Assembly (NCBI RefSeq): GCF_003201775.1
Contig: NZ_QJJZ01000005.1
Coordinates: 1-64,000, forward strand
Source: Arenibacter sp. ARW7G5Y1
Lineage (GTDB): Bacteria; Bacteroidota; Bacteroidia; Flavobacteriales; Flavobacteriaceae
Length of the DNA: 64,000 bases
Direction: 5' to 3'
How positions within the stretch are numbered: the first letter of the stretch is position 1; each line of letters starts with the position of its first letter. The position numbers and the translations under genes were made by a program. Below, in pieces: positions 1 through 64,000 of this stretch. Under the pieces are notes generated by a model, which was given only the letters and a program-made list of their open reading frames with translations, was not told the DNA's origin and searched no databases.

Positions 1-1
1 A

Positions 2-328
2 ATGGGCGACTTCAATAACCTTATAGGCGATGCTCCTTTGAACTTATTGGAGCAAAATGGAATGCAAAATATATGGAACGATTTGAATATAAATGTGCAA
101 CATAGGAGTACGCATCAACATATTGAAACTGGGATTGAAAGTGGAGTAATTGATCATATCTATTACAATACAAAGATTAAGGCAAAGGTTTACGACGGTG
201 GAATTATTATGGATGCTAAAAATCCGAAGGATGAGGATAAATCAATGCCGAGATATAAGTTAGAATGGGAAAAATATGGTAAGCCTCTTTCCGATCATCG
301 ACCAATTTGGGCTGCTATAAAGTGGTGA
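2..328 (+). CDS. Endonuclease/exonuclease/phosphatase family protein, C-terminal part (cut by window edge)
   Basis: This is the 3' end of a gene that begins before the window. The visible 108 residues hold two hallmark motifs of the endonuclease/exonuclease/phosphatase fold: GDFN near the start, which supplies a metal and catalytic site, and SDHRPI close to the C-terminus, which holds the conserved Asp-His pair. This family hydrolyses phosphodiesters in DNA, RNA or lipids, and the substrate cannot be told from this fragment. An ATG falls at the second base but it lies inside the domain, so it is not the true start. The gene lies outside the predicted ICE and may be chromosomal. Confidence 0.75.
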   Translation: MGDFNNLIGDAPLNLLEQNGMQNIWNDLNINVQHRSTHQHIETGIESGVIDHIYYNTKIKAKVYDGGIIMDAKNPKDEDKSMPRYKLEWEKYGKPLSDHRPIWAAIKW

Positions 329-400
329 TTTAACTTTATCAAAAACAAGCAATTTTACAGGCTCTGTTTCATGCGACTGGATTAGGAGAGATGATATTAG

Positions 401-616
401 CGTACTGCAATAGTATTTGAGACAAAAGATTACGGCAATACATTTGACCAAATAAAACAAAAATTAGATAGTAACAATGGTAAAGCAAAAGCTCAACAAA
501 TTGCATTTGAAGTAAGCTATTCAGACTTTGAAAAATACATAAAGCGTATTGACTTTGTAGTTGCAACGAAATTAACTGAACATATAAGCGAACTAAGAAT
601 AAAAGAAATCCAATAA
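401..616 (+). pseudogene. Remnant of an unrecognised gene (no start codon)
   Basis: A frame stays open for 71 codons from just after a TAG at 398-400 to TAA at 614-616. It has no plausible start and reads as ordinary protein (AIVFETKDYGNTF near its beginning, KEIQ at its end). Acid and basic residues are well mixed and the frame is free of stops in an AT-rich stretch, so it is probably the tail of a truncated gene. I do not recognise the family. It sits between a chromosomal-looking gene and the integrase, where insertion scars are expected. Confidence 0.3.
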
Positions 617-823
617 TTAATTCTAAAATAATTCAAGAGCAAGTATCTGATGTCACAAAAACTTGAAGTCAAATAATTTTCAAGAAATCTAAAGGATTTC
701 AAAAAAAGTAAGTTGACTATTTTAATACCCTAAACATATTTAAAAGAAAAAGCAAGTGGTAAAGGTGTCATTTTAAATAGGCTATAAACGAACCGAAGTA
801 TCCATCACAAAAGCACAATGCGC

Positions 824-879
824 CCTAATTCGATTTTATATAACGCTTATCCGCCCGAACACTATAAAATCGAATCAGG
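824..879. terminator. Long inverted repeat at the 3' end of the integrase gene
   Basis: Arms at 824-840 and 863-879 are complementary over 17 bases with one mismatch, around a 22-base loop. The right arm overlaps the stop codon of the minus-strand integrase gene. The likely role is a transcription terminator or mRNA-stabilising hairpin for that gene. There is no clear U-tract, so a structural or recombination role remains possible. Confidence 0.5.
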
Positions 880-2191
880 ATCCATGCGCAGTTAAGTTAT
901 GGTAAGATTTGGGATCTTTTGATCTTACTCCTTGCCTCCCTTTTCTCTCTTTCTTTTCAAAAGCTCTGTGATTCTCCCTTTCCTTAAACCTTAGCAAAAG
1001 GTTACCGATATCCTCGCTTATCTTGGTTTCCACTACCCTAGCATATATCTGGGTGGTCGATAATTTGGTATGGCCCAAAAGTTTTGAGACCGTTTCAATG
1101 GGTACCCCGTTGGACAACATGACAGTCGTGGCAAAGGTATGCCGGGCCACATGGAAGGTAATGTTCTTATGGACCCCGCATGCCCCTGCTATTTCCTTGA
1201 GATACGTATTCACCTTCTGGTTGGAACAAATGGGCAGCAATCCGTTATGGGTAGGGTAATCCCTGTACTTTTCCAAAATCTCCCAAGCCTGGGGAAGAAT
1301 AGGAATTTTGACCAGCTCGTCCGTTTTTTCCCGTTTGGTATAGATCCAATTCCTATCGTCTATCCCCTTGGTGATCTTATCCCAAGTAAGTTCCTTCACA
1401 TCCACATAGGAAAGTCCGGTATAACAGGAAAATACAAAACAGTCCTTTACATGTTGCAATCTGTCCTGTTTAAATTCCGTTTCCTCTACAAGCCTTAATT
1501 CCCTTTGGGTCAGGAACACGCGATCGAATTTGTGGAACTTCAATTGGAATCTATCAAAAGGGTTTTTATTTACCCATTCCAGTTTCACGGCAAGGTTTAC
1601 CATCTTTTTGAACCGTTCCAAATGTTTCATAACTCCATTATTGTTGAGGCACAGCTGTTTCTTTTTGTCCGTGCACTTCCTTAAATAATGTTCCAGGTCC
1701 AGTATAAAACGATAGTTGAGCTGCTTTAGATGGATATCCTTTTGTTTGAACTTCTCCTTTAAAAATCGTTTAAGATATTTTTCCGTGGTATAATAGTTCT
1801 TCATAGTACCGGGCTTGAGGACATGGACCATATTCCCGTTGTGGTATTCGATAAGGTCCAGCAAGGTCCTGCTTACCTTATCTTCCCCAAGGAAACGCAT
1901 TTTTATGGCGTTGGAGGACACTACCCTGTCCTCTTGGACAAGTTGGGCGTGACACTGTAGAAGTTTGGCCTGTACCTGGTCCAGATAGGCATTTAGGTTC
2001 CGGATCTCTTCCGACCTGCCCTTGCCCCTGCCTTTGACACAGTCCCATTGCCCTGCATCGATCTTTCGCTTTAAACTGATTTCCGCACGTTTGCCCAAAA
2101 TGGTGATACGGACATAAATGGATAGGAGGTTTTTTACGCTCCTGGATTTTCTTGTAAAAAAGATTACCGTAAAGGTCTGGTTTGTTTTCAT
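875..2191 (-). CDS. Tyrosine-type site-specific recombinase (integrase), IntDOT-like
   Basis: The protein has 438 residues and should catalyse strand exchange at att sites to integrate and excise a mobile element. It has an N-terminal arm-binding region, a middle SAM-like core-binding domain, and a C-terminal catalytic domain with HVARHTFAT (the HxxR box), LLGH, and the tyrosine in TTQIYARV. Where most family members carry the first catalytic arginine (TGLRxxD), this one reads TGLSYVD. IntDOT of the Bacteroides element CTnDOT is known to have serine at that place, which fits this lineage. The start is the ATG giving MKTNQTFTV. The last ~30 residues are strongly basic. It is transcribed away from the tRNA-like core at 2419-2435. 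Confidence 0.92.
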   Translation of the reverse strand: MKTNQTFTVIFFTRKSRSVKNLLSIYVRITILGKRAEISLKRKIDAGQWDCVKGRGKGRSEEIRNLNAYLDQVQAKLLQCHAQLVQEDRVVSSNAIKMRFLGEDKVSRTLLDLIEYHNGNMVHVLKPGTMKNYYTTEKYLKRFLKEKFKQKDIHLKQLNYRFILDLEHYLRKCTDKKKQLCLNNNGVMKHLERFKKMVNLAVKLEWVNKNPFDRFQLKFHKFDRVFLTQRELRLVEETEFKQDRLQHVKDCFVFSCYTGLSYVDVKELTWDKITKGIDDRNWIYTKREKTDELVKIPILPQAWEILEKYRDYPTHNGLLPICSNQKVNTYLKEIAGACGVHKNITFHVARHTFATTVMLSNGVPIETVSKLLGHTKLSTTQIYARVVETKISEDIGNLLLRFKERENHRAFEKKERKGRQGVRSKDPKSYHNLTAHGS

Positions 2192-2360
2192 TTGAAACGG
2201 CTTTAGTTAGACAATGATCACTAAGGAAAAAAGTCAAATACTACCCTAAAGTTCTTTCAATTTACTACAATTCCAGTGAACCGTTGCACACCGATTTGCA
2301 CACCGAATTAGGTGTGCACAAATGATATCAATTGATATCAAAAAAAATGTGTAAAAACAA

Positions 2361-2395
2361 AAAACACTGAAAATCAATTGATTAACAGTGTTTTT
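2361..2395. terminator. Palindromic hairpin with A/T tails, possible bidirectional terminator
   Basis: The arms AAAACACTG (2361-2369) and CAGTGTTTT (2386-2394) flank an inner near-palindrome around AATCAATTGATT. A tract of T follows on the plus strand and a tract of A precedes it, so it could terminate in both directions. It lies just beyond the tRNA-like 3' end, where a tRNA terminator or integrase regulatory site would be expected. Confidence 0.45.
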
Positions 2396-2418
2396 GTCGT
2401 TACCTATTTCTAGGTTCG

Positions 2419-2435
2419 TCGGGGTGGCAGGATTA
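2419..2435 (-). other. tRNA-Pro-like 3' end fragment, candidate att core
   Basis: Read on the minus strand, the 17 bases are TAATCCTGCCACCCCGA. That matches the distal T-stem and acceptor 3' strand of a tRNA whose 5' strand would be CGGGGTG, as in bacterial tRNA-Pro. No tRNA body is present on the other side, so it is a partial copy. Tyrosine recombinases of ICEs often use tRNA 3' ends and leave such a copy at one element boundary. The integrase lies on one side and the metal/transfer cargo on the other. The assignment rests on sequence resemblance only. Confidence 0.42.
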
Positions 2436-2449
2436 TACCCTTTCCCCAT

Positions 2450-2940
2450 AATATTATATATATCAACCAGTTACAGATTCCGAAACTTTACTGTTAGCCG
2501 ATTTGTTGACGATATTATAAATGAAATTAAAGTAAAATGCTTTACTTTCTGATGGTGCAAATATATAATTTGTATTAATTCAAACCAATATAAAAAGTCA
2601 TTTATTTTATGACAATAAATACTTCTTCAAATTACGTTTTTTTTAACCTTATTATCCTCATAATATCTTTTCAGATTTGCATTAGTAATACACCAAAGAC
2701 CAAGTAATTAACTATTAATCATAGGTCTATTTCACGGCTAACTTCTATACATATTTAGAGGAAGAGAGTATTCATACAATATTACCGAAATATAAACGTC
2801 GCAAAATATTTTTCGGAAAAGGGACGGCATAAAGCCAACGCTTCTTCCCAGGCTCATTTATTCCGTTTCCTTTCCACTCTAAAATTTTGTCTTCCGTTTG
2901 GGTTGTGCTCAAATATTGTTTAATCTAAAATCATTTAATT
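2450..2940. other. AT-rich intergenic region without recognisable gene
   Basis: About 490 bases separate the tRNA-like core from the first plus-strand gene. I see no convincing coding frame on either strand and no clear TAnnTTTG box. It should hold the promoter of the gene at 2941 and possibly integrase binding sites, but I cannot place them. Confidence 0.4.
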
Positions 2941-3348
2941 ATGGAAACAAAAGTAAAATCGAACGGAACAGCAAAAAAAGTAAATGCAACCGTTAAAAAG
3001 GAAGTTCAAAAAAAGTTAACTGAAGAAGCTATCGGAAAGACCGTAGTACCTGAAAAGACTAAAACGGTTGAGAAACCTACAATTAATTTGGATGACAGAA
3101 TTCAAAAGTTTGAAAAATTGAGAGGTCTGGCCAATCAACGTGAAAGGCTGACTGAAACATTGAACGAGCTTACCAAGTTCAATTATAATCAGGATGGTTC
3201 GAGTTCATTTCAAATTAGGGACTCACGTAATCTGGAATTCAAGACGACCAATACGAATTTAATCAAGTTAGTCACTACACATTTACAGTCCACTTTGGAA
3301 CAACGTAAATCAGAGATTGAAGAACAGATTGTACAATTTGAACTTTAA
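2941..3348 (+). CDS. Hypothetical ICE protein, basic N-terminus and coiled-coil tail
   Basis: The protein has 135 residues. The first ~55 are rich in lysine, glutamate and threonine and look disordered. The rest is mostly helical, with a likely coiled coil at residues 56-80 and another at the C-terminus (LEQRKSEIEEQI). I do not recognise a named domain, though proteins of this shape are common near the ends of Bacteroidota conjugative elements. An AT-rich leader precedes the ATG, and a strong hairpin terminator follows, so it is probably a single-gene transcript. Its function is unknown. Confidence 0.7.
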   Translation: METKVKSNGTAKKVNATVKKEVQKKLTEEAIGKTVVPEKTKTVEKPTINLDDRIQKFEKLRGLANQRERLTETLNELTKFNYNQDGSSSFQIRDSRNLEFKTTNTNLIKLVTTHLQSTLEQRKSEIEEQIVQFEL

Positions 3349-3370
3349 AGAAGCCAATGTCTTCAAATGT

Positions 3371-3402
3371 GAAAGCCTGCTCGCAAGAGTAGGCTTTCTT
3401 TT
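3371..3402 (+). terminator. Rho-independent terminator
   Basis: GAAAGCCTGCTC (3371-3382) pairs with GAGTAGGCTTTC (3387-3398) around a GCAA loop with a single G-T pair in a 12-bp stem. TTTT follows directly. It ends transcription of the gene at 2941-3348. Confidence 0.85.
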
Positions 3403-3444
3403 ATTAATCATATCTGTCATTCGACAGGTCTAAAATCAAATATT

Positions 3445-4281
3445 ATGTATTTAAATCGTTTACACCAAGATGAAATTTTCGTTTCAAACGAAATGAAATC
3501 GTTAAAAAACATTACCGGAATGGATTCTCGAAGAGGACTTGAAAACGCTATTATTTCAAATGGAAAAATTGTGAATGTGGTCTCGAACAGTTATGGCCAT
3601 ATTCCAAATGAACTGTTTTTCAAAAAAGCCGAACAGCTATTACTGGATGCCAATCTGAAATATCATAAACGCACGATTAACAGAAATGACAGGTCTTTCA
3701 TTACCGACTTTATAATCGAGGACCATAATCAGTTTTCGTTGAAGAATGAACAGGATAAGATATTACCGATGTTGCGTTTCAAAAATTCCTATGACGGAAG
3801 CGAAAAGACTTCCGGGCATTTTGGATTTTATAGAGAAGTATGCACCAATGGCTTGCACGTTGCTCAATCAGAAATAGCATTTTCAATAAAGCACAGCAAA
3901 AACAATACAAATTTAATAATGCCGAAATTGAATTTTCTATTCGAGAAGTTCTTGGATAACGAATACTACGAAATCACAAGAAAATTCAGGGAAATGGAAG
4001 AAATCGTACTTATCGATACCAAAGCATTCGTAAAGGAAATATTGGAAAAAACGAAACTGTTCCGATATGAATGTAGCGACAAAAACGATAATCCTTCAAA
4101 GAAATCCAGGGAATTATTGGATATGATAGCCGAAGAAGGACACGATTATTATACAACGCCCACATTATGGGATGGGTATAACGCCTTTAATTGGATGCTT
4201 CACAATACCTTGAAAAAAACTTTTTCACAACAGGAAAAGTTGGACAAGGTATTGTTTGATGAAATTTATGCAATGGCTTAA
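3445..4281 (+). CDS. DUF932-like (phage/plasmid-like) protein
   Basis: The protein has 278 residues. Its middle part (FKNSYDGSEKTSGHFGFYREVCTNG, in part) matches the pattern of DUF932 / plasmid-like TIGR03299 proteins, in which an 'NSxDGS' strand is followed by 'xxFxRxVCTNGL'. Members are frequent on plasmids and ICEs and their biochemical role is not established. The start ATG lies 42 bases after the preceding terminator. No membrane segment or signal peptide is visible. It may help maintenance or replication of the element, which is a guess from family distribution. Confidence 0.7.
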   Translation: MYLNRLHQDEIFVSNEMKSLKNITGMDSRRGLENAIISNGKIVNVVSNSYGHIPNELFFKKAEQLLLDANLKYHKRTINRNDRSFITDFIIEDHNQFSLKNEQDKILPMLRFKNSYDGSEKTSGHFGFYREVCTNGLHVAQSEIAFSIKHSKNNTNLIMPKLNFLFEKFLDNEYYEITRKFREMEEIVLIDTKAFVKEILEKTKLFRYECSDKNDNPSKKSRELLDMIAEEGHDYYTTPTLWDGYNAFNWMLHNTLKKTFSQQEKLDKVLFDEIYAMA

Positions 4282-4381
4282 AGAATCATTGTAATAGGTT
4301 TATCCAGTACCTCAAACTGGATTTATTTACTTACTAAAAGAGATTGAAGTATTATAAATTTTCCTAGACAAGAAATATTGC

Positions 4382-4389
4382 TATCTTTG
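4382..4389 (+). promoter_or_regulatory. Bacteroidota -7 promoter box, near-leaderless start
   Basis: TATCTTTG matches the Bacteroidota -7 consensus TAnnTTTG. Its last base is only six bases before the ATG at 4396, so transcription should start at or very near the start codon. The upstream AT-rich stretch has no clear -33 TTG at the usual distance. Confidence 0.6.
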
Positions 4390-4395
4390 CCAGCG

Positions 4396-4833
4396 ATGCA
4401 AAAATCAAAAAAAATATCGGCATTTTTCTTTTTGGGCTTATTTAGCCTAATGATGCTGCATCAGGTTTTTCCGCATTTACACCATCAGCACGAGGATTCT
4501 CATTCACATTTAGATATTGCCCATACTGGCGAGGACAATCATCACGATGATAGTTCCCAAGAGAAAGAAGATTCACCTTACGGGTTTTTTGGGTTCGTTA
4601 TGGATATGCATACCCATTCCACGGTGTCCAGCGATATAGTCTTACTTGAAAGAAATACAATCGAGAAAAAGACCGTTGTTGACAAGGATGTTCTAAAGAG
4701 TGTTGTTGAAACTAAAGGATTTTTTTCAGTTGAATATAGGCAAAATAGTAAACAGCCTGTTTATTATCCGCCCAGTAATTATTTCAATTCTTATCTCTCA
4801 TCCCTCGACTCACGAGGCCCACCTACCTGTTAA
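4396..4833 (+). CDS. Secreted/anchored His-rich metal-binding protein of an RND efflux operon
   Basis: Starting at the ATG giving MQKSKK, the protein has 145 residues. A hydrophobic signal or membrane segment covers residues ~8-25. A histidine cluster follows (FPHLHHQHEDSHSHLD, then DNHHDD), and further His residues lie in MHTHS. The C-terminus ends with SRGPPTC. The composition suggests periplasmic binding of divalent metal before export by the pump encoded next. Proteins of the same layout precede the other two pump genes in this window. A longer frame from a TTG at 4378 would overlap the promoter box, so the ATG is preferred. The name of the family is uncertain. Confidence 0.7.
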   Translation: MQKSKKISAFFFLGLFSLMMLHQVFPHLHHQHEDSHSHLDIAHTGEDNHHDDSSQEKEDSPYGFFGFVMDMHTHSTVSSDIVLLERNTIEKKTVVDKDVLKSVVETKGFFSVEYRQNSKQPVYYPPSNYFNSYLSSLDSRGPPTC

Positions 4834-4859
4834 CTCCACTTTAGTTTAATAAAATTAGA

Positions 4860-4925
4860 CAGATACATTAATAGTATCTGCAAATTTATTATGCTTTGGT
4901 AATAGTAAGCTTCGCTTTAATTACC
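4860..4925 (+). promoter_or_regulatory. Two hairpins in the leader between His-rich protein and CzcA
   Basis: CAGATAC (4860-4866) pairs with GTATCTG (4874-4880). GGTAAT (4898-4903) pairs with ATTACC (4920-4925) and encloses AAGC/GCTT. The 209-base gap up to the pump start is long for an operon. A weak closing pair GTTTAA (4844) with TTAAAC (5034) is possible. The role may be terminator/attenuator or mRNA processing. Confidence 0.4.
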
Positions 4926-5042
4926 ATTTTACCATATTTATTTTTTAAGAATTAATCCTTGGTTTGTATAGCTCAAATCCATAGATAACCTGTATGGTAT
5001 TTTCATTTTTATTATTTACGACTTAAAAATATTTTAAACATA

Positions 5043-8000
5043 ATGTTAGACAAAATCATTGCATTTTCGATAAACAATAAACTTGTTATCGGATTATTTA
5101 CGCTGGCTCTAATTGGATGGGGCACATATTCGCTAACACAGCTACCCATTGATGCAGTTCCAGACATCACAGACAATCAAGTTATGGTTATTACCATATC
5201 ACCCACTTTAGCGGCACAAGAAGTAGAACAATTAGTTACGTTTCCAGTAGAACAAACAATGGTTAGTATTCCTGGTATTAAGGATATGCGTTCCTTTTCT
5301 CGATTCGGGCTTTCTATAGTAACTATTGTTTTTGAGGAAAGTGTCGATTTATATTGGGCAAGGCAACAAGTTCAAGAGCGATTAACGCAGGCTGCCAAAG
5401 ATATTCCTGAAGGCATCGGAAAACCAGAAATGGGACCCGTAACTACTGGATTGGGTGAAATTTATCAATATGTAATTCACACCGAAAAAGGATATGAAGA
5501 TAAATATGATGCCACCGAATTAAGAACTATACAGGATTGGATTATCAAAAGACAACTATTAGGAACACCAGGTGTTGCAGAAGTGAGTGGTTTTGGTGGT
5601 TTGGTCAAACAATATGAAATTGCCATAGACCCAGATAAACTTCAAAGTATGAATGTTACTATTGAAGATATTTTTACCGCTCTGGAAAAAAACAATCAAA
5701 ACACGGGTGGCGCTTATATAGATAAAGGTCCTAATGCCTATTTTATTCGGAGCGAAGGACTTGTGAACAATTTACAAGAATTGGAAAAAATAGCTGTTAA
5801 AGTTAATAACGGAACACCAGTACTTGTAAGGGATGTTGCCAAAGTACAATTTGGTCACGGCGTGCGCTATGGAGCGGCTACGCGAAATGGAGAAGGCGAA
5901 GTTGTTACAGGAATTGTAATGATGCTAAAGGGAGCAAACTCTTCCGCAGTTATCAATGATGTAAAAGCTAAAATTGAACAGATTAAAGAAACTTTACCCG
6001 AAGGCGTAACCATTGAGCCCTATCTGGATAGGAAAGGTTTGGTGGACCGTGCAATAGGGACTGTAACAACTAATCTTACGGAAGGTGCTTTGATAGTAAT
6101 TTTTGTACTAATCCTCTTTCTTGGAAATTTAAGAGGTGGTTTGATAGTGGCTTCGGTCATTCCGCTCTCAATGCTTTTCGCAATCGCGATGATGAACCTC
6201 TTTGGGGTATCTGGAAACCTAATGAGTTTGGGTGCCATAGATTTTGGTCTTATTGTAGATGGGGCGGTAATAGTTGTTGAATCTGTAATGTTTGGAATTC
6301 ATACCAGTAAAAAGAAGTACGCAGGCGTTGAAAAGCTAACATCTAAACAAATGGATTCCGAGGTAAAATTATCTGCTGGGAAAATGATGAATTCCGCTGC
6401 TTTTGGACAAATCATTATATTAATTGTTTACGTGCCTATTTTGGCTTTGAGCGGGGTTGCAGGAAAAATGTTCCATCCAATGGCACAAACGGTAATGTTC
6501 GCTATTCTTGGAGCATTGATATTATCGCTTACCTATGTTCCAATGATGTCTGCCCTTGCACTGGGTCGCAAAACGGAACATAAACGGAATTTTTCCGATA
6601 AAATGATGGATTTCTTTCAGCGTATGTACCAACCTATTTTAGAAGCTGCCTTGCGCACAAAACTATTGGTACTTGGATTGGCAATAGGATTTTTTGTTAT
6701 AACACTAATAGTTTTTGCCAATATGGGTGGTGAGTTTATTCCCCAATTAGACGAAGGGGATTTTGCGGTTGAAACACGAGTCCCTGTAGGAAGTTCCATC
6801 GACCAGATGATTGATGTTTCTCAAAAGGCGCAGACCATATTATTACGTGAATATCCAGATGAAGTGAAGCAAGTTGTAAACAAGATTGGTTCAGGGGAAA
6901 TACCAACAGACCCTATGCCTATTGAAGCAGGAGATATGATGGTTATTTTAAGTCCAAAAGCGGAATGGACAAAAGCTAGCGGAAGAGAAGAACTGGCAGC
7001 AGTGATGAAAGAATCCCTTTCCATTATCCCGAATGCTACTTTTAGTTTTCAACAACCCATACAAATGCGTTTCAACGAGCTTTTGACAGGAGCAAAACAA
7101 GATGTTGTAATAAAAATTTATGGCGAAGACCTCAATGTACTTTCAGATTTGGCTGGTAATGTTGGGAGCAAAATAAAATCGGTAGAAGGAGTTGAAGATT
7201 TATATGTTGAAGAAGTGACTGGACTACCACAGATTAATATCCAAATGAACCGTGATAAGATTTCTCAATACGGAATGAACATCGAGGATGTAAACAATGC
7301 TATCGAAACTGCGTTTGCGGGTACTTCGGCAGGACTTGTTTATGAAGGGGAACGTAGATTTGACCTTGTTGTGCGGTTGGACAAGAACTATCGAACCGAT
7401 ATTACCGATGTACAAAATTTGTATGTGAGTACACCACAGGGAAATCAAATTCCATTAAGTCAGGTGGCGAACATTTCATTTGAACCAGGTCCTGTGCAAA
7501 TTCAGCGTGACAATGCAAAGCGTCGAATTATTGTTGGCTTCAATGTACGTGACAGGGATGTACAAAGTATTATTGAGGACATTAAGCAAATTATGAATTC
7601 GAAGGTCTATATGCCAGCAGGTTACTATGTAACTTATGGCGGTCAATTTCAGAACTTGCAAGAAGCTAATCAACGTTTAATGATTGCTTTACCTGTCGCT
7701 TTGTTGCTGATTTTGGTGCTGCTTTATTTCACTTTTGGTTCAATGAAACAAAGTTTGCTCATTTTTACGGCAATCCCTTTATCAGCCATTGGTGGTGTTT
7801 TTGCACTAATCATAAGAGACTTACCTTTCAGTATTTCAGCTGGAATTGGATTTATTGCCCTATTTGGTGTGGCCGTTCTAAATGGAATCGTACTGGTGGC
7901 AGAATTCAACAGGCTTGATAAAGAAGGTGTAAGCGATATTTATGAACGCGTCATTAAAGGAACTCGTGTGAGATTGAGACCTGTGTTAATGACAGCTACC

Positions 8001-9443
8001 GTAGCTGCTTTAGGTTTTTTACCTATGGCATTGTCAAATTCATCAGGTGCAGAGGTACAGCGACCATTGGCTACCGTTGTTATTGGAGGATTGATTACGG
8101 CGACTGCATTAACACTTATTGTCTTGCCAGTCTTGTATATCTATTTTACTGAAGGAAAAGTAAAATTGAATTTAGGAAGAAAAAAAATAGCTACTACTTT
8201 AATCGTGATTGGCGGTCTATTCTTTCCAGCAATGCAGCTACAAGCACAAGAAACAAGTATGGTGCAAGAACGTGAAGTTACTTTGCAGCAGGCTATTGAA
8301 ATGGCACTTCAGAACAATAACCGTATTAAGATTGCTCAATATGAAATAGAGGTTGAAGAAAAAGGGAAATACGGTGCTATAACTATTCCGAGAACTGAAT
8401 TTACATATCAAAATGGCGAATTTAATACGCCTACGGTAAAGGATAACCAATACGGAGTTACACAGCGAATCAATTTTCCAACAGTTTATACCAGTCAGTT
8501 TAAACTCGCAAAAGCAAGAGTTAGTAGCAGTGAGCAACTAAAGGTTATAGAAGAAAATGACCTGATTGCGGATGTTAAAGCTGCCTATTTCAGAGTTGTG
8601 TTTTTAATGCAGAATAAACAATTGTTGCAGCGTCAAGATAGTCTATATGGCAATCTCAACCGTTCAAGTTCGATGCGTTATGAATCTGGCGAATCCACAA
8701 AATTGGAAAGTGTAACCTCGGCAACGCAATCGATGCAAATAAAAAACAAGCTTCAACAAAACGAAGCCGATATGAGAATCGCTAAAAAGCGGCTTCAGGT
8801 AGTTTTGAACACAAACGATGACATTCGCATTACAGATAGTGAACTGGTTCGTCGTGAGATAGATTTAGATATTGAAAACCAGTCTGTGGAGCAAAGTCCG
8901 TTTTACGTTTATTTAAAACAACAGTTGGAATTAAGGAAAAGGGAGACCAATGTAGAAAGGAATAAAGTGTTACCCGATATTATGTTCGGTTATAATAGCC
9001 AAACATTTATTGGGGCTCAAAATAGCGGTATAGCAAACCAAAATTTTAGTGACAATGACCGATTTTCATTCTTTCAGTTAGGTATTTCAATTCCTCTTTT
9101 TCCTGGTGGACATCGTGCCAAAATTCAAACTGCCAAAATCGAAGAGTACATCGTCCAATCTCAAATTGAGTTAAATAAGACGCAATTACAAGGGGAACTA
9201 CAAAATTTATTGCAAGAATATTACAAACTTCAAGGTACTTTAGATTACTATCAAAATGAAGCTCTGCCACAAGCGGAACTTATCATTGATAATTCAGAAA
9301 AGAGCTTTAAAAGCGGTGATGTTTCCTATACGCAATACTTGCAAAACCTCACTTTGGCGAACAGTATTCAAACAGAGTATCTAAACACACTATATCAATA
9401 TAACCAGTCCATCATAGTAATCGAAGCCTTATTGGGCTTGTAA
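5043..9443 (+). CDS. czcA: CzcA-type heavy-metal RND pump fused to a TolC-family outer-membrane factor
   Basis: The protein has 1466 residues. Residues ~1-1045 are an HME-RND proton/metal antiporter: an N-terminal membrane helix, two porter regions, and the TM4 motif DFGLIVDGAV (D400, D406), which is typical of CzcA-type pumps for divalent ions rather than CusA. A second signal-like hydrophobic stretch follows at ~1047-1068 (LFFPAMQLQAQ). Residues ~1075-1466 are TolC/CzcC-like (TLQQAIEMALQNN; long helical hairpins). One chain would thus supply both inner-membrane pump and outer-membrane channel, unless it is cut at the internal signal-like site. Typical CzcA is ~1040 residues. The adaptor follows 34 bases downstream. 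Substrate Zn/Co/Cd/Ni is inferred from motif class. Confidence 0.93.
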   Translation: MLDKIIAFSINNKLVIGLFTLALIGWGTYSLTQLPIDAVPDITDNQVMVITISPTLAAQEVEQLVTFPVEQTMVSIPGIKDMRSFSRFGLSIVTIVFEESVDLYWARQQVQERLTQAAKDIPEGIGKPEMGPVTTGLGEIYQYVIHTEKGYEDKYDATELRTIQDWIIKRQLLGTPGVAEVSGFGGLVKQYEIAIDPDKLQSMNVTIEDIFTALEKNNQNTGGAYIDKGPNAYFIRSEGLVNNLQELEKIAVKVNNGTPVLVRDVAKVQFGHGVRYGAATRNGEGEVVTGIVMMLKGANSSAVINDVKAKIEQIKETLPEGVTIEPYLDRKGLVDRAIGTVTTNLTEGALIVIFVLILFLGNLRGGLIVASVIPLSMLFAIAMMNLFGVSGNLMSLGAIDFGLIVDGAVIVVESVMFGIHTSKKKYAGVEKLTSKQMDSEVKLSAGKMMNSAAFGQIIILIVYVPILALSGVAGKMFHPMAQTVMFAILGALILSLTYVPMMSALALGRKTEHKRNFSDKMMDFFQRMYQPILEAALRTKLLVLGLAIGFFVITLIVFANMGGEFIPQLDEGDFAVETRVPVGSSIDQMIDVSQKAQTILLREYPDEVKQVVNKIGSGEIPTDPMPIEAGDMMVILSPKAEWTKASGREELAAVMKESLSIIPNATFSFQQPIQMRFNELLTGAKQDVVIKIYGEDLNVLSDLAGNVGSKIKSVEGVEDLYVEEVTGLPQINIQMNRDKISQYGMNIEDVNNAIETAFAGTSAGLVYEGERRFDLVVRLDKNYRTDITDVQNLYVSTPQGNQIPLSQVANISFEPGPVQIQRDNAKRRIIVGFNVRDRDVQSIIEDIKQIMNSKVYMPAGYYVTYGGQFQNLQEANQRLMIALPVALLLILVLLYFTFGSMKQSLLIFTAIPLSAIGGVFALIIRDLPFSISAGIGFIALFGVAVLNGIVLVAEFNRLDKEGVSDIYERVIKGTRVRLRPVLMTATVAALGFLPMALSNSSGAEVQRPLATVVIGGLITATALTLIVLPVLYIYFTEGKVKLNLGRKKIATTLIVIGGLFFPAMQLQAQETSMVQEREVTLQQAIEMALQNNNRIKIAQYEIEVEEKGKYGAITIPRTEFTYQNGEFNTPTVKDNQYGVTQRINFPTVYTSQFKLAKARVSSSEQLKVIEENDLIADVKAAYFRVVFLMQNKQLLQRQDSLYGNLNRSSSMRYESGESTKLESVTSATQSMQIKNKLQQNEADMRIAKKRLQVVLNTNDDIRITDSELVRREIDLDIENQSVEQSPFYVYLKQQLELRKRETNVERNKVLPDIMFGYNSQTFIGAQNSGIANQNFSDNDRFSFFQLGISIPLFPGGHRAKIQTAKIEEYIVQSQIELNKTQLQGELQNLLQEYYKLQGTLDYYQNEALPQAELIIDNSEKSFKSGDVSYTQYLQNLTLANSIQTEYLNTLYQYNQSIIVIEALLGL

Positions 9444-9477
9444 AAAACTTGTGATATCACATTAAAACATAAAAAAG

Positions 9478-10677
9478 ATGAAAATTAAATTCAATACAAA
9501 AATTTCGCTGCTCATTTTATCCACCCTATTTATGGTGGCTTGTGGCAATAAGGATTCCGAAAAAATGGAATCTTCCGAAGAATCTTCGATGAAAGAAGAA
9601 CAACCAGTTTCAACTGGAATCAAACAAATCACTTTTACCAAAGACCAATACAATCTCGCCGGAATTGAAACCGGTGCGATTGAAATGCGGAATTTAAGTA
9701 ATATCATAAAACTAAATGGAACCATAGATGTTGAGCCTGAAAGTATGGCTTCTGTATCTGCACCTTTAGGAGGTTATTTAAAAACGGCTGGCAGGTTGCC
9801 CGGTGAAGCAATTCAAAAAGGGCAAGTCTTGGCAACCATTGAGAATCCTGAATTTATCCAAATCCAACAGGGCTATTTGGAAAGTTTAAGCAGACTTCAA
9901 TTTCTTGAAGAGGAATTTAATCGACAAAAAAAATTGAGAGAGGAGGACATCAATTCTGCAAAAACATTTCAGCAGGTTTCTTCGGATTATAAAATAACAC
10001 AAGGAAGAGTGAAGGCATACGAACAGCAGCTTGCGCTTGCGGGAATAAGTAGAAGTTCTGTCCAAAATGGCAATATAACACGAACCGCAAATCTTTATGC
10101 ACCAATTTCAGGTTTTATAAAAGCGAGTAATGTAAATATCGGTGATTATGTTTCCCCACAGGATGTGCTATTTGAACTGGTCGATTTAAACGATATTCAT
10201 TTGGCATTGAATGCCTTTGAGAGAGATTTAGAAAAGTTAGAGATTGGCCAAACCGTTAAATTTTCGCTTTCTGATGACAATACCTTCAATCGTACTGCCG
10301 AGATTTTCTTAATTGGAAAAGCGACTGGTAATGACCGTATGACGCCAGTTTATAGCCATTTAAACAAAGAAGACAAAAAAGGATTATTACCAGGAATGTA
10401 CGTAAAGGCTTGGGTAGAAAGCGGCACAAATAAGCAAAATGCAATCCCTTCAGAAGCTTTAGTTCAATATGAAGGAAAAGATTTTGTAGTTCTTCAAACC
10501 GAAGAAACCGAAGGTGGTTATACATTCAAATTAGAACAGGTTAAAAAAGGAATTGAGCAGGAAGGGTACACGGCTATAACATTTGCTGATGGTGCTACTG
10601 TTCAAAATTTTAAACCTGTTGTTAAAAACGCATATTCCATCTTGTCTGCATTAAGAAATTCTGAAGAGGAAGAATAA
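9478..10677 (+). CDS. czcB: RND efflux periplasmic adaptor (CzcB/CusB-like lipoprotein)
   Basis: This 399-residue membrane-fusion protein should bridge the CzcA pump and the outer-membrane channel. A lipoprotein signal is clear (LSTLFMVAC, lipobox cysteine at residue 22), followed by an acidic linker. A biotinyl-lipoyl-like half (APLGGYLKTAGRLPGEAIQKG), a helical hairpin at ~125-190, the second lipoyl half (LYAPISGFI) and beta-barrel and membrane-proximal domains come next. The C-terminus ends in acidic residues. There is no HMBD or DUF3347 module, unlike the CusB further on. It lies 34 bases after the pump gene and shares its operon. Confidence 0.92.
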   Translation: MKIKFNTKISLLILSTLFMVACGNKDSEKMESSEESSMKEEQPVSTGIKQITFTKDQYNLAGIETGAIEMRNLSNIIKLNGTIDVEPESMASVSAPLGGYLKTAGRLPGEAIQKGQVLATIENPEFIQIQQGYLESLSRLQFLEEEFNRQKKLREEDINSAKTFQQVSSDYKITQGRVKAYEQQLALAGISRSSVQNGNITRTANLYAPISGFIKASNVNIGDYVSPQDVLFELVDLNDIHLALNAFERDLEKLEIGQTVKFSLSDDNTFNRTAEIFLIGKATGNDRMTPVYSHLNKEDKKGLLPGMYVKAWVESGTNKQNAIPSEALVQYEGKDFVVLQTEETEGGYTFKLEQVKKGIEQEGYTAITFADGATVQNFKPVVKNAYSILSALRNSEEEE

Positions 10678-10710
10678 TTTAAAAATCAATAACAATATAA
10701 ATTAAACATT

Positions 10711-10926
10711 ATGAAAAAAGTACTTTTTATCGCAATCATTAGCTTAACGCTATTAGCATCTTGCAGAGAAACCAATAAAAATAAGGACGTAGAAACTCAA
10801 AATACTGAAATAACCTTAAGCCCAGAAGAAATGAGCCAAAGAGAAGATAGCTTGAAAATGGTAAGGGAAGAAAATCGCAGATTGGACAGCATCCAACAAG
10901 TCAAATCCCACGGGCACGCCCATTAA
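10711..10926 (+). CDS. Small lipoprotein with C-terminal His motif
   Basis: The protein has 71 residues. It has a lipoprotein signal (LTLLASC, cysteine 18), a charged helical body rich in Glu, Asp and Arg, and a His-containing end HGHAH. It is likely anchored in a membrane facing the periplasm and may bind metal weakly through the terminal histidines. It follows the adaptor by 33 bases and is followed by an intercistronic hairpin. No named family is recognised. Confidence 0.65.
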   Translation: MKKVLFIAIISLTLLASCRETNKNKDVETQNTEITLSPEEMSQREDSLKMVREENRRLDSIQQVKSHGHAH

Positions 10927-10935
10927 TAATCAAAG

Positions 10936-10966
10936 TCCCATTGTGCTGCAATGTGCAATGGGATTT
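10936..10966 (+). repeat. Intercistronic hairpin
   Basis: TCCCATTG (10936-10943) pairs with CAATGGGA (10956-10963) in the gap between the small lipoprotein and the HupE-like gene. A run TTTAAAT follows. It may be a leaky terminator or an mRNA-processing/stability element, one of several such hairpins between genes of this window. Confidence 0.55.
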
Positions 10967-10979
10967 AAATAAGTAAACT

Positions 10980-11669
10980 ATGAAAATCAAAAAAATATAT
11001 GCCTTTCTCATTCTTTTTCTATGTGGAGCATTTGGTTCAATGGCGTATGCTCACGGAGTAGATGAAGACACACAAACATTTTTATTAGGAAACAGTGGCG
11101 TGGCATTCGGCCCCTTTCTTTATATAGGAGCTAAACATATGATTACAGGTTATGACCATCTGTTATTTTTGGTCGGCGTTATTTTCTTCCTGTATAAACC
11201 GAAAGAAGTGCTTTTATATGTTAGCTTTTTTACCATTGGCCATAGTACAACGTTACTGTTAGGTGTTTTAGCCGATATAAATATTAATGCATATTTAATA
11301 GATGCTATCATTGCGCTATCCATTGTTTATAAAGGATTCGACAATTTGGGTGGCTTTAAACGTTTCTTTGGCAAACAACCTAACACGAAAGCAGCAGTTT
11401 TGATATTCGGTCTGTTTCACGGTTTTGGTCTTGCCAGTAAACTGCAAGAATTTAAATTTGATAAAGACGGCCTTTTTACTAATCTAATTGGTTTCAATAT
11501 AGGTGTAGAAATAGGACAATTTATTGCTTTGGCAGTTGTGTTAATCCTTATTACAATTTGGAGAAGACAACCCAGTTTTATGAAATTTTCAACAATTACA
11601 AATACAGCACTTATGGCAGCAGGGTTTTTATTGCTCGGCTTCCAATTAACAGGCTATTTTACATCTTAA
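10980..11669 (+). CDS. HupE/UreJ family membrane protein
   Basis: The protein has 229 residues, with an N-terminal signal (ending near SMAYAHG) and about six membrane helices. HupE/UreJ_2 features are visible: KHMITGYDHLLFL, FTIGHSTTL and LIFGLFHGFGLA, with conserved histidines in the helices. Family members include nickel transporters linked to hydrogenase and urease, and homologues in Bacteroidota metal clusters have unproven substrates. The cargo context suggests metal import or export across the inner membrane. The next gene starts 12 bases on, so the two are co-translated or at least co-transcribed. Confidence 0.8.
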   Translation: MKIKKIYAFLILFLCGAFGSMAYAHGVDEDTQTFLLGNSGVAFGPFLYIGAKHMITGYDHLLFLVGVIFFLYKPKEVLLYVSFFTIGHSTTLLLGVLADININAYLIDAIIALSIVYKGFDNLGGFKRFFGKQPNTKAAVLIFGLFHGFGLASKLQEFKFDKDGLFTNLIGFNIGVEIGQFIALAVVLILITIWRRQPSFMKFSTITNTALMAAGFLLLGFQLTGYFTS

Positions 11670-11681
11670 AAAAAAATTATT

Positions 11682-12314
11682 ATGTCAGAAATGAAACATC
11701 CAATCTTGGAAAAAAGTAAAATTATAAAGGCAACCGTCATAGCATTAGTTGTTGGAGCACTTCTTTTGGTTGTAGCAGTATTACCTGCGGAATATGGTAT
11801 AGACCCAACAGGAGCAGGTAAAGTTTTAGGGTTTAGCAAACTCTATATGCCTGAAAGCAATCAAACTGATGATTTGGGAATGATGGTCTCAACATCAAAT
11901 CTTCCATTAATAAAACTCGAAAAAGCTGGGTCGGGACCCGATGTCGCTCGACCCGTTGAGGCAGATTTTCCAGCACCCGAAGAGCAATTAGCTGCACGCG
12001 AGGATGAAACTACAGTGATAGTTCCGGCAGGAAAAGGCATTGAATTTAAAATAAATATGCTCAAATACGGAACAATGAAATATGAATGGACAACAACCAA
12101 TAACGAAGTTCTTTACTTTGATTTTCACGGCGAGGTAAAACAAAAAGAGGAGGTTAAAGAAGTTTATTTTGAAAGTTATACGATTTCAAATTCCCATAAT
12201 ATGGTTGGCACTTTTTTAGCCCCTTATGAAGGCAAACACGGTTGGTTTTTCAGAAATACGAGTAATGAAGATGTAACAGTAAACTTGAGGCTCAAAGGTC
12301 AGTATACATTATAA
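11682..12314 (+). CDS. Single-pass membrane-anchored protein ('transmembrane anchor'), function unknown
   Basis: The protein has 210 residues. One hydrophobic helix spans residues ~16-35 (VIALVVGALLLVVAVLP). The rest appears exported and beta-rich (KGIEFKINMLKYG, FDFHGEVKQ, HGWFFRNTSNEDVTVNLRLKG). Such proteins commonly sit beside HupE-like genes in metal clusters and are annotated only as transmembrane anchors. The position right after the HupE-like gene supports a shared role. A strong hairpin separates it from the MFS gene. Confidence 0.65.
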   Translation: MSEMKHPILEKSKIIKATVIALVVGALLLVVAVLPAEYGIDPTGAGKVLGFSKLYMPESNQTDDLGMMVSTSNLPLIKLEKAGSGPDVARPVEADFPAPEEQLAAREDETTVIVPAGKGIEFKINMLKYGTMKYEWTTTNNEVLYFDFHGEVKQKEEVKEVYFESYTISNSHNMVGTFLAPYEGKHGWFFRNTSNEDVTVNLRLKGQYTL

Positions 12315-12322
12315 CCTAAAGT

Positions 12323-12378
12323 CCTGCAATGGAAGGTCAATTTCTACGCCCAATTGAAATACCCTTCCATTCAGCAGG
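12323..12378 (+). repeat. Intercistronic hairpin, type AAAGTCCTG...CAGGCACAAAT
   Basis: CCTGC (12323-12327) pairs with GCAGG (12374-12378), ATGGAAGG (12329-12336) with CCTTCCAT (12363-12370), and TCAATT (12337-12342) with AATTGA (12352-12357). Flanks AAAGT and CACAAATTAAA recur at the hairpin at 29094-29159. This suggests a conserved RNA element ahead of transporter genes. Confidence 0.65.
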
Positions 12379-12420
12379 CACAAATTAAACTTTTGAACTC
12401 AATTAATATTTAGAGAATTA

Positions 12421-13653
12421 ATGAAACTGTCAAAACTATTAGAGCCATTCCAAGCTTTAAGTAATCGTTTATTCGCAAAACTTTATTTGGCACAGACCAT
12501 CAGTTTATTGGGCGATGCCTTTACGTGGGTCGGATTGGCTCTTTTGGCATATCAGTTTGGCGAAGAAAGGGCTGCGGTCATATTGGCAACAGCTCTTACT
12601 TTACGAGTTACTGCATTCATTATATTTTCGCCTTTTGCAGGTGTATTGGCAGATAGGGTAAGCCGAAAGAAAATTCTTTACATTACACACTTCATCAGAA
12701 TGGCCATCGTAGGCTGCTTGCCTTTTGTAACTGAAGAATGGCAAATTTATGTGCTTATTTTTTTGATGAATATTTTCAATGCGTTTTTTAGCCCCACATA
12801 CAGGTCTATCATTCCACAAATCGTTGATAAATCAATTTATAGACAAGCCATAGGCTTGTCGGCAGCCACGTATCAGCTTTTAGGTGTGTTGGGTCCCGGA
12901 TTGGCAGGAATTTTAGCCATTTGGTTAGGTGCAAGGGAAATATTTTTTGTTGATGCTGCCACATTTGTTATCGCAGGTATTTTATTGTTAAGCCTTCCAA
13001 AAAGTAAGTTGGATGTTGTTCCAGACGAAATCGAGGGTAAGATAAAGCCAACCACTTGGCAAGATGTTTTAAAGGGAATGAAGTTATTATTTTCCAATCA
13101 ATATGTGCGTTTCGCACTATTTATAGAATTGGTTTCTGCGGTTGCAGGTGCTCTTATTCTGGTCAACACTATAGTATTGGTAAAAGGCGGTTTGCAACTA
13201 ACAGATAAGGATTACGGAATCATTATGGCAGCTTTCGGAATAGGTGCAACCGTAGCGGCATTTGTTTCCGGAGCAATTGATAAATCCAAATCAAGACGCA
13301 TCTCACTTATTATTGGCGCACTTGTATTAGGAGTTGCTATTAGTGCTGCCAACTATTTGAATTTTTCAATGCTCTTCATAGTGTGGATTGTCGCAGGACT
13401 TGGTCAAAGCCTCGCAGAAATACCGTCCGAAACACTTATAGGCGAAACAGTTCCAGTTGAAGAACAAGGCAAGGTTTATGGTTCTCATTTTGCATTTTCC
13501 CATCTATGGTGGGCGTTTGCATATCCACTTGCAGGATTTTTAGGAACTACATTTCCCAATCAAAGTTTTTTATATGGTGGTATAATTACATTAGCAATAT
13601 TAGTGCTGGTGGTTATTTTTTTAAGACCTAAAAACATTCATCGTAAACAATAA
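12421..13653 (+). CDS. MFS transporter (MFS_3/EntS-like)
   Basis: The protein has 410 residues and about 12 membrane helices. The cytoplasmic loop between TM2 and TM3 carries GVLADRVSRKK, the classic MFS motif A. The N-terminus FAKLYLAQTISLLGDAFTWVGLALLAYQ is typical of the MFS_3/EntS-like exporters. The substrate is unknown. Its place in a metal block suggests export of a metal, chelate or related toxicant. It is preceded by a hairpin and followed four bases later by the Fe-S protein. Confidence 0.85.
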   Translation: MKLSKLLEPFQALSNRLFAKLYLAQTISLLGDAFTWVGLALLAYQFGEERAAVILATALTLRVTAFIIFSPFAGVLADRVSRKKILYITHFIRMAIVGCLPFVTEEWQIYVLIFLMNIFNAFFSPTYRSIIPQIVDKSIYRQAIGLSAATYQLLGVLGPGLAGILAIWLGAREIFFVDAATFVIAGILLLSLPKSKLDVVPDEIEGKIKPTTWQDVLKGMKLLFSNQYVRFALFIELVSAVAGALILVNTIVLVKGGLQLTDKDYGIIMAAFGIGATVAAFVSGAIDKSKSRRISLIIGALVLGVAISAANYLNFSMLFIVWIVAGLGQSLAEIPSETLIGETVPVEEQGKVYGSHFAFSHLWWAFAYPLAGFLGTTFPNQSFLYGGIITLAILVLVVIFLRPKNIHRKQ

Positions 13654-13657
13654 AATT

Positions 13658-13906
13658 ATGGCAGATTCTAAAAATAACAAAATCATCATATATCGATGTG
13701 ACGGCGTAAATTGCCGAAAGAAAAAAGGAAAGCTTTTAGATTATTATATAAAGAAATACAAGTTAAAAAATAAAATTGAGGTTGACGATATGGACTGCAA
13801 CAACAAGTGCGAACAAGCACCCGTTATGCACCTTCATCCAGAGAATATATGGTTTTCGGAGAAAGATTTAGGAACAATAGTTAAAAGGCATATTTTAAAT
13901 AAATAA
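13658..13906 (+). CDS. Thioredoxin-like [2Fe-2S] ferredoxin domain protein
   Basis: The protein has 82 residues with four cysteines at C14, C19, C47 and C51, giving C-x4-C...C-x3-C. This is the spacing of the thioredoxin-fold [2Fe-2S] ferredoxins (NuoE C-terminal type). It would be a small cytoplasmic electron carrier or redox/metal sensor. It starts four bases after the MFS gene, which argues for translational coupling. The partner is unknown. Confidence 0.8.
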   Translation: MADSKNNKIIIYRCDGVNCRKKKGKLLDYYIKKYKLKNKIEVDDMDCNNKCEQAPVMHLHPENIWFSEKDLGTIVKRHILNK

Positions 13907-14002
13907 TCGGTTTAAATTCTGGAGCAAAAACATCTTCTTACTCTGGTAGGGAGGTTTTTTTTATGCTATCAAATTCAAAAACCCATTCAGCCCATTCCCC
14001 TG

Positions 14003-14400
14003 CATTTCGCGAAAAAGCTTCATTTCGGAAAATGAGCTGCTCTCAAAAAAGGTCTTGGACACAACTTCAAAGATTCCGATTTCCATTCCACTTGCCCACT
14101 CATTCCCGAGAAAATTCGGGAAGTGGTCAAACTCTATTCCAATCTACATCTTTAAAGTCAAGTCCGCTTTAAATCCTACTTCAAAAGAATAATTTGGTTC
14201 TATAAACCGTTCAGCACTTTACCGCTACATTTCGCGAAAAGCTACATTTCGGGCAAAGAGCTTCTCTATAAAAAATCTTGGACCCAATCCACGGTTTTGG
14301 TTTTTCATTCCGCTTCCCCTTCCCGCTTCGCTGGGAAGGAACGCTACATTCCCAAACCAAAACCGTGAATCCAGTCCGCTTGTAATCGGAAAGTCAAAGC
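14003..14400. repeat. Two diverged direct repeats of about 215-225 bases
   Basis: Unit one begins CATTTCGCGAAAAAGCTTCAT at 14003 (shown in part) and unit two begins with a close match at 14228. Shared blocks in the same order are CATTTCGG, GAGCT..CTCT, TCTTGGAC, CATTCC and AGTCCGCTT (14161 and 14373). Each unit has a strong hairpin at the corresponding central place, although the stems differ, which suggests that structure matters more than sequence. Confidence 0.55.
14290..14367. repeat. Perfect 14-bp inverted repeat with inner hairpin
   Basis: CACGGTTTTGGTTT (14290-14303) is exactly complementary to AAACCAAAACCGTG (14354-14367). Inside, CTTCCC (14319-14324) pairs with GGGAAG (14333-14338) around a TTCG-containing loop. 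This makes a long, stable stem-loop in single-stranded DNA or RNA. Confidence 0.7.
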
Positions 14401-14519
14401 ATCAATTTTCTTAACAGAATTAACGGCAAAGCCTACTTTGGTCTTTGCTCGATAATTCTTAAAAACCGAACCTTTGCCTTACACATTTTAAGGGGTTTAT
14501 AATAGATGAAGCCTTTATT

Positions 14520-14640
14520 GTTTTTCGGGACAGCGAAAAACAGGTATGGCATAACCAATTCTAAAATAAAGCCATTTGCTCTGTTCGCTTAACTGTCGGT
14601 ACGCTCTCGCCACAAATGGCTTTATAAGAATTGCTAATAC
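14520..14640. repeat. Two stable stem-loops
   Basis: GTTTTTCG (14520-14527) pairs perfectly with CGAAAAAC (14534-14541). ATAAAGCCATTTG (14566-14578) pairs perfectly with CAAATGGCTTTAT (14613-14625), and the stem extends outward through CAATTCT/AGAATTG. Confidence 0.65.
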
Positions 14641-14873
14641 CATTATGGAACTTGTCAAGACTGTACAAGTTTTAGGCAAAAATAAGGTTTCTACTTCCTT
14701 GAAAATCCAAGGATTTTACTACGTCGCAAACACACCAGATTTATTCCCTAAAAGTCTTGACAAAACCCACTTCATCCATTGTGCGGAGCACGAAAGAAAT
14801 CATACAAACACCCCTTAAAATTTAATTAAGTTTAAATCCAAAAGGGAAATATTAATCTTTTAAATCTTTTATT

Positions 14874-15209
14874 ATGAGTACTATTAAAAATCACGTACAG
14901 TTAATCGGAAATGTTGGGCAAGAACCAACTATTACGAACCTTGAAAGCGGTAAGAAAGTAGCACGTTTATCATTGGCAACCAATGAATACTACAAAAACG
15001 GCAAGGGCGAAAAGCAAACGGACACCAATTGGCACACCGTTGTCGCTTGGGGAAAGACTGCTGAAATTATCGAAAAGTATGCCGAAAAGGGAAAAGAAAT
15101 CGGAGTTGTTGGAAAACTAAAGACCCGAACCTATACCACGGACGATGGCAACCAACGCTATGTTACCGAAGTGGTAGCCGATGAAATCCTATTGATGGGT
15201 AGTAAGTAA
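14874..15209 (+). CDS. ssb: Single-stranded DNA-binding protein
   Basis: The protein has 111 residues and is a complete OB-fold SSB core: MSTIKNHVQLIGNVGQEPT, LATNEYYKNGKGE, WHTVVAWGKTAE and GKLKTRTYTT are diagnostic. It stops after VADEILLMGSK and has no flexible linker or acidic tip (DDDIPF-like) as found in chromosomal SSBs. Element-borne SSBs often coat the transferred strand. It is the first gene after the structured region and is followed by a terminator. Confidence 0.95.
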   Translation: MSTIKNHVQLIGNVGQEPTITNLESGKKVARLSLATNEYYKNGKGEKQTDTNWHTVVAWGKTAEIIEKYAEKGKEIGVVGKLKTRTYTTDDGNQRYVTEVVADEILLMGSK

Positions 15210-15215
15210 AAAGTA

Positions 15216-15264
15216 AAGAGGGCACTAATACCAGTTTTCAATTAGTTTGTGCCCTCTTCTTTTC
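15216..15264 (+). terminator. Terminator after ssb
   Basis: AAGAGGGCAC (15216-15225) pairs with GTGCCCTCTT (15249-15258), and CTAAT/ATTAG extends the stem inward with a bulge. CTTTTC follows. It separates ssb from the DUF6876-like gene. Confidence 0.8.
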
Positions 15265-15291
15265 ATCATTAAATCTAAAAAAGACATTACA

Positions 15292-15672
15292 ATGAAAGCA
15301 CAAGTTAACGAAATAAAAGAAGGATTGCAACATTTTCAAGGTTCTGAAATGTTATATCAAATCCCATTGATACGCACCCGATTTACAAACGGATTGAAAT
15401 ATTTAGCCAATGTGGCGGAATGCTTTTGGTTGATTACCGATACTTCTGTAATTGCCAAAAGTTTGCTGAACCGAAGCCATTTTATCACAATAGATTTTAA
15501 AAGGCTATCGGAAGATGAACAAGATTATACAGGCTATGAAGCTGAAATAATTTACAGCGATGGAAATGGAAATGTTTTTGAAACGCATCAATACAACTTT
15601 ACTGATTTTCCTTTAGATGAATTGCGTTTATATTTTGTGGATAATACGCTGATGTTACCAAGTGAATACTAA
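15292..15672 (+). CDS. DUF6876-like protein
   Basis: The chosen ATG gives MKAQVNEIKEGL and 126 residues. A longer frame from a TTG at 15247 would start inside the terminator stem and is rejected. The pattern LQHFQGSEMLYQIPL, then FTNGLKYLANVAECFWLI, is that of DUF6876 proteins, which are small Bacteroidota ICE proteins of unknown function. It is probably cytoplasmic, with no membrane segment. The next small gene follows after 11 bases. Confidence 0.7.
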   Translation: MKAQVNEIKEGLQHFQGSEMLYQIPLIRTRFTNGLKYLANVAECFWLITDTSVIAKSLLNRSHFITIDFKRLSEDEQDYTGYEAEIIYSDGNGNVFETHQYNFTDFPLDELRLYFVDNTLMLPSEY

Positions 15673-15683
15673 AAACAAAGGCG

Positions 15684-15881
15684 ATGATTTATCTAAATTA
15701 TAACAATCTCGATGACGAAACCCAACAGCATCTACTTTCCGTTTCAAAAGAAGATATAGAAAGTAAATTTGGGAACGACCTTAAAGCCTACGCCAATAAA
15801 CACCACATAGATTATGATAAAATATTGGACGAAGAAGCGATAAAAAACCTATACACTTATACCTATGTTTTTAATATCTAA
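15684..15881 (+). CDS. Small hypothetical ICE protein
   Basis: The protein has 65 residues and is acidic (MIYLNYNNLDDETQQHLL at the start). It looks like a small helical protein. Its sequence is protein-like and it is close behind the DUF6876-like gene on the same strand, which suggests an operon. I do not recognise a named family. Confidence 0.6.
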   Translation: MIYLNYNNLDDETQQHLLSVSKEDIESKFGNDLKAYANKHHIDYDKILDEEAIKNLYTYTYVFNI

Positions 15882-16412
15882 ATTGAAAACAAGAAATTGG
15901 ACCTTTGAACTTTCAGAGGTCTATTTTTGTGCCTTATTTTTTCAAAATTTCAAGAGCCAATATTCCAAAACTCGACGTCCTAAATTTACATTTTCATAAA
16001 AATCCTATTTTTTGGTATCAAAACCTACCATTTGAAAACAATCCGTATTTGAATATTATTTGCAAATAGAATATCTTTAAAAGGCTTTTAAGCAGTACCA
16101 TTTTAAGTATCGTTATCCCATTTTGATTTGACTTTCGCAGATAATGATACCCATCAAAAATTAAACATATCGGAATTTTTTATTCCGAAAAAAAGCAACT
16201 GACTTTTTAGTCAGGTTGTTTGAAAAATTTTGTCCCTGCGGGATGAATTTGGAGAAGCAAGAGGGTAACACGCCAAGGCGGTGTTAACGATTGGTTTTTA
16301 GTTGTAATTATTTGATATTCAAATAATTACTGTTTATATGAAATAGAGAAACAATAAAGTTTTACAGTAAATCCTTTTGAAACCCCTATAAAACGGCAAT
16401 TTTTTACAGTAA
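15882..16412. other. Intergenic region upstream of mobilisation genes, with candidate oriT
   Basis: There is no coding frame of note. The left part is AT-rich. The right part holds a run of inverted repeats described separately. The MobA-type gene starts at 16413. Confidence 0.5.
16108..16286. other. Candidate origin of transfer (oriT)
   Basis: Four inverted repeats lie in 180 bases just upstream of the mobilisation and relaxase genes: TATCGTTATC (16108) with GATAATGATA (16140), CGGAAT/ATTCCG (16171-16187), CTGACT/AGTCAG (16199-16214) and TAACACGCC/GGCGGTGTTA (16266-16286). Relaxase substrates usually carry such hairpins next to the nick site and lie next to mob genes. The nick site itself cannot be assigned by eye. 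Confidence 0.45.
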
Positions 16413-16961
16413 ATGAGTTCAAACCATCAAAAGAAATACAGTTTTTCTGCCATTAGTATCAAACCTAATGTGGCAACTCGTTTTCGGAAATTTTCCAAAA
16501 GAATTTCACGTTCGCATACCGATACGCTGGAAACAATGATGAACTTTTTTGATGTGAACGAGCTATCCCCAAATGAATCTTTGGGTGCGAATATGAGAAC
16601 TTTGGAGAATAGCTTAAAAAAACGAATCAATGCCCTTGTAGCCATTATTAGGGATATTGAAAAAAACCAGACCAAGCCCACCAATGCAATGTTGGAATTG
16701 CTTTTCCAAGAAAACCCAAATGAGGAAGAACCCCAAGAAGAACTATATGAATTTGAGCAACAGGAACTGATTACGGAAAACGAGGAACTGAACCATTACC
16801 GAAATCGGTACGAAGAAGTTCGGCAACAATTCCATTCGGTAAAATATGATTTAGAAAAAATCATCAGTAAGACCACTTATGTAAAAGGCAGTTTTGGAGG
16901 AGGCTATTTAAAAGTGGATTTGAGCAAAGATGAATTTGAAAACATTAAACAAAAAATATAA
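16413..16961 (+). CDS. BfmA/BtgA-type mobilisation protein
   Basis: The protein has 182 residues. It has a basic N-terminal part (KPNVATRFRKFSKRISRSHTD) that could form a ribbon-helix-helix-like oriT-binding domain, an acidic middle (EENPNEEEPQEE region) and a coiled coil at ~120-160. This layout fits the Bacteroides BfmA/BtgA family of relaxosome accessory proteins. The relaxase start lies one base after its stop, so the genes are coupled. It should bind oriT and help load the relaxase. Confidence 0.75.
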   Translation: MSSNHQKKYSFSAISIKPNVATRFRKFSKRISRSHTDTLETMMNFFDVNELSPNESLGANMRTLENSLKKRINALVAIIRDIEKNQTKPTNAMLELLFQENPNEEEPQEELYEFEQQELITENEELNHYRNRYEEVRQQFHSVKYDLEKIISKTTYVKGSFGGGYLKVDLSKDEFENIKQKI

Positions 16962-16962
16962 A

Positions 16963-17991
16963 ATGTATATCACGGTAACCAAACAGACATTAGACGGTAA
17001 TTATGCACAGAGCGCTTCCGATTTTGTCGCATATCTCGAAAAAGAGAATGACGGAAAATCCATTGATGAAATGGAACATTTTTTCAATCAATATGGCGAA
17101 GAAATATCAGGAAAGGAAGTCGTCAAAGAAATCGACGGAAATACCGCTAAACTCAAAAAGACCGAACCCAAGTTTTATTCCATCACGGTTAATCCAAGTG
17201 CTTATGAATTGAAGCGATTGCAAAATCATTCCGAAGAACTAAAACAGTACACCCGAGAATTGATGAAAGAGTACGCTAAATCTTTTAATCGGGAAATAAA
17301 CGGACGAGCTGTAACCGTAGATGACATTAAATATTACGCGAAGATTGAACATCAACGCACCTATAAAGGAACGGACAAGAAAATTCAGGAGAACCAACCT
17401 TATGCCACCAAGATACTTCAAATTAAGAACGATATCCGAAAAATTGAAAGTGGCGAATTAGAGGGAAATATTAAAAAATTACAGCAAACGATGTCCCGAT
17501 TGGAGAAAGAAGCACCACATCAACAAGACGGAAAACGCATTGTTAGAGGGATGCCAAAAGATGGCTCTCAAAGCCATATTCATATTATTGTGAGCAGAAA
17601 GGATATGTCTAATAAATACAGTTTATCCCCAGGAAGCAGGTACAAGGCTTCGGAAACAGTTTTTAATGGCAAACCTGTAAAACGTGGTTTTGATAGGGAC
17701 AAATTCTTTAAGGCATCCGAAAAGACCTTTGACACTTTATTTCAATACAAAAGAAATTATGTTGAAACCTATAAGGCACGCAAAACATTCCTTAAAAATC
17801 CAAAATTGTATTTCTCAATTCTTTCGGGATTGCCAACAAATGAAAAAGCTACAGCCTATAAAATACTTGCTAAAGCAGGTGTGCCCATAATGAATATTCC
17901 AACGAACAAAGTACAGTTAGCATTGAAGATAATTAACAAGTTTAAAAAAGGGATTGACCGAGCCATACAGTCGGGTTCTATTGGGATATGA
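16963..17991 (+). CDS. MobB-type relaxase (DUF5712-like)
   Basis: Using the ATG giving MYITVTKQ, the protein has 342 residues. An upstream ATG at 16930 in frame would overlap the mobilisation gene. The conserved HxH metal motif appears as SHIHIIVSRKD (H205, H207), as in relaxases, and the candidate catalytic tyrosine is likely in the N-terminal region. It would nick oriT and stay covalently attached to the transferred strand. C-terminal helices are basic. The coupling-protein gene overlaps its stop by a few bases, so mob and coupling functions form one operon. Confidence 0.8.
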   Translation: MYITVTKQTLDGNYAQSASDFVAYLEKENDGKSIDEMEHFFNQYGEEISGKEVVKEIDGNTAKLKKTEPKFYSITVNPSAYELKRLQNHSEELKQYTRELMKEYAKSFNREINGRAVTVDDIKYYAKIEHQRTYKGTDKKIQENQPYATKILQIKNDIRKIESGELEGNIKKLQQTMSRLEKEAPHQQDGKRIVRGMPKDGSQSHIHIIVSRKDMSNKYSLSPGSRYKASETVFNGKPVKRGFDRDKFFKASEKTFDTLFQYKRNYVETYKARKTFLKNPKLYFSILSGLPTNEKATAYKILAKAGVPIMNIPTNKVQLALKIINKFKKGIDRAIQSGSIGI

Positions 17992-19433
17992 GTATGTCAA
18001 TACCACATATCATCCTTTTTATTGTTGTTCCGGTATTGTTTATCAGTACGGTTTTATATGTGTTTCTTCATCAAGAAGAGCCCAAAAACGGAGATAAGAA
18101 ATATCAGGTACGCTTTAAACTTCGTCGTGGAAAATTTCAAATCGAAAATATCAAGCGAGGTGCATCGATTATTGGCTCTGCGGGAAGCGGTAAAACAGAA
18201 AGTGTTATCTATAATTTTTTACAGCATTTTAGTACCCATCAATTTTGTGGTATCATACACGATTACAAGGATTTTGAGCTTACGGAAATTGCCTATCCAT
18301 TATTTAAAGAAAAGGATATTAAATTCTACACCATTGCCTTTGACCAAATCCATTATCGTGTAAACCCAATTGCCCCAAGATATTTGCCCAATGAGGAAAG
18401 TGTGAATGAATTATCCAAGGTACTCATTGAAAATCTTTTGGAGTTTAACGAATCCGATACAAACAGTACCACAAAATTCTTTAGTGATGCTGTTGAAGGT
18501 TTGATGGGTGGAATGATTTGGAAACTTAAAACGTCCTATCCTCAATATTGCACTCTGCCCCATTTGATTGCTATTTTTCAATCGATGACCACCAAGCAAT
18601 TGATTTCTTTTTTGAGCTCAAATATCACATCCAAAAGTATGGCAAGTGCTTTTATCAATGGAATGGACTCTGACAAGCAAACAGCAGGTGTAAAAAGCAC
18701 ATTGGCCAATGCTTTTAAAAAAATAAGTTCACAGCAGTTGTTTATGGCGTTGTCAAAAGATGAAGTACCATTAAATATAAATAATCAGGAAAATTCAGCG
18801 GTAATTTCGATTGTAAATCATCCCAAATATGAATCGGCTTATTCGCCTATAATCGCAGCAATTATGCACACAGTCATCAAACAAATGAGCGTCAGAGATC
18901 AGCAGTCGTCATTTTTAATGATGGAAGAAGCCCCAACCATTAAACTACTCAATATGCATCGCATTCCAGCAACTTTACGAAGCTATGATATTGCCACAAT
19001 TTACGTGATGCAAGATAAAATCCAGAATGATATGCTATATGGCGATAAAGCGAGTAAGGCTATTTTAAGCAATCTTTCCTATCAGTTTTTTGGTAAAGTT
19101 AATGACCCAGATACCGCCAAATACTATGAACGATTTTTTGAGATTGTCCGCAAGGAAACAACAAGTATCAACCGTGGCCATAACCTGAATTTTGATACAA
19201 GGATTACTACAGGCGAAAAAGAGGTTTCCAAACGTAGAGCAGATGTATTTTTCCGTTTAAAACAGGGCGAATTTATCACTTTTGCAGATGGTAAGGATAA
19301 AAGAGTTCAATTTAAACTACAGTATATTAAAAGGGAGATTCCTAAAATACAGCAACAATACACAGAGAATGAATTGAAACTGAACTTTGAAAGAATCTAT
19401 CGAGAAGTTAAATCCCATTTCAAACTGAACTAA
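17988..19433 (+). CDS. Type IV coupling protein (VirD4/TraG-like ATPase)
   Basis: The protein has 481 residues. One N-terminal membrane helix (IILFIVVPVLFISTVLYVF) is followed by a RecA-like ATPase with Walker A GSAGSGKTES (K69) and a Walker B-like strand SSFLMMEEAPT. Such proteins link the relaxosome to the transfer channel. A second in-frame ATG two codons on (17994) is an alternative start. It overlaps the relaxase gene. The remaining channel genes appear from 61.6 kb on, about 42 kb away, so cargo separates the mob and transfer modules. Confidence 0.88.
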   Translation: MSMSIPHIILFIVVPVLFISTVLYVFLHQEEPKNGDKKYQVRFKLRRGKFQIENIKRGASIIGSAGSGKTESVIYNFLQHFSTHQFCGIIHDYKDFELTEIAYPLFKEKDIKFYTIAFDQIHYRVNPIAPRYLPNEESVNELSKVLIENLLEFNESDTNSTTKFFSDAVEGLMGGMIWKLKTSYPQYCTLPHLIAIFQSMTTKQLISFLSSNITSKSMASAFINGMDSDKQTAGVKSTLANAFKKISSQQLFMALSKDEVPLNINNQENSAVISIVNHPKYESAYSPIIAAIMHTVIKQMSVRDQQSSFLMMEEAPTIKLLNMHRIPATLRSYDIATIYVMQDKIQNDMLYGDKASKAILSNLSYQFFGKVNDPDTAKYYERFFEIVRKETTSINRGHNLNFDTRITTGEKEVSKRRADVFFRLKQGEFITFADGKDKRVQFKLQYIKREIPKIQQQYTENELKLNFERIYREVKSHFKLN

Positions 19434-19478
19434 ATTTCGATTTAACAAATTTTTTAACATAAATTATTTGAATTTATT

Positions 19479-19486
19479 TAACTTTG
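19479..19486 (+). promoter_or_regulatory. Bacteroidota -7 promoter box, near-leaderless start
   Basis: TAACTTTG matches TAnnTTTG and ends eight bases before the ATG at 19495. The surroundings are very AT-rich. It probably drives the whole copper block. Confidence 0.6.
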
Positions 19487-19494
19487 CAAAATTG

Positions 19495-19908
19495 ATGAAA
19501 CAAGCATTTTATAAAATATCATCCTTTTTAATGGCGATTGTAGTCCTGTTTTCTACGTTGTCATTTACTGTTGATATGCATTATTGTGGAGACACTTTAG
19601 TTGATACTTCAATTTTCCATAAAACAAAAGGTTGTGGAATGGAAATGCAAAACCCTTCCACCGAAGATTGTTCAGTTAAGGTAAAAGATTGTTGTTCGGA
19701 TGAACAGCTTGTTGTTCAAGGTCAGGACGATTTGAAACTATCTTTTGACAAACTTACGTTTGACCAACAATTGTTTGTTGCATCATTTGTTTACACTTAT
19801 ATTAACCTTTTTGAAGGTTTAGAAGAAAATGTAACTTCATACAGAGATTACGTCCCCCCACTCGTCATAAGGCAAATCTACAAACTTGACGAGAGTTATT
19901 TAATTTGA
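19495..19908 (+). CDS. HYC_CC_PP family secreted protein
   Basis: The protein has 137 residues from the ATG giving MKQAFYK. A frame from a TTG at 19468 would run through the promoter box and is rejected. A signal peptide covers residues ~1-25. The defining motifs are present: MHYCGD, KDCCSDE and YVPPLVIR, after which it ends DESYLI. The cysteines and the His could bind copper or silver in the periplasm. Family members precede copper export genes in Bacteroidota, as here, where CusA follows. Expression is probably metal-responsive, although no operator could be identified. Confidence 0.85.
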   Translation: MKQAFYKISSFLMAIVVLFSTLSFTVDMHYCGDTLVDTSIFHKTKGCGMEMQNPSTEDCSVKVKDCCSDEQLVVQGQDDLKLSFDKLTFDQQLFVASFVYTYINLFEGLEENVTSYRDYVPPLVIRQIYKLDESYLI

Positions 19909-19911
19909 TTT

Positions 19912-20015
19912 TTAAACAGTAAAATTTTTGCCCTGCGGTACTTCCGTGTTGGGCTTGTTTTGTTGTGTTCAATTTCTTGAATTCAAGCTAAACAATCATT
20001 TTCATAACTGTTTAA
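19912..20015 (+). promoter_or_regulatory. Branched leader structure between HYC protein and CusA
   Basis: A closing stem TTAAACAGT (19912-19920) pairs with ACTGTTTAA (20007-20015) over 9 bp. Within it are GCCC/GGGC (19930-19954, with inner CGG/CCG) and the palindrome CTTGAATTCAAG (19976-19987). The structure fills the gap between the HYC stop and CusA start at 20028. It could be a cis-regulatory RNA, an operator, or a processing site. Confidence 0.5.
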
Positions 20016-20027
20016 TTATCATAGTTT

Positions 20028-23000
20028 ATGCTAAATAAAAGCATCAAATTTCTTATAGAGAACAAACTCGTTGCCGTTATATTGCTCGTCGTATTTGTGG
20101 GTTTTGGAACGGTGTACGCACCTTTTAAATGGGACACTGGATTTTTACCGACGGACCCCGTGGCAGTTGATGCCATTCCCGATATTGGCGAGAACCAACA
20201 AATCGTTTTTACCAAATGGGACGGTAGGTCGCCACAGGATATTGAGGACCAAATAACATATCCGCTAACTACGACCTTATTAGGTATTCCAGGAGTTAAA
20301 ACTATCCGCAGTTCTTCAATGTTTGGCTTTTCGAGCATTTACATCATTTTTGATGAGGATATTGAATTTTACTGGAGCCGAAGTCGGATTCTGGAAAAAC
20401 TCAATTCCTTGCCAAGTGGTCTTTTACCTGAAGGTGTTAACCCAGCTTTGGGTCCCGATGCTACGGGATTGGGTCAAATATTTTGGTACACGCTTGAAGG
20501 TCGCGATAAGGACGGCAACGTCACGGGCGGATGGGATTTGCAAGAACTACGAAGCATTCAGGATTATTACGTGAAATATGCCCTTGCTTCTGCGAGTGGC
20601 GTTTCCGAGGTGGCATCGATTGGTGGTTATGTAAAGGAATATCAAATAGATGTAAATCCAGAATTGATGCGCCAGTACAACATAGGTCTCAATCAAGTTG
20701 TAAAGGCGGTTAAGGAAAGTAATAAGGATATTGGTGCACAGACTTTGGAAATCAACCAAGCGGAATATCTCGTGCGTGGCTTGGGTTACGTAAAGTCCAT
20801 TGAAGATATTGAAAATGCCGTAGTTACTTCCGAAAATTATACATCCATTAGATTAAAGGACATAGGAAAAGTGTCTTTGGGCCCAGCCACACGCAGGGGA
20901 ATTTTGGACAAGGAAGGTGCGGAAGTAGTGGGCGCAGTTGTGGTCGCCCGATATGGCGCAAATCCATTAGAGGTCATAAATAATGTGAAGGAAAAAATTG
21001 CCGAGTTGAGCAAAGGGCTACCTTCCAAAGTGTTGAGTGATGGCAGGACTTCGCAATTGACAATCGTCCCTTTTTATGACCGAACAGAACTGATACAAGA
21101 AACCTTGGGAACGCTCAACGAGGCGTTAACCTTGGAAATCCTTATTACCATTTTGGTCATTATCGTAATGGTATTTAATCTTCGGGCATCCATACTTATA
21201 TCTGGGTTATTGCCAGTTGCGGTGCTGATGGTCTTTATTGCAATGAAATTTTTTGGTGTGGATGCCAACATCGTGGCACTTTCGGGAATTGCAATTGCCA
21301 TTGGTACTATGGTAGATGTGGGTATCATACTTGCCGAGAACATCATCAGGCATTTGGACGAAGACGATAAAAAAACACCAATAAATACCGTAGTGTACAA
21401 TGCCACTGCGGAAGTTTCGGGGGCAATTGTTACCGCAGTAATGACCACCATCATCAGCTTTATACCTGTATTTACAATGATAGGTGCAGAAGGCAAATTG
21501 TTCAGACCCTTGGCGTTTACAAAAACCTTCGCATTGACGGCATCCATAATTATAGCTCTTTTCTTAATTCCACCGTTTGCGGCATTTTTCTTTAAAAACA
21601 GAAATATCCGAAAATCCACAAATTATGGTATCAGCAGTTTGTTGATTTTAGCTGGTTTTATTGCAGTCATTTTTGGCCATTGGATTGGTCTTATCCTTAT
21701 TGGCTTTGGTTTTGTGGCTTTGGCGGTACTTAAGGAAAAACTTTCAAAAGAAAGGTCAAACAAATTCAATATTTATCTTTCCGCAGCTGCCATTGTCTTT
21801 CTATTAGCAGAATATTGGCGACCATTAGGTGTTGATAAAAGCGTTATCTGGAACCTTATTTTTGTGGGCATAATCTGTTTTGGCTTATTGGCAAGTTTTT
21901 CTCTTTTCAAAAACTATTACACCCAAATATTAAAATGGGCATTGGCAAATAAACTTCTGTTTTTGACCATTCCCACAGCCTTGCTAATTTCAGGTTTCAT
22001 CATCTATAAAAATACCGGCAAGGAATTTATGCCTTCGTTGAATGAAGGCTCATTCCTCTTGATGCCCACTTCAATGCCACACGCTGGTATTGAGGAAAAC
22101 AAAAGAGTGTTGCAACAGCTGGATATGGCCGTGGCAAGTATTCCCGAAATAGAAACTGTAGTCGGAAAATCAGGTAGAACGGAATCTGCCTTGGACCCAG
22201 CGCCACTTTCAATGTATGAAAATGTCATTCAGTATAAATCTGAATATATGTTGAACAGCGATGGAAAACGGCAACGCTTTCAAGTTGATGACAATGGATT
22301 TTTTATTCGGAAGGATAGCACGTATATCGCTAATCCAAGTACAGAAATAAGTTCAAGCACCATCGAGAACTACCGTGAAGATGGTAAAAAAGTTGTAGAA
22401 ACCGTGGATGTTCCTTCCGAAAAATTAATTCCCAATGATGATGGCGAATTTTTTAGGAACTGGCGACCCGAAGTCAATTCGCCCGACGATATTTGGAACG
22501 AAATCGTAAAGGTTACCAAATTGCCTGGCGTTACCTCTGCCCCAAAATTGCAGCCCATTGAAACCCGTTTGGTTATGTTACAAACCGGAATGCGCGCACC
22601 AATGGGCATCAAGGTCAAAGGTCAGGATTTAAAACAGATTGAGGCGTTTGGCGTAGAATTGGAAACCATTCTAAAACAAGCGGAAGGCGTAAAACAGGAA
22701 GCCGTTTTTGCTGACCGAATTGTGGGAAAACCTTATTTGCTTATTGATATCAATAGGGAAAAATTGGCACGTTATGGCGTGACCATTGAGGAAGTTCAAA
22801 ATGTACTGAAAGTGGCCGTGGGCGGAATGGTGTTGACCCAAACCGTTGAAGGTAGGGAACGTTATGGCGTTCGGGTACGCTATCCAAGGGAATTGCGGGG
22901 CGACCCATCCGATTTACAGAATATTTATGTTCCAGTTGAAAAAGGCAGTCCTGTACCATTGAGCGAGCTGGCAACCATTCGTTACGAACAAGGCCCGCAA

Positions 23001-23807
23001 GTGATAAAAAGCGAGGACACCTTTTTGGTGGGCTATGTATTGTTCGATAAGCTTGACGGTTTTGCAGAAGTGAATGTGGTGGAAAACGCACAAGCACTGA
23101 TTCAACAAAAAATAGACAATGGCGAATTGGCAGTTCCCAAAGGTATCAGCTACAAATTTACGGGAACCTATGAAAATCAATTACGTGCTGAAAAAACGCT
23201 ATCCATCATTGTCCCTTTGGCTTTGTTGGTCATTTTCCTGATTCTATACTTCCAGTTCCGTTCTGTGTCCACAACGTTTATGGTATTTACGGGAATTGCC
23301 GTTGCCTTTGCAGGTGGTTTTGTAATGATTTGGCTGTATGGCCAAGATTGGTTCTTGAATTTCAGCTTCTTTGGCGAAAACCTGCGAGACCTATTTAATA
23401 TGCGGACGGTCAATTTGAGCGTTGCGGTTTGGGTGGGTTTCATCGCACTCTTTGGTATTGCAACGGACGATGGCGTTGTAATGGCAACCTATCTCACACA
23501 AACATTCGATAAAAATGACCCAACGGATATAAAGGAAATCCGCAAATCAACTTTAGAAGCTGCATCCAAAAGAATCCGTCCTTGTTTGATGACTACGGTT
23601 ACGACTATTTTGGCATTGTTGCCAGTATTGACATCCACTGGAAAAGGAAGTGATATTATGATACCAATGTCCATTCCAATCTTTGGAGGAATGTTGCTCG
23701 ATACAACTTCCTATTTCCTCGTTCCCGTGCTTTACAGTTGGCGAAAAGAACGACTTGCAAAAAGAAGGTTAAAGCAAAAATCACAAACCAAAACTATTGA
23801 GCAATGA
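20028..23807 (+). CDS. cusA: CusA-type Cu/Ag RND efflux pump
   Basis: The protein has 1259 residues, an inner-membrane proton antiporter expected to export Cu(I)/Ag(I). The TM4 region reads GIAIAIGTMVDVGIILAENI, the CusA class, unlike the DFGxxxDGAV of the other two pumps here. Methionines expected along the metal path are seen in LMPTSMPHAG, PLSMYENVIQYK and MLQTGMRAPMG. It is ~200 residues longer than E. coli CusA (1047). The extra parts are about four hydrophobic helices at ~525-625 and a charged insert at ~740-815. Both are placed by eye. The TolC gene overlaps its stop (ATGA). Its adaptor, CusB, lies 10 kb downstream. Confidence 0.93.
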   Translation: MLNKSIKFLIENKLVAVILLVVFVGFGTVYAPFKWDTGFLPTDPVAVDAIPDIGENQQIVFTKWDGRSPQDIEDQITYPLTTTLLGIPGVKTIRSSSMFGFSSIYIIFDEDIEFYWSRSRILEKLNSLPSGLLPEGVNPALGPDATGLGQIFWYTLEGRDKDGNVTGGWDLQELRSIQDYYVKYALASASGVSEVASIGGYVKEYQIDVNPELMRQYNIGLNQVVKAVKESNKDIGAQTLEINQAEYLVRGLGYVKSIEDIENAVVTSENYTSIRLKDIGKVSLGPATRRGILDKEGAEVVGAVVVARYGANPLEVINNVKEKIAELSKGLPSKVLSDGRTSQLTIVPFYDRTELIQETLGTLNEALTLEILITILVIIVMVFNLRASILISGLLPVAVLMVFIAMKFFGVDANIVALSGIAIAIGTMVDVGIILAENIIRHLDEDDKKTPINTVVYNATAEVSGAIVTAVMTTIISFIPVFTMIGAEGKLFRPLAFTKTFALTASIIIALFLIPPFAAFFFKNRNIRKSTNYGISSLLILAGFIAVIFGHWIGLILIGFGFVALAVLKEKLSKERSNKFNIYLSAAAIVFLLAEYWRPLGVDKSVIWNLIFVGIICFGLLASFSLFKNYYTQILKWALANKLLFLTIPTALLISGFIIYKNTGKEFMPSLNEGSFLLMPTSMPHAGIEENKRVLQQLDMAVASIPEIETVVGKSGRTESALDPAPLSMYENVIQYKSEYMLNSDGKRQRFQVDDNGFFIRKDSTYIANPSTEISSSTIENYREDGKKVVETVDVPSEKLIPNDDGEFFRNWRPEVNSPDDIWNEIVKVTKLPGVTSAPKLQPIETRLVMLQTGMRAPMGIKVKGQDLKQIEAFGVELETILKQAEGVKQEAVFADRIVGKPYLLIDINREKLARYGVTIEEVQNVLKVAVGGMVLTQTVEGRERYGVRVRYPRELRGDPSDLQNIYVPVEKGSPVPLSELATIRYEQGPQVIKSEDTFLVGYVLFDKLDGFAEVNVVENAQALIQQKIDNGELAVPKGISYKFTGTYENQLRAEKTLSIIVPLALLVIFLILYFQFRSVSTTFMVFTGIAVAFAGGFVMIWLYGQDWFLNFSFFGENLRDLFNMRTVNLSVAVWVGFIALFGIATDDGVVMATYLTQTFDKNDPTDIKEIRKSTLEAASKRIRPCLMTTVTTILALLPVLTSTGKGSDIMIPMSIPIFGGMLLDTTSYFLVPVLYSWRKERLAKRRLKQKSQTKTIEQ

Positions 23808-25039
23808 AAAAACAAAAATCAGTTATAAAATATATCGTTTTTGTTGGGATTTACATCTTAAGTGTCAGCAGTTATGGCCAGGATTTACAGACCTATATTG
23901 ACGAAGCCATTTCCAATAGTCCTGAAATACAGAAATTTCAATTGCGATATGATATTTCTTCTGAAAAGGTCAATGAAGCCAATTGGATTCCCAACACAGA
24001 AATCAGCGCAGGTTACTTTGTGAGCGAAACCGAAACCCGTGTTGGGGCACAAAGAGCTCGGTTTTCAGTAAAACAAATGTTGCCTTGGTTTGGCACCATC
24101 ACGGCAAGGGAAAATTATGCAAGTTCAATGGCGGAAGCGGACTATGTTGAAGTTACCATCGCAAAGCGCAAACTTGCACTTTCAGTTTCACAATTCTATT
24201 ATCAACTATATGAAATCAACGCAAAACAACTCGTGCTTGACCAAAACATTGAGTTGTTGAAAACCTACGAACGTCTTGCCCTCACTTCCGTGGAAGTTGG
24301 TAAGGCATCAGCTGTGGATGTGCTTCGGTTGCAGATTAGACAGAATGAATTGCAACAGGAAAAAGAAGTATTGACACAACAATCAAAGGGTTTCCAAGCT
24401 GCCGTGAACAGTTTATTGAATCGTGATTATGATAATGACATTGTAGTGGTTGACACTTTGGAAATGCCCATTGAAGATATTCAGTTTTCTTATGATGCGC
24501 TTTCACTAAATCCTGAATTGTTGAAATATGATAAGCTCTACGAATCGGTAACGCAATCTGAACTGCTAAATCTTCGCGAAGCCCAGCCAATGTTTGGCTT
24601 TGGTTTGGATTATATTCCCGTTTCCGCACGAACCGATATGAATGTTTTAGACAGTGGCAAGGATATTTTAATGCCGATGGTTTCAATCTCAATACCAATT
24701 TTTAACAACCGCTATAAGTCCATTACCAAACAGAACGATTTGCGTCAACAGGAAATCCAATCCCAAAAAGACGAACGCTTGAATTTTTTGGAATCAGAAT
24801 TGGCAAAAGCCATTTCACAACGTAACCAAGCACGAATCAAATTCAATACGCAACAGAAAAATCTTGAACAGGCCGAAGATGCCGAGGAAATCCTGATAAA
24901 AAATTACGAAACGGGAACGATTGATTTCAATGATGTGCTGGACATTCAGGAACTGCAATTAAAATTCCAGATGAGCCAAATAGAATCGGTCAAAAGTTAT
25001 TATGTACAATCGGCATTAATCAATTATCTAATCAATTAA
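23804..25039 (+). CDS. cusC: TolC/CusC family outer-membrane channel
   Basis: The protein has 411 residues. A signal peptide (to about SVSSYGQ) is followed by two OEP repeats with long coiled-coil hairpins (LQTYIDEAISNSPEIQ; ARITEQ-like repeats; YETGTIDFNDVLDIQELQ). It should form the outer-membrane conduit for the CusA/CusB pump. Its start overlaps the CusA stop in ATGA, so the genes are coupled. It is a separate gene here, whereas the two CzcA pumps of the window carry their TolC domain in the same chain. Confidence 0.88.
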   Translation: MKKQKSVIKYIVFVGIYILSVSSYGQDLQTYIDEAISNSPEIQKFQLRYDISSEKVNEANWIPNTEISAGYFVSETETRVGAQRARFSVKQMLPWFGTITARENYASSMAEADYVEVTIAKRKLALSVSQFYYQLYEINAKQLVLDQNIELLKTYERLALTSVEVGKASAVDVLRLQIRQNELQQEKEVLTQQSKGFQAAVNSLLNRDYDNDIVVVDTLEMPIEDIQFSYDALSLNPELLKYDKLYESVTQSELLNLREAQPMFGFGLDYIPVSARTDMNVLDSGKDILMPMVSISIPIFNNRYKSITKQNDLRQQEIQSQKDERLNFLESELAKAISQRNQARIKFNTQQKNLEQAEDAEEILIKNYETGTIDFNDVLDIQELQLKFQMSQIESVKSYYVQSALINYLIN

Positions 25040-25041
25040 CG

Positions 25042-25608
25042 ATGGAAAAAACTTTCTTCATAAAAAATATGGTCTGTGATAGGTGTATCAAAGTAGTGAC
25101 GGACGAATTAAAAGATAAGAATATCGATTTGTTCGAAATTGAATTGGGTAGAATAAAACTGAATATTCAAGATACCGACTACCGAGAAACCTTGGTTTCG
25201 ATTTTAGAGAAAAACGGATTTTCCGTGATAGAAAGCCCTGAAAAACAATTGGTGGAACAAGTAAAAATTGAGTTGATTAAGCTTTTGAAAAATCTACCGT
25301 TGGATATAAACAGGAAACTTTCCAAGTATCTCGAAGAAAAACTAAATAGGGAATATTCCAAAACGAGCAAATTGTTCTCAATAATGGAAGGTATTACAAT
25401 AGAAAAATATTTTATCAAATTGAAAATCGAAAAAGTAAAAGAGCTCATTCAAAATCAAGAATTCAATTTCACTGAAATTGGCCAGATTCTTAATTATAGC
25501 AACATAAACCATTTAAGCAGGCAATTTAAAACCGAAACAGGAATGAGCCTTACCATTTATAAATCACAACAAATAAATGACCGCACATCGTTAGACCGAA
25601 TTATATAA
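25042..25608 (+). CDS. HMA domain fused to AraC-type HTH: candidate metal-sensing regulator
   Basis: The protein has 188 residues. The N-terminal ~70 form a heavy-metal-associated domain with NMVCDRC (C12, C15), the CxxC copper site of CopZ-like chaperones. Residues ~90-185 carry an AraC/XylS-type HTH (FTEIGQILNYSNINHLSRQFKTETGMSLTIYK). The order suggests a one-component regulator in which copper binding alters DNA binding. It lies three bases after the TolC gene and before the multicopper oxidase, so it may regulate the copper block that encodes it. This is inference. Confidence 0.85.
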   Translation: MEKTFFIKNMVCDRCIKVVTDELKDKNIDLFEIELGRIKLNIQDTDYRETLVSILEKNGFSVIESPEKQLVEQVKIELIKLLKNLPLDINRKLSKYLEEKLNREYSKTSKLFSIMEGITIEKYFIKLKIEKVKELIQNQEFNFTEIGQILNYSNINHLSRQFKTETGMSLTIYKSQQINDRTSLDRII

Positions 25609-25664
25609 CTATAAACCAAGATTATGACACAAGCTGCTGAATATCAATATTAATTTTGAAAGAA

Positions 25665-27998
25665 ATGAATAATCCAATGAAGAAAATATGTTATGCTTTT
25701 ATGCTCGTATTATTTTACGTCAATACAGCATTTACACAAAATGAAGGAAATACAAATAATTTGCCAGTTCACGAATACACATTGACCATCAAGGAAGAAA
25801 TGGTCAATAAGGCTGGTAAAGAGGTTGAGGGAATGACCGTAAACGGAACGATTCCAGGACCAACTCTGGAATTTACCGAAGGCGAATATGCCGTCATTTA
25901 CGTAAAAAATGAAATGAGCGTTGAGACTTCCGTCCATTGGCACGGAATCTTATTGCCCAATTTTCAGGATGGCGTTCCTTATTTATCCACGCCACCCATT
26001 AAGCCAGGAACCACTTTCAAATATGAATTCCCCATCAGGCAATCTGGAACTTATTGGTACCATTCCCATACAATGTTACAAGAGCAAAGCGGTGTTTTTG
26101 GCTCAATTGTTATAAATCCAAAAGAAAAAACCTTGGATTATGATACAGATTTGGTTTTGATGCTTTCCGATTGGACAAACGAAAAACCGATGAATGTATT
26201 ACGCAATCTAAAGCGAGGTAACGAATGGTATGGAATAAAAAAAGGAACATCCACACCATTAAACCAAGTGATTGCACGCGGCGCATTTGGCGCACAGCTC
26301 GATTTTTGGCGGCAACGGATGGAAGGTGCCGATATAGCCGACATCTATTATCCCGCGTTTTTGGTAAACGGTCAGCAAAATCCCGAATATCCCAATTTTA
26401 AGGCAGGCGAAAAAGTGAGGTTACGCATCATTAATGGTTCAGCCTCTACCCAATTTTGGATGACTTTTGGTGGCGAAATGCCCACCTTGGTAGCTGCGGA
26501 TGGACTGGATGTGACACCTGTCCAAAAAAACAAAACCTTCATTGCCATCGCCGAAACCTATGATTTTATAGTAACCATCCCCGAAAACGGCAAAATTGAG
26601 TTCCGCGCAATGGCACAGGATGGGTCGGGCACGGCAACTGCCTTTATTGGAAATGGTAAAGTGATACCTGCGGAAGTAGTTTCAAGGCCCGATAAAATCA
26701 AGATGATGCAGCAAATGGCAAAAATGGATATGAAAATGGGAGCTCACGCCTTAAAATTCCAGCCTAAAAAAGATGAACGTTTTGAGATGAAAGAGGAATA
26801 CGGGATGCAAATGGATGCAATGAAAATGGACCATTCCAAAATGGACCACTCAAAAATGGAAATGAAAGATGAAAATATGAATATGTCCATAGATTCCACA
26901 ATGAAGGATAAAATGGACCATTCCAAAATGGATATGGGTGGAAAGAAAATAGACAATATGCAAATGGCCGATATGGATGGAATGCAAATGTTTTCGGAGT
27001 ACAATTATAATTACCTCAAATCACCAGCAAAAACTAATTATTCCAAAGATATTCCAGTAAAGGAAATCCTTCTGAACCTTACCGGAAATATGAACCGCTA
27101 TATCTGGAGTATGAACGGTGTGCCACTTTCGGAAACTGACCAAATTAAGATAAACCATAAAGAAGTGACCCGAATTACCCTAAACAACCTCACGATGATG
27201 CACCACCCGATGCACCTTCACGGTCACTTTTTTAGGGTTATCAATGAGAATGGCGAATATTCGCCCTTGAAGCATTCCGTCAATGTACCGCCAATGGGAG
27301 AAGTGACGATAGAGTTTTATGGTAATGAGTATGGCGATTGGTTTTTTCACTGCCACATCCTATACCATATGATGAGCGGAATGGCAAGGGTTATGAGCTA
27401 TGATACTACAAGGGATGACCGCTTAAAAGGATATCCCATAAGTGGCTTGATTTCCGAAGCCGATAAATACTATACGTTGGCAATGGTAGATGCCGCTTCG
27501 CATATGACGGAATTTAATTTTATAACCTCAAACATTCGCAATCAATTTAATGTGATGGCAGAATACGGCTGGAACAAGAACCTTGAAGCCGAAGTTACCT
27601 ACGAACGCTACCTGCACGATTATTTAAGGGTTTTTGGTGGTGTAAATATCGAAAATGAAATGGAAGATAGTTTGGATGAAATTTCTACCACAGCCATTGC
27701 GGGTGTACGATTCTTAACCCCATATTTATTCAATCTCGATGTGCGAATGGATAGCAAATTACGGCCGCAAATAAGTTTGAGCCGTGAAATCCTGATTTTC
27801 CCAAGAACGGCAATTTTCGGGATGTACGAGTACCAAGCAGATTTCGGGTGGGTAGATGACCTTCCAATGGGAGATAATTTCAGCAAGGAAGTCACTTGGA
27901 ACGCAGGAATCGAATATTTTTTATCAAGAAACTTCTCATTGATGGCAAGCTACGACAACCGTTTTGGTGCAGGTGGTGGGCTTTCTGTGAGATTTTAA
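25665..27998 (+). CDS. Multicopper oxidase (CopA/CueO type) with C-terminal CopB-like barrel
   Basis: The protein has about 777 residues; a second in-frame ATG at 25677 gives MKKICYAF and may be the true start. A signal peptide is followed by three cupredoxin domains with all copper motifs: HWHG (H91), HSH (H133), HHPMHLHGH (~H513-521) and HCHILYHMMSGM (H562). A methionine-rich stretch with repeated MDHSKM lies at ~355-445, as in copper-detoxifying oxidases. After ~590 the sequence turns into amphipathic strands (VTYERYLHDYLRVFGGVNI; SLSREILIF) and ends GGGLSVRF, like CopB outer-membrane proteins. It would oxidise Cu(I) in the periplasm and may be tethered to the outer membrane. Confidence 0.88.
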   Translation: MNNPMKKICYAFMLVLFYVNTAFTQNEGNTNNLPVHEYTLTIKEEMVNKAGKEVEGMTVNGTIPGPTLEFTEGEYAVIYVKNEMSVETSVHWHGILLPNFQDGVPYLSTPPIKPGTTFKYEFPIRQSGTYWYHSHTMLQEQSGVFGSIVINPKEKTLDYDTDLVLMLSDWTNEKPMNVLRNLKRGNEWYGIKKGTSTPLNQVIARGAFGAQLDFWRQRMEGADIADIYYPAFLVNGQQNPEYPNFKAGEKVRLRIINGSASTQFWMTFGGEMPTLVAADGLDVTPVQKNKTFIAIAETYDFIVTIPENGKIEFRAMAQDGSGTATAFIGNGKVIPAEVVSRPDKIKMMQQMAKMDMKMGAHALKFQPKKDERFEMKEEYGMQMDAMKMDHSKMDHSKMEMKDENMNMSIDSTMKDKMDHSKMDMGGKKIDNMQMADMDGMQMFSEYNYNYLKSPAKTNYSKDIPVKEILLNLTGNMNRYIWSMNGVPLSETDQIKINHKEVTRITLNNLTMMHHPMHLHGHFFRVINENGEYSPLKHSVNVPPMGEVTIEFYGNEYGDWFFHCHILYHMMSGMARVMSYDTTRDDRLKGYPISGLISEADKYYTLAMVDAASHMTEFNFITSNIRNQFNVMAEYGWNKNLEAEVTYERYLHDYLRVFGGVNIENEMEDSLDEISTTAIAGVRFLTPYLFNLDVRMDSKLRPQISLSREILIFPRTAIFGMYEYQADFGWVDDLPMGDNFSKEVTWNAGIEYFLSRNFSLMASYDNRFGAGGGLSVRF

Positions 27999-28040
27999 AA
28001 ATAAATTAAACACAAATATTAATCTTAAATGTAAATCAAA

Positions 28041-28634
28041 ATGAAAAAAGCACGAGTAACCACAGCAATTATGGCAATGGCTTTGGTGAGCCTAACAGCA
28101 ATGTCCTGCAAGGACAGTAAAAACGAGGAATCGGCAGCACCGATGTCCAGTGAAATGCACCAAGAAAACGTTTCGGATAAATCTGACGAAACGGCAATGA
28201 ACGATGAACAAAATTCTGATGCAAAACAAGTATTGGCAGATTATATGGCACTTAAAAATGCATTAGTGGCAACCAATAAGGAAGATGCGGCAAAAGCCGG
28301 AAAGAAATTGGAAAGTTCTTTAAACAGTTTTGATGTAAGCAGCTATACTTCCGAAGAGCAAACCGAACTGAAAGATATTATCGCAGATGCAAAGGAGCAC
28401 GCAGAACACATAGGCAAAAGCGAAATGGACCACCAGCGCGAACATTTCAAAACCTTGAGCAAGGATATTCTGGATATGGTGGCCATTACTGGAACAGAAA
28501 CTACTTTGTACCAACAATTTTGCCCAATGTACGATGGCGGCAGTGCGTGGTTAAGTATGGAAAAAGAAATCAAAAATCCTTATTATGGAAGCAAAATGAT
28601 GGCTTGCGGAAAAGTGCAAAAGGAAATCAACTAA
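28041..28634 (+). CDS. DUF3347 lipoprotein
   Basis: The protein has 197 residues with a lipoprotein signal (SLTAMSC, cysteine 23), a disordered acidic linker, and a DUF3347 domain (ADYMALKNALVATNKEDAAKAGKKLE through FCPMYDGGSAWLSMEKEIKNPYYGSKMMACG). The cysteine and methionine patterns FCPM and MMACG suggest metal binding. The same domain forms the C-terminus of the CusB at 33781, so it probably serves as a periplasmic metal-handling partner of the efflux system. It overlaps neither neighbour but abuts the next gene. Confidence 0.85.
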   Translation: MKKARVTTAIMAMALVSLTAMSCKDSKNEESAAPMSSEMHQENVSDKSDETAMNDEQNSDAKQVLADYMALKNALVATNKEDAAKAGKKLESSLNSFDVSSYTSEEQTELKDIIADAKEHAEHIGKSEMDHQREHFKTLSKDILDMVAITGTETTLYQQFCPMYDGGSAWLSMEKEIKNPYYGSKMMACGKVQKEIN

Positions 28635-29090
28635 ATGAAAATTGTGAAAATCATAGCATTGATTTTATTGGTGGTCTTTGTGGTCATACAATTTGTGCCC
28701 ACAGAGCGCAACCAAAGTGATGTCATACCAAAATCAGATTTTGTGATGGTCAACAAACCACCAAAAAATGTCAGTATGATATTGCAAGAATCCTGTTATG
28801 ATTGCCACAGTAACAATACAGATTATCCTTGGTACAATAAAATTCAACCTGTTGCTTGGTTTTTGGAAGACCACATTAAAGAAGGCAAGGCCGAACTTAA
28901 TTTTAACGAATGGGACTCGCTTTCAAGCCGAAGAAAATCAAGTAAACTTCGTTCAATTATCAAACAGATAGAAAGCGGAGAAATGCCTTTGTATTCTTAC
29001 ACTTTGATTCACAGGGATGCCATTTTATCAACATCTGAAAAAGAATTGGTTATAAACTATATGAAGCAAATAAAAGACAGTTTACAATAA
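28635..29090 (+). CDS. Haem-binding domain protein (CxxCH)
   Basis: The protein has 151 residues with an N-terminal membrane or signal helix (IIALILLVVFVVIQFV). A CYDCHSN motif, with nearby DYPWYN, identifies the Bacteroidota haem-binding domain related to c-type cytochromes. It would sit in the periplasm, anchored to the inner membrane. It starts at the base after the stop of the DUF3347 gene. In this context it may pass electrons or help the oxidation of copper, which is inferred. Confidence 0.85.
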   Translation: MKIVKIIALILLVVFVVIQFVPTERNQSDVIPKSDFVMVNKPPKNVSMILQESCYDCHSNNTDYPWYNKIQPVAWFLEDHIKEGKAELNFNEWDSLSSRRKSSKLRSIIKQIESGEMPLYSYTLIHRDAILSTSEKELVINYMKQIKDSLQ

Positions 29091-29093
29091 AGT

Positions 29094-29159
29094 CCTGATG
29101 TGGGAAGGGAATGATTTTTTTTTCATTGATTGGTTAGTTAAAACCCTTCCCAAGTCAGG
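29094..29159 (+). repeat. Intercistronic hairpin, type AAAGTCCTG...CAGGCACAAAT
   Basis: CCTGA (29094-29098) pairs with TCAGG (29155-29159) and GGGAAGGG (29102-29109) with CCCTTCCC (29144-29151). The flanks AAAGT and CACAAATAAA match those of the hairpin at 12323-12378. It precedes the permease gene. Confidence 0.7.
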
Positions 29160-29178
29160 CACAAATAAATATAACGAT

Positions 29179-30402
29179 ATGGACAATTTTCTCAAACAAT
29201 GGGCAGAAGCTGCATTTACCACCACAGGCTTTTTTTGGATGGCACTTTGGGCATTTGCACTTGGTTACATTATTAGTAGTATGATTCAGGTTTTTGTAAT
29301 CGAAAAAAAGATGCAGGAAACAATGGGAGAAAATGAAGGCAAGGGTGTTTTGCTCGGTACATTTTTTGGCTTTATAAGCAGTTCGTGCAGTTTTGCTGCA
29401 CTGGCATCCACAAAATCCCTATTTAAAAAAGGAGCAAGCTTTGTATCTTCCATTGCCTTTCTTTTGGCGTCAACAAATTTGGTCATCGAACTCGGAATTA
29501 TCATTTCAATTTTCCTCGGATGGCAGTTTGTGGTTGGCGAATACGTTGGTGGCATTTTGTTGATACTGTTTTCTTGGCTATTGATACGGTTGATAAATCC
29601 AAAAAAACTCATAGAAAAAGCAAGAAAGAATTTAAAGGACAAGGATGATGATGAAATGGACGATTCCAAATCGTGGAAAAAGAAAATCCAATCTGAAAAA
29701 GGCTGGGCAAAGGTTTCCAAACAATACGGTATGGAATGGAAAATGGTGTGGAAGGACGTAACGGTAGGTTTTACAATTGCCGGAATTGTGGCAGCGTTTG
29801 TGCCAGATTCCTTCTTTCAAACCTTGTTCATCAATAGCGGTAACGGCAATACAGATTTCACTTTTTTTGAAATCCTCGAACATATAATCGTTGGACCTAT
29901 CGCAGCATTTTTGACCTTTATTGGCTCAATGGGTAACATCCCGTTGGCAGCTTTGCTTTTTGGGAAAGGCGTAAGTTTTGCAGGTGTAATGGCATTTATC
30001 TTTAGCGATTTGGTCGTCTTTCCAATCCTACGTATCAATGCAAAATATTACGGCTGGAAAATGTCACTATTTATCCTCTTTTTGCTTTTTACGGCACTTA
30101 TAGGAGCATCCTTGATTTTGCATTATTCTTTTGATTTGTTGAGCATTCTGCCAGACCCATCACAGGTAAAAATTCAGGATAGCGAATACTTTAAGTTGGA
30201 CTATACATTCTATTTGAACATTGCCTTTTTAGCACTTTCTGGGTTTTTGATTTACCTCGGATTTTTCAAAAGAAAGGATGTAAAACAAATGAAGGAAATG
30301 GCACCAAAAAGCCAACTGTTGGAAAACATTTTAAAATACGCTGCATTGACGTGTTATGTTTGGCTTGCTGGCGGATTGATTGTTAAATTTTTTGTGAATT
30401 AA
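29179..30402 (+). CDS. Permease (ArsP/SO_0444-like)
   Basis: The protein has 407 residues from the ATG giving MDNFLKQW. An upstream frame from 29098 would run through the hairpin and is not used. About eight to ten membrane helices are visible. The motif GFISSSCSFAALASTKSLFKKGAS and the repeated later segment GNIPLAALLFGKGVSFAG match the permease family PF03773 (ArsP_1), which includes organoarsenic and metal transporters. In this copper block its substrate is unclear. Confidence 0.82.
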   Translation: MDNFLKQWAEAAFTTTGFFWMALWAFALGYIISSMIQVFVIEKKMQETMGENEGKGVLLGTFFGFISSSCSFAALASTKSLFKKGASFVSSIAFLLASTNLVIELGIIISIFLGWQFVVGEYVGGILLILFSWLLIRLINPKKLIEKARKNLKDKDDDEMDDSKSWKKKIQSEKGWAKVSKQYGMEWKMVWKDVTVGFTIAGIVAAFVPDSFFQTLFINSGNGNTDFTFFEILEHIIVGPIAAFLTFIGSMGNIPLAALLFGKGVSFAGVMAFIFSDLVVFPILRINAKYYGWKMSLFILFLLFTALIGASLILHYSFDLLSILPDPSQVKIQDSEYFKLDYTFYLNIAFLALSGFLIYLGFFKRKDVKQMKEMAPKSQLLENILKYAALTCYVWLAGGLIVKFFVN

Positions 30403-30413
30403 TAACATAAAAA

Positions 30414-30707
30414 ATGAAAAATTATGATACGCTTTCAGAAGCAATCACAGGATTACAGGCTGATGGCTACGTTTACGATTTTAACCTAAAATCGCATTGT
30501 TTGGAATGTGCAACATTAAAGCTGGAATTGAATCCAGAAGATTTTGAGGTCGATGGTATGTTTCGTTTTGAAGGAATGAGTAGCACAGATGACAATAGTG
30601 TACTATATGCCATTTCTTCCAAAAACGGAATAAAAGGTTTATTGGTGGATGCTTACGGAGTTTACGCCGAAAATATTTCTGAAGCAATGCGAAAAAAATT
30701 AAGATAA
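30414..30707 (+). CDS. Small conserved protein (often labelled phosphoribosylpyrophosphate synthetase)
   Basis: The protein has 97 residues: MKNYDTLSEAITGLQADGY, with LKSHCLECATLKLEL, FRFEGMSS, and VLYAISSKNGIKGLLVDAYG. This is a common Bacteroidota small family that is often given the PRPP synthetase name, although it lacks the size and active site of that enzyme. The CLEC motif could bind metal. It lies 11 bases after the permease and one base before CopA, so it is part of the operon. Function unknown. Confidence 0.72.
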   Translation: MKNYDTLSEAITGLQADGYVYDFNLKSHCLECATLKLELNPEDFEVDGMFRFEGMSSTDDNSVLYAISSKNGIKGLLVDAYGVYAENISEAMRKKLR

Positions 30708-30708
30708 A

Positions 30709-33210
30709 ATGAAACACACATATCATATTCACGGAATGACCTGCAACGGATGTCGCAGTCACGTAGAAGCCACACTTTCTAAAGTTGAAGGTGTACAGAA
30801 TGCATCTGTAGATTTGGAAAAAGCCAACGCAGCTATTGAGATGAAAACCCATATTCCCATAGAAAAATTTCAAGAAGCCTTAAAAAAGGATGGTGGAAAT
30901 TATAGCATCCACAATATGGGCGAACATCATCACGATTCAGAGGTAAAAGTAAAAGAAAAGCCTAAAGGGAAAGGAACTGGCACTTTCTATTGCCCAATGC
31001 ACTGTGAAGGCGACAAGACCTACGACAAACCCGGCGATTGCCCAGTTTGCGGTATGGATTTGGTTGAGGAACAAAGTATTTCTTCGGGAGCATCACACCA
31101 ATGGACTTGCCCAATGCACCCAGAAATTGTTCGCGATGAAGCTGGAAGCTGTCCCATCTGCGGAATGGATTTGGTGCCTATGCAACCAGACCTATCCGCA
31201 GAGGAAAAAACATATAAAAAACTATTAAAGAAGTTTTGGATAGCGGTTGCCTTTACCTTGCCCATTTTCCTGATGGCAATGAGCGAGATGATTCCGAACA
31301 ATCCGTTGTACACTTTGATGGAACAAAAATATTGGAATTGGGTACAGTTTGCACTTTCAATTCCCGTTGTTTTTTATGCTACTTGGATGTTTTTTGAACG
31401 TGCCTACCGTAGCATCAAAACTTGGAACCTTAATATGTTCACACTTATCGGAATAGGTGCAGGTGCAGCGTGGCTTTTCAGTGTATTTGGAATGTTTTTC
31501 CCTGATTTTTTTCCACAGCAGTTTAAAACAGAATCAGGTGCTGTGCACGTTTATTTTGAAGCTGCCACAGTAATCCTAACTTTGGTTTTATTGGGACAAG
31601 TATTGGAAGCGCGTGCCCACAGCAAAACAAATTCCGCAGTTAAGGAATTGTTGAAGCTCGCACCCAATAAAGCAATTCTTGTAAAGGATGGCAAAGAGGA
31701 AGAAGTAATGATTGATACAATTCAAAAAGGCGATATACTTCGTGTAAAACCCGGCGATAAAATTCCCGTCGATGGAATAATAACCGACGGCCAAACTACT
31801 GTTGATGAATCGATGATTACTGGAGAACCCATTCCTGTAAATAAAAGTATGAATGACAAAGTAAGCAGCGGAACAATCAACGGCAATCAATCCTTTTTAA
31901 TGAAAGCCGAAAAGGTAGGTTCAGACACCTTGCTGTCGCAAATCATCCAAATGGTCAACAATGCGAGCCGCAGTCGTGCGCCAATTCAAAAGTTGGCCGA
32001 TACTGTTTCGGGTTATTTCGTTCCCATTGTAGTGCTTGTTTCTGTAATCACATTTATTGTATGGGCTATTTTTGGCCCAGAACCCGTTTATGTATATGCC
32101 TTTGTAAACGCCATTGCAGTCTTGATTATCGCCTGTCCGTGCGCCTTGGGATTGGCAACGCCAATGTCCGTGATGGTAGGTGTTGGCAAAGGCGCGCAAA
32201 ATGGTGTGCTAATCAAAAATGCAGAGGCTTTGGAAAAAATGGATAAAGTGGACACACTTATTATTGATAAGACAGGTACAATAACCGAAGGAAAACCAAC
32301 GGTTGAAAAAGTTGGTGCTTTTGGTACTGATTTTTCTGAAAATGAGGTTCTGCAATATATAGTGTCCCTAAACAAATCAAGCGAGCATCCACTTGCCGAA
32401 GCGACCGTTAAATATGGTAAAGAGCAAAAAGCAGATTTTTTGGATACTAAAAATTTTAGTGCCGTAACAGGAAAGGGTGTTGAAGGAACTATCAACGGAA
32501 AAAAAGTGGATTTGGGTAACGCCAAAATGATGGAATATGCCAAGGCTAAATTGACTTCAGAAATGGAAACTGAAGCACAAGCTTTTCAAAAGCAAGGGAA
32601 AACAGTTTCCTATTTATCCATCGATTCAAAAGTTGCAGGCTATGTTGTAATTGGCGATAAAATAAAAGCCACAAGTGCTAAAGCAATTAGAGAACTTCAA
32701 GATAAAGGTATCGCAGTGATTATGCTTACAGGCGATAATCACGACACCGCCCAAGCGGTAGCAAAGGAACTTAACCTTGCCGATTTCAAAGCAGGAATGT
32801 TGCCCGAAAACAAACTTCAGGAAGTAGAAAAATTACAGAACAGCGGAAAAGTTGTGGCAATGGCTGGCGATGGCATCAATGATGCACCAGCTTTGGCAAA
32901 AAGTGATGTGGGTATCGCAATGGGAACAGGAACTGATGTCGCCATAGAAAGTGCAATGATAACCTTGGTAAAAGGCGATTTGCACGGTATTGTAAAAGCT
33001 CGAAATTTAAGTGATGACGTAATGAAAAATATTAAGCAAAATTTATTTTTTGCTTTGGCATACAATGTTCTGGGAATACCAATAGCTGCGGGAGTATTAT
33101 TTCCCGTTTTCGGATTGTTATTATCCCCAATGATTGCAGCCTTGGCAATGAGTTTTAGTTCCGTTTCAGTAATTATGAACTCATTAAGATTAAGAAATGT
33201 AAAAATTTAA
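30709..33210 (+). CDS. copA: Copper-exporting P1B-type ATPase
   Basis: The protein has 833 residues. An N-terminal HMA domain carries GMTCNGC (C12, C15). Two heavy-metal-binding modules follow (FYCPMHCEG...DCPVCGMD and WTCPMHPE...SCPICGMD). Then come eight membrane helices, the TM6 CPC site in IACPCALGLATP (C476-C478), the phosphorylation motif DKTGT (D520), SEHP in the N domain and GDGINDAPAL. CPC with this context is the Cu+ class (P1B-1). It pumps copper from the cytoplasm into the periplasm, where the oxidase and CusABC act. It lies in the middle of the copper operon. Confidence 0.93.
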   Translation: MKHTYHIHGMTCNGCRSHVEATLSKVEGVQNASVDLEKANAAIEMKTHIPIEKFQEALKKDGGNYSIHNMGEHHHDSEVKVKEKPKGKGTGTFYCPMHCEGDKTYDKPGDCPVCGMDLVEEQSISSGASHQWTCPMHPEIVRDEAGSCPICGMDLVPMQPDLSAEEKTYKKLLKKFWIAVAFTLPIFLMAMSEMIPNNPLYTLMEQKYWNWVQFALSIPVVFYATWMFFERAYRSIKTWNLNMFTLIGIGAGAAWLFSVFGMFFPDFFPQQFKTESGAVHVYFEAATVILTLVLLGQVLEARAHSKTNSAVKELLKLAPNKAILVKDGKEEEVMIDTIQKGDILRVKPGDKIPVDGIITDGQTTVDESMITGEPIPVNKSMNDKVSSGTINGNQSFLMKAEKVGSDTLLSQIIQMVNNASRSRAPIQKLADTVSGYFVPIVVLVSVITFIVWAIFGPEPVYVYAFVNAIAVLIIACPCALGLATPMSVMVGVGKGAQNGVLIKNAEALEKMDKVDTLIIDKTGTITEGKPTVEKVGAFGTDFSENEVLQYIVSLNKSSEHPLAEATVKYGKEQKADFLDTKNFSAVTGKGVEGTINGKKVDLGNAKMMEYAKAKLTSEMETEAQAFQKQGKTVSYLSIDSKVAGYVVIGDKIKATSAKAIRELQDKGIAVIMLTGDNHDTAQAVAKELNLADFKAGMLPENKLQEVEKLQNSGKVVAMAGDGINDAPALAKSDVGIAMGTGTDVAIESAMITLVKGDLHGIVKARNLSDDVMKNIKQNLFFALAYNVLGIPIAAGVLFPVFGLLLSPMIAALAMSFSSVSVIMNSLRLRNVKI

Positions 33211-33229
33211 CCAACAAAAAATAAAAAAA

Positions 33230-33712
33230 ATGGAACATTCAAATCAACACACAGGAAAAGGCAATTACACAAAATTTATTTTGATGCTCGCCGCATCATT
33301 TATTGCAATGTACATCACGATGTACCTCAATACATATTCAATCGACCACGTATATTTCAGTTTAACACGGTTTTATATGAGTTGTTTGGGCATCGCAGCA
33401 ATGGCAGTAATAATGTGGTTTTTTATGCGAAAAATGTATCAGAATAAGAAAAAGAACATCGCCATTTTATTGGGAAGTTTGGTGCTTTTTGTTAGTGCAC
33501 TTGGTTTGGTTAGGGCGCAAAGCCCAATCATTGGCGACATACTTTGGATGAAAGCAATGATTCCACACCATTCTATTGCTATTCTAACAAGTGAAAGAGC
33601 CGATATAAAAGACCCGGAAGTACGAAAATTAGCTGATGATATTATCGAAGCACAACGAAAAGAAATCGGCGAAATGAAAGAAATGATAAAGCGTTTGGAA
33701 GCAGCTAAATAA
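33230..33712 (+). CDS. DUF305 membrane protein
   Basis: The protein has 160 residues with three membrane segments in its first ~100 residues and a C-terminal DUF305-type part: MIPHHSIAILTSERADI, then DDIIEAQRKEIGEMKEMIKRLE. DUF305 proteins have a ferritin-like helical fold with His and Met residues and are common in copper clusters. The sequence starts MEHSNQH. It may bind copper at the periplasmic face. A hairpin separates it from CusB. Confidence 0.85.
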   Translation: MEHSNQHTGKGNYTKFILMLAASFIAMYITMYLNTYSIDHVYFSLTRFYMSCLGIAAMAVIMWFFMRKMYQNKKKNIAILLGSLVLFVSALGLVRAQSPIIGDILWMKAMIPHHSIAILTSERADIKDPEVRKLADDIIEAQRKEIGEMKEMIKRLEAAK

Positions 33713-33726
33713 TATTGAAAATCAAT

Positions 33727-33764
33727 CCTGCAAGGTGTTTCCGCCGCAGCGGACACTTTGTAGG
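33727..33764 (+). repeat. Intercistronic hairpin
   Basis: CCT...AGG, CAA/TTG, GTGT/ACAC and CCGC/GCGG pair in order around a CGCA loop between the DUF305 gene and cusB. The left flank ATCCTGCAA resembles the start of the hairpin at 12323. Confidence 0.65.
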
Positions 33765-33780
33765 TTTAAACAAGTTAATT

Positions 33781-35571
33781 ATGAAAAAATATATCATCTA
33801 TATCGCCATATTGGTATTGGGCTTAATCTTGGGCTACGTGTTTTTCGGCAGTTCTACTGATAGTCTCGAAAACACCAAAAACGTTTCCGATATGAGCGAG
33901 AATTCAGCGACCCAAAAACAAATGTGGACCTGCTCAATGCATCCACAGATTATGCAACCCGAACCAGGCGATTGCCCTATTTGTGGTATGGATTTGATTC
34001 CTGCGGAAACAGGCGCAGACGGATTGGCAATGAACGAAATAAAAATGTCCGAAAACGCAATGGCATTGGCAAATATCCAAACAACAATCGTTGGGAATGT
34101 TTCCGGAACAGATGACAATACAATGCAACTTTCAGGAAAGATTATGGCAAACGAAGAAGCCAACGCAGTACAGGCAAGTTATTTTGAAGGCCGTATTGAA
34201 AAGCTGAATGTCAATTTCACGGGAGAAGAAGTTCGCAAAGGGCAATTGTTGGCAACTATTTATGCACCCACACTTGTTGCTGCACAACAAGAATTATTGA
34301 CGGCAGCCTCAATGAAGGAATCCCAACCTGCACTTTACAATGCTGTTAGGAATAAGTTGAAACTATGGAAACTCTCTGAAAGCCAAATCAACCAAATTGA
34401 AAGCTCTGGGAAAGTGCGGGAAAATTTTCCCATTTACGCCACAGTTTCGGGCACGGTTTCGCAAAAAATGGCAGAGGAAGGTGACTACGTAAAGCAAGGA
34501 CAACCCATCGTAAAAGTAAGCGATTTGGGAACGGTATGGGCAATGTTCGATGCCTATGAAAACCAAATTTCACAACTCAAGGAAGGTCAAAAAATAAAAG
34601 TGGCCACCAATGCCTACCTTAATAAAGAATTTGAGGCAACGGTATCGTTTATAGACCCAACCTTAAACACAAAATCAAGAACAGTTGCGGTTCGTGCCAC
34701 ATTGAACAACAAAGAAGATTTGTTGAAACCCGGAATGTTCGTTACTGCGAAAGTGCAGATGTCAAAAGGCAATGCCAACCAATCACAGATAACAGTTCCA
34801 GCCACAGCGGTTATGTGGACAGGCGAACGTTCATTGGTGTACGTAAAGACCAATCCCAACGAACCCGTTTTCGAAATGCGAGAAGTAACCTTGGGAACAA
34901 AAAACGGAAATGTTTACACCATTGATGAAGGATTGAACAACGGCGAAGAAGTAGTGACCAATGGTACATTTACAGTGGATGCAGCTGCACAGTTACAGGG
35001 CAAAAAAAGTATGATGAATGCCAGTGGTGGCAAGACAATGACAGGCCACGAAGGGCATTTGGGTATGGAAAATACAAATGACAGTACATCAAAAGACCAT
35101 TCCTCAATGAACAAAAGACTGGAAGTTTCCAAAAAATTCAAGGAACAGCTCAACACTGTTTTTGAAAACTATGTTTTAATTGACCAAGCACTTGTAAATG
35201 ATGATGCAGAAAAAGCGAAAAAATCTGCAAATGGGTTGCAGAAAAGTTTGGAAAAAATGGATATGAAGTTATTAAAGGGCGATGCGCACAACCATTGGAT
35301 GACCCTTGAAAAGGAATTAAAAGCATCCACAAACGCAATGGCCAACACTTCTGACATCAAAAAACAACGGGGACATTTTGTCCATCTTTCGGCACATTTC
35401 ATTAACACATTAAAAACTTTTGGCATCAACGAAAAAGTGTATGTGAATTTCTGCCCAATGGCAAACAATAATGTAGGAGCTTATTGGTTGAGCAAAGAAA
35501 GGGAAATTCGCAATCCGTATTTTGGAAAAGAAATGCTCGATTGTGGGAGTGTAACTGATGAAATTGAATAG
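33781..35571 (+). CDS. cusB: CusB periplasmic adaptor with HMBD and DUF3347 domains
   Basis: The protein has 596 residues from the ATG giving MKKYIIYI; an upstream in-frame start at 33715 would overlap the hairpin. An N-terminal membrane anchor leads into a heavy-metal-binding module (MWTCSMHPQIM...GDCPICGMD, from C51), then the adaptor core (lipoyl halves EGRIEKLNVNFTGEEVRKGQ and PIYATVSGTVS, barrel), and a DUF3347 C-terminus from ~440 ending FGKEMLDCGSVTDEIE. It should carry Cu to CusA. The pump gene lies 10 kb upstream with the rest of the copper operon between them. Confidence 0.9.
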   Translation: MKKYIIYIAILVLGLILGYVFFGSSTDSLENTKNVSDMSENSATQKQMWTCSMHPQIMQPEPGDCPICGMDLIPAETGADGLAMNEIKMSENAMALANIQTTIVGNVSGTDDNTMQLSGKIMANEEANAVQASYFEGRIEKLNVNFTGEEVRKGQLLATIYAPTLVAAQQELLTAASMKESQPALYNAVRNKLKLWKLSESQINQIESSGKVRENFPIYATVSGTVSQKMAEEGDYVKQGQPIVKVSDLGTVWAMFDAYENQISQLKEGQKIKVATNAYLNKEFEATVSFIDPTLNTKSRTVAVRATLNNKEDLLKPGMFVTAKVQMSKGNANQSQITVPATAVMWTGERSLVYVKTNPNEPVFEMREVTLGTKNGNVYTIDEGLNNGEEVVTNGTFTVDAAAQLQGKKSMMNASGGKTMTGHEGHLGMENTNDSTSKDHSSMNKRLEVSKKFKEQLNTVFENYVLIDQALVNDDAEKAKKSANGLQKSLEKMDMKLLKGDAHNHWMTLEKELKASTNAMANTSDIKKQRGHFVHLSAHFINTLKTFGINEKVYVNFCPMANNNVGAYWLSKEREIRNPYFGKEMLDCGSVTDEIE

Positions 35572-35574
35572 ACC

Positions 35575-35615
35575 TATCTTTGCACAACCTGTGCATCGAT
35601 TAATTTGTATCTTTG
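35575..35615 (+). promoter_or_regulatory. Two Bacteroidota -7 boxes before the HYC-like gene
   Basis: TATCTTTG occurs at 35575-35582 and again at 35608-35615. Both match TAnnTTTG. The second lies nine bases before the ATG at 35625, again giving a near-leaderless transcript. The first could start an earlier transcript or act as an alternative promoter. Confidence 0.6.
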
Positions 35616-35624
35616 TGAAACTTT

Positions 35625-36020
35625 ATGAAAATATTCTTTTCCATATCAATGTCGTTTCTATCCTTTTTTCAAGGAATTAGCATTGATATGGATTTTTGTG
35701 GGCCAATTAAAGAAATTTCAAGCATTATTACCCATTATCAAGACCATAAAGTTTATGGAGACTCTTTCCTTGAATATGTAGTTGAAGATTACATTGACAA
35801 TGATGCAAAAAATGAAGGGCATCATAATAACCCAGATAAGGAGAATACACCAGTCCATTCCCATCATCAATGTTGTCACCCTCTAGTATTAATTATTGCG
35901 AACAACAATTCGGCTTTAACCAATCAACTAAAGTTTGAAGGGAAAAAACAGTTTACCTTACATAAAGTAAACTTCACTTCCAGATATCTGGAATCGCTTT
36001 TCCAACCCCCTAAAGTATAA
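35625..36020 (+). CDS. HYC_CC_PP-like secreted protein
   Basis: The protein has 131 residues. It has a short signal-like N-terminus, MDFCG (in place of MHYCG), a His-rich and acidic middle (NEGHHNN..PVHSHHQCCHP) and ends LESLFQPPKV. The order of C, CC and PP follows the family seen at 19495, and the His content resembles the protein at 4396. It probably binds divalent metal in the periplasm ahead of the second CzcA pump. Confidence 0.72.
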   Translation: MKIFFSISMSFLSFFQGISIDMDFCGPIKEISSIITHYQDHKVYGDSFLEYVVEDYIDNDAKNEGHHNNPDKENTPVHSHHQCCHPLVLIIANNNSALTNQLKFEGKKQFTLHKVNFTSRYLESLFQPPKV

Positions 36021-36125
36021 TTCAGTTTTTTAAGGATAGCTATATCCTTACGTGATGCTTTTCAAAGTAAGCATCCCATTATAAACGCATTGCATCTAAT
36101 TGCATTGCGAGGTTTAAACTGAATT
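36019..36125 (+). promoter_or_regulatory. Four-way-junction-like leader between HYC-like gene and CzcA
   Basis: A closing stem AATTCAGTTT (36019-36028) pairs with AAACTGAATT (36116-36125) over 10 bp and includes the last bases of the upstream stop codon. Inside lie three hairpins: TAAGGATA/TATCCTTA (36031-36050), GATGCTT/AAGCATC (36054-36075), and CGCAtTGCA/TGCAtTGCG (36086-36109). Together these make a four-helix junction 12 bases before the pump start at 36138. Confidence 0.6.
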
Positions 36126-36137
36126 AATACTTTTTCT

Positions 36138-39100
36138 ATGATTAACAAAATCATTTCATTTTCCATTAATAACAAGTTTATTATTGGGCTCTTTATAGTG
36201 GCACTTGTAGGTACGGGCATTTGGTCTATGGCCACTATAAATCTGGGTTCTGTACCCGATATTACCAACAACCAAGTACAGGTTATTACAGTTGCCCCAA
36301 ATTTAGGTACTGAAGATATTGAGCAATTTGTTACCTATCCGGTAGAATTGGCAATGGCAAACCTTCCTGATGTTATCGAGCTGCGTTCAGTATCCCGTTT
36401 TGGGCTGTCCGTGGTTACCATTGTATTTAAGGACGAGGCAGGCACATATCTTCCCCGGCAATTGGTACAAGAGAAATTAACCGAAGTTGCTGGAGAAATC
36501 CCCGAAGGCTTCGGCACGCCATTTATGGCACCAATAACTACAGGGCTTGGCGAAATCTACCAATACACCTTAAAATTAAAAGAGGGCTACGAAGATAAGT
36601 ACGATGCAATGGAGCTTCGTACCATCCAAGATTGGATTGTAAAACGTCAAATGGCATTAGTCCCCGGAGTGGTCGAGGTCAATGCTTTTGGAGGTTATGT
36701 AAAACAGTATGAAGTTGCAATAAATCCTAATAAGCTGAAAAGTTTCGGTATTACAATGAATCAGGTCTTTGAAGCCTTGAAAGTCAACAATGCCAATACT
36801 GGTGGTGCTTACATTGAAAAAAACCACCAAGCCAATTTTATCCGTGGCGAAGGATTGGCACGAAGTATCGAGGATTTGGAAAACACAGTTGTGACGACTC
36901 AAAATGGAAGTCCTGTTTTAGTCCGGGATGTCGCCGAAAAAGTAGGCTTTGGTAATCAGGTACGTTATGGTGCGTTTACCCAAGATGGACACGAAACTGT
37001 TGGTGGACAAATTTTAATGCTGAAAGGCGAAAGCCCAGGCAACGTAGTCGAAAATGTGGAGAAGCGCATTGTAGAAATACAAAAATCCCTACCCGAAGGC
37101 GTTTACATAGATACATTTTTAAGCCGAAGTGAACTCATTGGAAGAACCACAAGCACCGTTGAAAAAAACCTTATTGAAGGTTCATTGATTGTGATTTTTG
37201 TGCTTGTCTTGCTTTTGGGAAGTTTCCGTGGTGGCTTGATTACCGCTTCGGTAATCCCTTTATCATTACTCTTTGCATTTATCTTGATGAAACAATTTGG
37301 TGTATGGGCAAACTTAATGTCCTTGGGTGCAATCGATTTTGGAATCATCGTGGATGGTGCTGTAATCATTGTAGAAGGAATGGTATTCCACATTCATCAA
37401 CGGATGAAAAAAACCACAACCGCCATAGACCAGTCTGAAATGGATGAAATAGCCTATGAATCGGCAAGTACGATGATGAATTCGGCATTTTTCGGACAGC
37501 TTATTATCCTTATCGTCTTTACACCAATTCTCTTTTTAACGGGTGTAGAAGGAAAAATGTTCCGTCCAATGGCATTTACCTTTGGATTTGCAGTTTTAGG
37601 AGCGATTATCCTTTGTCTTACGTATGTTCCAATGATTTCTGCAATGTTCCTAAAACCTGCTAAAAATCAGAATAGTTGGTTTGCCAAATTTGAAAACAAG
37701 ATTGATAGGTTTAGTGATAGAATAATGTCCGGTTTAAACAGAGGTTATGTACCATTGCTCAATTTTGCACTTCGCTTTAGGGCTGGAGTCGTTATGGGCG
37801 CTGTTGCCCTGCTATTGATTGCGGGATTTATTTTCAGCAATATGGGTGGCGAATTTATTCCAAAATTTGATGAGGGCGATATTGCGTTTCAAGCGTTGAT
37901 AAAACCGGGGAGCAGTCTAACAGAGTCCATTGAAGCTTCAAAAAAACTTCAAAATCTAATTAATGAATTTCCAGAAGTAAAAACGGTAGTTTCAAGGATT
38001 GGTGTGGCCGAAATACCAACAGACCCAATGCCTATGGACATTGCCGATAGTTACATTATTCTTGAAAAAGATAAGAGTAAATGGACTTCCGCAGATAGCA
38101 AAGAAGAACTCATAGAAAAAATACAGGAAAAAATTTCAGTCGTTCCCGGCGTAAATTTCGTATTTACCCAACCCGTAGAACTTCGTTTTAATGAATTGCT
38201 TACCGGTGTTCGTGAGGACGTGGCAATTAAATTGTACGGCGAGGATTTAGAAGTGTTAGCCGACAAGGTACAGGAAATCGCAGCGGTCATCAGAACCGTT
38301 CCCGGAGCGGCTGACCTCAATGTGGAAGCTACAAGCGGTTTACCTCAAATGACGGTGGAATATAACCGTGCAAAAATGGCCCAATATGGTGTAACCGTTG
38401 ACAAGTTGAACGATTATGTAAGTGCATCATTTGCAGGCGAACAGGCAAGTGTGATTTTTGAGGGCGAAAAACGATTCGATGTGGTCATTCGTTTGGCAAA
38501 GGAATTTAGACAGGACATCAACAGCCTTAAAAATCTTTATATCGATTTGCCAAACGGAGCGCAAGTGCCTTTAAAGGAAGTGGCAGATATCAGCTACAAA
38601 CCCGGGCCAATGCAGATTTCAAGGGACAATACCTCTCGTCGTATTTCGGTTGGTGTAAATGTTCGTGGGCGCGATGTGAAATCGATGGTCGAGGAAATAC
38701 AGCAAAAATTGGAAACGGACGTGAAACTACCGCCAGGTTATTTTGTAACCTACGGAGGTTCGTTTGAAAACCTTCAACGTGCTTCAGACCGATTGATGAT
38801 TGTAGTGCCTATTGCACTTTTCCTAATATTCATATTGCTCTATTTTGCATTGAGTTCGTTCTCACAATCCCTAATGATTTATATGGCAGTGCCCTTGGCG
38901 GCTATTGGTGGCGTGTTTGCCCTTTGGATAAGGGGAATGCCTTTTAGTATTTCTGCCGGAGTAGGTTTTATTGTGCTCTTTGGAGTTGCGGTTTTAAACG
39001 GGTTGGTACTGATAAACAAATTCAATGAACTAAAAGAAAGTGGAATGACAGACTTAAAAAAACGAATATACGAAGCAACGCACGAACGTTTACGACCAAT

Positions 39101-40553
39101 TCTGCTGACGGCAACAGCGGCCATTATGGGCTTTATCCCGATGGCGATTTCTACCTCTGGCGGTGCGGAAGTGCAACGGCCTTTGGCAACAGTGGTTATT
39201 GGCGGTTTGATAACCGCAACATTTTTAACGCTTGTGGTCCTTCCTGTATTGTATTATTGGCTCGAATCGAGAAAGAAACGAAACAATAACGATGGAGATG
39301 TAAGTTATGTCAACAAATCAACGAACATTGTAACTGTATTATTGATGGTTGGAGGTTTGATGGCTTCTGGAACTGCGTTTGCCCAAGACATTAATCAAGA
39401 TGGTACAATTCCAAAGACATTGACCATTGATGAGGCCATTGCTCTGGCAAAACAGAATTATCCATCCCTTAAAGAGAGCCAAGCTTTTATTGAACGGGAA
39501 AAAGCACTAAAGGGAACGAGTTTTGACCTTGGTAGCACCCAAGTTTTCACAGGCAAAGAAGAATATGGTAATAATCTTCCTGGAGTACAAACAACCGTTG
39601 GTGTGCAACAGGGCAATATTGATTTGCTATCCGGATTTTCAAAATCGAAGTTTTATAAGGAGCGTATTGCCTTGGGAGAAAAGTTTTATGTGGCCAGTGA
39701 ACAACAATTGGTGCGTAATGTGATGCAAGCGTATGACCAAATAAATTATTATAAGGCGCAGTTGCGCTTTGCAGACCAACTGGACAGTATTTATGCCAAT
39801 TTTAAGACCGCTGCCCAACTTCGGTATGATACGGGAGAAACAGGCAAATTGGAATTTATTTCAGCCTCTTCCGAATTTCAACAGATTCAAGTATTAAGGC
39901 AACAAGCCTTTGATGATATTGAAATAGCCAAACGTGCCTTAAAACAATATTTGGGAACGGATGAATCCATTGAAACGATTAGTGAACCATACAAAACATT
40001 GGATTTTATGGCGACATTAGATTCCACTTCGGTAGCGAATAACCCAATGTTGCAATATGCCTTGCAAAATGCCGAAGTAAGTAAAGCAAACGTGGGCGTT
40101 GAGAAATCACAATTCCTACCGAAATTCAGCTTATCGTATGGCAGACAGGTTGTGGATGAAGTGTCAGGCTTCAACACCTATCAGGCAGGTATTAGCATTC
40201 CGTTATGGTTTTTTCCCCAGAAGTCGAGGGTCAAGGCAGCCAAGGCAGACGCAATGGTAGCAGAGAATCAATATTTGGAACAAAAGGCGGTCACGGAAAG
40301 TCGTGTGTCGCAATTGACCAAATCCCTTGAAAAAACAAAGAAGATTTTGCAATATTACGAAGAAGGCGCACTACTCTTGGCAGAAGAACAAATTACCACC
40401 GCACAATTGGCATCTAAAGAAGGCGAAATAGATTACGTCAATTACATCACGATTCTCAATAGTGCCATCCGCATTAAACAAAACCATTTACAATACATCA
40501 ATCAGTTTAACCAGCAGACCATTGATATGCAATATCAATTGGGCAATTTATAA
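36138..40553 (+). CDS. czcA: CzcA-type RND pump fused to TolC-family domain (second copy)
   Basis: The protein has 1471 residues with the same order as the pump at 5043: HME-RND pump to ~1050 with DFGIIVDGAV (D400, D406), a second signal-like segment at ~1060-1082 (MVGGLMASGTAFAQ) and a TolC-like part to the end (LTIDEAIALAKQNYPSLKE). The pump halves of the two proteins are clearly related but diverged, and the TolC-like parts more so. Divalent metal export is inferred. The adaptor starts 16 bases after its stop. Confidence 0.93.
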   Translation: MINKIISFSINNKFIIGLFIVALVGTGIWSMATINLGSVPDITNNQVQVITVAPNLGTEDIEQFVTYPVELAMANLPDVIELRSVSRFGLSVVTIVFKDEAGTYLPRQLVQEKLTEVAGEIPEGFGTPFMAPITTGLGEIYQYTLKLKEGYEDKYDAMELRTIQDWIVKRQMALVPGVVEVNAFGGYVKQYEVAINPNKLKSFGITMNQVFEALKVNNANTGGAYIEKNHQANFIRGEGLARSIEDLENTVVTTQNGSPVLVRDVAEKVGFGNQVRYGAFTQDGHETVGGQILMLKGESPGNVVENVEKRIVEIQKSLPEGVYIDTFLSRSELIGRTTSTVEKNLIEGSLIVIFVLVLLLGSFRGGLITASVIPLSLLFAFILMKQFGVWANLMSLGAIDFGIIVDGAVIIVEGMVFHIHQRMKKTTTAIDQSEMDEIAYESASTMMNSAFFGQLIILIVFTPILFLTGVEGKMFRPMAFTFGFAVLGAIILCLTYVPMISAMFLKPAKNQNSWFAKFENKIDRFSDRIMSGLNRGYVPLLNFALRFRAGVVMGAVALLLIAGFIFSNMGGEFIPKFDEGDIAFQALIKPGSSLTESIEASKKLQNLINEFPEVKTVVSRIGVAEIPTDPMPMDIADSYIILEKDKSKWTSADSKEELIEKIQEKISVVPGVNFVFTQPVELRFNELLTGVREDVAIKLYGEDLEVLADKVQEIAAVIRTVPGAADLNVEATSGLPQMTVEYNRAKMAQYGVTVDKLNDYVSASFAGEQASVIFEGEKRFDVVIRLAKEFRQDINSLKNLYIDLPNGAQVPLKEVADISYKPGPMQISRDNTSRRISVGVNVRGRDVKSMVEEIQQKLETDVKLPPGYFVTYGGSFENLQRASDRLMIVVPIALFLIFILLYFALSSFSQSLMIYMAVPLAAIGGVFALWIRGMPFSISAGVGFIVLFGVAVLNGLVLINKFNELKESGMTDLKKRIYEATHERLRPILLTATAAIMGFIPMAISTSGGAEVQRPLATVVIGGLITATFLTLVVLPVLYYWLESRKKRNNNDGDVSYVNKSTNIVTVLLMVGGLMASGTAFAQDINQDGTIPKTLTIDEAIALAKQNYPSLKESQAFIEREKALKGTSFDLGSTQVFTGKEEYGNNLPGVQTTVGVQQGNIDLLSGFSKSKFYKERIALGEKFYVASEQQLVRNVMQAYDQINYYKAQLRFADQLDSIYANFKTAAQLRYDTGETGKLEFISASSEFQQIQVLRQQAFDDIEIAKRALKQYLGTDESIETISEPYKTLDFMATLDSTSVANNPMLQYALQNAEVSKANVGVEKSQFLPKFSLSYGRQVVDEVSGFNTYQAGISIPLWFFPQKSRVKAAKADAMVAENQYLEQKAVTESRVSQLTKSLEKTKKILQYYEEGALLLAEEQITTAQLASKEGEIDYVNYITILNSAIRIKQNHLQYINQFNQQTIDMQYQLGNL

Positions 40554-40569
40554 CCTTAAAAAAAGAGAA

Positions 40570-41826
40570 ATGAAGAATATACTATTAGTAAGTACCGTAT
40601 TATTTACACTTATGTTTATGAGTTGTAATGATGCCCCAAAATCTGAACTTGGGCATAACGAAGCCGAAGGCGTATCAAAAACCAATGAAGCTGGAGAAGA
40701 TGCACACGGCGAGGAAGGCCACAGTGAAGGAGAAGAAGAAGGTCACAGCGAGGAAGAAGGCGTTGTGGAACTCACAAAGCAACAGGCCGAAACCATAGGT
40801 TTGGAAATGAAACTTTTGGAGGAACGCAATTTAGGGAACAACATTAAGGTAACAGGAACGCTGGAACTTTTCCCACAGGACAAGGCGAACATAAGTCCTT
40901 TTGTTGGTGGAAATGTGAGTTCCATAAAAGTAATACCCGGAGATAACGTAAGCAAAGGACAGGTGTTGGCATATATAGAACACCCTGATATCATTGCAAT
41001 GCAACAAGATTATCAGGAAAAAAATGATGAATTGGTCTTTTTGAAACAGGATTTTGAGCGCAAGCAGACTCTTTATGATAAAGGTGTTTCTTCTGGCAAG
41101 GAATTTCAAATGGCACAGTCAAAATTTCGTTCTACAACATCCAGCGTCAATGGTTTGCGGTCCCAATTGAGACTGTTGAGCATTAACCCGGACAAAGTGG
41201 CGGAAGGACAGATATATTCCGCTGTTCCCATTACCTCGCCTATAAGTGGGTATGTGGATGAAGTAATGATTAGCCTTGGCGATTACGTGGCACAACAATC
41301 CAAAATGTTCTCGATAAGCGACAACTCAAAAATTTATGTCAACTTCAAAGTATATGAGAAGGACATAAAGCAAATCAAGCAAGGGCAACAGATATATTTT
41401 TCCACGGCCTCTCGTCCAGATGAACTGCTTAAAGCAACCGTTCGGTCTGTTGGTAAAACCTTCAATACAGACCCAAAAGCTTTGGAAGTTCTGGCAGATA
41501 TTGAAAACAAGGATAAAAACCTATTGCCGGGTATGTATGTGGAAGGGCGCATAGTGCAGGGCGAGAAAAAGGGTTTTGCCGTACCGGAAGCTGCCATTAT
41601 AAAAGAAGGCGAGCAATCCTTCATTTTCATTTTGGATGAAGATGAAGAAATGGAAGCGGGCAAAATGAAATTCAAAATGATACCCGTAACGGTCGGTATT
41701 ACTGATTTAGGCTTTGTTGAAGTCAATCTTCCTGCCGAAGTTTCAAAGGATGCCAAAGTCGTGATAAACGGAGCTTATAACCTGTCTTCGGAAATGGTCA
41801 AGGGCGAACTGGAACACGGACATTAA
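40570..41826 (+). CDS. czcB: RND periplasmic adaptor lipoprotein with acidic/His-rich N-terminus
   Basis: The protein has 418 residues from the ATG giving MKNILLVS; a frame open from 40462 overlaps the pump gene and is rejected. A lipobox (LMFMSC) is followed by a stretch of repeated Gly-His-Ser-Glu (EEGHSEGEEEGHSEEEG) that could bind Zn or Co. The adaptor core includes NISPFVGGNVSSIKVIPGDN, a helical hairpin, and TSPISGYVDEV. It should join the fused CzcA/TolC pump encoded upstream. Confidence 0.9.
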   Translation: MKNILLVSTVLFTLMFMSCNDAPKSELGHNEAEGVSKTNEAGEDAHGEEGHSEGEEEGHSEEEGVVELTKQQAETIGLEMKLLEERNLGNNIKVTGTLELFPQDKANISPFVGGNVSSIKVIPGDNVSKGQVLAYIEHPDIIAMQQDYQEKNDELVFLKQDFERKQTLYDKGVSSGKEFQMAQSKFRSTTSSVNGLRSQLRLLSINPDKVAEGQIYSAVPITSPISGYVDEVMISLGDYVAQQSKMFSISDNSKIYVNFKVYEKDIKQIKQGQQIYFSTASRPDELLKATVRSVGKTFNTDPKALEVLADIENKDKNLLPGMYVEGRIVQGEKKGFAVPEAAIIKEGEQSFIFILDEDEEMEAGKMKFKMIPVTVGITDLGFVEVNLPAEVSKDAKVVINGAYNLSSEMVKGELEHGH

Positions 41827-41842
41827 TTCAATAACAATCAAA

Positions 41843-41915
41843 GATTTTGATTCCGAGTTTGTTTATCGTCTTAATTAATTAGTTAAAAATTAAAAAACAG
41901 GCTCGGTTCAAAATC
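41843..41915 (+). repeat. Long hairpin downstream of the third efflux block
   Basis: GATTTTGA (41843-41850) pairs with TCAAAATC (41908-41915), CCGAG (41853-41857) with CTCGG (41902-41906), and TGTTT (41860-41864) with AAACA (41895-41899). No long U-tract follows. It may mark the end of the pump mRNA or a processing site. Confidence 0.6.
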
Positions 41916-41938
41916 GATTAAAAATTTAAAAATATGAA

Positions 41939-42001
41939 ATGAGCTATAACAATGTGGATACCAACCACAATGTTGATTGGGGAATTACATATGACCATTA
42001 A
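41939..42001 (+). pseudogene. Possible C-terminal remnant of an unrelated protein
   Basis: A 20-codon frame, MSYNNVDTNHNVDWGITYDH, looks like the final strand of an outer-membrane or secreted protein rather than a real small gene. It lies between the hairpin and the PII-like gene. It may be a deletion scar or chance. Confidence 0.2.
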
Positions 42002-42022
42002 AAAACAAATAAATATCAACAG

Positions 42023-42361
42023 ATGAAAGAAATAAAAGCATTTATAAAACCAAACCGAATCCAAAGAGTCATTGAAGCACTTTCTGACAATGGATTTGAA
42101 AGTATGACCCTTTCACAAGCAGAAGGCACGGGCGCATTCAAGGCAAAAGGTGCAAGACCGTCGCTAGATTTTCACGTAACAGATAGTCCTGTGGTAAAAT
42201 TGGAATTGGTCTGTCAAAATGAGGAAGCCCAAGCGGCCATTGAAACAATTATAGCCAACGCCAAAACCGACGGGCCTGGAGATGGTATTATTTATATAGC
42301 AAATATTGAAGATGCCTTTCAGATTAAAACAGGAGATTCCTTAAAACGGCACGACCTGTAA
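42023..42361 (+). CDS. PII-like protein linked to metal efflux
   Basis: The protein has 112 residues of PII fold (MKEIKAFIKPNRIQRVIEAL; DGPGDGIIYIANIEDAFQIKTGD). The T-loop region differs from GlnB and lacks the uridylylated tyrosine site (it reads EGTGAFKAKGARPSLDF). A PII subgroup associated with RND metal efflux genes has been described, and this gene follows CzcA/B and precedes a Fur gene, which fits. It is probably a trimeric sensor or regulator, not a nitrogen regulator. Confidence 0.8.
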   Translation: MKEIKAFIKPNRIQRVIEALSDNGFESMTLSQAEGTGAFKAKGARPSLDFHVTDSPVVKLELVCQNEEAQAAIETIIANAKTDGPGDGIIYIANIEDAFQIKTGDSLKRHDL

Positions 42362-42377
42362 ATCTCTTTTTAAACAA

Positions 42378-42800
42378 ATGGAAAAAATAGTTCAATTTTT
42401 AGAAAGCAAAGGGATACGACCTACGGCTATGCGCCTTATGACTTATAAACGTTTGGTGGAATTAAAGGTAGCCATCAGTCTTGGCGATTTGGAAAAGGAT
42501 TTTAAGGTCAGTGAAAGAAGCACCCTATTTAGGACTATGAAAGCGTTTGAAGAAAAAGGTATTGTGCATCAAATCGAGGATGGAACAGGAGTCATAAAAT
42601 ACGCCCTTTGCGAAGAAAATTGTGAGTGCGAGGTCGGCAACGACCTTCATTTGCACTTTCATTGCAACAATTGTAATGAAACTGTCTGTTTAACAGAGCA
42701 TAAAATCCCTCATATCAACTTACCTGATGGCTATATTACCGAGGATATCAACTTGGTGGTAAAGGGCATTTGCGAAAAATGCAGTGGCAATTTGGATTAA
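42378..42800 (+). CDS. Fur-family metal-responsive regulator
   Basis: The protein has 140 residues. An N-terminal winged helix (KGIRPTAMRLMTYKRLVEL; SERSTLFRTMKAFEEKGIVHQI) is followed by a dimerisation domain with metal ligands HLHFHCNNCNETVCL and, at the end, GICEKCSGNLD. These CxxC pairs suit structural zinc. It may be Zur- or Fur-like. It lies between the PII-like gene and the P1B-4 ATPase, so it probably controls this block. It is paralogous to the protein at 45746. Confidence 0.88.
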   Translation: MEKIVQFLESKGIRPTAMRLMTYKRLVELKVAISLGDLEKDFKVSERSTLFRTMKAFEEKGIVHQIEDGTGVIKYALCEENCECEVGNDLHLHFHCNNCNETVCLTEHKIPHINLPDGYITEDINLVVKGICEKCSGNLD

Positions 42801-42844
42801 ACGTTTGGTTTTTAAATTTAATTATCATTTATAAATAATTAGCA

Positions 42845-43192
42845 ATGATAACAATCTATAAAAAAGAGGCTACTGTATATATGGTGGCAGAGAAAAAGCT
42901 GGATGCCAAGGATTATGAAAACTTGATACCAGTCTTAACCGAGCATATAACTGTTCATCCCGAAGTTTTCTGGTACATCGAGATGGAAAATTTTGAAGGT
43001 TGGACGGCAGAGGCACATTGGAAGGGAATTGAATTAAACCTTCCGAATGAAAAGCATTTAAAGCGTGTTGCTTTGGTGGGTAGCGTTAAATGGCAGGAGC
43101 AATTTACCGAGGTATTGCTTCCTTTTTCAGAAGCTCATATAAAATTTTATAAGACCGAAGAAAAAGACGATGCCAAAGAGTGGATAAAATAA
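42845..43192 (+). CDS. SpoIIAA-like (STAS-related) protein
   Basis: The protein has 115 residues with the pattern of the SpoIIAA-like family (PF11964): FWYIEMENFEGWTAEAHWKGIELNL and KRVALVGSVKWQEQFTEVLLPFSEAHIKFY. It is cytoplasmic and of unknown biochemical role. It precedes the P1B-4 ATPase by nine bases. A paralogue (47787) precedes the Zn/Cd ATPase block, so the pairing with ATPases is repeated. Confidence 0.8.
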   Translation: MITIYKKEATVYMVAEKKLDAKDYENLIPVLTEHITVHPEVFWYIEMENFEGWTAEAHWKGIELNLPNEKHLKRVALVGSVKWQEQFTEVLLPFSEAHIKFYKTEEKDDAKEWIK

Positions 43193-43201
43193 AAATAAAA
43201 A

Positions 43202-45709
43202 ATGGAAAAACTACAACTAAAAATACCGGTCATCCTTCCGCAAGTTCCTAACGAAAAAGATTCTTGTGTTGAAAGGCTTATTCAAAAACTACAAGCTAAA
43301 GAGGGCATCGAAAAAGTGCACATTGCCGATGCAAACGGAGATGATGTGCCGCAGCTCTGTTTTCATTATGACCCAGATATCATTTCCATTGACCGCATTC
43401 AATCCCTCGCCGAAAGTACTGGTGCCGAGATTACCGAAAAATACGGGCATTTGCTCATTGAAGTTAAAGGAATCAGACACACAAGGCAGGCTCGTTCCAT
43501 AGAGAAAAGCCTTTTGACAATCAATGGAGTTTTGGAAGTTTCCGTTTCAGGCTCTGGAATGGTACGACTTGAATTTGATAAAAAGCAAACAAATTTTGAT
43601 GAAATAAGTAAACAAATTGAAAAAGAAAACCTTCAGATTCAGCGGAGTGCTTCAAACGAAAATGATTACACCAAAGCATCCAAAAAACAGGAGCGTTCAA
43701 AGAAGGAAGATACTAAAGAACAAACTTCCACAGAGGGCGAGACCCACGATGAAGGAGAAGAGCACGCCCACGGTGGTATTTTCGGTAAAAATACGGAGCT
43801 CATTTTTTCCATTATCTGTGGGGCACTTCTCGGAATAGGTTTCGGGCTTTCCTATGTAGAATCCATCCCAGATTGGGTCAGTCTTACTTTATATATTGGT
43901 GCTTACTTTTTCGGTGGTTTCTTTACGGCCAAGGAAGCAGTACAGACCGTCGCCAAAGGCGGTTTTGAAATTGACTTCTTAATGCTTGTTGCAGCCATTG
44001 GGGCAGCCATTTTGGGAGAATGGGCAGAAGGTGCCTTGTTGCTGTTCCTGTTTAGTTTGGGTCACGCCCTTGAACATTATGCAATGGAAAAGGCCCGAAA
44101 GTCCATTGCGGCACTGGCAGATTTAGCACCAAAAACGGCATTGCTCAAAAAAGATGGCAAGACCGAAGAAGTTGGAATTGAGGAATTGAGTATTGGCGAT
44201 ATTATAGTGGTCAAGCCCAATAGTAAAATATCCGCAGATGGCGTCGTGGTCAATGGAAAAAGCAGCGTCAACCAGGCACCTATTACCGGGGAAAGTGTAC
44301 CCGTGGACAAAATTCCCGTGGAAGATACGAGCAGGGACTATTCCGCAGATGATGATATAAATGATGAAAACCGCGTGTTCGCCGGAACTATCAACGGTAA
44401 TAACACGCTGGAAATAAAGGTAATCAAAGAAGCCAAAGACTCTACGCTGTCCCGACTGGTCAAATTGGTCAACGAGGCACAGACCCAGAAATCCCCAACC
44501 CAACTGTTGACCGACAAGTTTGAAAAATACTTTGTACCATCCGTACTGATATTGGTGGGTATCCTACTCTTTGCCTTTTTGGTCATCGACGAGCCATTTA
44601 GTGCCAGCTTTTATAGGGCGATGGCGGTATTGGTCGCAGCAAGTCCCTGTGCATTGGCCATTTCAACACCAAGCGCCGTATTGAGCGGTGTGGCACGGGC
44701 AGCACGGGGCGGTGTACTTATTAAAGGTGGGCGACCTCTGGAAGACTTGGGCGAATTGACCGCCCTTGCTTTTGACAAAACAGGCACGCTTACCGAAGGA
44801 AAGCCTAAACTTACCCAAGTTGTTCCACTTGGGGATATAGAAGAAAATGAACTTATAAAAATAGCCGTAGCTGTTGAAAATTTGAGCGACCACCCTTTGG
44901 CAAAAGCCGTTGTAAGGGATGGAAAAGAACGTCTGGAAGGCACTTCAATACCCGATGCGACCGATTTGGAAGCTGTTCTTGGAAAAGGTATCAAAGCTTC
45001 TTTGGGCAAGGATAAAATCTATATTGGAAACCTTGACTTGTACGAAGACCTCGATGAAGCAAAACCACCCGAAGAAATATCGAATAAAGTAAAAGAACTT
45101 GAAGGTGGTGGAAATACCACAATGCTCATAAGAAGGAACAAAGAATATATCGGTATCATCGCCCTGATGGATACCCCACGGGAAGCGGCCAAGGAAACAC
45201 TGAAAAAATTAAAGGAAATCGGCATCAAACGGATGATAATGCTAACCGGGGATAATCAAAAGGTTGCCGATGCCGTTGCTAAAGAAATTGGGTTGACCGA
45301 TGCCTGGGGAAGCCTGTTGCCAGAGGAAAAGGTTGATGCCATTAAAAAATTAAAAGAACAGGAATCCAAAGTCGCAATGGTAGGCGACGGTGTGAACGAT
45401 GCCCCTGCAATGGCAAACAGCACCGTAGGAATCGCAATGGGTGCTGCGGGCAGTGATGTAGCATTGGAAACAGCTGACATTGCCCTAATGGCCGATAAAC
45501 TGGAAACCCTGCCCTTTGCCATAGGTTTGAGCAGGAAGGCAAAAACCATTATTAAGCAAAACCTTTGGGTAAGCCTCGGTATTGTGGCATTGCTCATACC
45601 ATCGACCATTATGGGTTGGGCCAATATCGGTATTGCAGTGGTCATCCACGAAGGCTCAACGTTACTTGTGGTTTTTAATGCGTTAAGGCTTTTGGCTTAT
45701 AAAAAATAA
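43202..45709 (+). CDS. P1B-4-type heavy-metal ATPase (Co/Zn class)
   Basis: The protein has 835 residues. The N-terminal ~150 look like two HMA folds without the CxxC (for example GIRHTRQARS), followed by an acidic His segment (EGEEHAHGG). The TM6 site is SPC in AASPCALAIST (S481, C483) and TM8 has HEGST (H816), which together mark P1B-4 ATPases that export Co2+ and sometimes Zn2+ or Fe2+. DKTGT is at D525, and SDHP and GDGVNDAP are present. It pumps metal to the periplasm, where the RND pumps could take over. Confidence 0.88.
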   Translation: MEKLQLKIPVILPQVPNEKDSCVERLIQKLQAKEGIEKVHIADANGDDVPQLCFHYDPDIISIDRIQSLAESTGAEITEKYGHLLIEVKGIRHTRQARSIEKSLLTINGVLEVSVSGSGMVRLEFDKKQTNFDEISKQIEKENLQIQRSASNENDYTKASKKQERSKKEDTKEQTSTEGETHDEGEEHAHGGIFGKNTELIFSIICGALLGIGFGLSYVESIPDWVSLTLYIGAYFFGGFFTAKEAVQTVAKGGFEIDFLMLVAAIGAAILGEWAEGALLLFLFSLGHALEHYAMEKARKSIAALADLAPKTALLKKDGKTEEVGIEELSIGDIIVVKPNSKISADGVVVNGKSSVNQAPITGESVPVDKIPVEDTSRDYSADDDINDENRVFAGTINGNNTLEIKVIKEAKDSTLSRLVKLVNEAQTQKSPTQLLTDKFEKYFVPSVLILVGILLFAFLVIDEPFSASFYRAMAVLVAASPCALAISTPSAVLSGVARAARGGVLIKGGRPLEDLGELTALAFDKTGTLTEGKPKLTQVVPLGDIEENELIKIAVAVENLSDHPLAKAVVRDGKERLEGTSIPDATDLEAVLGKGIKASLGKDKIYIGNLDLYEDLDEAKPPEEISNKVKELEGGGNTTMLIRRNKEYIGIIALMDTPREAAKETLKKLKEIGIKRMIMLTGDNQKVADAVAKEIGLTDAWGSLLPEEKVDAIKKLKEQESKVAMVGDGVNDAPAMANSTVGIAMGAAGSDVALETADIALMADKLETLPFAIGLSRKAKTIIKQNLWVSLGIVALLIPSTIMGWANIGIAVVIHEGSTLLVVFNALRLLAYKK

Positions 45710-45745
45710 ATTTAATAAAAAAGGGTTGCTTTTGAAAAGGTTAAA

Positions 45746-46180
45746 ATGACCAAAACGGAAAAGATACTATCATATCACGGGATTCGACCTACTAAAATGA
45801 GGTCGAAGATATACAAGTTCCTAAAAAGGAAACAAAGTGCCGTGTCCTTTTCCGATTTGAAAAAGGCCTTTGTTCAAAAGAGCGAAACCAATAAAACAGC
45901 AAACAGAACGACCTTTTATCGCAATCTCAAGATTTTTGAGGATAAAGGGTTGATTCATCAGATTAATGATGGGGTCGGAGTGGCAAAATATGCGATTTCT
46001 GATGAAAACGCCAAAGGTAAATACGGTACAGATTTACATATGCACTTTCATTGTACCGATTGTAGGAAAACAATCTGTTTACCAAATAAAATATCGGAAG
46101 AGAGCTTGCCAGACGATTATGAAGTGAACGATGTGAACCTAGTATTGAAAGGAATATGTGAAAAATGCAGGAAAAAATAA
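45746..46180 (+). CDS. Fur-family regulator, second copy
   Basis: The protein has 144 residues and is related to the one at 42378: GIRPTKMRSKIYKFLKRK, TTFYRNLKIFEDKGLIHQI, DLHMHFHCTDCRKTICL and KGICEKCRKK. Both have the Fur winged helix and two CxxC pairs. It follows the P1B-4 ATPase and precedes an APC permease, from which it is separated by a hairpin. It might regulate either neighbour. Confidence 0.87.
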   Translation: MTKTEKILSYHGIRPTKMRSKIYKFLKRKQSAVSFSDLKKAFVQKSETNKTANRTTFYRNLKIFEDKGLIHQINDGVGVAKYAISDENAKGKYGTDLHMHFHCTDCRKTICLPNKISEESLPDDYEVNDVNLVLKGICEKCRKK

Positions 46181-46182
46181 CA

Positions 46183-46243
46183 GGTGGGAGTACTTGAACC
46201 TTGAACCTTTGCGCCCAATGGTCCAGTTCAGGTTTTTTCCACC
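46183..46243 (+). repeat. Intercistronic hairpin
   Basis: GGTGG (46183-46187) pairs with CCACC (46239-46243), and ACTTGAAC (46192-46199) with GTTCAGGT (46226-46233). It lies between the second Fur gene and the permease gene. Confidence 0.6.
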
Positions 46244-46260
46244 CTCTTTAACTAAAAAAT

Positions 46261-47577
46261 ATGGCAGAACTAAAAAAATCTTTGGGTACGCTTCGACTTA
46301 CCTTTTATGGCGTTGGCACGATTGTGGGTGCAGGAATCTATACCGTGATTGGTGCAGCTGCTGGACAAGCGGGCACAGACCTTTGGTTGAGTTTTATTTT
46401 TGCAGCAATTGCGGCTAGTGTCTCTGCAATGTCCTATGCAGAGTTGTCCTCTACCTATCCCAATGCTGGTGCGGAATTTATTTTTGTACGCAAGGCATTT
46501 CCAAAAATTGATATTCCGTCTTTTCTCACGGGTTGGACGATTGCGTTTCATAGTTCGGCCACCATTGCAGCCGTGTTACTTGCCTTTTCGGGGTATTTCA
46601 ATACGTTTTTTAATATGCCCTCTCTTCTAATAAGTTATGGCATTTTATTGGTGTTGTCATTAATTAGTATTACAGGCATCACAAAATCGTCGACAGCAAA
46701 TATTATTATGGTCAGCATTCAACTTTTGGGATTGTTATTATTGATAGTATTTGGACTTTTGGAAACTGGTCCACCCAAAGCAGAATTTTTTAAAATTGAA
46801 TCGATTTCTGGAACTTTGGCGGCCACAGCTACACTGTTCTTTATCTATACTGGTTTTGAACATATGGCAGCTTTGGGTTCGGAAGTTAAGAACCCAGGGA
46901 AAACAATTCCCCGTGCATTTTTAATGACTATGGTAATAACTACAATAATTTATTTATTTATTGCTTTTACGGTTTTGAATATTGCAGACCCTTCCGCTTT
47001 GGCAAACGTGGATTCGCCACTTTCTCTTGCAGCTTCCAATCTCAACAATTGGTTGCCTGTGGTATTGGCTATCGCTGCACTTTTTGCTACGGCTAATGCT
47101 GCTTTTAGTGGTATCATATCCATAAGTAGGCTGCTTTTTGGAATGGCCAGTGTCGGAGAACTTCCAAAGTTTATGACCAAAACCAATGCACAGAAAGTAC
47201 CGTGGGTTACTACTATTGTAGTTATGGCAGCAGTTGCGGGATTTTTATTGTTGGGCGATATTAAGATTGTAGCAGGTATGTCTTCTTTAGGCGCTTTACT
47301 TGTTTTTGTTGCCGTAAATGTCGCACTTATCGTGCTTCGGTTTAAAGCACCAGAGCAAGAACGACCATTTAAAGTTCCTTTGGCTATAGGACGAGTGCCG
47401 ATTTTACCCATTTTGGCGATACTTATAAGTCTATCATTGATAATCCAATTTAATTGGCAGGTTTATTCAGCGTTCGTAGGTGCTGTTATCGTGGGTATTG
47501 TGCTTGATTATTTTTTGGACAAAAAGTCAAAAGATGAAATAGACCCTGAAAAAGAAAAGGAACTTTTTAACCATTAA
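46261..47577 (+). CDS. APC-superfamily amino-acid/cation permease
   Basis: The protein has 438 residues and about 12 membrane helices. The N-terminus has LTFYGVGTIVGAGIYTVIG, the glycine-rich start of APC transporters, and FIYTGFEHMAALGSEVKNPGKTIPRAF is the conserved TM6 region. The substrate is unknown. Its location in a metal block suggests it may move an amino acid used as a ligand or be passive cargo. No obvious metal motif is seen. Confidence 0.88.
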   Translation: MAELKKSLGTLRLTFYGVGTIVGAGIYTVIGAAAGQAGTDLWLSFIFAAIAASVSAMSYAELSSTYPNAGAEFIFVRKAFPKIDIPSFLTGWTIAFHSSATIAAVLLAFSGYFNTFFNMPSLLISYGILLVLSLISITGITKSSTANIIMVSIQLLGLLLLIVFGLLETGPPKAEFFKIESISGTLAATATLFFIYTGFEHMAALGSEVKNPGKTIPRAFLMTMVITTIIYLFIAFTVLNIADPSALANVDSPLSLAASNLNNWLPVVLAIAALFATANAAFSGIISISRLLFGMASVGELPKFMTKTNAQKVPWVTTIVVMAAVAGFLLLGDIKIVAGMSSLGALLVFVAVNVALIVLRFKAPEQERPFKVPLAIGRVPILPILAILISLSLIIQFNWQVYSAFVGAVIVGIVLDYFLDKKSKDEIDPEKEKELFNH

Positions 47578-47586
47578 AATGAAGCT

Positions 47587-47763
47587 ATGGACTGGATGTT
47601 TGAAGATTTTAAAACTGACCTAGATACCTTAAATCCTATTGTACGAGAAAAAGCCCTGTCCATAGCAAAAGAACTAATTGAAAAAAAAGATATTTCAGCA
47701 AAAGAAGCTTTATCAGAAGGCATCATAAGGGCGGAAGAATGGTTTTACGATTTAGAAGGATAA
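47587..47763 (+). CDS. Small acidic helical protein
   Basis: The protein has 58 residues, MDWMFEDFKTDLDTLNPIV at its start and RAEEWFYDLEG at its end. It is a compact helical design with a Trp-rich acidic end. It lies nine bases after the permease stop and in front of a SpoIIAA-like gene, so it appears to be a real small gene. I cannot name a family. Confidence 0.6.
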   Translation: MDWMFEDFKTDLDTLNPIVREKALSIAKELIEKKDISAKEALSEGIIRAEEWFYDLEG

Positions 47764-47786
47764 TTATTAATTAAAAACTATATAAA

Positions 47787-48146
47787 ATGTTACAGATAAT
47801 CGAATTAAAAGAAAAAAATATTGTTGCAACAAAAGCTTCGGGCAAATTGAGAAAAGAAGATATAGAAAAAATCCATCCACTTATCCACGCCATACTGGAC
47901 AAAGGAATGAAAGTCCGGTGGTATTTTGAGATGGTCAACTTTACAGGTTGGGATTTACCTGGTTTATGGGAAGACCTAAAAATGGACACAGCCCACGCCA
48001 CGGACTATGAAAAAATAGCAATGGTAGGAGATAAAAAATGGCAGAATTGGATAACCCAATTTATGAAGCCTTTTACCAATGCCGATATTAAGTATTTCAA
48101 TATAGACCAAAAGGAAGATGCCAAAAATTGGATTGAGAGCCAGTAA
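47787..48146 (+). CDS. SpoIIAA-like (STAS-related) protein, second copy
   Basis: The protein has 119 residues and matches the paralogue at 42845: VRWYFEMVNFTGWDLPGLWEDLKMD and KIAMVGDKKWQNWITQFMKPFTNADIKYFN. Function is unknown. Its repeated presence near metal ATPases suggests a shared role. The next gene on the strand is a broken small membrane protein. Confidence 0.78.
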   Translation: MLQIIELKEKNIVATKASGKLRKEDIEKIHPLIHAILDKGMKVRWYFEMVNFTGWDLPGLWEDLKMDTAHATDYEKIAMVGDKKWQNWITQFMKPFTNADIKYFNIDQKEDAKNWIESQ

Positions 48147-48170
48147 GCTTACTTCCGTAAAAGACAGACG

Positions 48171-48437
48171 ATGAATAAAAAAAGCATTCTTATTACCATT
48201 TTAATTGGGTTTGCCATAGGTGTTTTTATCCTTCAACCTTTTGGGATAACAATTTTCACGTTTAGCAGCCAGAATTACGAAATCAATTGATGGCAATATT
48301 TAATAAATAATTTCATTGAAATTTTAAATATCAATGGGAATCAAATTTTTGAGAACACTCTGTTTGGCTTATTAGGTGCAAGTGTTGCGCTAATTTATTA
48401 TTTCGGTAAACGAGAAAAGGATATAGATAACAAGTAG
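48171..48437 (+). pseudogene. Small membrane protein interrupted by an in-frame TGA
   Basis: From ATG at 48171 the frame encodes MNKKSILITILIGFAIGVF and then more, with a TGA at 48288-48290 (codon 40). The same frame continues without break to TAG at 48435, reading WQYLINNFIEILN and a second hydrophobic segment LFGLLGASVALIYYFGK. The two halves look like one ~88-residue protein with two membrane helices. A single nonsense mutation or sequencing error would explain it. Both halves are protein-like. Confidence 0.6.
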
Positions 48438-48508
48438 CGGTAAATCGTTATAGGAATGAGCGAAATTTTTTATTTAAATAAGTTAAGTGAAAACTTAATT
48501 AATAGCAG

Positions 48509-48580
48509 GCAGCTTTTATGATGCTTTTTAAAGCAAAATGATTAATAGTATTAAAAGCAAAAGTAGAAGCTGCTTTTTTA
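48509..48580 (+). terminator. Terminator downstream of the broken gene
   Basis: GCAGCTT (48509-48515) pairs with AAGCTGC (48567-48573), followed by TTTTTTT. An inner stem TGCTTTT/AAAAGCA (48522-48559) is also present. It ends the 42-48 kb transcript. Confidence 0.75.
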
Positions 48581-48596
48581 AATTATACAAGTAAAG

Positions 48597-49148
48597 ATGC
48601 GCATTATGAATATTAAACATTGTTTTTTAATAATCTTGTTGGTTAGTTATTATAAGGTAAATGCCCAAAAAGTTTATACAACTGAAGAAGGTCATATTAT
48701 GATGATGACTTTGGTTGATGATAAACCCATCAAGGCAGAAAGCCATAAATTGGCACTATATCTTGATTATGATTCCAAAGTGGTCAATGGTGTACTCGAC
48801 CTTAAGACTTTATCAACATATAGTCCTAAAATCAATGCCCTTTTAGAACAGCGGGAAGACCCTTTAATACTTCGGTTTACTGGCACTATTCCATCACAGG
48901 ATTTTTTATCAAAACGGCACGACCCTATCAACTTTAATTGGCTGATAGATGTTACTTATCAAGGGAAATCCTTTAAATCACAATTTAAAGCAACCATTAC
49001 CCATATAGAACAAGGAGTAAGTATGTCCTGCCTGATAAGTGCAACCGGACAATTATTGGTTTCAAATACTGGTTTGGATTCCTTAATAGAGGGTATCGAT
49101 GATACCATAGAGGTGCAGTTTGCCCAATTGGTGTTGAGATTGGAATGA
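48597..49148 (+). CDS. Secreted protein, YceI-like
   Basis: The protein has 183 residues (a second ATG at 48606 is possible). A signal peptide precedes NAQKVYTTEEGHIMMMTLVDDK, and the body is beta-rich with KVVNGVLDLKTL and FRFTGTIP-like strands, as in YceI-like lipocalin-fold proteins. Match is partial and the family name is tentative. It precedes the Zn/Cd ATPase by 33 bases and may be a periplasmic partner. Confidence 0.5.
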   Translation: MRIMNIKHCFLIILLVSYYKVNAQKVYTTEEGHIMMMTLVDDKPIKAESHKLALYLDYDSKVVNGVLDLKTLSTYSPKINALLEQREDPLILRFTGTIPSQDFLSKRHDPINFNWLIDVTYQGKSFKSQFKATITHIEQGVSMSCLISATGQLLVSNTGLDSLIEGIDDTIEVQFAQLVLRLE

Positions 49149-49181
49149 CTGTGAATTTAAATAAAATTATAATTGATATAA

Positions 49182-51140
49182 ATGAAAAAAAAGAAACTGA
49201 ATTTAAGAGATTTAAATAAAACTTCATCCGATAATCACAAGCGCAATGATGGCCACAACCATAGCAGTCCGGAAAGTATAGGGAAATTTAAAATTTATGT
49301 ACCAGCAATTTTCAGCTTTGTAATGCTGATTATTGGTATTGCGATGGATTATTTTGACGTAGCTTTTTTTAAAGATTGGATACGTATTGTCTGGTATGCA
49401 GTCGCATATCTTCCAGTAGGTTTTCCTGTGATAAAGGAAGGTTGGAACAGCATCAAAAATGGCGATTTCTTTACCGAGTTTTTATTGATGTCCATCGCAA
49501 CCATAGGTGCATTCGCCATTGGCGAATATCCCGAAGGTGTGGCAGTAATGTTGTTTTATGCGGTAGGCGAATTGTTCCAAAGTGCCGCCGTTAAAAGAGC
49601 CAAGAGAAGCATCAAGGCATTACTAGATGTAAGACCTAATGAAGCCTTGGTCTATAGGAACAACAATTATGTTTCTGTAAATCCCGAAATCGTTGCTATT
49701 GGCGAAAAAGTGCAAGTCCGTGTGGGCGAAAAAATTCCTTTGGATGGTATTTTATTGTCCGAAAAAGGCTCGTTCAATACCGCAGCATTAACGGGCGAAA
49801 GCAAACCTGACACCATTGCAAAAGGAGAAAAAGTATTTGCAGGAAGCATCAACCTTGATGGCGTTATTGAAATCGAAACCACCAAGGAATTTAAAGACAG
49901 TTCCATTGCCCGAATCCTTGATATGGTCCAGAATGCCACGGCTCGTAAATCAAAAACCGAATTGTTCATTAGAAAATTTGCAAGAATCTATACACCTATT
50001 GTGGTATTCTTGGCGATTGGATTAACATTTTTGCCCTACTTTTTTGTGGATGATTATGTGTTTAACGATTGGTTATATAGAGCATTGATATTCTTGGTAA
50101 TTTCCTGTCCGTGTGCCTTGGTTATCTCTATTCCGTTGGGTTATTTTGGTGGATTGGGAGCAGCTTCAAAAAATGGAATTCTCTTTAAGGGAGCATCTTT
50201 TTTAGATGAAATGACAAGGATAACCACAGTGGTAATGGACAAAACCGGAACCGTGACCAAAGGTGTTTTCAAAATCAAGGAAATAAAAACCATTGATTGG
50301 GATGAACCCGAATTTATGAAATACCTAATGGCAATGGAAGAACAATCCACCCATCCCATTGCCAAGGCCATAATGGAATATAAAGCCGATGGCGAAGATT
50401 TTCAGGCAAAAGAAGTAACCGAAGTCGCAGGAAAAGGATTAAGGGGAATGGTCAATGGCAAAACTGTTTTAGTTGGGAATAAACCATTGATGACTTCAAA
50501 TAATATCGAAGTTCCATCTGAAACCGACAACATTGTAGAATCCATCGTAATGGTTTCCATTGATGGTAAATTCGCTGGCTATGTCATCATTGCAGACGAA
50601 TTGAAAGAAGATGCCCACGAAGCCATCAAACAAATTAGAGAATCTGGAATTTCCAAAATCATAATGCTTTCCGGCGATAAGGATTCCATAACCCAACAAG
50701 TGGCAAAAGAAATGGGTATTGATACTGCAAAAGGCGGTTTGTTACCAGAAGATAAGCTCAACGAAGTTGAGCATTTGAAAAAACAATTTAATACTAAAGT
50801 AGCCTTTATAGGCGATGGCATCAACGATGCACCGGTTTTGGCAGCGAGCGATGTTGGCATTGCAATGGGTGGTTTGGGCAGCGATGTGGCGATAGAGACC
50901 GCAGATGTAATCATCCAAACAGACCAACCAAGTAAAATAGCTAGAGCCATAAAAATAGGACGTTCTACAAGACGCATCGTTTGGCAGAATATTGGGTTGG
51001 CCTTTGGTGTAAAAGCAGTGGTTTTGGTTTTGGGCGCAGGTGGTCTGGCAACGATGTGGGAAGCAGTTTTTGCCGATGTAGGCGTGGCCTTGTTAGCCAT
51101 TCTGAATGCGGTTCGATTACAGAAGATGAATTGGAAATAG
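49182..51140 (+). CDS. zntA: Zn/Cd/Pb-type P1B ATPase
   Basis: The protein has 652 residues. The N-terminus is short, with a His segment (HKRNDGHNH) and no HMA domain. TM6 has ISCPCALVISIPL (C309, C311) and the catalytic part has DKTGT (D353), STHP and GDGINDAPVLAASDVG. The flanking sequence is typical of the P1B-2 Zn2+/Cd2+/Pb2+ exporters. It would pump metal into the periplasm for further export. Confidence 0.92.
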   Translation: MKKKKLNLRDLNKTSSDNHKRNDGHNHSSPESIGKFKIYVPAIFSFVMLIIGIAMDYFDVAFFKDWIRIVWYAVAYLPVGFPVIKEGWNSIKNGDFFTEFLLMSIATIGAFAIGEYPEGVAVMLFYAVGELFQSAAVKRAKRSIKALLDVRPNEALVYRNNNYVSVNPEIVAIGEKVQVRVGEKIPLDGILLSEKGSFNTAALTGESKPDTIAKGEKVFAGSINLDGVIEIETTKEFKDSSIARILDMVQNATARKSKTELFIRKFARIYTPIVVFLAIGLTFLPYFFVDDYVFNDWLYRALIFLVISCPCALVISIPLGYFGGLGAASKNGILFKGASFLDEMTRITTVVMDKTGTVTKGVFKIKEIKTIDWDEPEFMKYLMAMEEQSTHPIAKAIMEYKADGEDFQAKEVTEVAGKGLRGMVNGKTVLVGNKPLMTSNNIEVPSETDNIVESIVMVSIDGKFAGYVIIADELKEDAHEAIKQIRESGISKIIMLSGDKDSITQQVAKEMGIDTAKGGLLPEDKLNEVEHLKKQFNTKVAFIGDGINDAPVLAASDVGIAMGGLGSDVAIETADVIIQTDQPSKIARAIKIGRSTRRIVWQNIGLAFGVKAVVLVLGAGGLATMWEAVFADVGVALLAILNAVRLQKMNWK

Positions 51141-51149
51141 TATAAAAGA

Positions 51150-51317
51150 ATGTCTCAAAAAAGAAGAAATAGAAGAAACAAAAAAAATCGGAAATCATCG
51201 AATACCGACATCACAAAAAGAGATAAGGTCAAAGGTATTCTTATGATAATCCTTATGGTAATAGCCGCATTTCTGCTTTATTTTTTTGTGCTAAAAGGAA
51301 ATATTCATAAGCATTAA
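51150..51317 (+). CDS. Small basic single-pass membrane protein (paralogue 1)
   Basis: The protein has 55 residues: a strongly basic start MSQKRRNRRNKKNRKS, DITKRDKVKG, and one membrane helix (ILMIILMVIAAFLLYFFV). It lies nine bases after the Zn/Cd ATPase. The next small gene encodes a protein of the same design with recognisable sequence identity, so they probably arose by tandem duplication. Function unknown. Confidence 0.65.
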   Translation: MSQKRRNRRNKKNRKSSNTDITKRDKVKGILMIILMVIAAFLLYFFVLKGNIHKH

Positions 51318-51406
51318 TGAATTAAGATAATAAAATATTCCAAGTGGTTTGTGTGGCTACAAAAATTGAAGTGGAAATGATTGATATATAGTAAAAATGA
51401 TATTCT

Positions 51407-51580
51407 ATGTCGGAAAATAGACGGAATAGACGAAATAAAAAAAGCAATAAAGTACCCTCTGTAAAAAATAGTATTACCAAAAAAGATAAAATAATTTGGA
51501 TTAGTATTCTAATCGTTGTTATTGTGTTAATCTTCTTTGTACTGTTCTTGCAATTCCTAAAGTACTTTATATCTATTTAA
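51407..51580 (+). CDS. Small basic single-pass membrane protein (paralogue 2)
   Basis: The protein has 57 residues, MSENRRNRRNKKSNK at its start, SITKKDKI, and a membrane helix of ~20 residues (SILIVVIVLIFFVLFLQF). It shares RRNRRNKK and ITKxDK with the gene at 51150. Function unknown; an interaction with a transporter is possible. Confidence 0.62.
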   Translation: MSENRRNRRNKKSNKVPSVKNSITKKDKIIWISILIVVIVLIFFVLFLQFLKYFISI

Positions 51581-51646
51581 TTAATTACAATTTTAAATGC
51601 AACGCTATTGCAGAAGATTAAGTGAAAATAATGATACCCAGAATGA

Positions 51647-52498
51647 ATGACGACAAATTACGACGATATATTAAAAAAATTAGACAATAAATTAGATATT
51701 CTTGAAATAGAAGAACAAGATATTTTACTCAAAGCTGAAAAAGGGATTAAACTTGCAAAACAGACCCTTAAATCAGTTAGAAGTATCGTAGTTGATTATG
51801 AATTTGAAACCAAATTAGAGGAAATTCATTTCTTTAAATGTACTAAACCAAAAATTTATAGCAAACTTATTTATTACGTAAAATTATTTAACATTGAAAG
51901 TAAAAGACCCAGGGGAAGCAATAAATCGCAAGTAAAGTATTTGAACAATTATATTGAGAAACTTCAAACCTACTTTAACGACAATCTTGATTTTTACCAT
52001 TATTACCGCAGGGAAGCTACTGTATTTGATGAGCAATATTTTTTAAGAGGCAAGGCAGATATTCGGTTGTTCCCAGACTCATTTCACTTTTTTGTTGATG
52101 AAGAATTTGCAACAAGCCACGATAGTACCGTGGCCTCAATTTTAGCCTACGACCTTTTGATTGTACACTTAAAACGGGAAATTGATAAATTGGAGAATAA
52201 TGGAAATTATGCAAGTTTAAGATTGTTACAAAGTAAAACCAAAATTACCTGGACAGCCCACAAAATATATTTAATTGAACTGATATACGCTTTGCACAGT
52301 ACAGATGTCATTAATAATGGTACTGTTGACATTAAAGATATTGCCTATTTTGTTGAAAAAACATTTAAAGTGGACTTGGGCGATTATTACAGAGCTTTTT
52401 TGGAAATACGGATGCGTAAAAATGGCAGAACCAAATTTTTGGATATTCTGAAAAAGCAGTTGACCAAACGGATGGATGATACTGATAACGTAAAATAA
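51647..52498 (+). CDS. rteC: RteC-domain protein
   Basis: The protein has 283 residues. It matches the RteC pattern (EEIHFFKCTKPKIYSKLIYYVKLFNIESKRP and later NNGTVDIKDIAYFVEKTFKVDLGDYYRAF). RteC of CTnDOT is a DNA-binding activator of excision in Bacteroides. Its presence supports a CTnDOT-like regulation of this element. It is followed by a terminator. Confidence 0.85.
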   Translation: MTTNYDDILKKLDNKLDILEIEEQDILLKAEKGIKLAKQTLKSVRSIVVDYEFETKLEEIHFFKCTKPKIYSKLIYYVKLFNIESKRPRGSNKSQVKYLNNYIEKLQTYFNDNLDFYHYYRREATVFDEQYFLRGKADIRLFPDSFHFFVDEEFATSHDSTVASILAYDLLIVHLKREIDKLENNGNYASLRLLQSKTKITWTAHKIYLIELIYALHSTDVINNGTVDIKDIAYFVEKTFKVDLGDYYRAFLEIRMRKNGRTKFLDILKKQLTKRMDDTDNVK

Positions 52499-52532
52499 AA
52501 CACCCAAGATGCTTCAACTTGGGTGTTTCTTG
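52497..52532 (+). terminator. Terminator after rteC
   Basis: CACCCAAG (52501-52508) pairs with CTTGGGTG (52518-52525), flanked by AAAA before and TTTCTTGTTTT after. A similar CACCCAAG occurs at ~52638, in the otherwise empty 52530-52774 gap. Confidence 0.85.
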
Positions 52533-52774
52533 TTTTATGGAAAATCTCATTTTATTTGGTGGTTTTTAGATAGGGTATTTTTTCTGAAGAAGTACCAAAA
52601 CCCTCTATTGTATTACATTGAAAATGAGAGAAGAAAAACACCCAAGTAGGCCTAACTTGTGAATAAAATCCAGCAAACTACCCCAATTTTGTAGAACGAA
52701 AGTCAAATCAGGTCAGGGGCTATCATTTTAGATGAAAGCAAAACGGTAGTCCCTTTCTTTTAATCCGTTCTATT

Positions 52775-53053
52775 ATGCCCACAAGTATTATTACCACAGA
52801 CGACCTTCGAGAATTCAAAATGGAACTGCTCGATGATATCAAGGAACTACTCAATAGCCAATCTGGTCATATTACCAAAAGGTGGCTAAAATCCCCTGAA
52901 GTAAAAAAGCTTTTGGGAATCTCTTCTGGCACGTTACAGAATTTAAGAATTAATGGCACATTGCCCTACACCAAAGTAGGGGGTGTACTCTATTACGATT
53001 ACGAAGAAATAATTAGCGTAATGGAAAATAATAAAGTTCATAACAAATTCTAA
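52775..53053 (+). CDS. Excisionase/MerR-like helix-turn-helix protein
   Basis: The protein has 92 residues. An HTH of the excisionase type (WLKSPEVKKLLGISSGTLQNLRINGTLPYTKVGGVLYYDYEEI) follows a short N-terminal helix. Such proteins in Bacteroidota ICEs control excision or early genes. It starts the replication/excision module and is followed seven bases later by a possible replication gene. Confidence 0.8.
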   Translation: MPTSIITTDDLREFKMELLDDIKELLNSQSGHITKRWLKSPEVKKLLGISSGTLQNLRINGTLPYTKVGGVLYYDYEEIISVMENNKVHNKF

Positions 53054-53059
53054 ATCGTT

Positions 53060-53746
53060 TTGGAGCAGGTCAATTACATTAAGCACCTAAACGCTGTATT
53101 CTTACAATTCTCAAAGGATAGCCGTTTAAATCCCACGCACATAAGTTTGTACGTGGCATTGTTTCAATTATGGAACAACTATCACTTTCCGACAGAATTC
53201 TATATCAATCGAGAAGAAGCGATGCGGTTTTCCAAGATTGGTTCAAAAACTACCTACCATCGCTGCATCAAAGAACTACATCATTGGAAATACCTATTAT
53301 ACGAACCCTCACATAATCCATTTAAAGGCAGCAGAATCAAGATGTTCAATTTTGGGACAAGTGATGGACAAGCTCTGTACCCAAACCCTACCAATATCGG
53401 GACAAGCAATGGACAAGCGGTGGTATCTATAAACAAACATATACAAACAGGAAAAAACAAAGCAAATGATACTAAACTTGACAAGCCAAAAAATGAAAAT
53501 GAAGTCATTGATTTTTTTGAAAAGGAAAATTGGCCAGAATTGGAAGCCAAAAAATTTTACAACCACTACCAAGGCATCGGTTGGAAAGTAGGTGGAAAAA
53601 CAAAAATTGTCGATTGGCACGCCACAGCTCGAAACTGGATGATAAAGGCCGAAGAGCTAAAAGAAGAAAAAACAATGGTTGCAGTTAGCCAAAATACGGA
53701 CAACCTAAAGACAAGTTCCAACAAAAATTATAATGAACCATTATGA
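53060..53746 (+). CDS. Replication/regulatory ICE protein, TTG start
   Basis: The protein has 228 residues. The frame begins at a TTG, with no ATG nearby upstream of the conserved block; homologues of this type usually begin with MEQVNYIKHLNAVF. The N-terminal half looks like a winged-helix (FSKIGSKTTYHRCIKELHHWKYL), the middle is Asn/Gly-rich (repeated GTSDGQA and GTSNGQA), and the C-terminal part (ENWPELEAKKFYNHYQGIGWKVGGKTKIVDW) resembles phage/ICE replication proteins. It overlaps the ATPase gene start. Confidence 0.7.
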   Translation: MEQVNYIKHLNAVFLQFSKDSRLNPTHISLYVALFQLWNNYHFPTEFYINREEAMRFSKIGSKTTYHRCIKELHHWKYLLYEPSHNPFKGSRIKMFNFGTSDGQALYPNPTNIGTSNGQAVVSINKHIQTGKNKANDTKLDKPKNENEVIDFFEKENWPELEAKKFYNHYQGIGWKVGGKTKIVDWHATARNWMIKAEELKEEKTMVAVSQNTDNLKTSSNKNYNEPL

Positions 53747-54405
53747 ATCCCCACAAACCACATATCATTACCGAGGGTAGCGTTCAATACACCTTGGGAG
53801 AACTGAAAGACAATCAAATGCTTTATGATTTTGATAAAATGCTAATTTATCTCAATGCCAAAGGAAAACTACTTTTTGGCAAGAAATTCAAAATTTTTGA
53901 AGAAGACCGTGATATTATATTCAAGCTCTGTAATTATTTTATCAGGGATGAAGCTAATTGCAAAAAATTAGACATCGACCGCGATAAAGGGATTTTGCTT
54001 TCTGGTCCTGTTGGTTGTGGAAAAACCAGTTTAATGAAACTGTTACGCCATATTGTGCCACATCAGAAATCGTATGAGGTTATACCCACACGAAACATTG
54101 CCTTTGCCTTTAATAATATTGGGTACACCATCATTGAAAATTACGGCGACAAAAAGTTTTATTGTTTTGATGATTTGGGTGTAGAACCCACCGGAAGGCA
54201 TTTTGGAAAAGATTGTAATGTAATGGGCGAAATCTTACTTTCACGTTATGATTTATTTTTAAGTCATAAAACTAAAACACACGCAACTACAAACCTCAAT
54301 GCTAAAGAACTGGAGGAACGTTATGGGAATAGGGTACGTTCAAGGATGCGACAACTGTTCAATTTAATTGCCTTTGATAAAAGCAGTCGTGATAAAAGGG
54401 ATTAA
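53743..54405 (+). CDS. DnaC-like ATPase (helicase loader)
   Basis: The protein has 220 residues with Walker A LSGPVGCGKTSLMK, Walker B YCFDDLG, and sensor-type segments (ATTNLNAKELEERYGNRVRSRM), all in the manner of DnaC/DnaI AAA+ ATPases. It overlaps the preceding gene by four bases and should cooperate with it in replication or mobilisation of the excised element. Confidence 0.83.
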   Translation: MNPHKPHIITEGSVQYTLGELKDNQMLYDFDKMLIYLNAKGKLLFGKKFKIFEEDRDIIFKLCNYFIRDEANCKKLDIDRDKGILLSGPVGCGKTSLMKLLRHIVPHQKSYEVIPTRNIAFAFNNIGYTIIENYGDKKFYCFDDLGVEPTGRHFGKDCNVMGEILLSRYDLFLSHKTKTHATTNLNAKELEERYGNRVRSRMRQLFNLIAFDKSSRDKRD

Positions 54406-54407
54406 AT

Positions 54408-54833
54408 CTAATTTTGGTTTTCTTCCTCTAAAAGAAGTAGTTCGTGTATCATATCGCTTTCATCCAAATATTGAGCCAACCATTCTTGTTGGGAAAGCCA
54501 ATTGATATACTCTTTATCAGATTCCCAAATAGCTTCAACATATTCCCCTCTATATTTACCGAAACTAAATTTCGTTCCAGAATCTTGTCCCTCAACTTCA
54601 GTATCGAACAATTTGTAATAGGTTTCTAATAAACCTTCTTCTCTACACCTGTAATACAGCCATTGTTTTTTATAGCCTTTGTATTGCCTTCTTTTTTCAA
54701 GATATTTTACCATTTCAACATCAGATAAGGCCTTAAATGAATTTCGTTTGGTTTTTGGTTTAAACAACCATCCAAAAGTCATCCCCAAAGTATTTTGAAG
54801 TACGTTCAAAAAGAAAATTGCAATTGCTCTCAT
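54408..54833 (-). CDS. ExoX-like C-terminal domain protein
   Basis: The protein has 141 residues. A hydrophobic start (AIAIFFLNVLQNTLGMTFGWLF) could be a membrane or amphipathic segment. The C-terminal part FSFGKYRGEYVEAIWESDKEYINWLSQQ matches the exodeoxyribonuclease X-like C-terminal domain, with GKYRG as its core. No nuclease domain is present. It is divergent from the flanking plus-strand genes and lies between the DnaC-like gene and the defence genes, possibly as part of the latter. Confidence 0.6.
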   Translation of the reverse strand: MRAIAIFFLNVLQNTLGMTFGWLFKPKTKRNSFKALSDVEMVKYLEKRRQYKGYKKQWLYYRCREEGLLETYYKLFDTEVEGQDSGTKFSFGKYRGEYVEAIWESDKEYINWLSQQEWLAQYLDESDMIHELLLLEEENQN

Positions 54834-55017
54834 TTTATTTGCACTAGAGTTTATAACACTCTAATTAGGCTTAATTTACGAAAAAAAACCAAAATTTTGA
54901 CTTCCAGAAGTAAAGATATATTCTTAATAAAATTTTAACAATTTGTAGGAAACCGTAAGAATTTAAAAAGACATTTCAGTATATTTATAGGCGATTACGC
55001 TTAAAATATTAATGTTT

Positions 55018-55050
55018 AAAAAGCTAATGGGAAATCATTGGCTTTTTTAT
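55018..55050 (+). terminator. Terminator/attenuator in the leader of the Gabija-like operon
   Basis: AAAAAGC-AATG (55018-55029) pairs with CATT-GCTTTTT (55036-55047), with single-base bulges on each side and TTTTTT at the end. It lies in the 5' leader, before the ATG at 55069. Any start at 55012 would overlap it. Confidence 0.7.
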
Positions 55051-55068
55051 TGTTTCAAAATAATTATT

Positions 55069-57183
55069 ATGCATATAAGTTCACTATCCATTAGGAATTT
55101 TAGAAATTTCTATAAATCAAAATTCATTTTTAAAAAAGGTATAAATACTATTTTAGGAGAAAACGGTTCAGGTAAAACCAATCTCTTTTTTGCTTTACGA
55201 GTTTTAATTGATGATAAACTTCCAAGATATATAAGATTTAATGAGTCTGACTTTAACCGAGGTCTGGGTAAATGGGCTGGACATTGGATAATTTTATCGG
55301 TTACTTTTGACGAACTGGATGCGAGTGAAGAAGCACAGGTACTGGCAGTACAATCTTCGGGAGATATGGAAGGCAGCAAAAAGACTGGAAGTTACTCGGT
55401 GTACTTTAGACCAAAATATCAGTTTAGAAAAGAATTATATGATTATTCACAAACCGCAGGTAAAAGTGTAGCAGGGCTTCAGCTTTTTTTTGATAAACTT
55501 ACGATTGATGATTATGAAACGTCTTACTTATGCAGAGGCTCTGGAGATTTTAGTGATGACACTACCTATAAAAAGTATGTTGGCGATTTTGATGCTGTTG
55601 AATTCCCAAACCCAGATGATAAAGAAGAATTGATTTTTGGAACGTTTCTGCCGAGGGAAATAAGTGTGCACAACGAGGTTTCTTGTACGTTCATTAAAGC
55701 ACTTCGAGATGTCGAAAGCGACTTACGTTCCTATTCTACTAATCCATTGATTAATTTATTACGAGGAAAGGAAAAAACTATTGAAGTTTCAAAACAAACG
55801 GACATCATTGATAGCGTTAACAAACTTAACGACCAAATTAGTTCTCTCAAAGAAGTAAAGGATGTGAAAGATGGAATTGACAAAAGTATTAAGGAAGCTG
55901 TGGGTACTACTTACGGCCCTAATATAGATGTCAAATCAGAACTTCCAAATGATATGGAAAAACTACTGCAATCACTCAAACTATGGGTTGGCGACCCAGA
56001 TGAAGAAGGTTATATGGGTAAAATATGGGAGTTGAGTTTGGGAGGTGCAAATATGATTTACCTATCACTAAAGCTATTGGAGTATGAAAAAATCAGAACG
56101 GATAGAATTGCAAATTTTCTTTTAATAGAAGAACCAGAAGCACATATTCATACGCATATTCAAAAAACCCTTTTTGATAATGTGCAAACCAATAAAACAC
56201 AGGTTATTATTTCAACGCATTCTACTCACATTTCATCTGTAAGCCGAATAAGTTCAGTAAATATTTTAAGCCGAGGAAATATGCAGACTTTGGTATATCA
56301 ACCATCTAACAATCTTGATGATGATTATATAACAAGAGCCGAAAGGTACTTGGACGCCATAAGAAGCAACTTGCTTTTCGCGAAAGGCGTTGTTTTGGTT
56401 GAAGGCGATGCAGAACAGATTCTCATTCCTCAAATGTTTAAAAAAGTCTTTGGAATTTCGCTCGATGAAATTGGGATAAGTCTCGTAAACATTGGAAGTA
56501 CAGGTTTTAAAAATGTTGCAAGGCTTTTCCATAAGGATAGAATTCAGAAAAACTGTGCCATACTAACTGACTTGGATGCCAGTATTGTCAATTTACCTGC
56601 AAATGAAGTTGATGATTCTGCTTATGAAAAACATTGTAGGGCATCGCAAATTAGTGGAGCTGAAAGAAAAAAGGAATTGGATAAATTTTGTGACAAAAAC
56701 GACTTCTTGATTCCTTTTTACTCTAAATACACCTTTGAAGTTGATTTCCTTTTGAATGGGAATAGCCACGAATACGTACAATCACTTCCTGAAATTTTCA
56801 AACAACAAGCAGCTATTGATTCTTCAAAGAAAAAGTTAGAAGAAAAATCAGTTTCGATTGCAGGTGTAGAAGTTTTACGATTGGCTGATAAAAAAGGCAA
56901 AGGTTGGCTGGCGTTGGTTGTTGCAGATAATTTAGTTTACAATACTTATATTCCTGAATATATTTTGAAAGCCGTTGCTTTTGCATCTTCGCATTTAAAT
57001 AATGCCTCTAAAGCTAAAACCGCTAAATACAGGTTACGAAAAATTAGTCGTAGTAAAAATGATAGTTATTACGATGTAGCAACAAAAATTAGTTTTAAGG
57101 ATAAAGAAGACCAACAGGTTATTGATGACTATATAGCCAACTTTCCTAATGACCAATTTACTAAATTTTTATCGTTTATATGA
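55069..57183 (+). CDS. gajA: OLD-family ATP-dependent nuclease (GajA-like)
   Basis: The protein has 704 residues from the ATG giving MHISSLSIRNF. An ABC-type ATPase carries Walker A GENGSGKT (K36), a signature LSLGGANMIYLSLKLLE, Walker B LLIEEPEAH (E354, E355) and ISTHSTH. A Toprim domain follows with VEGDAEQ (E445) and LTDLDAS (D501, D503). OLD nucleases next to UvrD-like helicases form the Gabija anti-phage system. Typical GajA is about 580 residues, so this one is longer, mainly between Walker A and the signature. It overlaps the helicase gene by four bases. Confidence 0.9.
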   Translation: MHISSLSIRNFRNFYKSKFIFKKGINTILGENGSGKTNLFFALRVLIDDKLPRYIRFNESDFNRGLGKWAGHWIILSVTFDELDASEEAQVLAVQSSGDMEGSKKTGSYSVYFRPKYQFRKELYDYSQTAGKSVAGLQLFFDKLTIDDYETSYLCRGSGDFSDDTTYKKYVGDFDAVEFPNPDDKEELIFGTFLPREISVHNEVSCTFIKALRDVESDLRSYSTNPLINLLRGKEKTIEVSKQTDIIDSVNKLNDQISSLKEVKDVKDGIDKSIKEAVGTTYGPNIDVKSELPNDMEKLLQSLKLWVGDPDEEGYMGKIWELSLGGANMIYLSLKLLEYEKIRTDRIANFLLIEEPEAHIHTHIQKTLFDNVQTNKTQVIISTHSTHISSVSRISSVNILSRGNMQTLVYQPSNNLDDDYITRAERYLDAIRSNLLFAKGVVLVEGDAEQILIPQMFKKVFGISLDEIGISLVNIGSTGFKNVARLFHKDRIQKNCAILTDLDASIVNLPANEVDDSAYEKHCRASQISGAERKKELDKFCDKNDFLIPFYSKYTFEVDFLLNGNSHEYVQSLPEIFKQQAAIDSSKKKLEEKSVSIAGVEVLRLADKKGKGWLALVVADNLVYNTYIPEYILKAVAFASSHLNNASKAKTAKYRLRKISRSKNDSYYDVATKISFKDKEDQQVIDDYIANFPNDQFTKFLSFI

Positions 57184-58955
57184 TTTTAGATACTTTAAGC
57201 GACCAACAAAAAGATGCCGTTGTTAAAGATGGAAATGTACTTCTTACAGCTTGCCCAGGAAGTGGAAAAACACGAGTGATTATTCATAAACTCGCTTATG
57301 CTCTAAAAAATATTGATGTAAACAGTAAACAAAGGATTGTCGCTCTAACTTTTACCGTAAGGGCTTCCGAAGAAATATATCGCAGATTAAACGCAATGGG
57401 AATTAATAGTAATCGGGTTTGGTCTGGCACTTTGCATTCATTTTGTCTCGAATGGATTATAAAACCCTATTCCTGTTATTTACCTGAACTTGAAAACGGC
57501 TATTTAATTGCCGATGAAACTTATGCCTCGGATATCATAAGTGAACTTAAAGAAAAGCATAAGTTAAAACCTATTGACCCGATTAATTTCAGATTCAATA
57601 GGGACGGCACATTTGCCGAACCAAAAACAATTCAAAAAAGAGTCCTTAAGGATTATCACGAAAGGCTACAAACAGAGAAGTTAATTGATTTTGAGCTTCT
57701 ACTATACTATTCATACAAACTCTTAACCAAGCATCCTAAAATAAAAAAAACGTTATCGAACATTTTTAGCCTTATATGTGTTGATGAATATCAAGACACG
57801 CAAGATTTGCTTTACGCAATTATTTCGTCGATTGTAACAACTGGGGAAGGTAGCTCAAATCTATTTTTAGTAGGAGATACAGACCAAGCAATTTATGCAT
57901 CTTTGGGTGGCATTGCCAAAAGTTTGGAAGAAATACAGGAAGAGTTAAACACTTTACCTATTGAGCAACTTACGCTTTCTGGAAATTATAGGTCCACACA
58001 AAGAATTATCGACTTTTACTCTATATTCCAGACAAACCCAATTAAAATTGAAGCTATTGGTACTAATAAAGACGTTGATAGTATAATAACGTACAATAAC
58101 ACCATTGACAAAGGATATTTAGTAGATGAAATTGGACGACTTATAGAGCATAGTTTAGATAATGGAATTCCAGAAGATGAAATATGCGTATTGGTTCCGC
58201 AATGGTGGTTAATAACTACTATCACAAAACAGTTGAGAGCTAAACTACCAGATGTAAATTTTGATGCTTCAGGTTTAGCACCAATGTCAAAAAATCGAAA
58301 TAACATTTGGTATAAGTTATCGAGGTTGTTCTTAACGCAGCCACAACCAAAAATATATTCATTGCGATACAAATGGTGTTCTGAAGTAATTGAAAACTTT
58401 AAAGAACATACCAATACTGAATTCAGCGAACAATATCAAACAGAGCGAAATGTATTGAAATTGATTAACTCGATAACATCCAATGAAACTGAAGGTATCG
58501 ATTATCTTAATGATTGTTTTGACCAGTTTTTAGAGGCTGTTGGGATTGACCAAACTATTTACGCACAACTTCTTATAAATAGGAAGACCTTTTTCGATGT
58601 AATAAAGAGCCGTCTTGAAGACCCAACGTTTCAAGTTCCAAGTGACATAGCATCATTTATGAGTTTTTATAGAGAAATGTCAGGCGTCGTCATCAATACT
58701 TGCGTTGGTGTTAAAGGAGAAGAATTTGAAACCGTTATTGCTTATGGTTTGCTAAATGGGTATATCCCACATTGGAATGACATTTTTACTGGAGACCCTG
58801 TTGCCGCTTCAAAAAAACTACTTTATGTTATCTGTTCAAGAGCCAAAACCAATTTACACTTGATATCAGAAACTGGCAGACAAACCAAAAAAGGAAACCC
58901 GTTAGAGATTACCCCAGAATTGCAAAATCTTAATTTTGAATTTGATGAAATATAA
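57180..58955 (+). CDS. gajB: UvrD-like helicase (GajB-like)
   Basis: The protein has 591 residues of superfamily 1 helicase type: Walker A TACPGSGKT (K30), LICVDEYQDTQ (D202, E203), VGDTDQAIYASLGG, LSGNYRSTQ, GVKGEEFETVIAYG, and a final CSRAKTNL. It overlaps the OLD gene in ATGA, which is the arrangement of Gabija gajAB. The partner nuclease and helicase are expected to form a complex that degrades phage DNA upon nucleotide depletion. Family membership is clear; activity is inferred. Confidence 0.88.
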   Translation: MILDTLSDQQKDAVVKDGNVLLTACPGSGKTRVIIHKLAYALKNIDVNSKQRIVALTFTVRASEEIYRRLNAMGINSNRVWSGTLHSFCLEWIIKPYSCYLPELENGYLIADETYASDIISELKEKHKLKPIDPINFRFNRDGTFAEPKTIQKRVLKDYHERLQTEKLIDFELLLYYSYKLLTKHPKIKKTLSNIFSLICVDEYQDTQDLLYAIISSIVTTGEGSSNLFLVGDTDQAIYASLGGIAKSLEEIQEELNTLPIEQLTLSGNYRSTQRIIDFYSIFQTNPIKIEAIGTNKDVDSIITYNNTIDKGYLVDEIGRLIEHSLDNGIPEDEICVLVPQWWLITTITKQLRAKLPDVNFDASGLAPMSKNRNNIWYKLSRLFLTQPQPKIYSLRYKWCSEVIENFKEHTNTEFSEQYQTERNVLKLINSITSNETEGIDYLNDCFDQFLEAVGIDQTIYAQLLINRKTFFDVIKSRLEDPTFQVPSDIASFMSFYREMSGVVINTCVGVKGEEFETVIAYGLLNGYIPHWNDIFTGDPVAASKKLLYVICSRAKTNLHLISETGRQTKKGNPLEITPELQNLNFEFDEI

Positions 58956-59015
58956 AAAATGTTGTAATCCATTTGTAACGATTTGAAAAATTAAGGATAG
59001 TGTTTTTAGGATAAA

Positions 59016-60725
59016 ATGAAGAAAATAGATTTAGAGAAAAAATCATTAGAAATTCAAAAAATAATCTCTCGTTATACAAAAGAGAGCTTTGTATGTTTTT
59101 TTGCTGATTTTATTAGACACCATCCAGAAAGAAGCAATATTGGATTTTCAAAAAAATTCAAGTCAAAATTAAAAGATTCTTTATATCTGATAATGTTAAG
59201 ACTCTCTACACCATTGGCAGGCAAGGAAGAACTTCATTATTCAGAAAAAAATGATTTAGTACTTCAGCAAGTTGCTGACATTCTTTTAGAGATAGTTAGT
59301 TTCTATTTATCAGAAAATTATGAGGGAAATGAATTTGATGAGATTTCTGATAAAAGACAAAAATTACTTGTTCACGAATTAGCATTCAAAAATTACTTTC
59401 AAAACGGAATATTAAATTATAGAGAACAAGAGGTAAATAAGGTTATTAGGATGTTTAAACCTTATCAAGATAAAATACAGGAAAGATTAGAAATCGATTT
59501 AAAAACCTTAATTAATTTATGCAATCATTCTGAATTAATTTATCGTGCAAAGTCAATAAATTCAAAGTCATTTATTTTAGACAAAGGCTTTGACAAACTG
59601 GCTCGACAATCTGCAAATGGATTATTAGCAGAGAATGAGTTTACAGATAAGCTGTTAGAACTTTCGAATGAGACCCAAGAAAGTTTTTTGAATTTTTTTG
59701 AGAAACCCCACCAATGTTTACTTTTTGCCAAACAAGATTTTCACCTCTCTTTTGAAGAAAAACATATTGATATTTTCTGTGGCTTATTTTCAATTGATAT
59801 TAAAGATAATCATAGTAATTTATTTTATTCCCAACAAAATCCTTTAGAAAATAAACCGATTATAAGAATTAGTGATAATCAGTATTTAAACGTATATCAA
59901 AAACAATTGCCTTCAGCTCTATATGATTTACTTTATACCACGCTTACTCAAACAAAAAAGGAAAAAGAACAAGTAAATTTCCGTAGAGGAAAAGTTGTTT
60001 TGGAAAGCCATACTTTGGATATATTTAAAAAATTCTTCAAAAAATCAAAAAGGATTAAAATTTTCACCAACTATTACATAAACAACGAGCCAGAAGAAAA
60101 AGATATATTAATCCTTGTGGATAATAACGCCTATATCATTGAATGTAAAGCTTCAAGATATAGAGAACCACGAAGGGTTACGGAACAAGCATACCAAAGA
60201 ATTAAATCTGACTTTAACGACTGTATTCAAAAAGGTTATGACCAATGCTATCAGGTTGAACAGGAATTGTTAAACAATGAAAAGGTTATTGTTAGCTTGA
60301 AAAATAAATCGGAGGTAATTATCACGAATGAAATTCACGAGATTTTTTGCATTGTAGTTACTTCAGAAAGATTTGCTTCCATACAAACCGATTTAGGATT
60401 AATGCTTAAAAGGAAAAATAATGAAGACCCTTACCCTTGGTCAATATATGTCGATGATTTAGAAACTTTTTTGAAAGTGCTTTACAATAGTTTCAGTAAT
60501 CCATCCAGAAAGATTTTTAACTTTTTGGAGCATAGAGAATTACTACACGGAAGATTAATAACCAATGATGAATTGGATGTATGTGCTATGTTCCTAAAAG
60601 ACCCAAAGAACTTCAAAGAAATATGTGAAAGTGAATATGTTGTTTTTACTGACCCAACCCTACAAAATTATTTTGACAAGTTATATTTTGACAAAAAACT
60701 AAAATTTAGGATTGAGGATTTTTAG
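59016..60725 (+). CDS. PD-(D/E)xK nuclease-like protein next to Gabija
   Basis: The protein has 569 residues. The N-terminal ~340 residues are helical and unassigned. At ~355-400 a PD-(D/E)xK-like core is seen: EEKDILILVDNNAYIIECKAS, with D363 and E376-x-K378 in the expected order, followed by a helix (VTEQAYQRIKSDF). The rest is helical. It starts 60 bases after gajB on the same strand, so it may be a third member of the operon. I do not recognise a named family. The codon usage and AT content look similar to gajAB. Confidence 0.6.
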   Translation: MKKIDLEKKSLEIQKIISRYTKESFVCFFADFIRHHPERSNIGFSKKFKSKLKDSLYLIMLRLSTPLAGKEELHYSEKNDLVLQQVADILLEIVSFYLSENYEGNEFDEISDKRQKLLVHELAFKNYFQNGILNYREQEVNKVIRMFKPYQDKIQERLEIDLKTLINLCNHSELIYRAKSINSKSFILDKGFDKLARQSANGLLAENEFTDKLLELSNETQESFLNFFEKPHQCLLFAKQDFHLSFEEKHIDIFCGLFSIDIKDNHSNLFYSQQNPLENKPIIRISDNQYLNVYQKQLPSALYDLLYTTLTQTKKEKEQVNFRRGKVVLESHTLDIFKKFFKKSKRIKIFTNYYINNEPEEKDILILVDNNAYIIECKASRYREPRRVTEQAYQRIKSDFNDCIQKGYDQCYQVEQELLNNEKVIVSLKNKSEVIITNEIHEIFCIVVTSERFASIQTDLGLMLKRKNNEDPYPWSIYVDDLETFLKVLYNSFSNPSRKIFNFLEHRELLHGRLITNDELDVCAMFLKDPKNFKEICESEYVVFTDPTLQNYFDKLYFDKKLKFRIEDF

Positions 60726-60797
60726 TTTTAATTATCTCTTTGAAGATAGTTATAATAATCTTTCTAATGCTTTTTACAATTTCCATAAATATTTCCT

Positions 60798-61463
60798 TCA
60801 TAACCCAACATTTAAATAGTTATACAATCCCATTAAAATGGCCAATGCCATTGCTCTTATATTTTTGGGCTTTAAAAAATAATCTGCTTCATCGGTGCTC
60901 GAAATAAAGCCCATTTCGATGAGTATAGCAGGGCGAATTTCGATATTTTCACGTAGCACTTGAAAATTTGCGAATCGAACTGCTCGTTTTTTAAAGTCCA
61001 ATTTCAGAGTGCTTTCTTCCAAAATGGACAATCCCATTCCGATAGATTTCTTTATAAGTACTTCTTCATCGTTGGTATTATGCACGTAAATGTCCATTCC
61101 TTTTGCCGATGTGTTAGAGGCATTGCAATGTAACGATACAAACACATCAGCCTTTAAGCTTTCAGCTAATCGACTTCTATCGGATAAAGAAATTAAAGTG
61201 TCCATATATCTGGTCGAATACATATCAAACTCGTTATTTAAGAGGGTTTCATTTAGCCTTATAATCTCTTTGGCAATACTTAACGATACATCCTTTTCTT
61301 GAATACTATTTGTACCGATTGCACCAGTATCTTTTCCACCGTGTCCAGGGTCGATGATAATGACTTTTTGTTGACCGAAAATCACACAGAATTGTAGCAT
61401 CAAAATCACAAAACTGACGTTTTTGGGCGTTACCCACTTCCAAAATTTTAGAGTTATCAACAT
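60798..61463 (-). CDS. N-acetylmuramoyl-L-alanine amidase
   Basis: The protein has 221 residues from the ATG giving MLITLKFW; a frame open from a TTG at 61475 is less likely. A signal peptide (to ~FGQQ) is followed by an amidase_3 domain: IIDPGHGGKDTGAIG with the first Zn-binding His, SLHCNASN with the second, and IEMGFISS. It cleaves peptidoglycan and is commonly found with ICE transfer genes, where it may open the cell wall for the channel. It is antisense to its neighbours. Confidence 0.9.
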   Translation of the reverse strand: MLITLKFWKWVTPKNVSFVILMLQFCVIFGQQKVIIIDPGHGGKDTGAIGTNSIQEKDVSLSIAKEIIRLNETLLNNEFDMYSTRYMDTLISLSDRSRLAESLKADVFVSLHCNASNTSAKGMDIYVHNTNDEEVLIKKSIGMGLSILEESTLKLDFKKRAVRFANFQVLRENIEIRPAILIEMGFISSTDEADYFLKPKNIRAMALAILMGLYNYLNVGL

Positions 61464-61629
61464 CGCACTTTTCAATTTTCATAAAATTTGATACCAATTC
61501 GCATCAAATAAAAACAATTGACATCAAAACTTATTTTATTCACAATTTACTGATTATCAGTTCTTTGTATTGCAATATACACTATTTTTCAAATATCAAA
61601 ATTGACGTAAAATCTAAATCACTTTGATT

Positions 61630-61917
61630 ATGAAAAAATCACATTATGTAACCATCTTATCATTACTTATTTCAAGTACAACTTTTGCACAAATTGGAGG
61701 TATCGAAGATTCCGTAAACGATGTTTCTGATACTATCCGAACCATTTTCCCCATTATTTTGGGCGTTATCTTTTTAATTGGATTCCTATTTAATGCTGGA
61801 CATTTCTTTGGCGAAAATGCCGATTTAAAAAAAGGGATTACCCGCGTACTGGTCTTTGTATTGATTGCGGGAGCAGTCGTGGGCATCTTTACGTACCTCA
61901 TTAGCATCGTAGTGTAA
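61630..61917 (+). CDS. TraE/VirB2-like transfer protein (DUF4134-like)
   Basis: The protein has 95 residues from the ATG giving MKKSHYV. A signal peptide ends at TTFAQ. Two membrane helices follow (IFPIILGVIFLIGFLF and VLVFVLIAGAVVGIFTYLI). The size and pattern match the small TraE/DUF4134-type pilin-like proteins of Bacteroidota conjugation systems. The next gene overlaps its stop by one base. Confidence 0.7.
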   Translation: MKKSHYVTILSLLISSTTFAQIGGIEDSVNDVSDTIRTIFPIILGVIFLIGFLFNAGHFFGENADLKKGITRVLVFVLIAGAVVGIFTYLISIVV

Positions 61918-62201
61918 TGAAACGATTCGAGGTCTATAAAAACATACGCAAGCGAGCCGTGATTATGGGTCTGCCCATATCATTGTTCGCTTTAATGATG
62001 ACCGTTGTTATCGGTTCATTGCTGTTCATCATCTTTTCGTTCAGCTTTACTGTTATCATTTCAGTATTTCTATTGAACGGTGCACTGTATATCGTATTGA
62101 CTCACATTACCAAAAACCCTGCATTGATGCACATCAAAAAGGTATTCCCACAAACAATTAGTAACAAAAAAGGAAGTCGTCTGTACTATGAAGAAAATTA
62201 A
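61917..62201 (+). CDS. TraF/VirB3-like transfer protein
   Basis: The protein has 94 residues with a basic start (MKRFEVYKNIRKRAVIMG) and two membrane helices (LFALMMTVVIGSLLFIIF and TVIISVFLLNGALYIVL). It matches the small VirB3-like protein that precedes the VirB4/TraG ATPase in Bacteroidota transfer operons. It overlaps the next gene by 14 bases. Confidence 0.7.
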   Translation: MKRFEVYKNIRKRAVIMGLPISLFALMMTVVIGSLLFIIFSFSFTVIISVFLLNGALYIVLTHITKNPALMHIKKVFPQTISNKKGSRLYYEEN

Positions 62202-64000
62202 CCTATCGGCATATCATCCTATTTTGGATATTCAAGACCATATCGTGTTCGCTAATAACGGCAATGTGGTATTGGGCTATCAAGTGGACAATCCTGAAAT
62301 CTATTCCCTCGCGGAAAAAGATTTTGAGGATATTCACGGTTCGTGGTTTCAAGCGTTTAAATCATTGCCTATTGCCACGGTTATCCACAAACAGGACATC
62401 TATCAGAAAGCTGAATATTTGGCGGAAGAACTTCCGAACAAAAGCTTTTTGCAACGTGCCACACACGATTATTTTAAAGGTCGGGAATTCATTAAACATT
62501 CTTCTTACCTATTCTTTATACTTCCGCACAACAAAGCTTTGAACGCACCGAAGTTTACCAACCCATTCCGCAAGGTCGAAAAGGGTATTCATAAGCAAAT
62601 GGACCATAACGTTCAGGAATTTATTGCTTCTGTTAACGATGCCGTTTCCTTTGTAAATAACAGCCGGAAAGTGTCATTGATACCTTTGGGTATCGATAAA
62701 GTCTTGTCATTGACCAATGCTTATTTTAATGGATTCAACGAAGGATTTGATACCGACATTCTATTGAAAAAAGCGAATATTGAAATTGGCGACCATCATT
62801 TTGATGTGCTGGCCATCAATAGCGAATTGTGTTATGGCGATGTGGTTCAGAGTAGCAAGACCAATGATAAATTTACTTCGGACGACTTTGTATTCCACCA
62901 AGGATTTATTGACGGATTAGGGTTGAATCTCAATGAAAATCATATTGTCAACCAAATCATTTATTTGGATGATAAGCACAAATGGCGAAAGCTGTTGGAC
63001 AAGAAAATTGAAGAACTCAAAAAGAGTTCCAATTTTGGAACACAGAACAAAGTCATCTTAAAGAAGATTGAAGACATTGTTACCAAAATCAATGAGGACG
63101 ATAGTTCAAGAATTATTAGGGGTCATCTAAATATTATATTCTGGGATAAAGATGAAGCACAATTAGAAAGAATTGCTTCCAAAATAAAAACCGAATTCAA
63201 AGAATTGGATATAGTGCCTTATTATCCAAAAGGCGAAGAACGCAAGCAATATTTCTTAAACTCATATTGCTGTTTTACTTCCAATTTTTCTAATGAGGAT
63301 TTATACGTAACCGATTTAAAACACGCTCTTTGCCTGTACATTAACAATACCAACTATCAGTCAGATGCCACAGGTGTCATCTTTAATGACAGACAACATA
63401 ACATTCCTGTACTTAAAGATGTCTGGGATGAAAAGAAGAAACGCATCAAGGCAAGGAACTTTGCCATTTTCGCACCTACTGGAGAGGGAAAATCTTTTTT
63501 GGCAAACAATATTCTACGCCAATATTTTGAACAAAATGTTCGATTGGTCATTATTGATTTAGGTGGTTCATATTCAAAATTTGCCAAGCTCTATCCAGAC
63601 GACCATATCATCCTTCGCTATGAACAGGGAAAAAATTTGGGTATCAATCCATTCTATATCTCTGATGTCAATGATTTGACACCAGAGCGATTGGAAGATT
63701 TGGCAATCTTCCTTTTAGAGCTCTTGGCTTCGGGCAAAGCAACGACTAAAGCTGAAGAAGTGGCGGTCAAAAAAGTACTTCGGTACTACTATCTACAAAA
63801 TGTGGGTGGTACACATTCTTTGGAAAATTTATACCAGTTCGTTGATACAAAAAAAGACACCTTTTTAGAAGAACTACATATTCAAGAGCAACATTTCAAC
63901 ATCTACGATTTTCTGCACATTCTCTCTGAATATGTGGATGATGGCTTGTACAGCTTCCTGTTCAATGTAAGTGAAGACCAGACCTATAAAATTGAGGATA
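62188..64000 (+). CDS. TraG/VirB4-like conjugation ATPase, incomplete at the right edge
   Basis: About 604 codons are visible from the ATG giving MKKINLSAYHP before the window ends. A Walker A motif FAPTGEGKSFL sits near residue 430 and the following strand LVIIDLGGSYSKFAKLYPD is typical of VirB4/TraG ATPases (the family often written TraG in Bacteroides). It drives assembly of the transfer channel. The frame is open throughout. Confidence 0.88.
   Translation, partial: MKKINLSAYHPILDIQDHIVFANNGNVVLGYQVDNPEIYSLAEKDFEDIHGSWFQAFKSLPIATVIHKQDIYQKAEYLAEELPNKSFLQRATHDYFKGREFIKHSSYLFFILPHNKALNAPKFTNPFRKVEKGIHKQMDHNVQEFIASVNDAVSFVNNSRKVSLIPLGIDKVLSLTNAYFNGFNEGFDTDILLKKANIEIGDHHFDVLAINSELCYGDVVQSSKTNDKFTSDDFVFHQGFIDGLGLNLNENHIVNQIIYLDDKHKWRKLLDKKIEELKKSSNFGTQNKVILKKIEDIVTKINEDDSSRIIRGHLNIIFWDKDEAQLERIASKIKTEFKELDIVPYYPKGEERKQYFLNSYCCFTSNFSNEDLYVTDLKHALCLYINNTNYQSDATGVIFNDRQHNIPVLKDVWDEKKKRIKARNFAIFAPTGEGKSFLANNILRQYFEQNVRLVIIDLGGSYSKFAKLYPDDHIILRYEQGKNLGINPFYISDVNDLTPERLEDLAIFLLELLASGKATTKAEEVAVKKVLRYYYLQNVGGTHSLENLYQFVDTKKDTFLEELHIQEQHFNIYDFLHILSEYVDDGLYSFLFNVSEDQTYKIED

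What the first reader, a model, noticed from the sequence alone, without database searches (positions are those of the whole stretch)
54408..60725. Gabija-like defence operon with a third, nuclease-like gene inside a metal-resistance ICE
Seen: OLD nuclease and UvrD-like helicase overlap in ATGA as in Gabija (gajAB), and 60 bases later, on the same strand, is a 569-residue protein with a PD-(D/E)xK-like core (D363, E376-x-K378). A terminator-like hairpin precedes the ATG of the OLD gene. Known: Gabija is a two-gene anti-phage system, and OLD-helicase pairs are widespread. Inference: the third gene may be a Gabija accessory protein or a second, independent defence gene. The element also carries a small ExoX-C-like gene in opposite orientation beside it.
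Basis: partly seen in the sequence, partly recalled or inferred. Interest (0 to 1): 0.7.

Follow-up and report, generated by a model that had tools for sequence, protein, structure and literature searches.

The report
Add-on nuclease behind unrelated defence operons
The third gene behind this bacterial anti-virus (Gabija) gene pair encodes a predicted DNA-cutting enzyme that is not specific to Gabija: relatives sit right behind several unrelated defence systems and alone inside a phage, so it is most likely an unnamed stand-alone defence gene that gets attached to others.

Summary
55069-57183 and 57180-58955 are gajA and gajB (PADLOC 950 and 754 bits). The 569-residue gene 60 bases downstream ('P569') has a PD-(D/E)xK core: E330, D363, K378 and Q410 are identical in 21 of 21 aligned sequences, the window's included, E376 in 19. 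No curated cut-off is reached in Pfam or NCBIfam, nor a significant match in PADLOC or PHROGs; Pfam NERD scores 21.9 bits against 22.1.

It is not a Gabija subunit. In the same ICE slot the same gajAB occurs without it (L091), and it occurs behind another Gabija subtype (L006) and behind IetAS (L007). More distant relatives directly follow a Wadjet (L042) and a type I restriction operon (L034). One stands alone in a P2-like phage contig between portal and gpA, a described defence hotspot.

Best reading: an autonomous, Shedu-like single-gene defence nuclease that is shuffled in behind unrelated defence operons. Cleavage and defence are inferred, not shown. The ExoX-C gene belongs to the ICE backbone. 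The slot is a cargo hotspot: at least 16 of 39 related slots carry other defence genes.

The parts
54886..60792 (+). Exchangeable defence cassette (hairpin, gajA, gajB, 569-aa gene); in L051 the same slot holds a CBASS cassette
   Evidence: blastn to L051: flanks 51003-54885 (85%) and 60793-63473 (87%) align, the stretch between does not; L051 cargo includes cyclase 444.3 bits and phospholipase effector 338.2 bits
55018..55047 (+). terminator-like hairpin with U-run in the leader of gajA
   Evidence: 13 pairs; kept in four alleles, 34 of 36 cells paired, one two-sided change
55069..57183 (+). gajA, OLD-type ATPase plus TOPRIM, 704 aa
   Evidence: PADLOC PDLC00072 950.4 bits over nearly the full model; PF20469 68.7 bits; start by comparison of alleles
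57180..58955 (+). gajB, UvrD-like helicase, 591 aa
   Evidence: PADLOC PDLC00127 754.5 bits; PF00580 153.4 bits
59016..60725 (+). 569-aa predicted nuclease ('P569'): mostly helical N-terminal half, PD-(D/E)xK core, C-terminal part
   Evidence: ORF; NERD 21.9 bits, just below cut-off; relatives; purifying selection
59991..60350 (+). nuclease core, about residues 326-445 (E330 at 60003, D363 at 60102, E376 at 60141, K378 at 60147, Q410 at 60243)
   Evidence: AlphaFold2 model of residues 266-569: block means 82-91 for residues 326-375 and 406-445, but 51-67 for 376-405, which holds E376-x-K378; motif counts; fold matches
53743..54405 (+). DnaC-like ATPase, left edge of the ICE cargo slot
   Evidence: found at the other edge of the cargo in 39 of 40 amidase-anchored loci
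54408..54833 (-). ExoX-C-like gene, ICE backbone of this lineage, not part of the cassette
   Evidence: PF20600 30.1 bits; present (84%) in L051 beside CBASS, no match in L004 beside gajAB plus P569
60798..61475 (-). N-acetylmuramoyl-L-alanine amidase, right edge of the slot
   Evidence: PF01520 136.9 bits; anchor used

Best explanation
P569 is an autonomous, single-gene anti-phage (or anti-element) nuclease: an N-terminal, mostly helical half that probably senses the invader or holds the enzyme off, followed by a NERD/Shedu-like PD-(D/E)xK core that cuts DNA once triggered. It spreads as a separate module through defence hotspots of mobile elements and is repeatedly captured directly behind unrelated defence operons, where it is probably expressed by read-through from their promoter. 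In this window it forms a second layer behind Gabija. Shown here: sequence family, invariant motif residues, nuclease-like fold of the core, purifying selection, separability from gajAB in both directions, recurrent position directly behind unrelated defence operons, solitary position in a phage defence hotspot. Inferred: co-transcription, DNA as substrate, sensing by the N-terminal half, defence function.
Confidence: 0.6

Rival explanations
1. P569 is a shared back-up effector that needs the upstream system: different defence operons recruit it as an extra nuclease that fires when the main system is activated or blocked.
For: Recurrent position -1 to 68 bases behind four different systems, Gabija in two subtypes; in L006 its start overlaps the helicase stop. 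Published surveys place stand-alone NERD genes at the boundary of Dnd systems and propose NERD domains fused to DndF and PglW as suicidal co-effectors (PMC10853773 passages; PMC12839542 passages), and list PD-(D/E)xK genes as the commonest auxiliary nucleases of BREX loci (PMC12839542 section 35 part 1).
Against: Solitary copies in a P2-like phage contig (L094), an Exiguobacterium plasmid (L049) and one of two copies in L039. The same kinds of system occur without it: Gabija in L091, L052, L057, IetAS in L085, L086.
Confidence: 0.2
2. P569 is a third subunit of this Gabija subtype (a 'GajC').
For: 3 of 4 genomes with this GajA subtype among 397 carry P569; in L002, L003, L004, L005, L009 it follows gajB likewise.
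Against: L091 has gajA (89%) and gajB (93%) without it in the same ICE slot; relatives sit behind IetAS, Wadjet and type I RM.
Confidence: 0.07
3. P569 is not a defence gene but a mobile-element nuclease (homing, element maintenance or conjugation helper) that happens to sit in hotspots.
For: The closest relatives lie in copies of this ICE family, others on plasmids and a phage contig; some lie next to transfer-like genes, read by eye (L040, L042).
Against: Directly behind operons of four defence systems and in a P2 locus known for defence genes; not found in 40 of 40 other amidase-anchored loci of related ICEs, so not an ICE core gene.
Confidence: 0.11

Closest known systems
Gabija (GajA/GajB)
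   Same: The upstream pair is a full Gabija by PADLOC models, ATGA overlap, ATPase plus TOPRIM and UvrD helicase
   Different: P569 is not part of known two-gene Gabija and is separable from it; this GajA is a long 704-aa form, only weakly similar in sequence to the solved GajA chains (E 1.2e-12)
Shedu (SduA)
   Different: No Shedu model of Pfam or PADLOC is among the matches at E up to 1; several other nuclease families match the core better
NERD domain (PF08378) nucleases, e.g. those at the boundary of Dnd systems
   Same: NERD is the best Pfam match of the window protein and of 7 of 8 relatives scanned; L042 and L044 pass the cut-off
   Different: The window protein is 0.2 bits below the cut-off; L094 has no match at E 0.001; about 300 residues of N-terminal sequence outside the NERD match
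Can2 / Cdn1 / Card1 nucleases
   Different: These carry a CARF sensor (recalled); no CARF model reaches significance here (PADLOC CARF_PDDEXK E 0.09)
P2-like phage hotspot genes (old, tin and others)
   Same: L094 relative lies in the same interval between portal and gpA
   Different: A different protein family from the OLD proteins; no relative in the INPHARED phage records

Membership tests
Gabija | GajA: OLD-type ATPase with TOPRIM, full-length model match | tested here: met
   PDLC00072 950.4 bits, PF13175 93.5, PF20469 68.7
Gabija | GajB: adjacent UvrD-like helicase | tested here: met
   PDLC00127 754.5 bits, ATGA overlap
Gabija | Anti-phage activity | not testable with these tools
   needs plaque assays
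Gabija (P569 as a component) | Constant companion of gajAB and not found elsewhere | tested here: not met
   absent in L091, L052, L057; present behind IetAS, Wadjet, type I RM and alone
PD-(D/E)xK nuclease superfamily | Conserved E ... D ... (E/Q)xK motif | tested here: met
   21 of 21 aligned sequences for E330, D363, K378; 19 E and 2 Q at 376
PD-(D/E)xK nuclease superfamily | Core fold | tested here: met
NERD (PF08378) | Pfam gathering score 22.1 | tested here: not met
   21.9 bits for the window protein; met by relatives L042 23.4 and L044 27.8
Shedu (SduA) | Match to a Shedu (DUF4263) family model | tested here: not met
   none among Pfam or PADLOC matches at E up to 1; that the libraries hold such a model is recalled, not checked
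Shedu (SduA) | Single gene with N-terminal domain plus PD-(D/E)xK core of SduA type | tested here: inconclusive
   single-gene contexts L094, L049; SduA fold match weak
Stand-alone defence system | Protects alone against phage | not testable with these tools
   needs expression and plaque assays

The most novel reading that the evidence does not exclude
P569 founds an unnamed family of transferable add-on effectors: one nuclease gene that plugs in directly behind mechanistically unrelated defence operons (Gabija, IetAS, Wadjet, type I RM, probably CBASS) and works as a common second line triggered when the first system acts or is blocked.
Probability: 0.2. Interest if true: 0.8.

Novelty: new variant of a known kind. 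Interest (0 to 1): 0.55.

Why it matters
Defence genes are usually catalogued as fixed systems. A gene that recurs directly behind four unrelated systems, and alone in a phage hotspot, is easily missed by system-based catalogues: the window's protein reaches no curated or significant match in the four libraries used. It makes a general question testable with one protein: do defence operons share interchangeable back-up effectors, or do independent defence genes simply hitch-hike on each other's promoters? The DnaC-amidase interval of these Flavobacteriaceae-type ICEs is also a ready-made place to look for further defence genes between two conserved anchors.

Tried and rejected
Gabija third subunit: rejected as the main reading (see rivals). 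ExoX-C gene as part of the cassette: rejected, it lies in the conserved flank. Long ORF start 55012 for gajA: rejected, the hairpin lies inside that extension and in L005 and L091 the ORF begins at the ATG matching 55069. CARF or anti-CRISPR-like matches of P569 (PADLOC E 0.09, NCBIfam AcrIIA4 15.6 bits against a cut-off of 40): treated as chance. Terminator or promoter between gajB and P569: no terminator-like site there and promoter-like sites in the region no more than in shuffles; co-transcription stays open. My first wording, P569 as the last gene of each operon, was mended: it is the next gene behind the operon, and further same-strand genes follow in L006, L034 and L042; for this I lowered the shared-effector reading from 0.22 to 0.20 and interest from 0.56 to 0.55. 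'Five unrelated systems' was mended to four, Gabija in two subtypes.

Solved-structure sequence searches with P569 and with profile A3 found nothing credible.

Relatives: phages 0 records, E. coli genomes 0, plasmids 2 and 3 records, viral contigs: scans with A1, A2 and L034 found none, A3 found L094, and L094 as query found only itself. Of 60 genomes in the order of G749 only G749 itself matched. Left out of the 14-row count: near-identical or duplicate copies (L001, L002, L003, L009, L011-L013, L020, L032, L047, L092, L095); L035, L037, L045 (no ORF passed the profile; L093 covers the remnant of L035); L048 (17.5 bits, in a cluster that looks like sugar genes, likely chance); L094, found by tblastn; and seven longer or more distant relatives under 200 bits (L036, L040, L041, L043, L044, L046, L050), laid out but their neighbours not scanned with PADLOC. 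L010, a row of the profile itself, scores 435 bits partly for that reason. L004, L005 and L008 partners were assigned by likeness to the window and L007, not scanned. No background rate for 'next to a defence gene' was computed. Of 128 cargo proteins in the 40 slots, 27 were scanned with PADLOC, so 16 of 39 is a lower bound for defence content.

Literature: the listings shown in searches (at most 20 papers each) name no paper on this gene, on a third gene of Gabija, or on this ICE slot; only open-licence PMC papers are held, so this is weak evidence of absence.
Full report
What is there. The stretch 54408-60725 holds, in order: an ExoX-C-like gene on the minus strand (PF20600 30.1 bits), a terminator-like hairpin (55018-55047), gajA from ATG 55069, gajB overlapping it in ATGA, and after 60 bases a 569-residue ORF, here called P569. 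gajA and gajB match PADLOC's Gabija models over nearly their full length (PDLC00072 950.4 bits, PDLC00127 754.5 bits). P569 reaches no cut-off in Pfam or NCBIfam, has one PADLOC match at E 0.09 and none in PHROGs; the best is Pfam NERD, 21.9 bits against a cut-off of 22.1. The surroundings are an ICE with RteC, a DnaC-like ATPase, an amidase and Tra proteins, and further left metal pumps.

P569 and gajAB are separable both ways. L091 holds the same gajA (89%) and gajB (93%) in the same slot of a related ICE without P569; DNA similarity to the window ends two bases past the gajB stop, and tblastn finds no credible remnant. In the same slot P569 stands behind a different Gabija subtype in L006 (PDLC00079 780.9 and PDLC00135 588.7 bits; P569 71% identical; start overlaps the helicase stop; an HNH-like gene follows by 8 bases) and behind IetAS in L007 (IetA 251.1, IetS 124.8 bits; P569 59%; gap 67) and, by likeness, in L008 (60%, gap 68), where the subtilase ORF is split in two. 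Against this: 3 of the 4 genomes with this GajA subtype among 397 carry P569, so within this ICE family the two travel together.

The pattern goes beyond this ICE. L042: a relative (37%) 10 bases behind JetD of a Wadjet operon (JetA 445.0, JetB 211.4, JetC 1049.2, JetD 419.2 bits). L034: a relative (30%) 35 bases behind the restriction subunit of a type I system (MTase 530.6, specificity 286.4, PDC-S23 390.0, REase 389.6 bits). In both a further same-strand gene follows 110 bases after P569. L093: a remnant of about 70 residues, 129 bases behind a CBASS operon (phospholipase 332.1, cyclase 349.6, E2 194.2 bits). L039: one of two copies stands in front of SIR2 (327.1) and HerA (599.5) with a 239-aa gene between. 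Counting 14 rows, the window, L004-L008 and the eight with 200 bits or more: 8 are the next gene behind a defence operon, four systems with Gabija in two subtypes; the other 6 are L010 (an HNH-like gene in front; a type I-like restriction subunit and a TmtA-like gene within 10 kb), L033 (contig end), L038 (fragment), L039 twice, L049. No null was computed.

A solitary copy in a phage hotspot. L094 is a P2-like phage contig: terminase, portal and Ogr-like gene, then a 608-aa P569 relative (27%), then gpA on the other strand. Its GC is 0.334 against 0.506 for the locus. Rousset et al. (PMC9122126, passages seen) describe the interval between gpA and portal gpQ of P2-like phages as a hotspot of anti-phage genes, with old and tin in P2 itself. 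This is the best single hint that the gene works alone.

The slot. The DnaC-amidase interval was examined in 40 further loci taken from the upper part of the amidase list; 39 show both edges. None has P569 by profile or tblastn. At least 16 of 39 hold a PADLOC defence match or a close relative of one (CBASS, Gabija, AbiE, Ssp, IetAS, Lamassu-like, RM-type; 27 of 128 cargo proteins scanned), 5 have no ORF of 70 or more residues between the edges (L063, L069, L071, L072, L084), the rest hold other cargo. Against L051 the exchangeable stretch is 54886-60792, replaced there by a CBASS cassette. The ExoX-C gene lies in the conserved flank. The element has moved recently: 99.95% identical over 14,985 bases in Gelidibacter (L003), 98.7% over 14,637 in Olleya (L002), 99.89% over 15,755 in L092.

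How it most likely works. The helical half keeps the nuclease inactive or recognises a phage product; once triggered the PD-(D/E)xK core cuts DNA, phage or host. Expression comes by read-through from the operon in front, which would explain the recurrent position and short gaps. Motif, fold of the core and positions are shown; trigger, substrate and effect are inferred. A back-up role that depends on the front system is the main rival. Published surveys place stand-alone NERD genes at the boundary of Dnd systems, propose NERD domains fused to DndF and PglW as suicidal co-effectors, and list PD-(D/E)xK genes, some paired with OLD ATPases, among the auxiliary nucleases of BREX loci (PMC10853773, passages; PMC12839542, passages and section 35 part 1). 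So the idea is not new; the word Gabija does not occur in the first paper, nor Wadjet or IetAS in the second.

Judgement. The family is an unnamed variant of a known kind, stand-alone PD-(D/E)xK defence nucleases, with an unusually promiscuous position. That position is what makes it worth a bench test.

Noticed in passing
window 55018-55047; L004, L005, L091 upstream of gajA: The terminator-like hairpin just before gajA is kept in four alleles with different upstream genes, so it belongs to the Gabija cassette; it may be an attenuator in the gajA leader.
   Followed up: partly
window 53743-61475 and L051-L090: The DnaC-amidase interval of this ICE family is a cargo hotspot: at least 16 of 39 loci carry other defence genes, 5 are empty, others carry mercury-transport-like or unknown genes (names of the latter read by eye).
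   Followed up: partly
L046:7294-9459 (-): A distant 721-aa relative of P569 (52 bits) lies 45 bases behind genes matching RecD (416.6 bits) and RecB (598.9 bits); interesting because a listed preprint (PMC12407980, start of abstract seen) links Gabija to phages that antagonise RecBCD.
   Followed up: partly
L093:4992-7857 (-): A C-terminal P569 remnant lies behind a CBASS operon (phospholipase, cyclase, E2).
   Followed up: partly
L009:4290-5998: In Lutibacter sp. B1 the P569 frame is broken near residue 211 while gajA and gajB match end to end; loss or sequencing error.
   Followed up: no
L008:7461-9932: The IetS-like subtilase in front of P569 is split into two ORFs (187 and 611 aa), unlike the single 823-aa ORF of L007; broken gene or sequencing error.
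   Followed up: no
L010:9977-11712: The P569 relative is split into two ORFs (216 and 362 aa) overlapping in 4 bases near the border between helical half and nuclease half; real split or frameshift unknown.
   Followed up: no
L006:11713-12618: An HNH-like gene (PF14279 25.5 bits, under its 27.5 cut-off) follows P569 by 8 bases, so this cassette has a fourth possible member.
   Followed up: no
L004 and L005 gajA, gajB, P569: dS between these two is 0.32 for gajA and 0.30 for P569 but 0.89 for gajB, which suggests recombination inside the cassette.
   Followed up: no
L039:6369-8201 and 11628-13397: Two different P569 relatives lie 3.4 kb apart in one genome, one of them in front of a SIR2-HerA pair.
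   Followed up: partly
L002, L003, L092 against window 48246-64000: The ICE stretch is 98.7-99.95% identical between records of different genera, so it has moved recently.
   Followed up: partly
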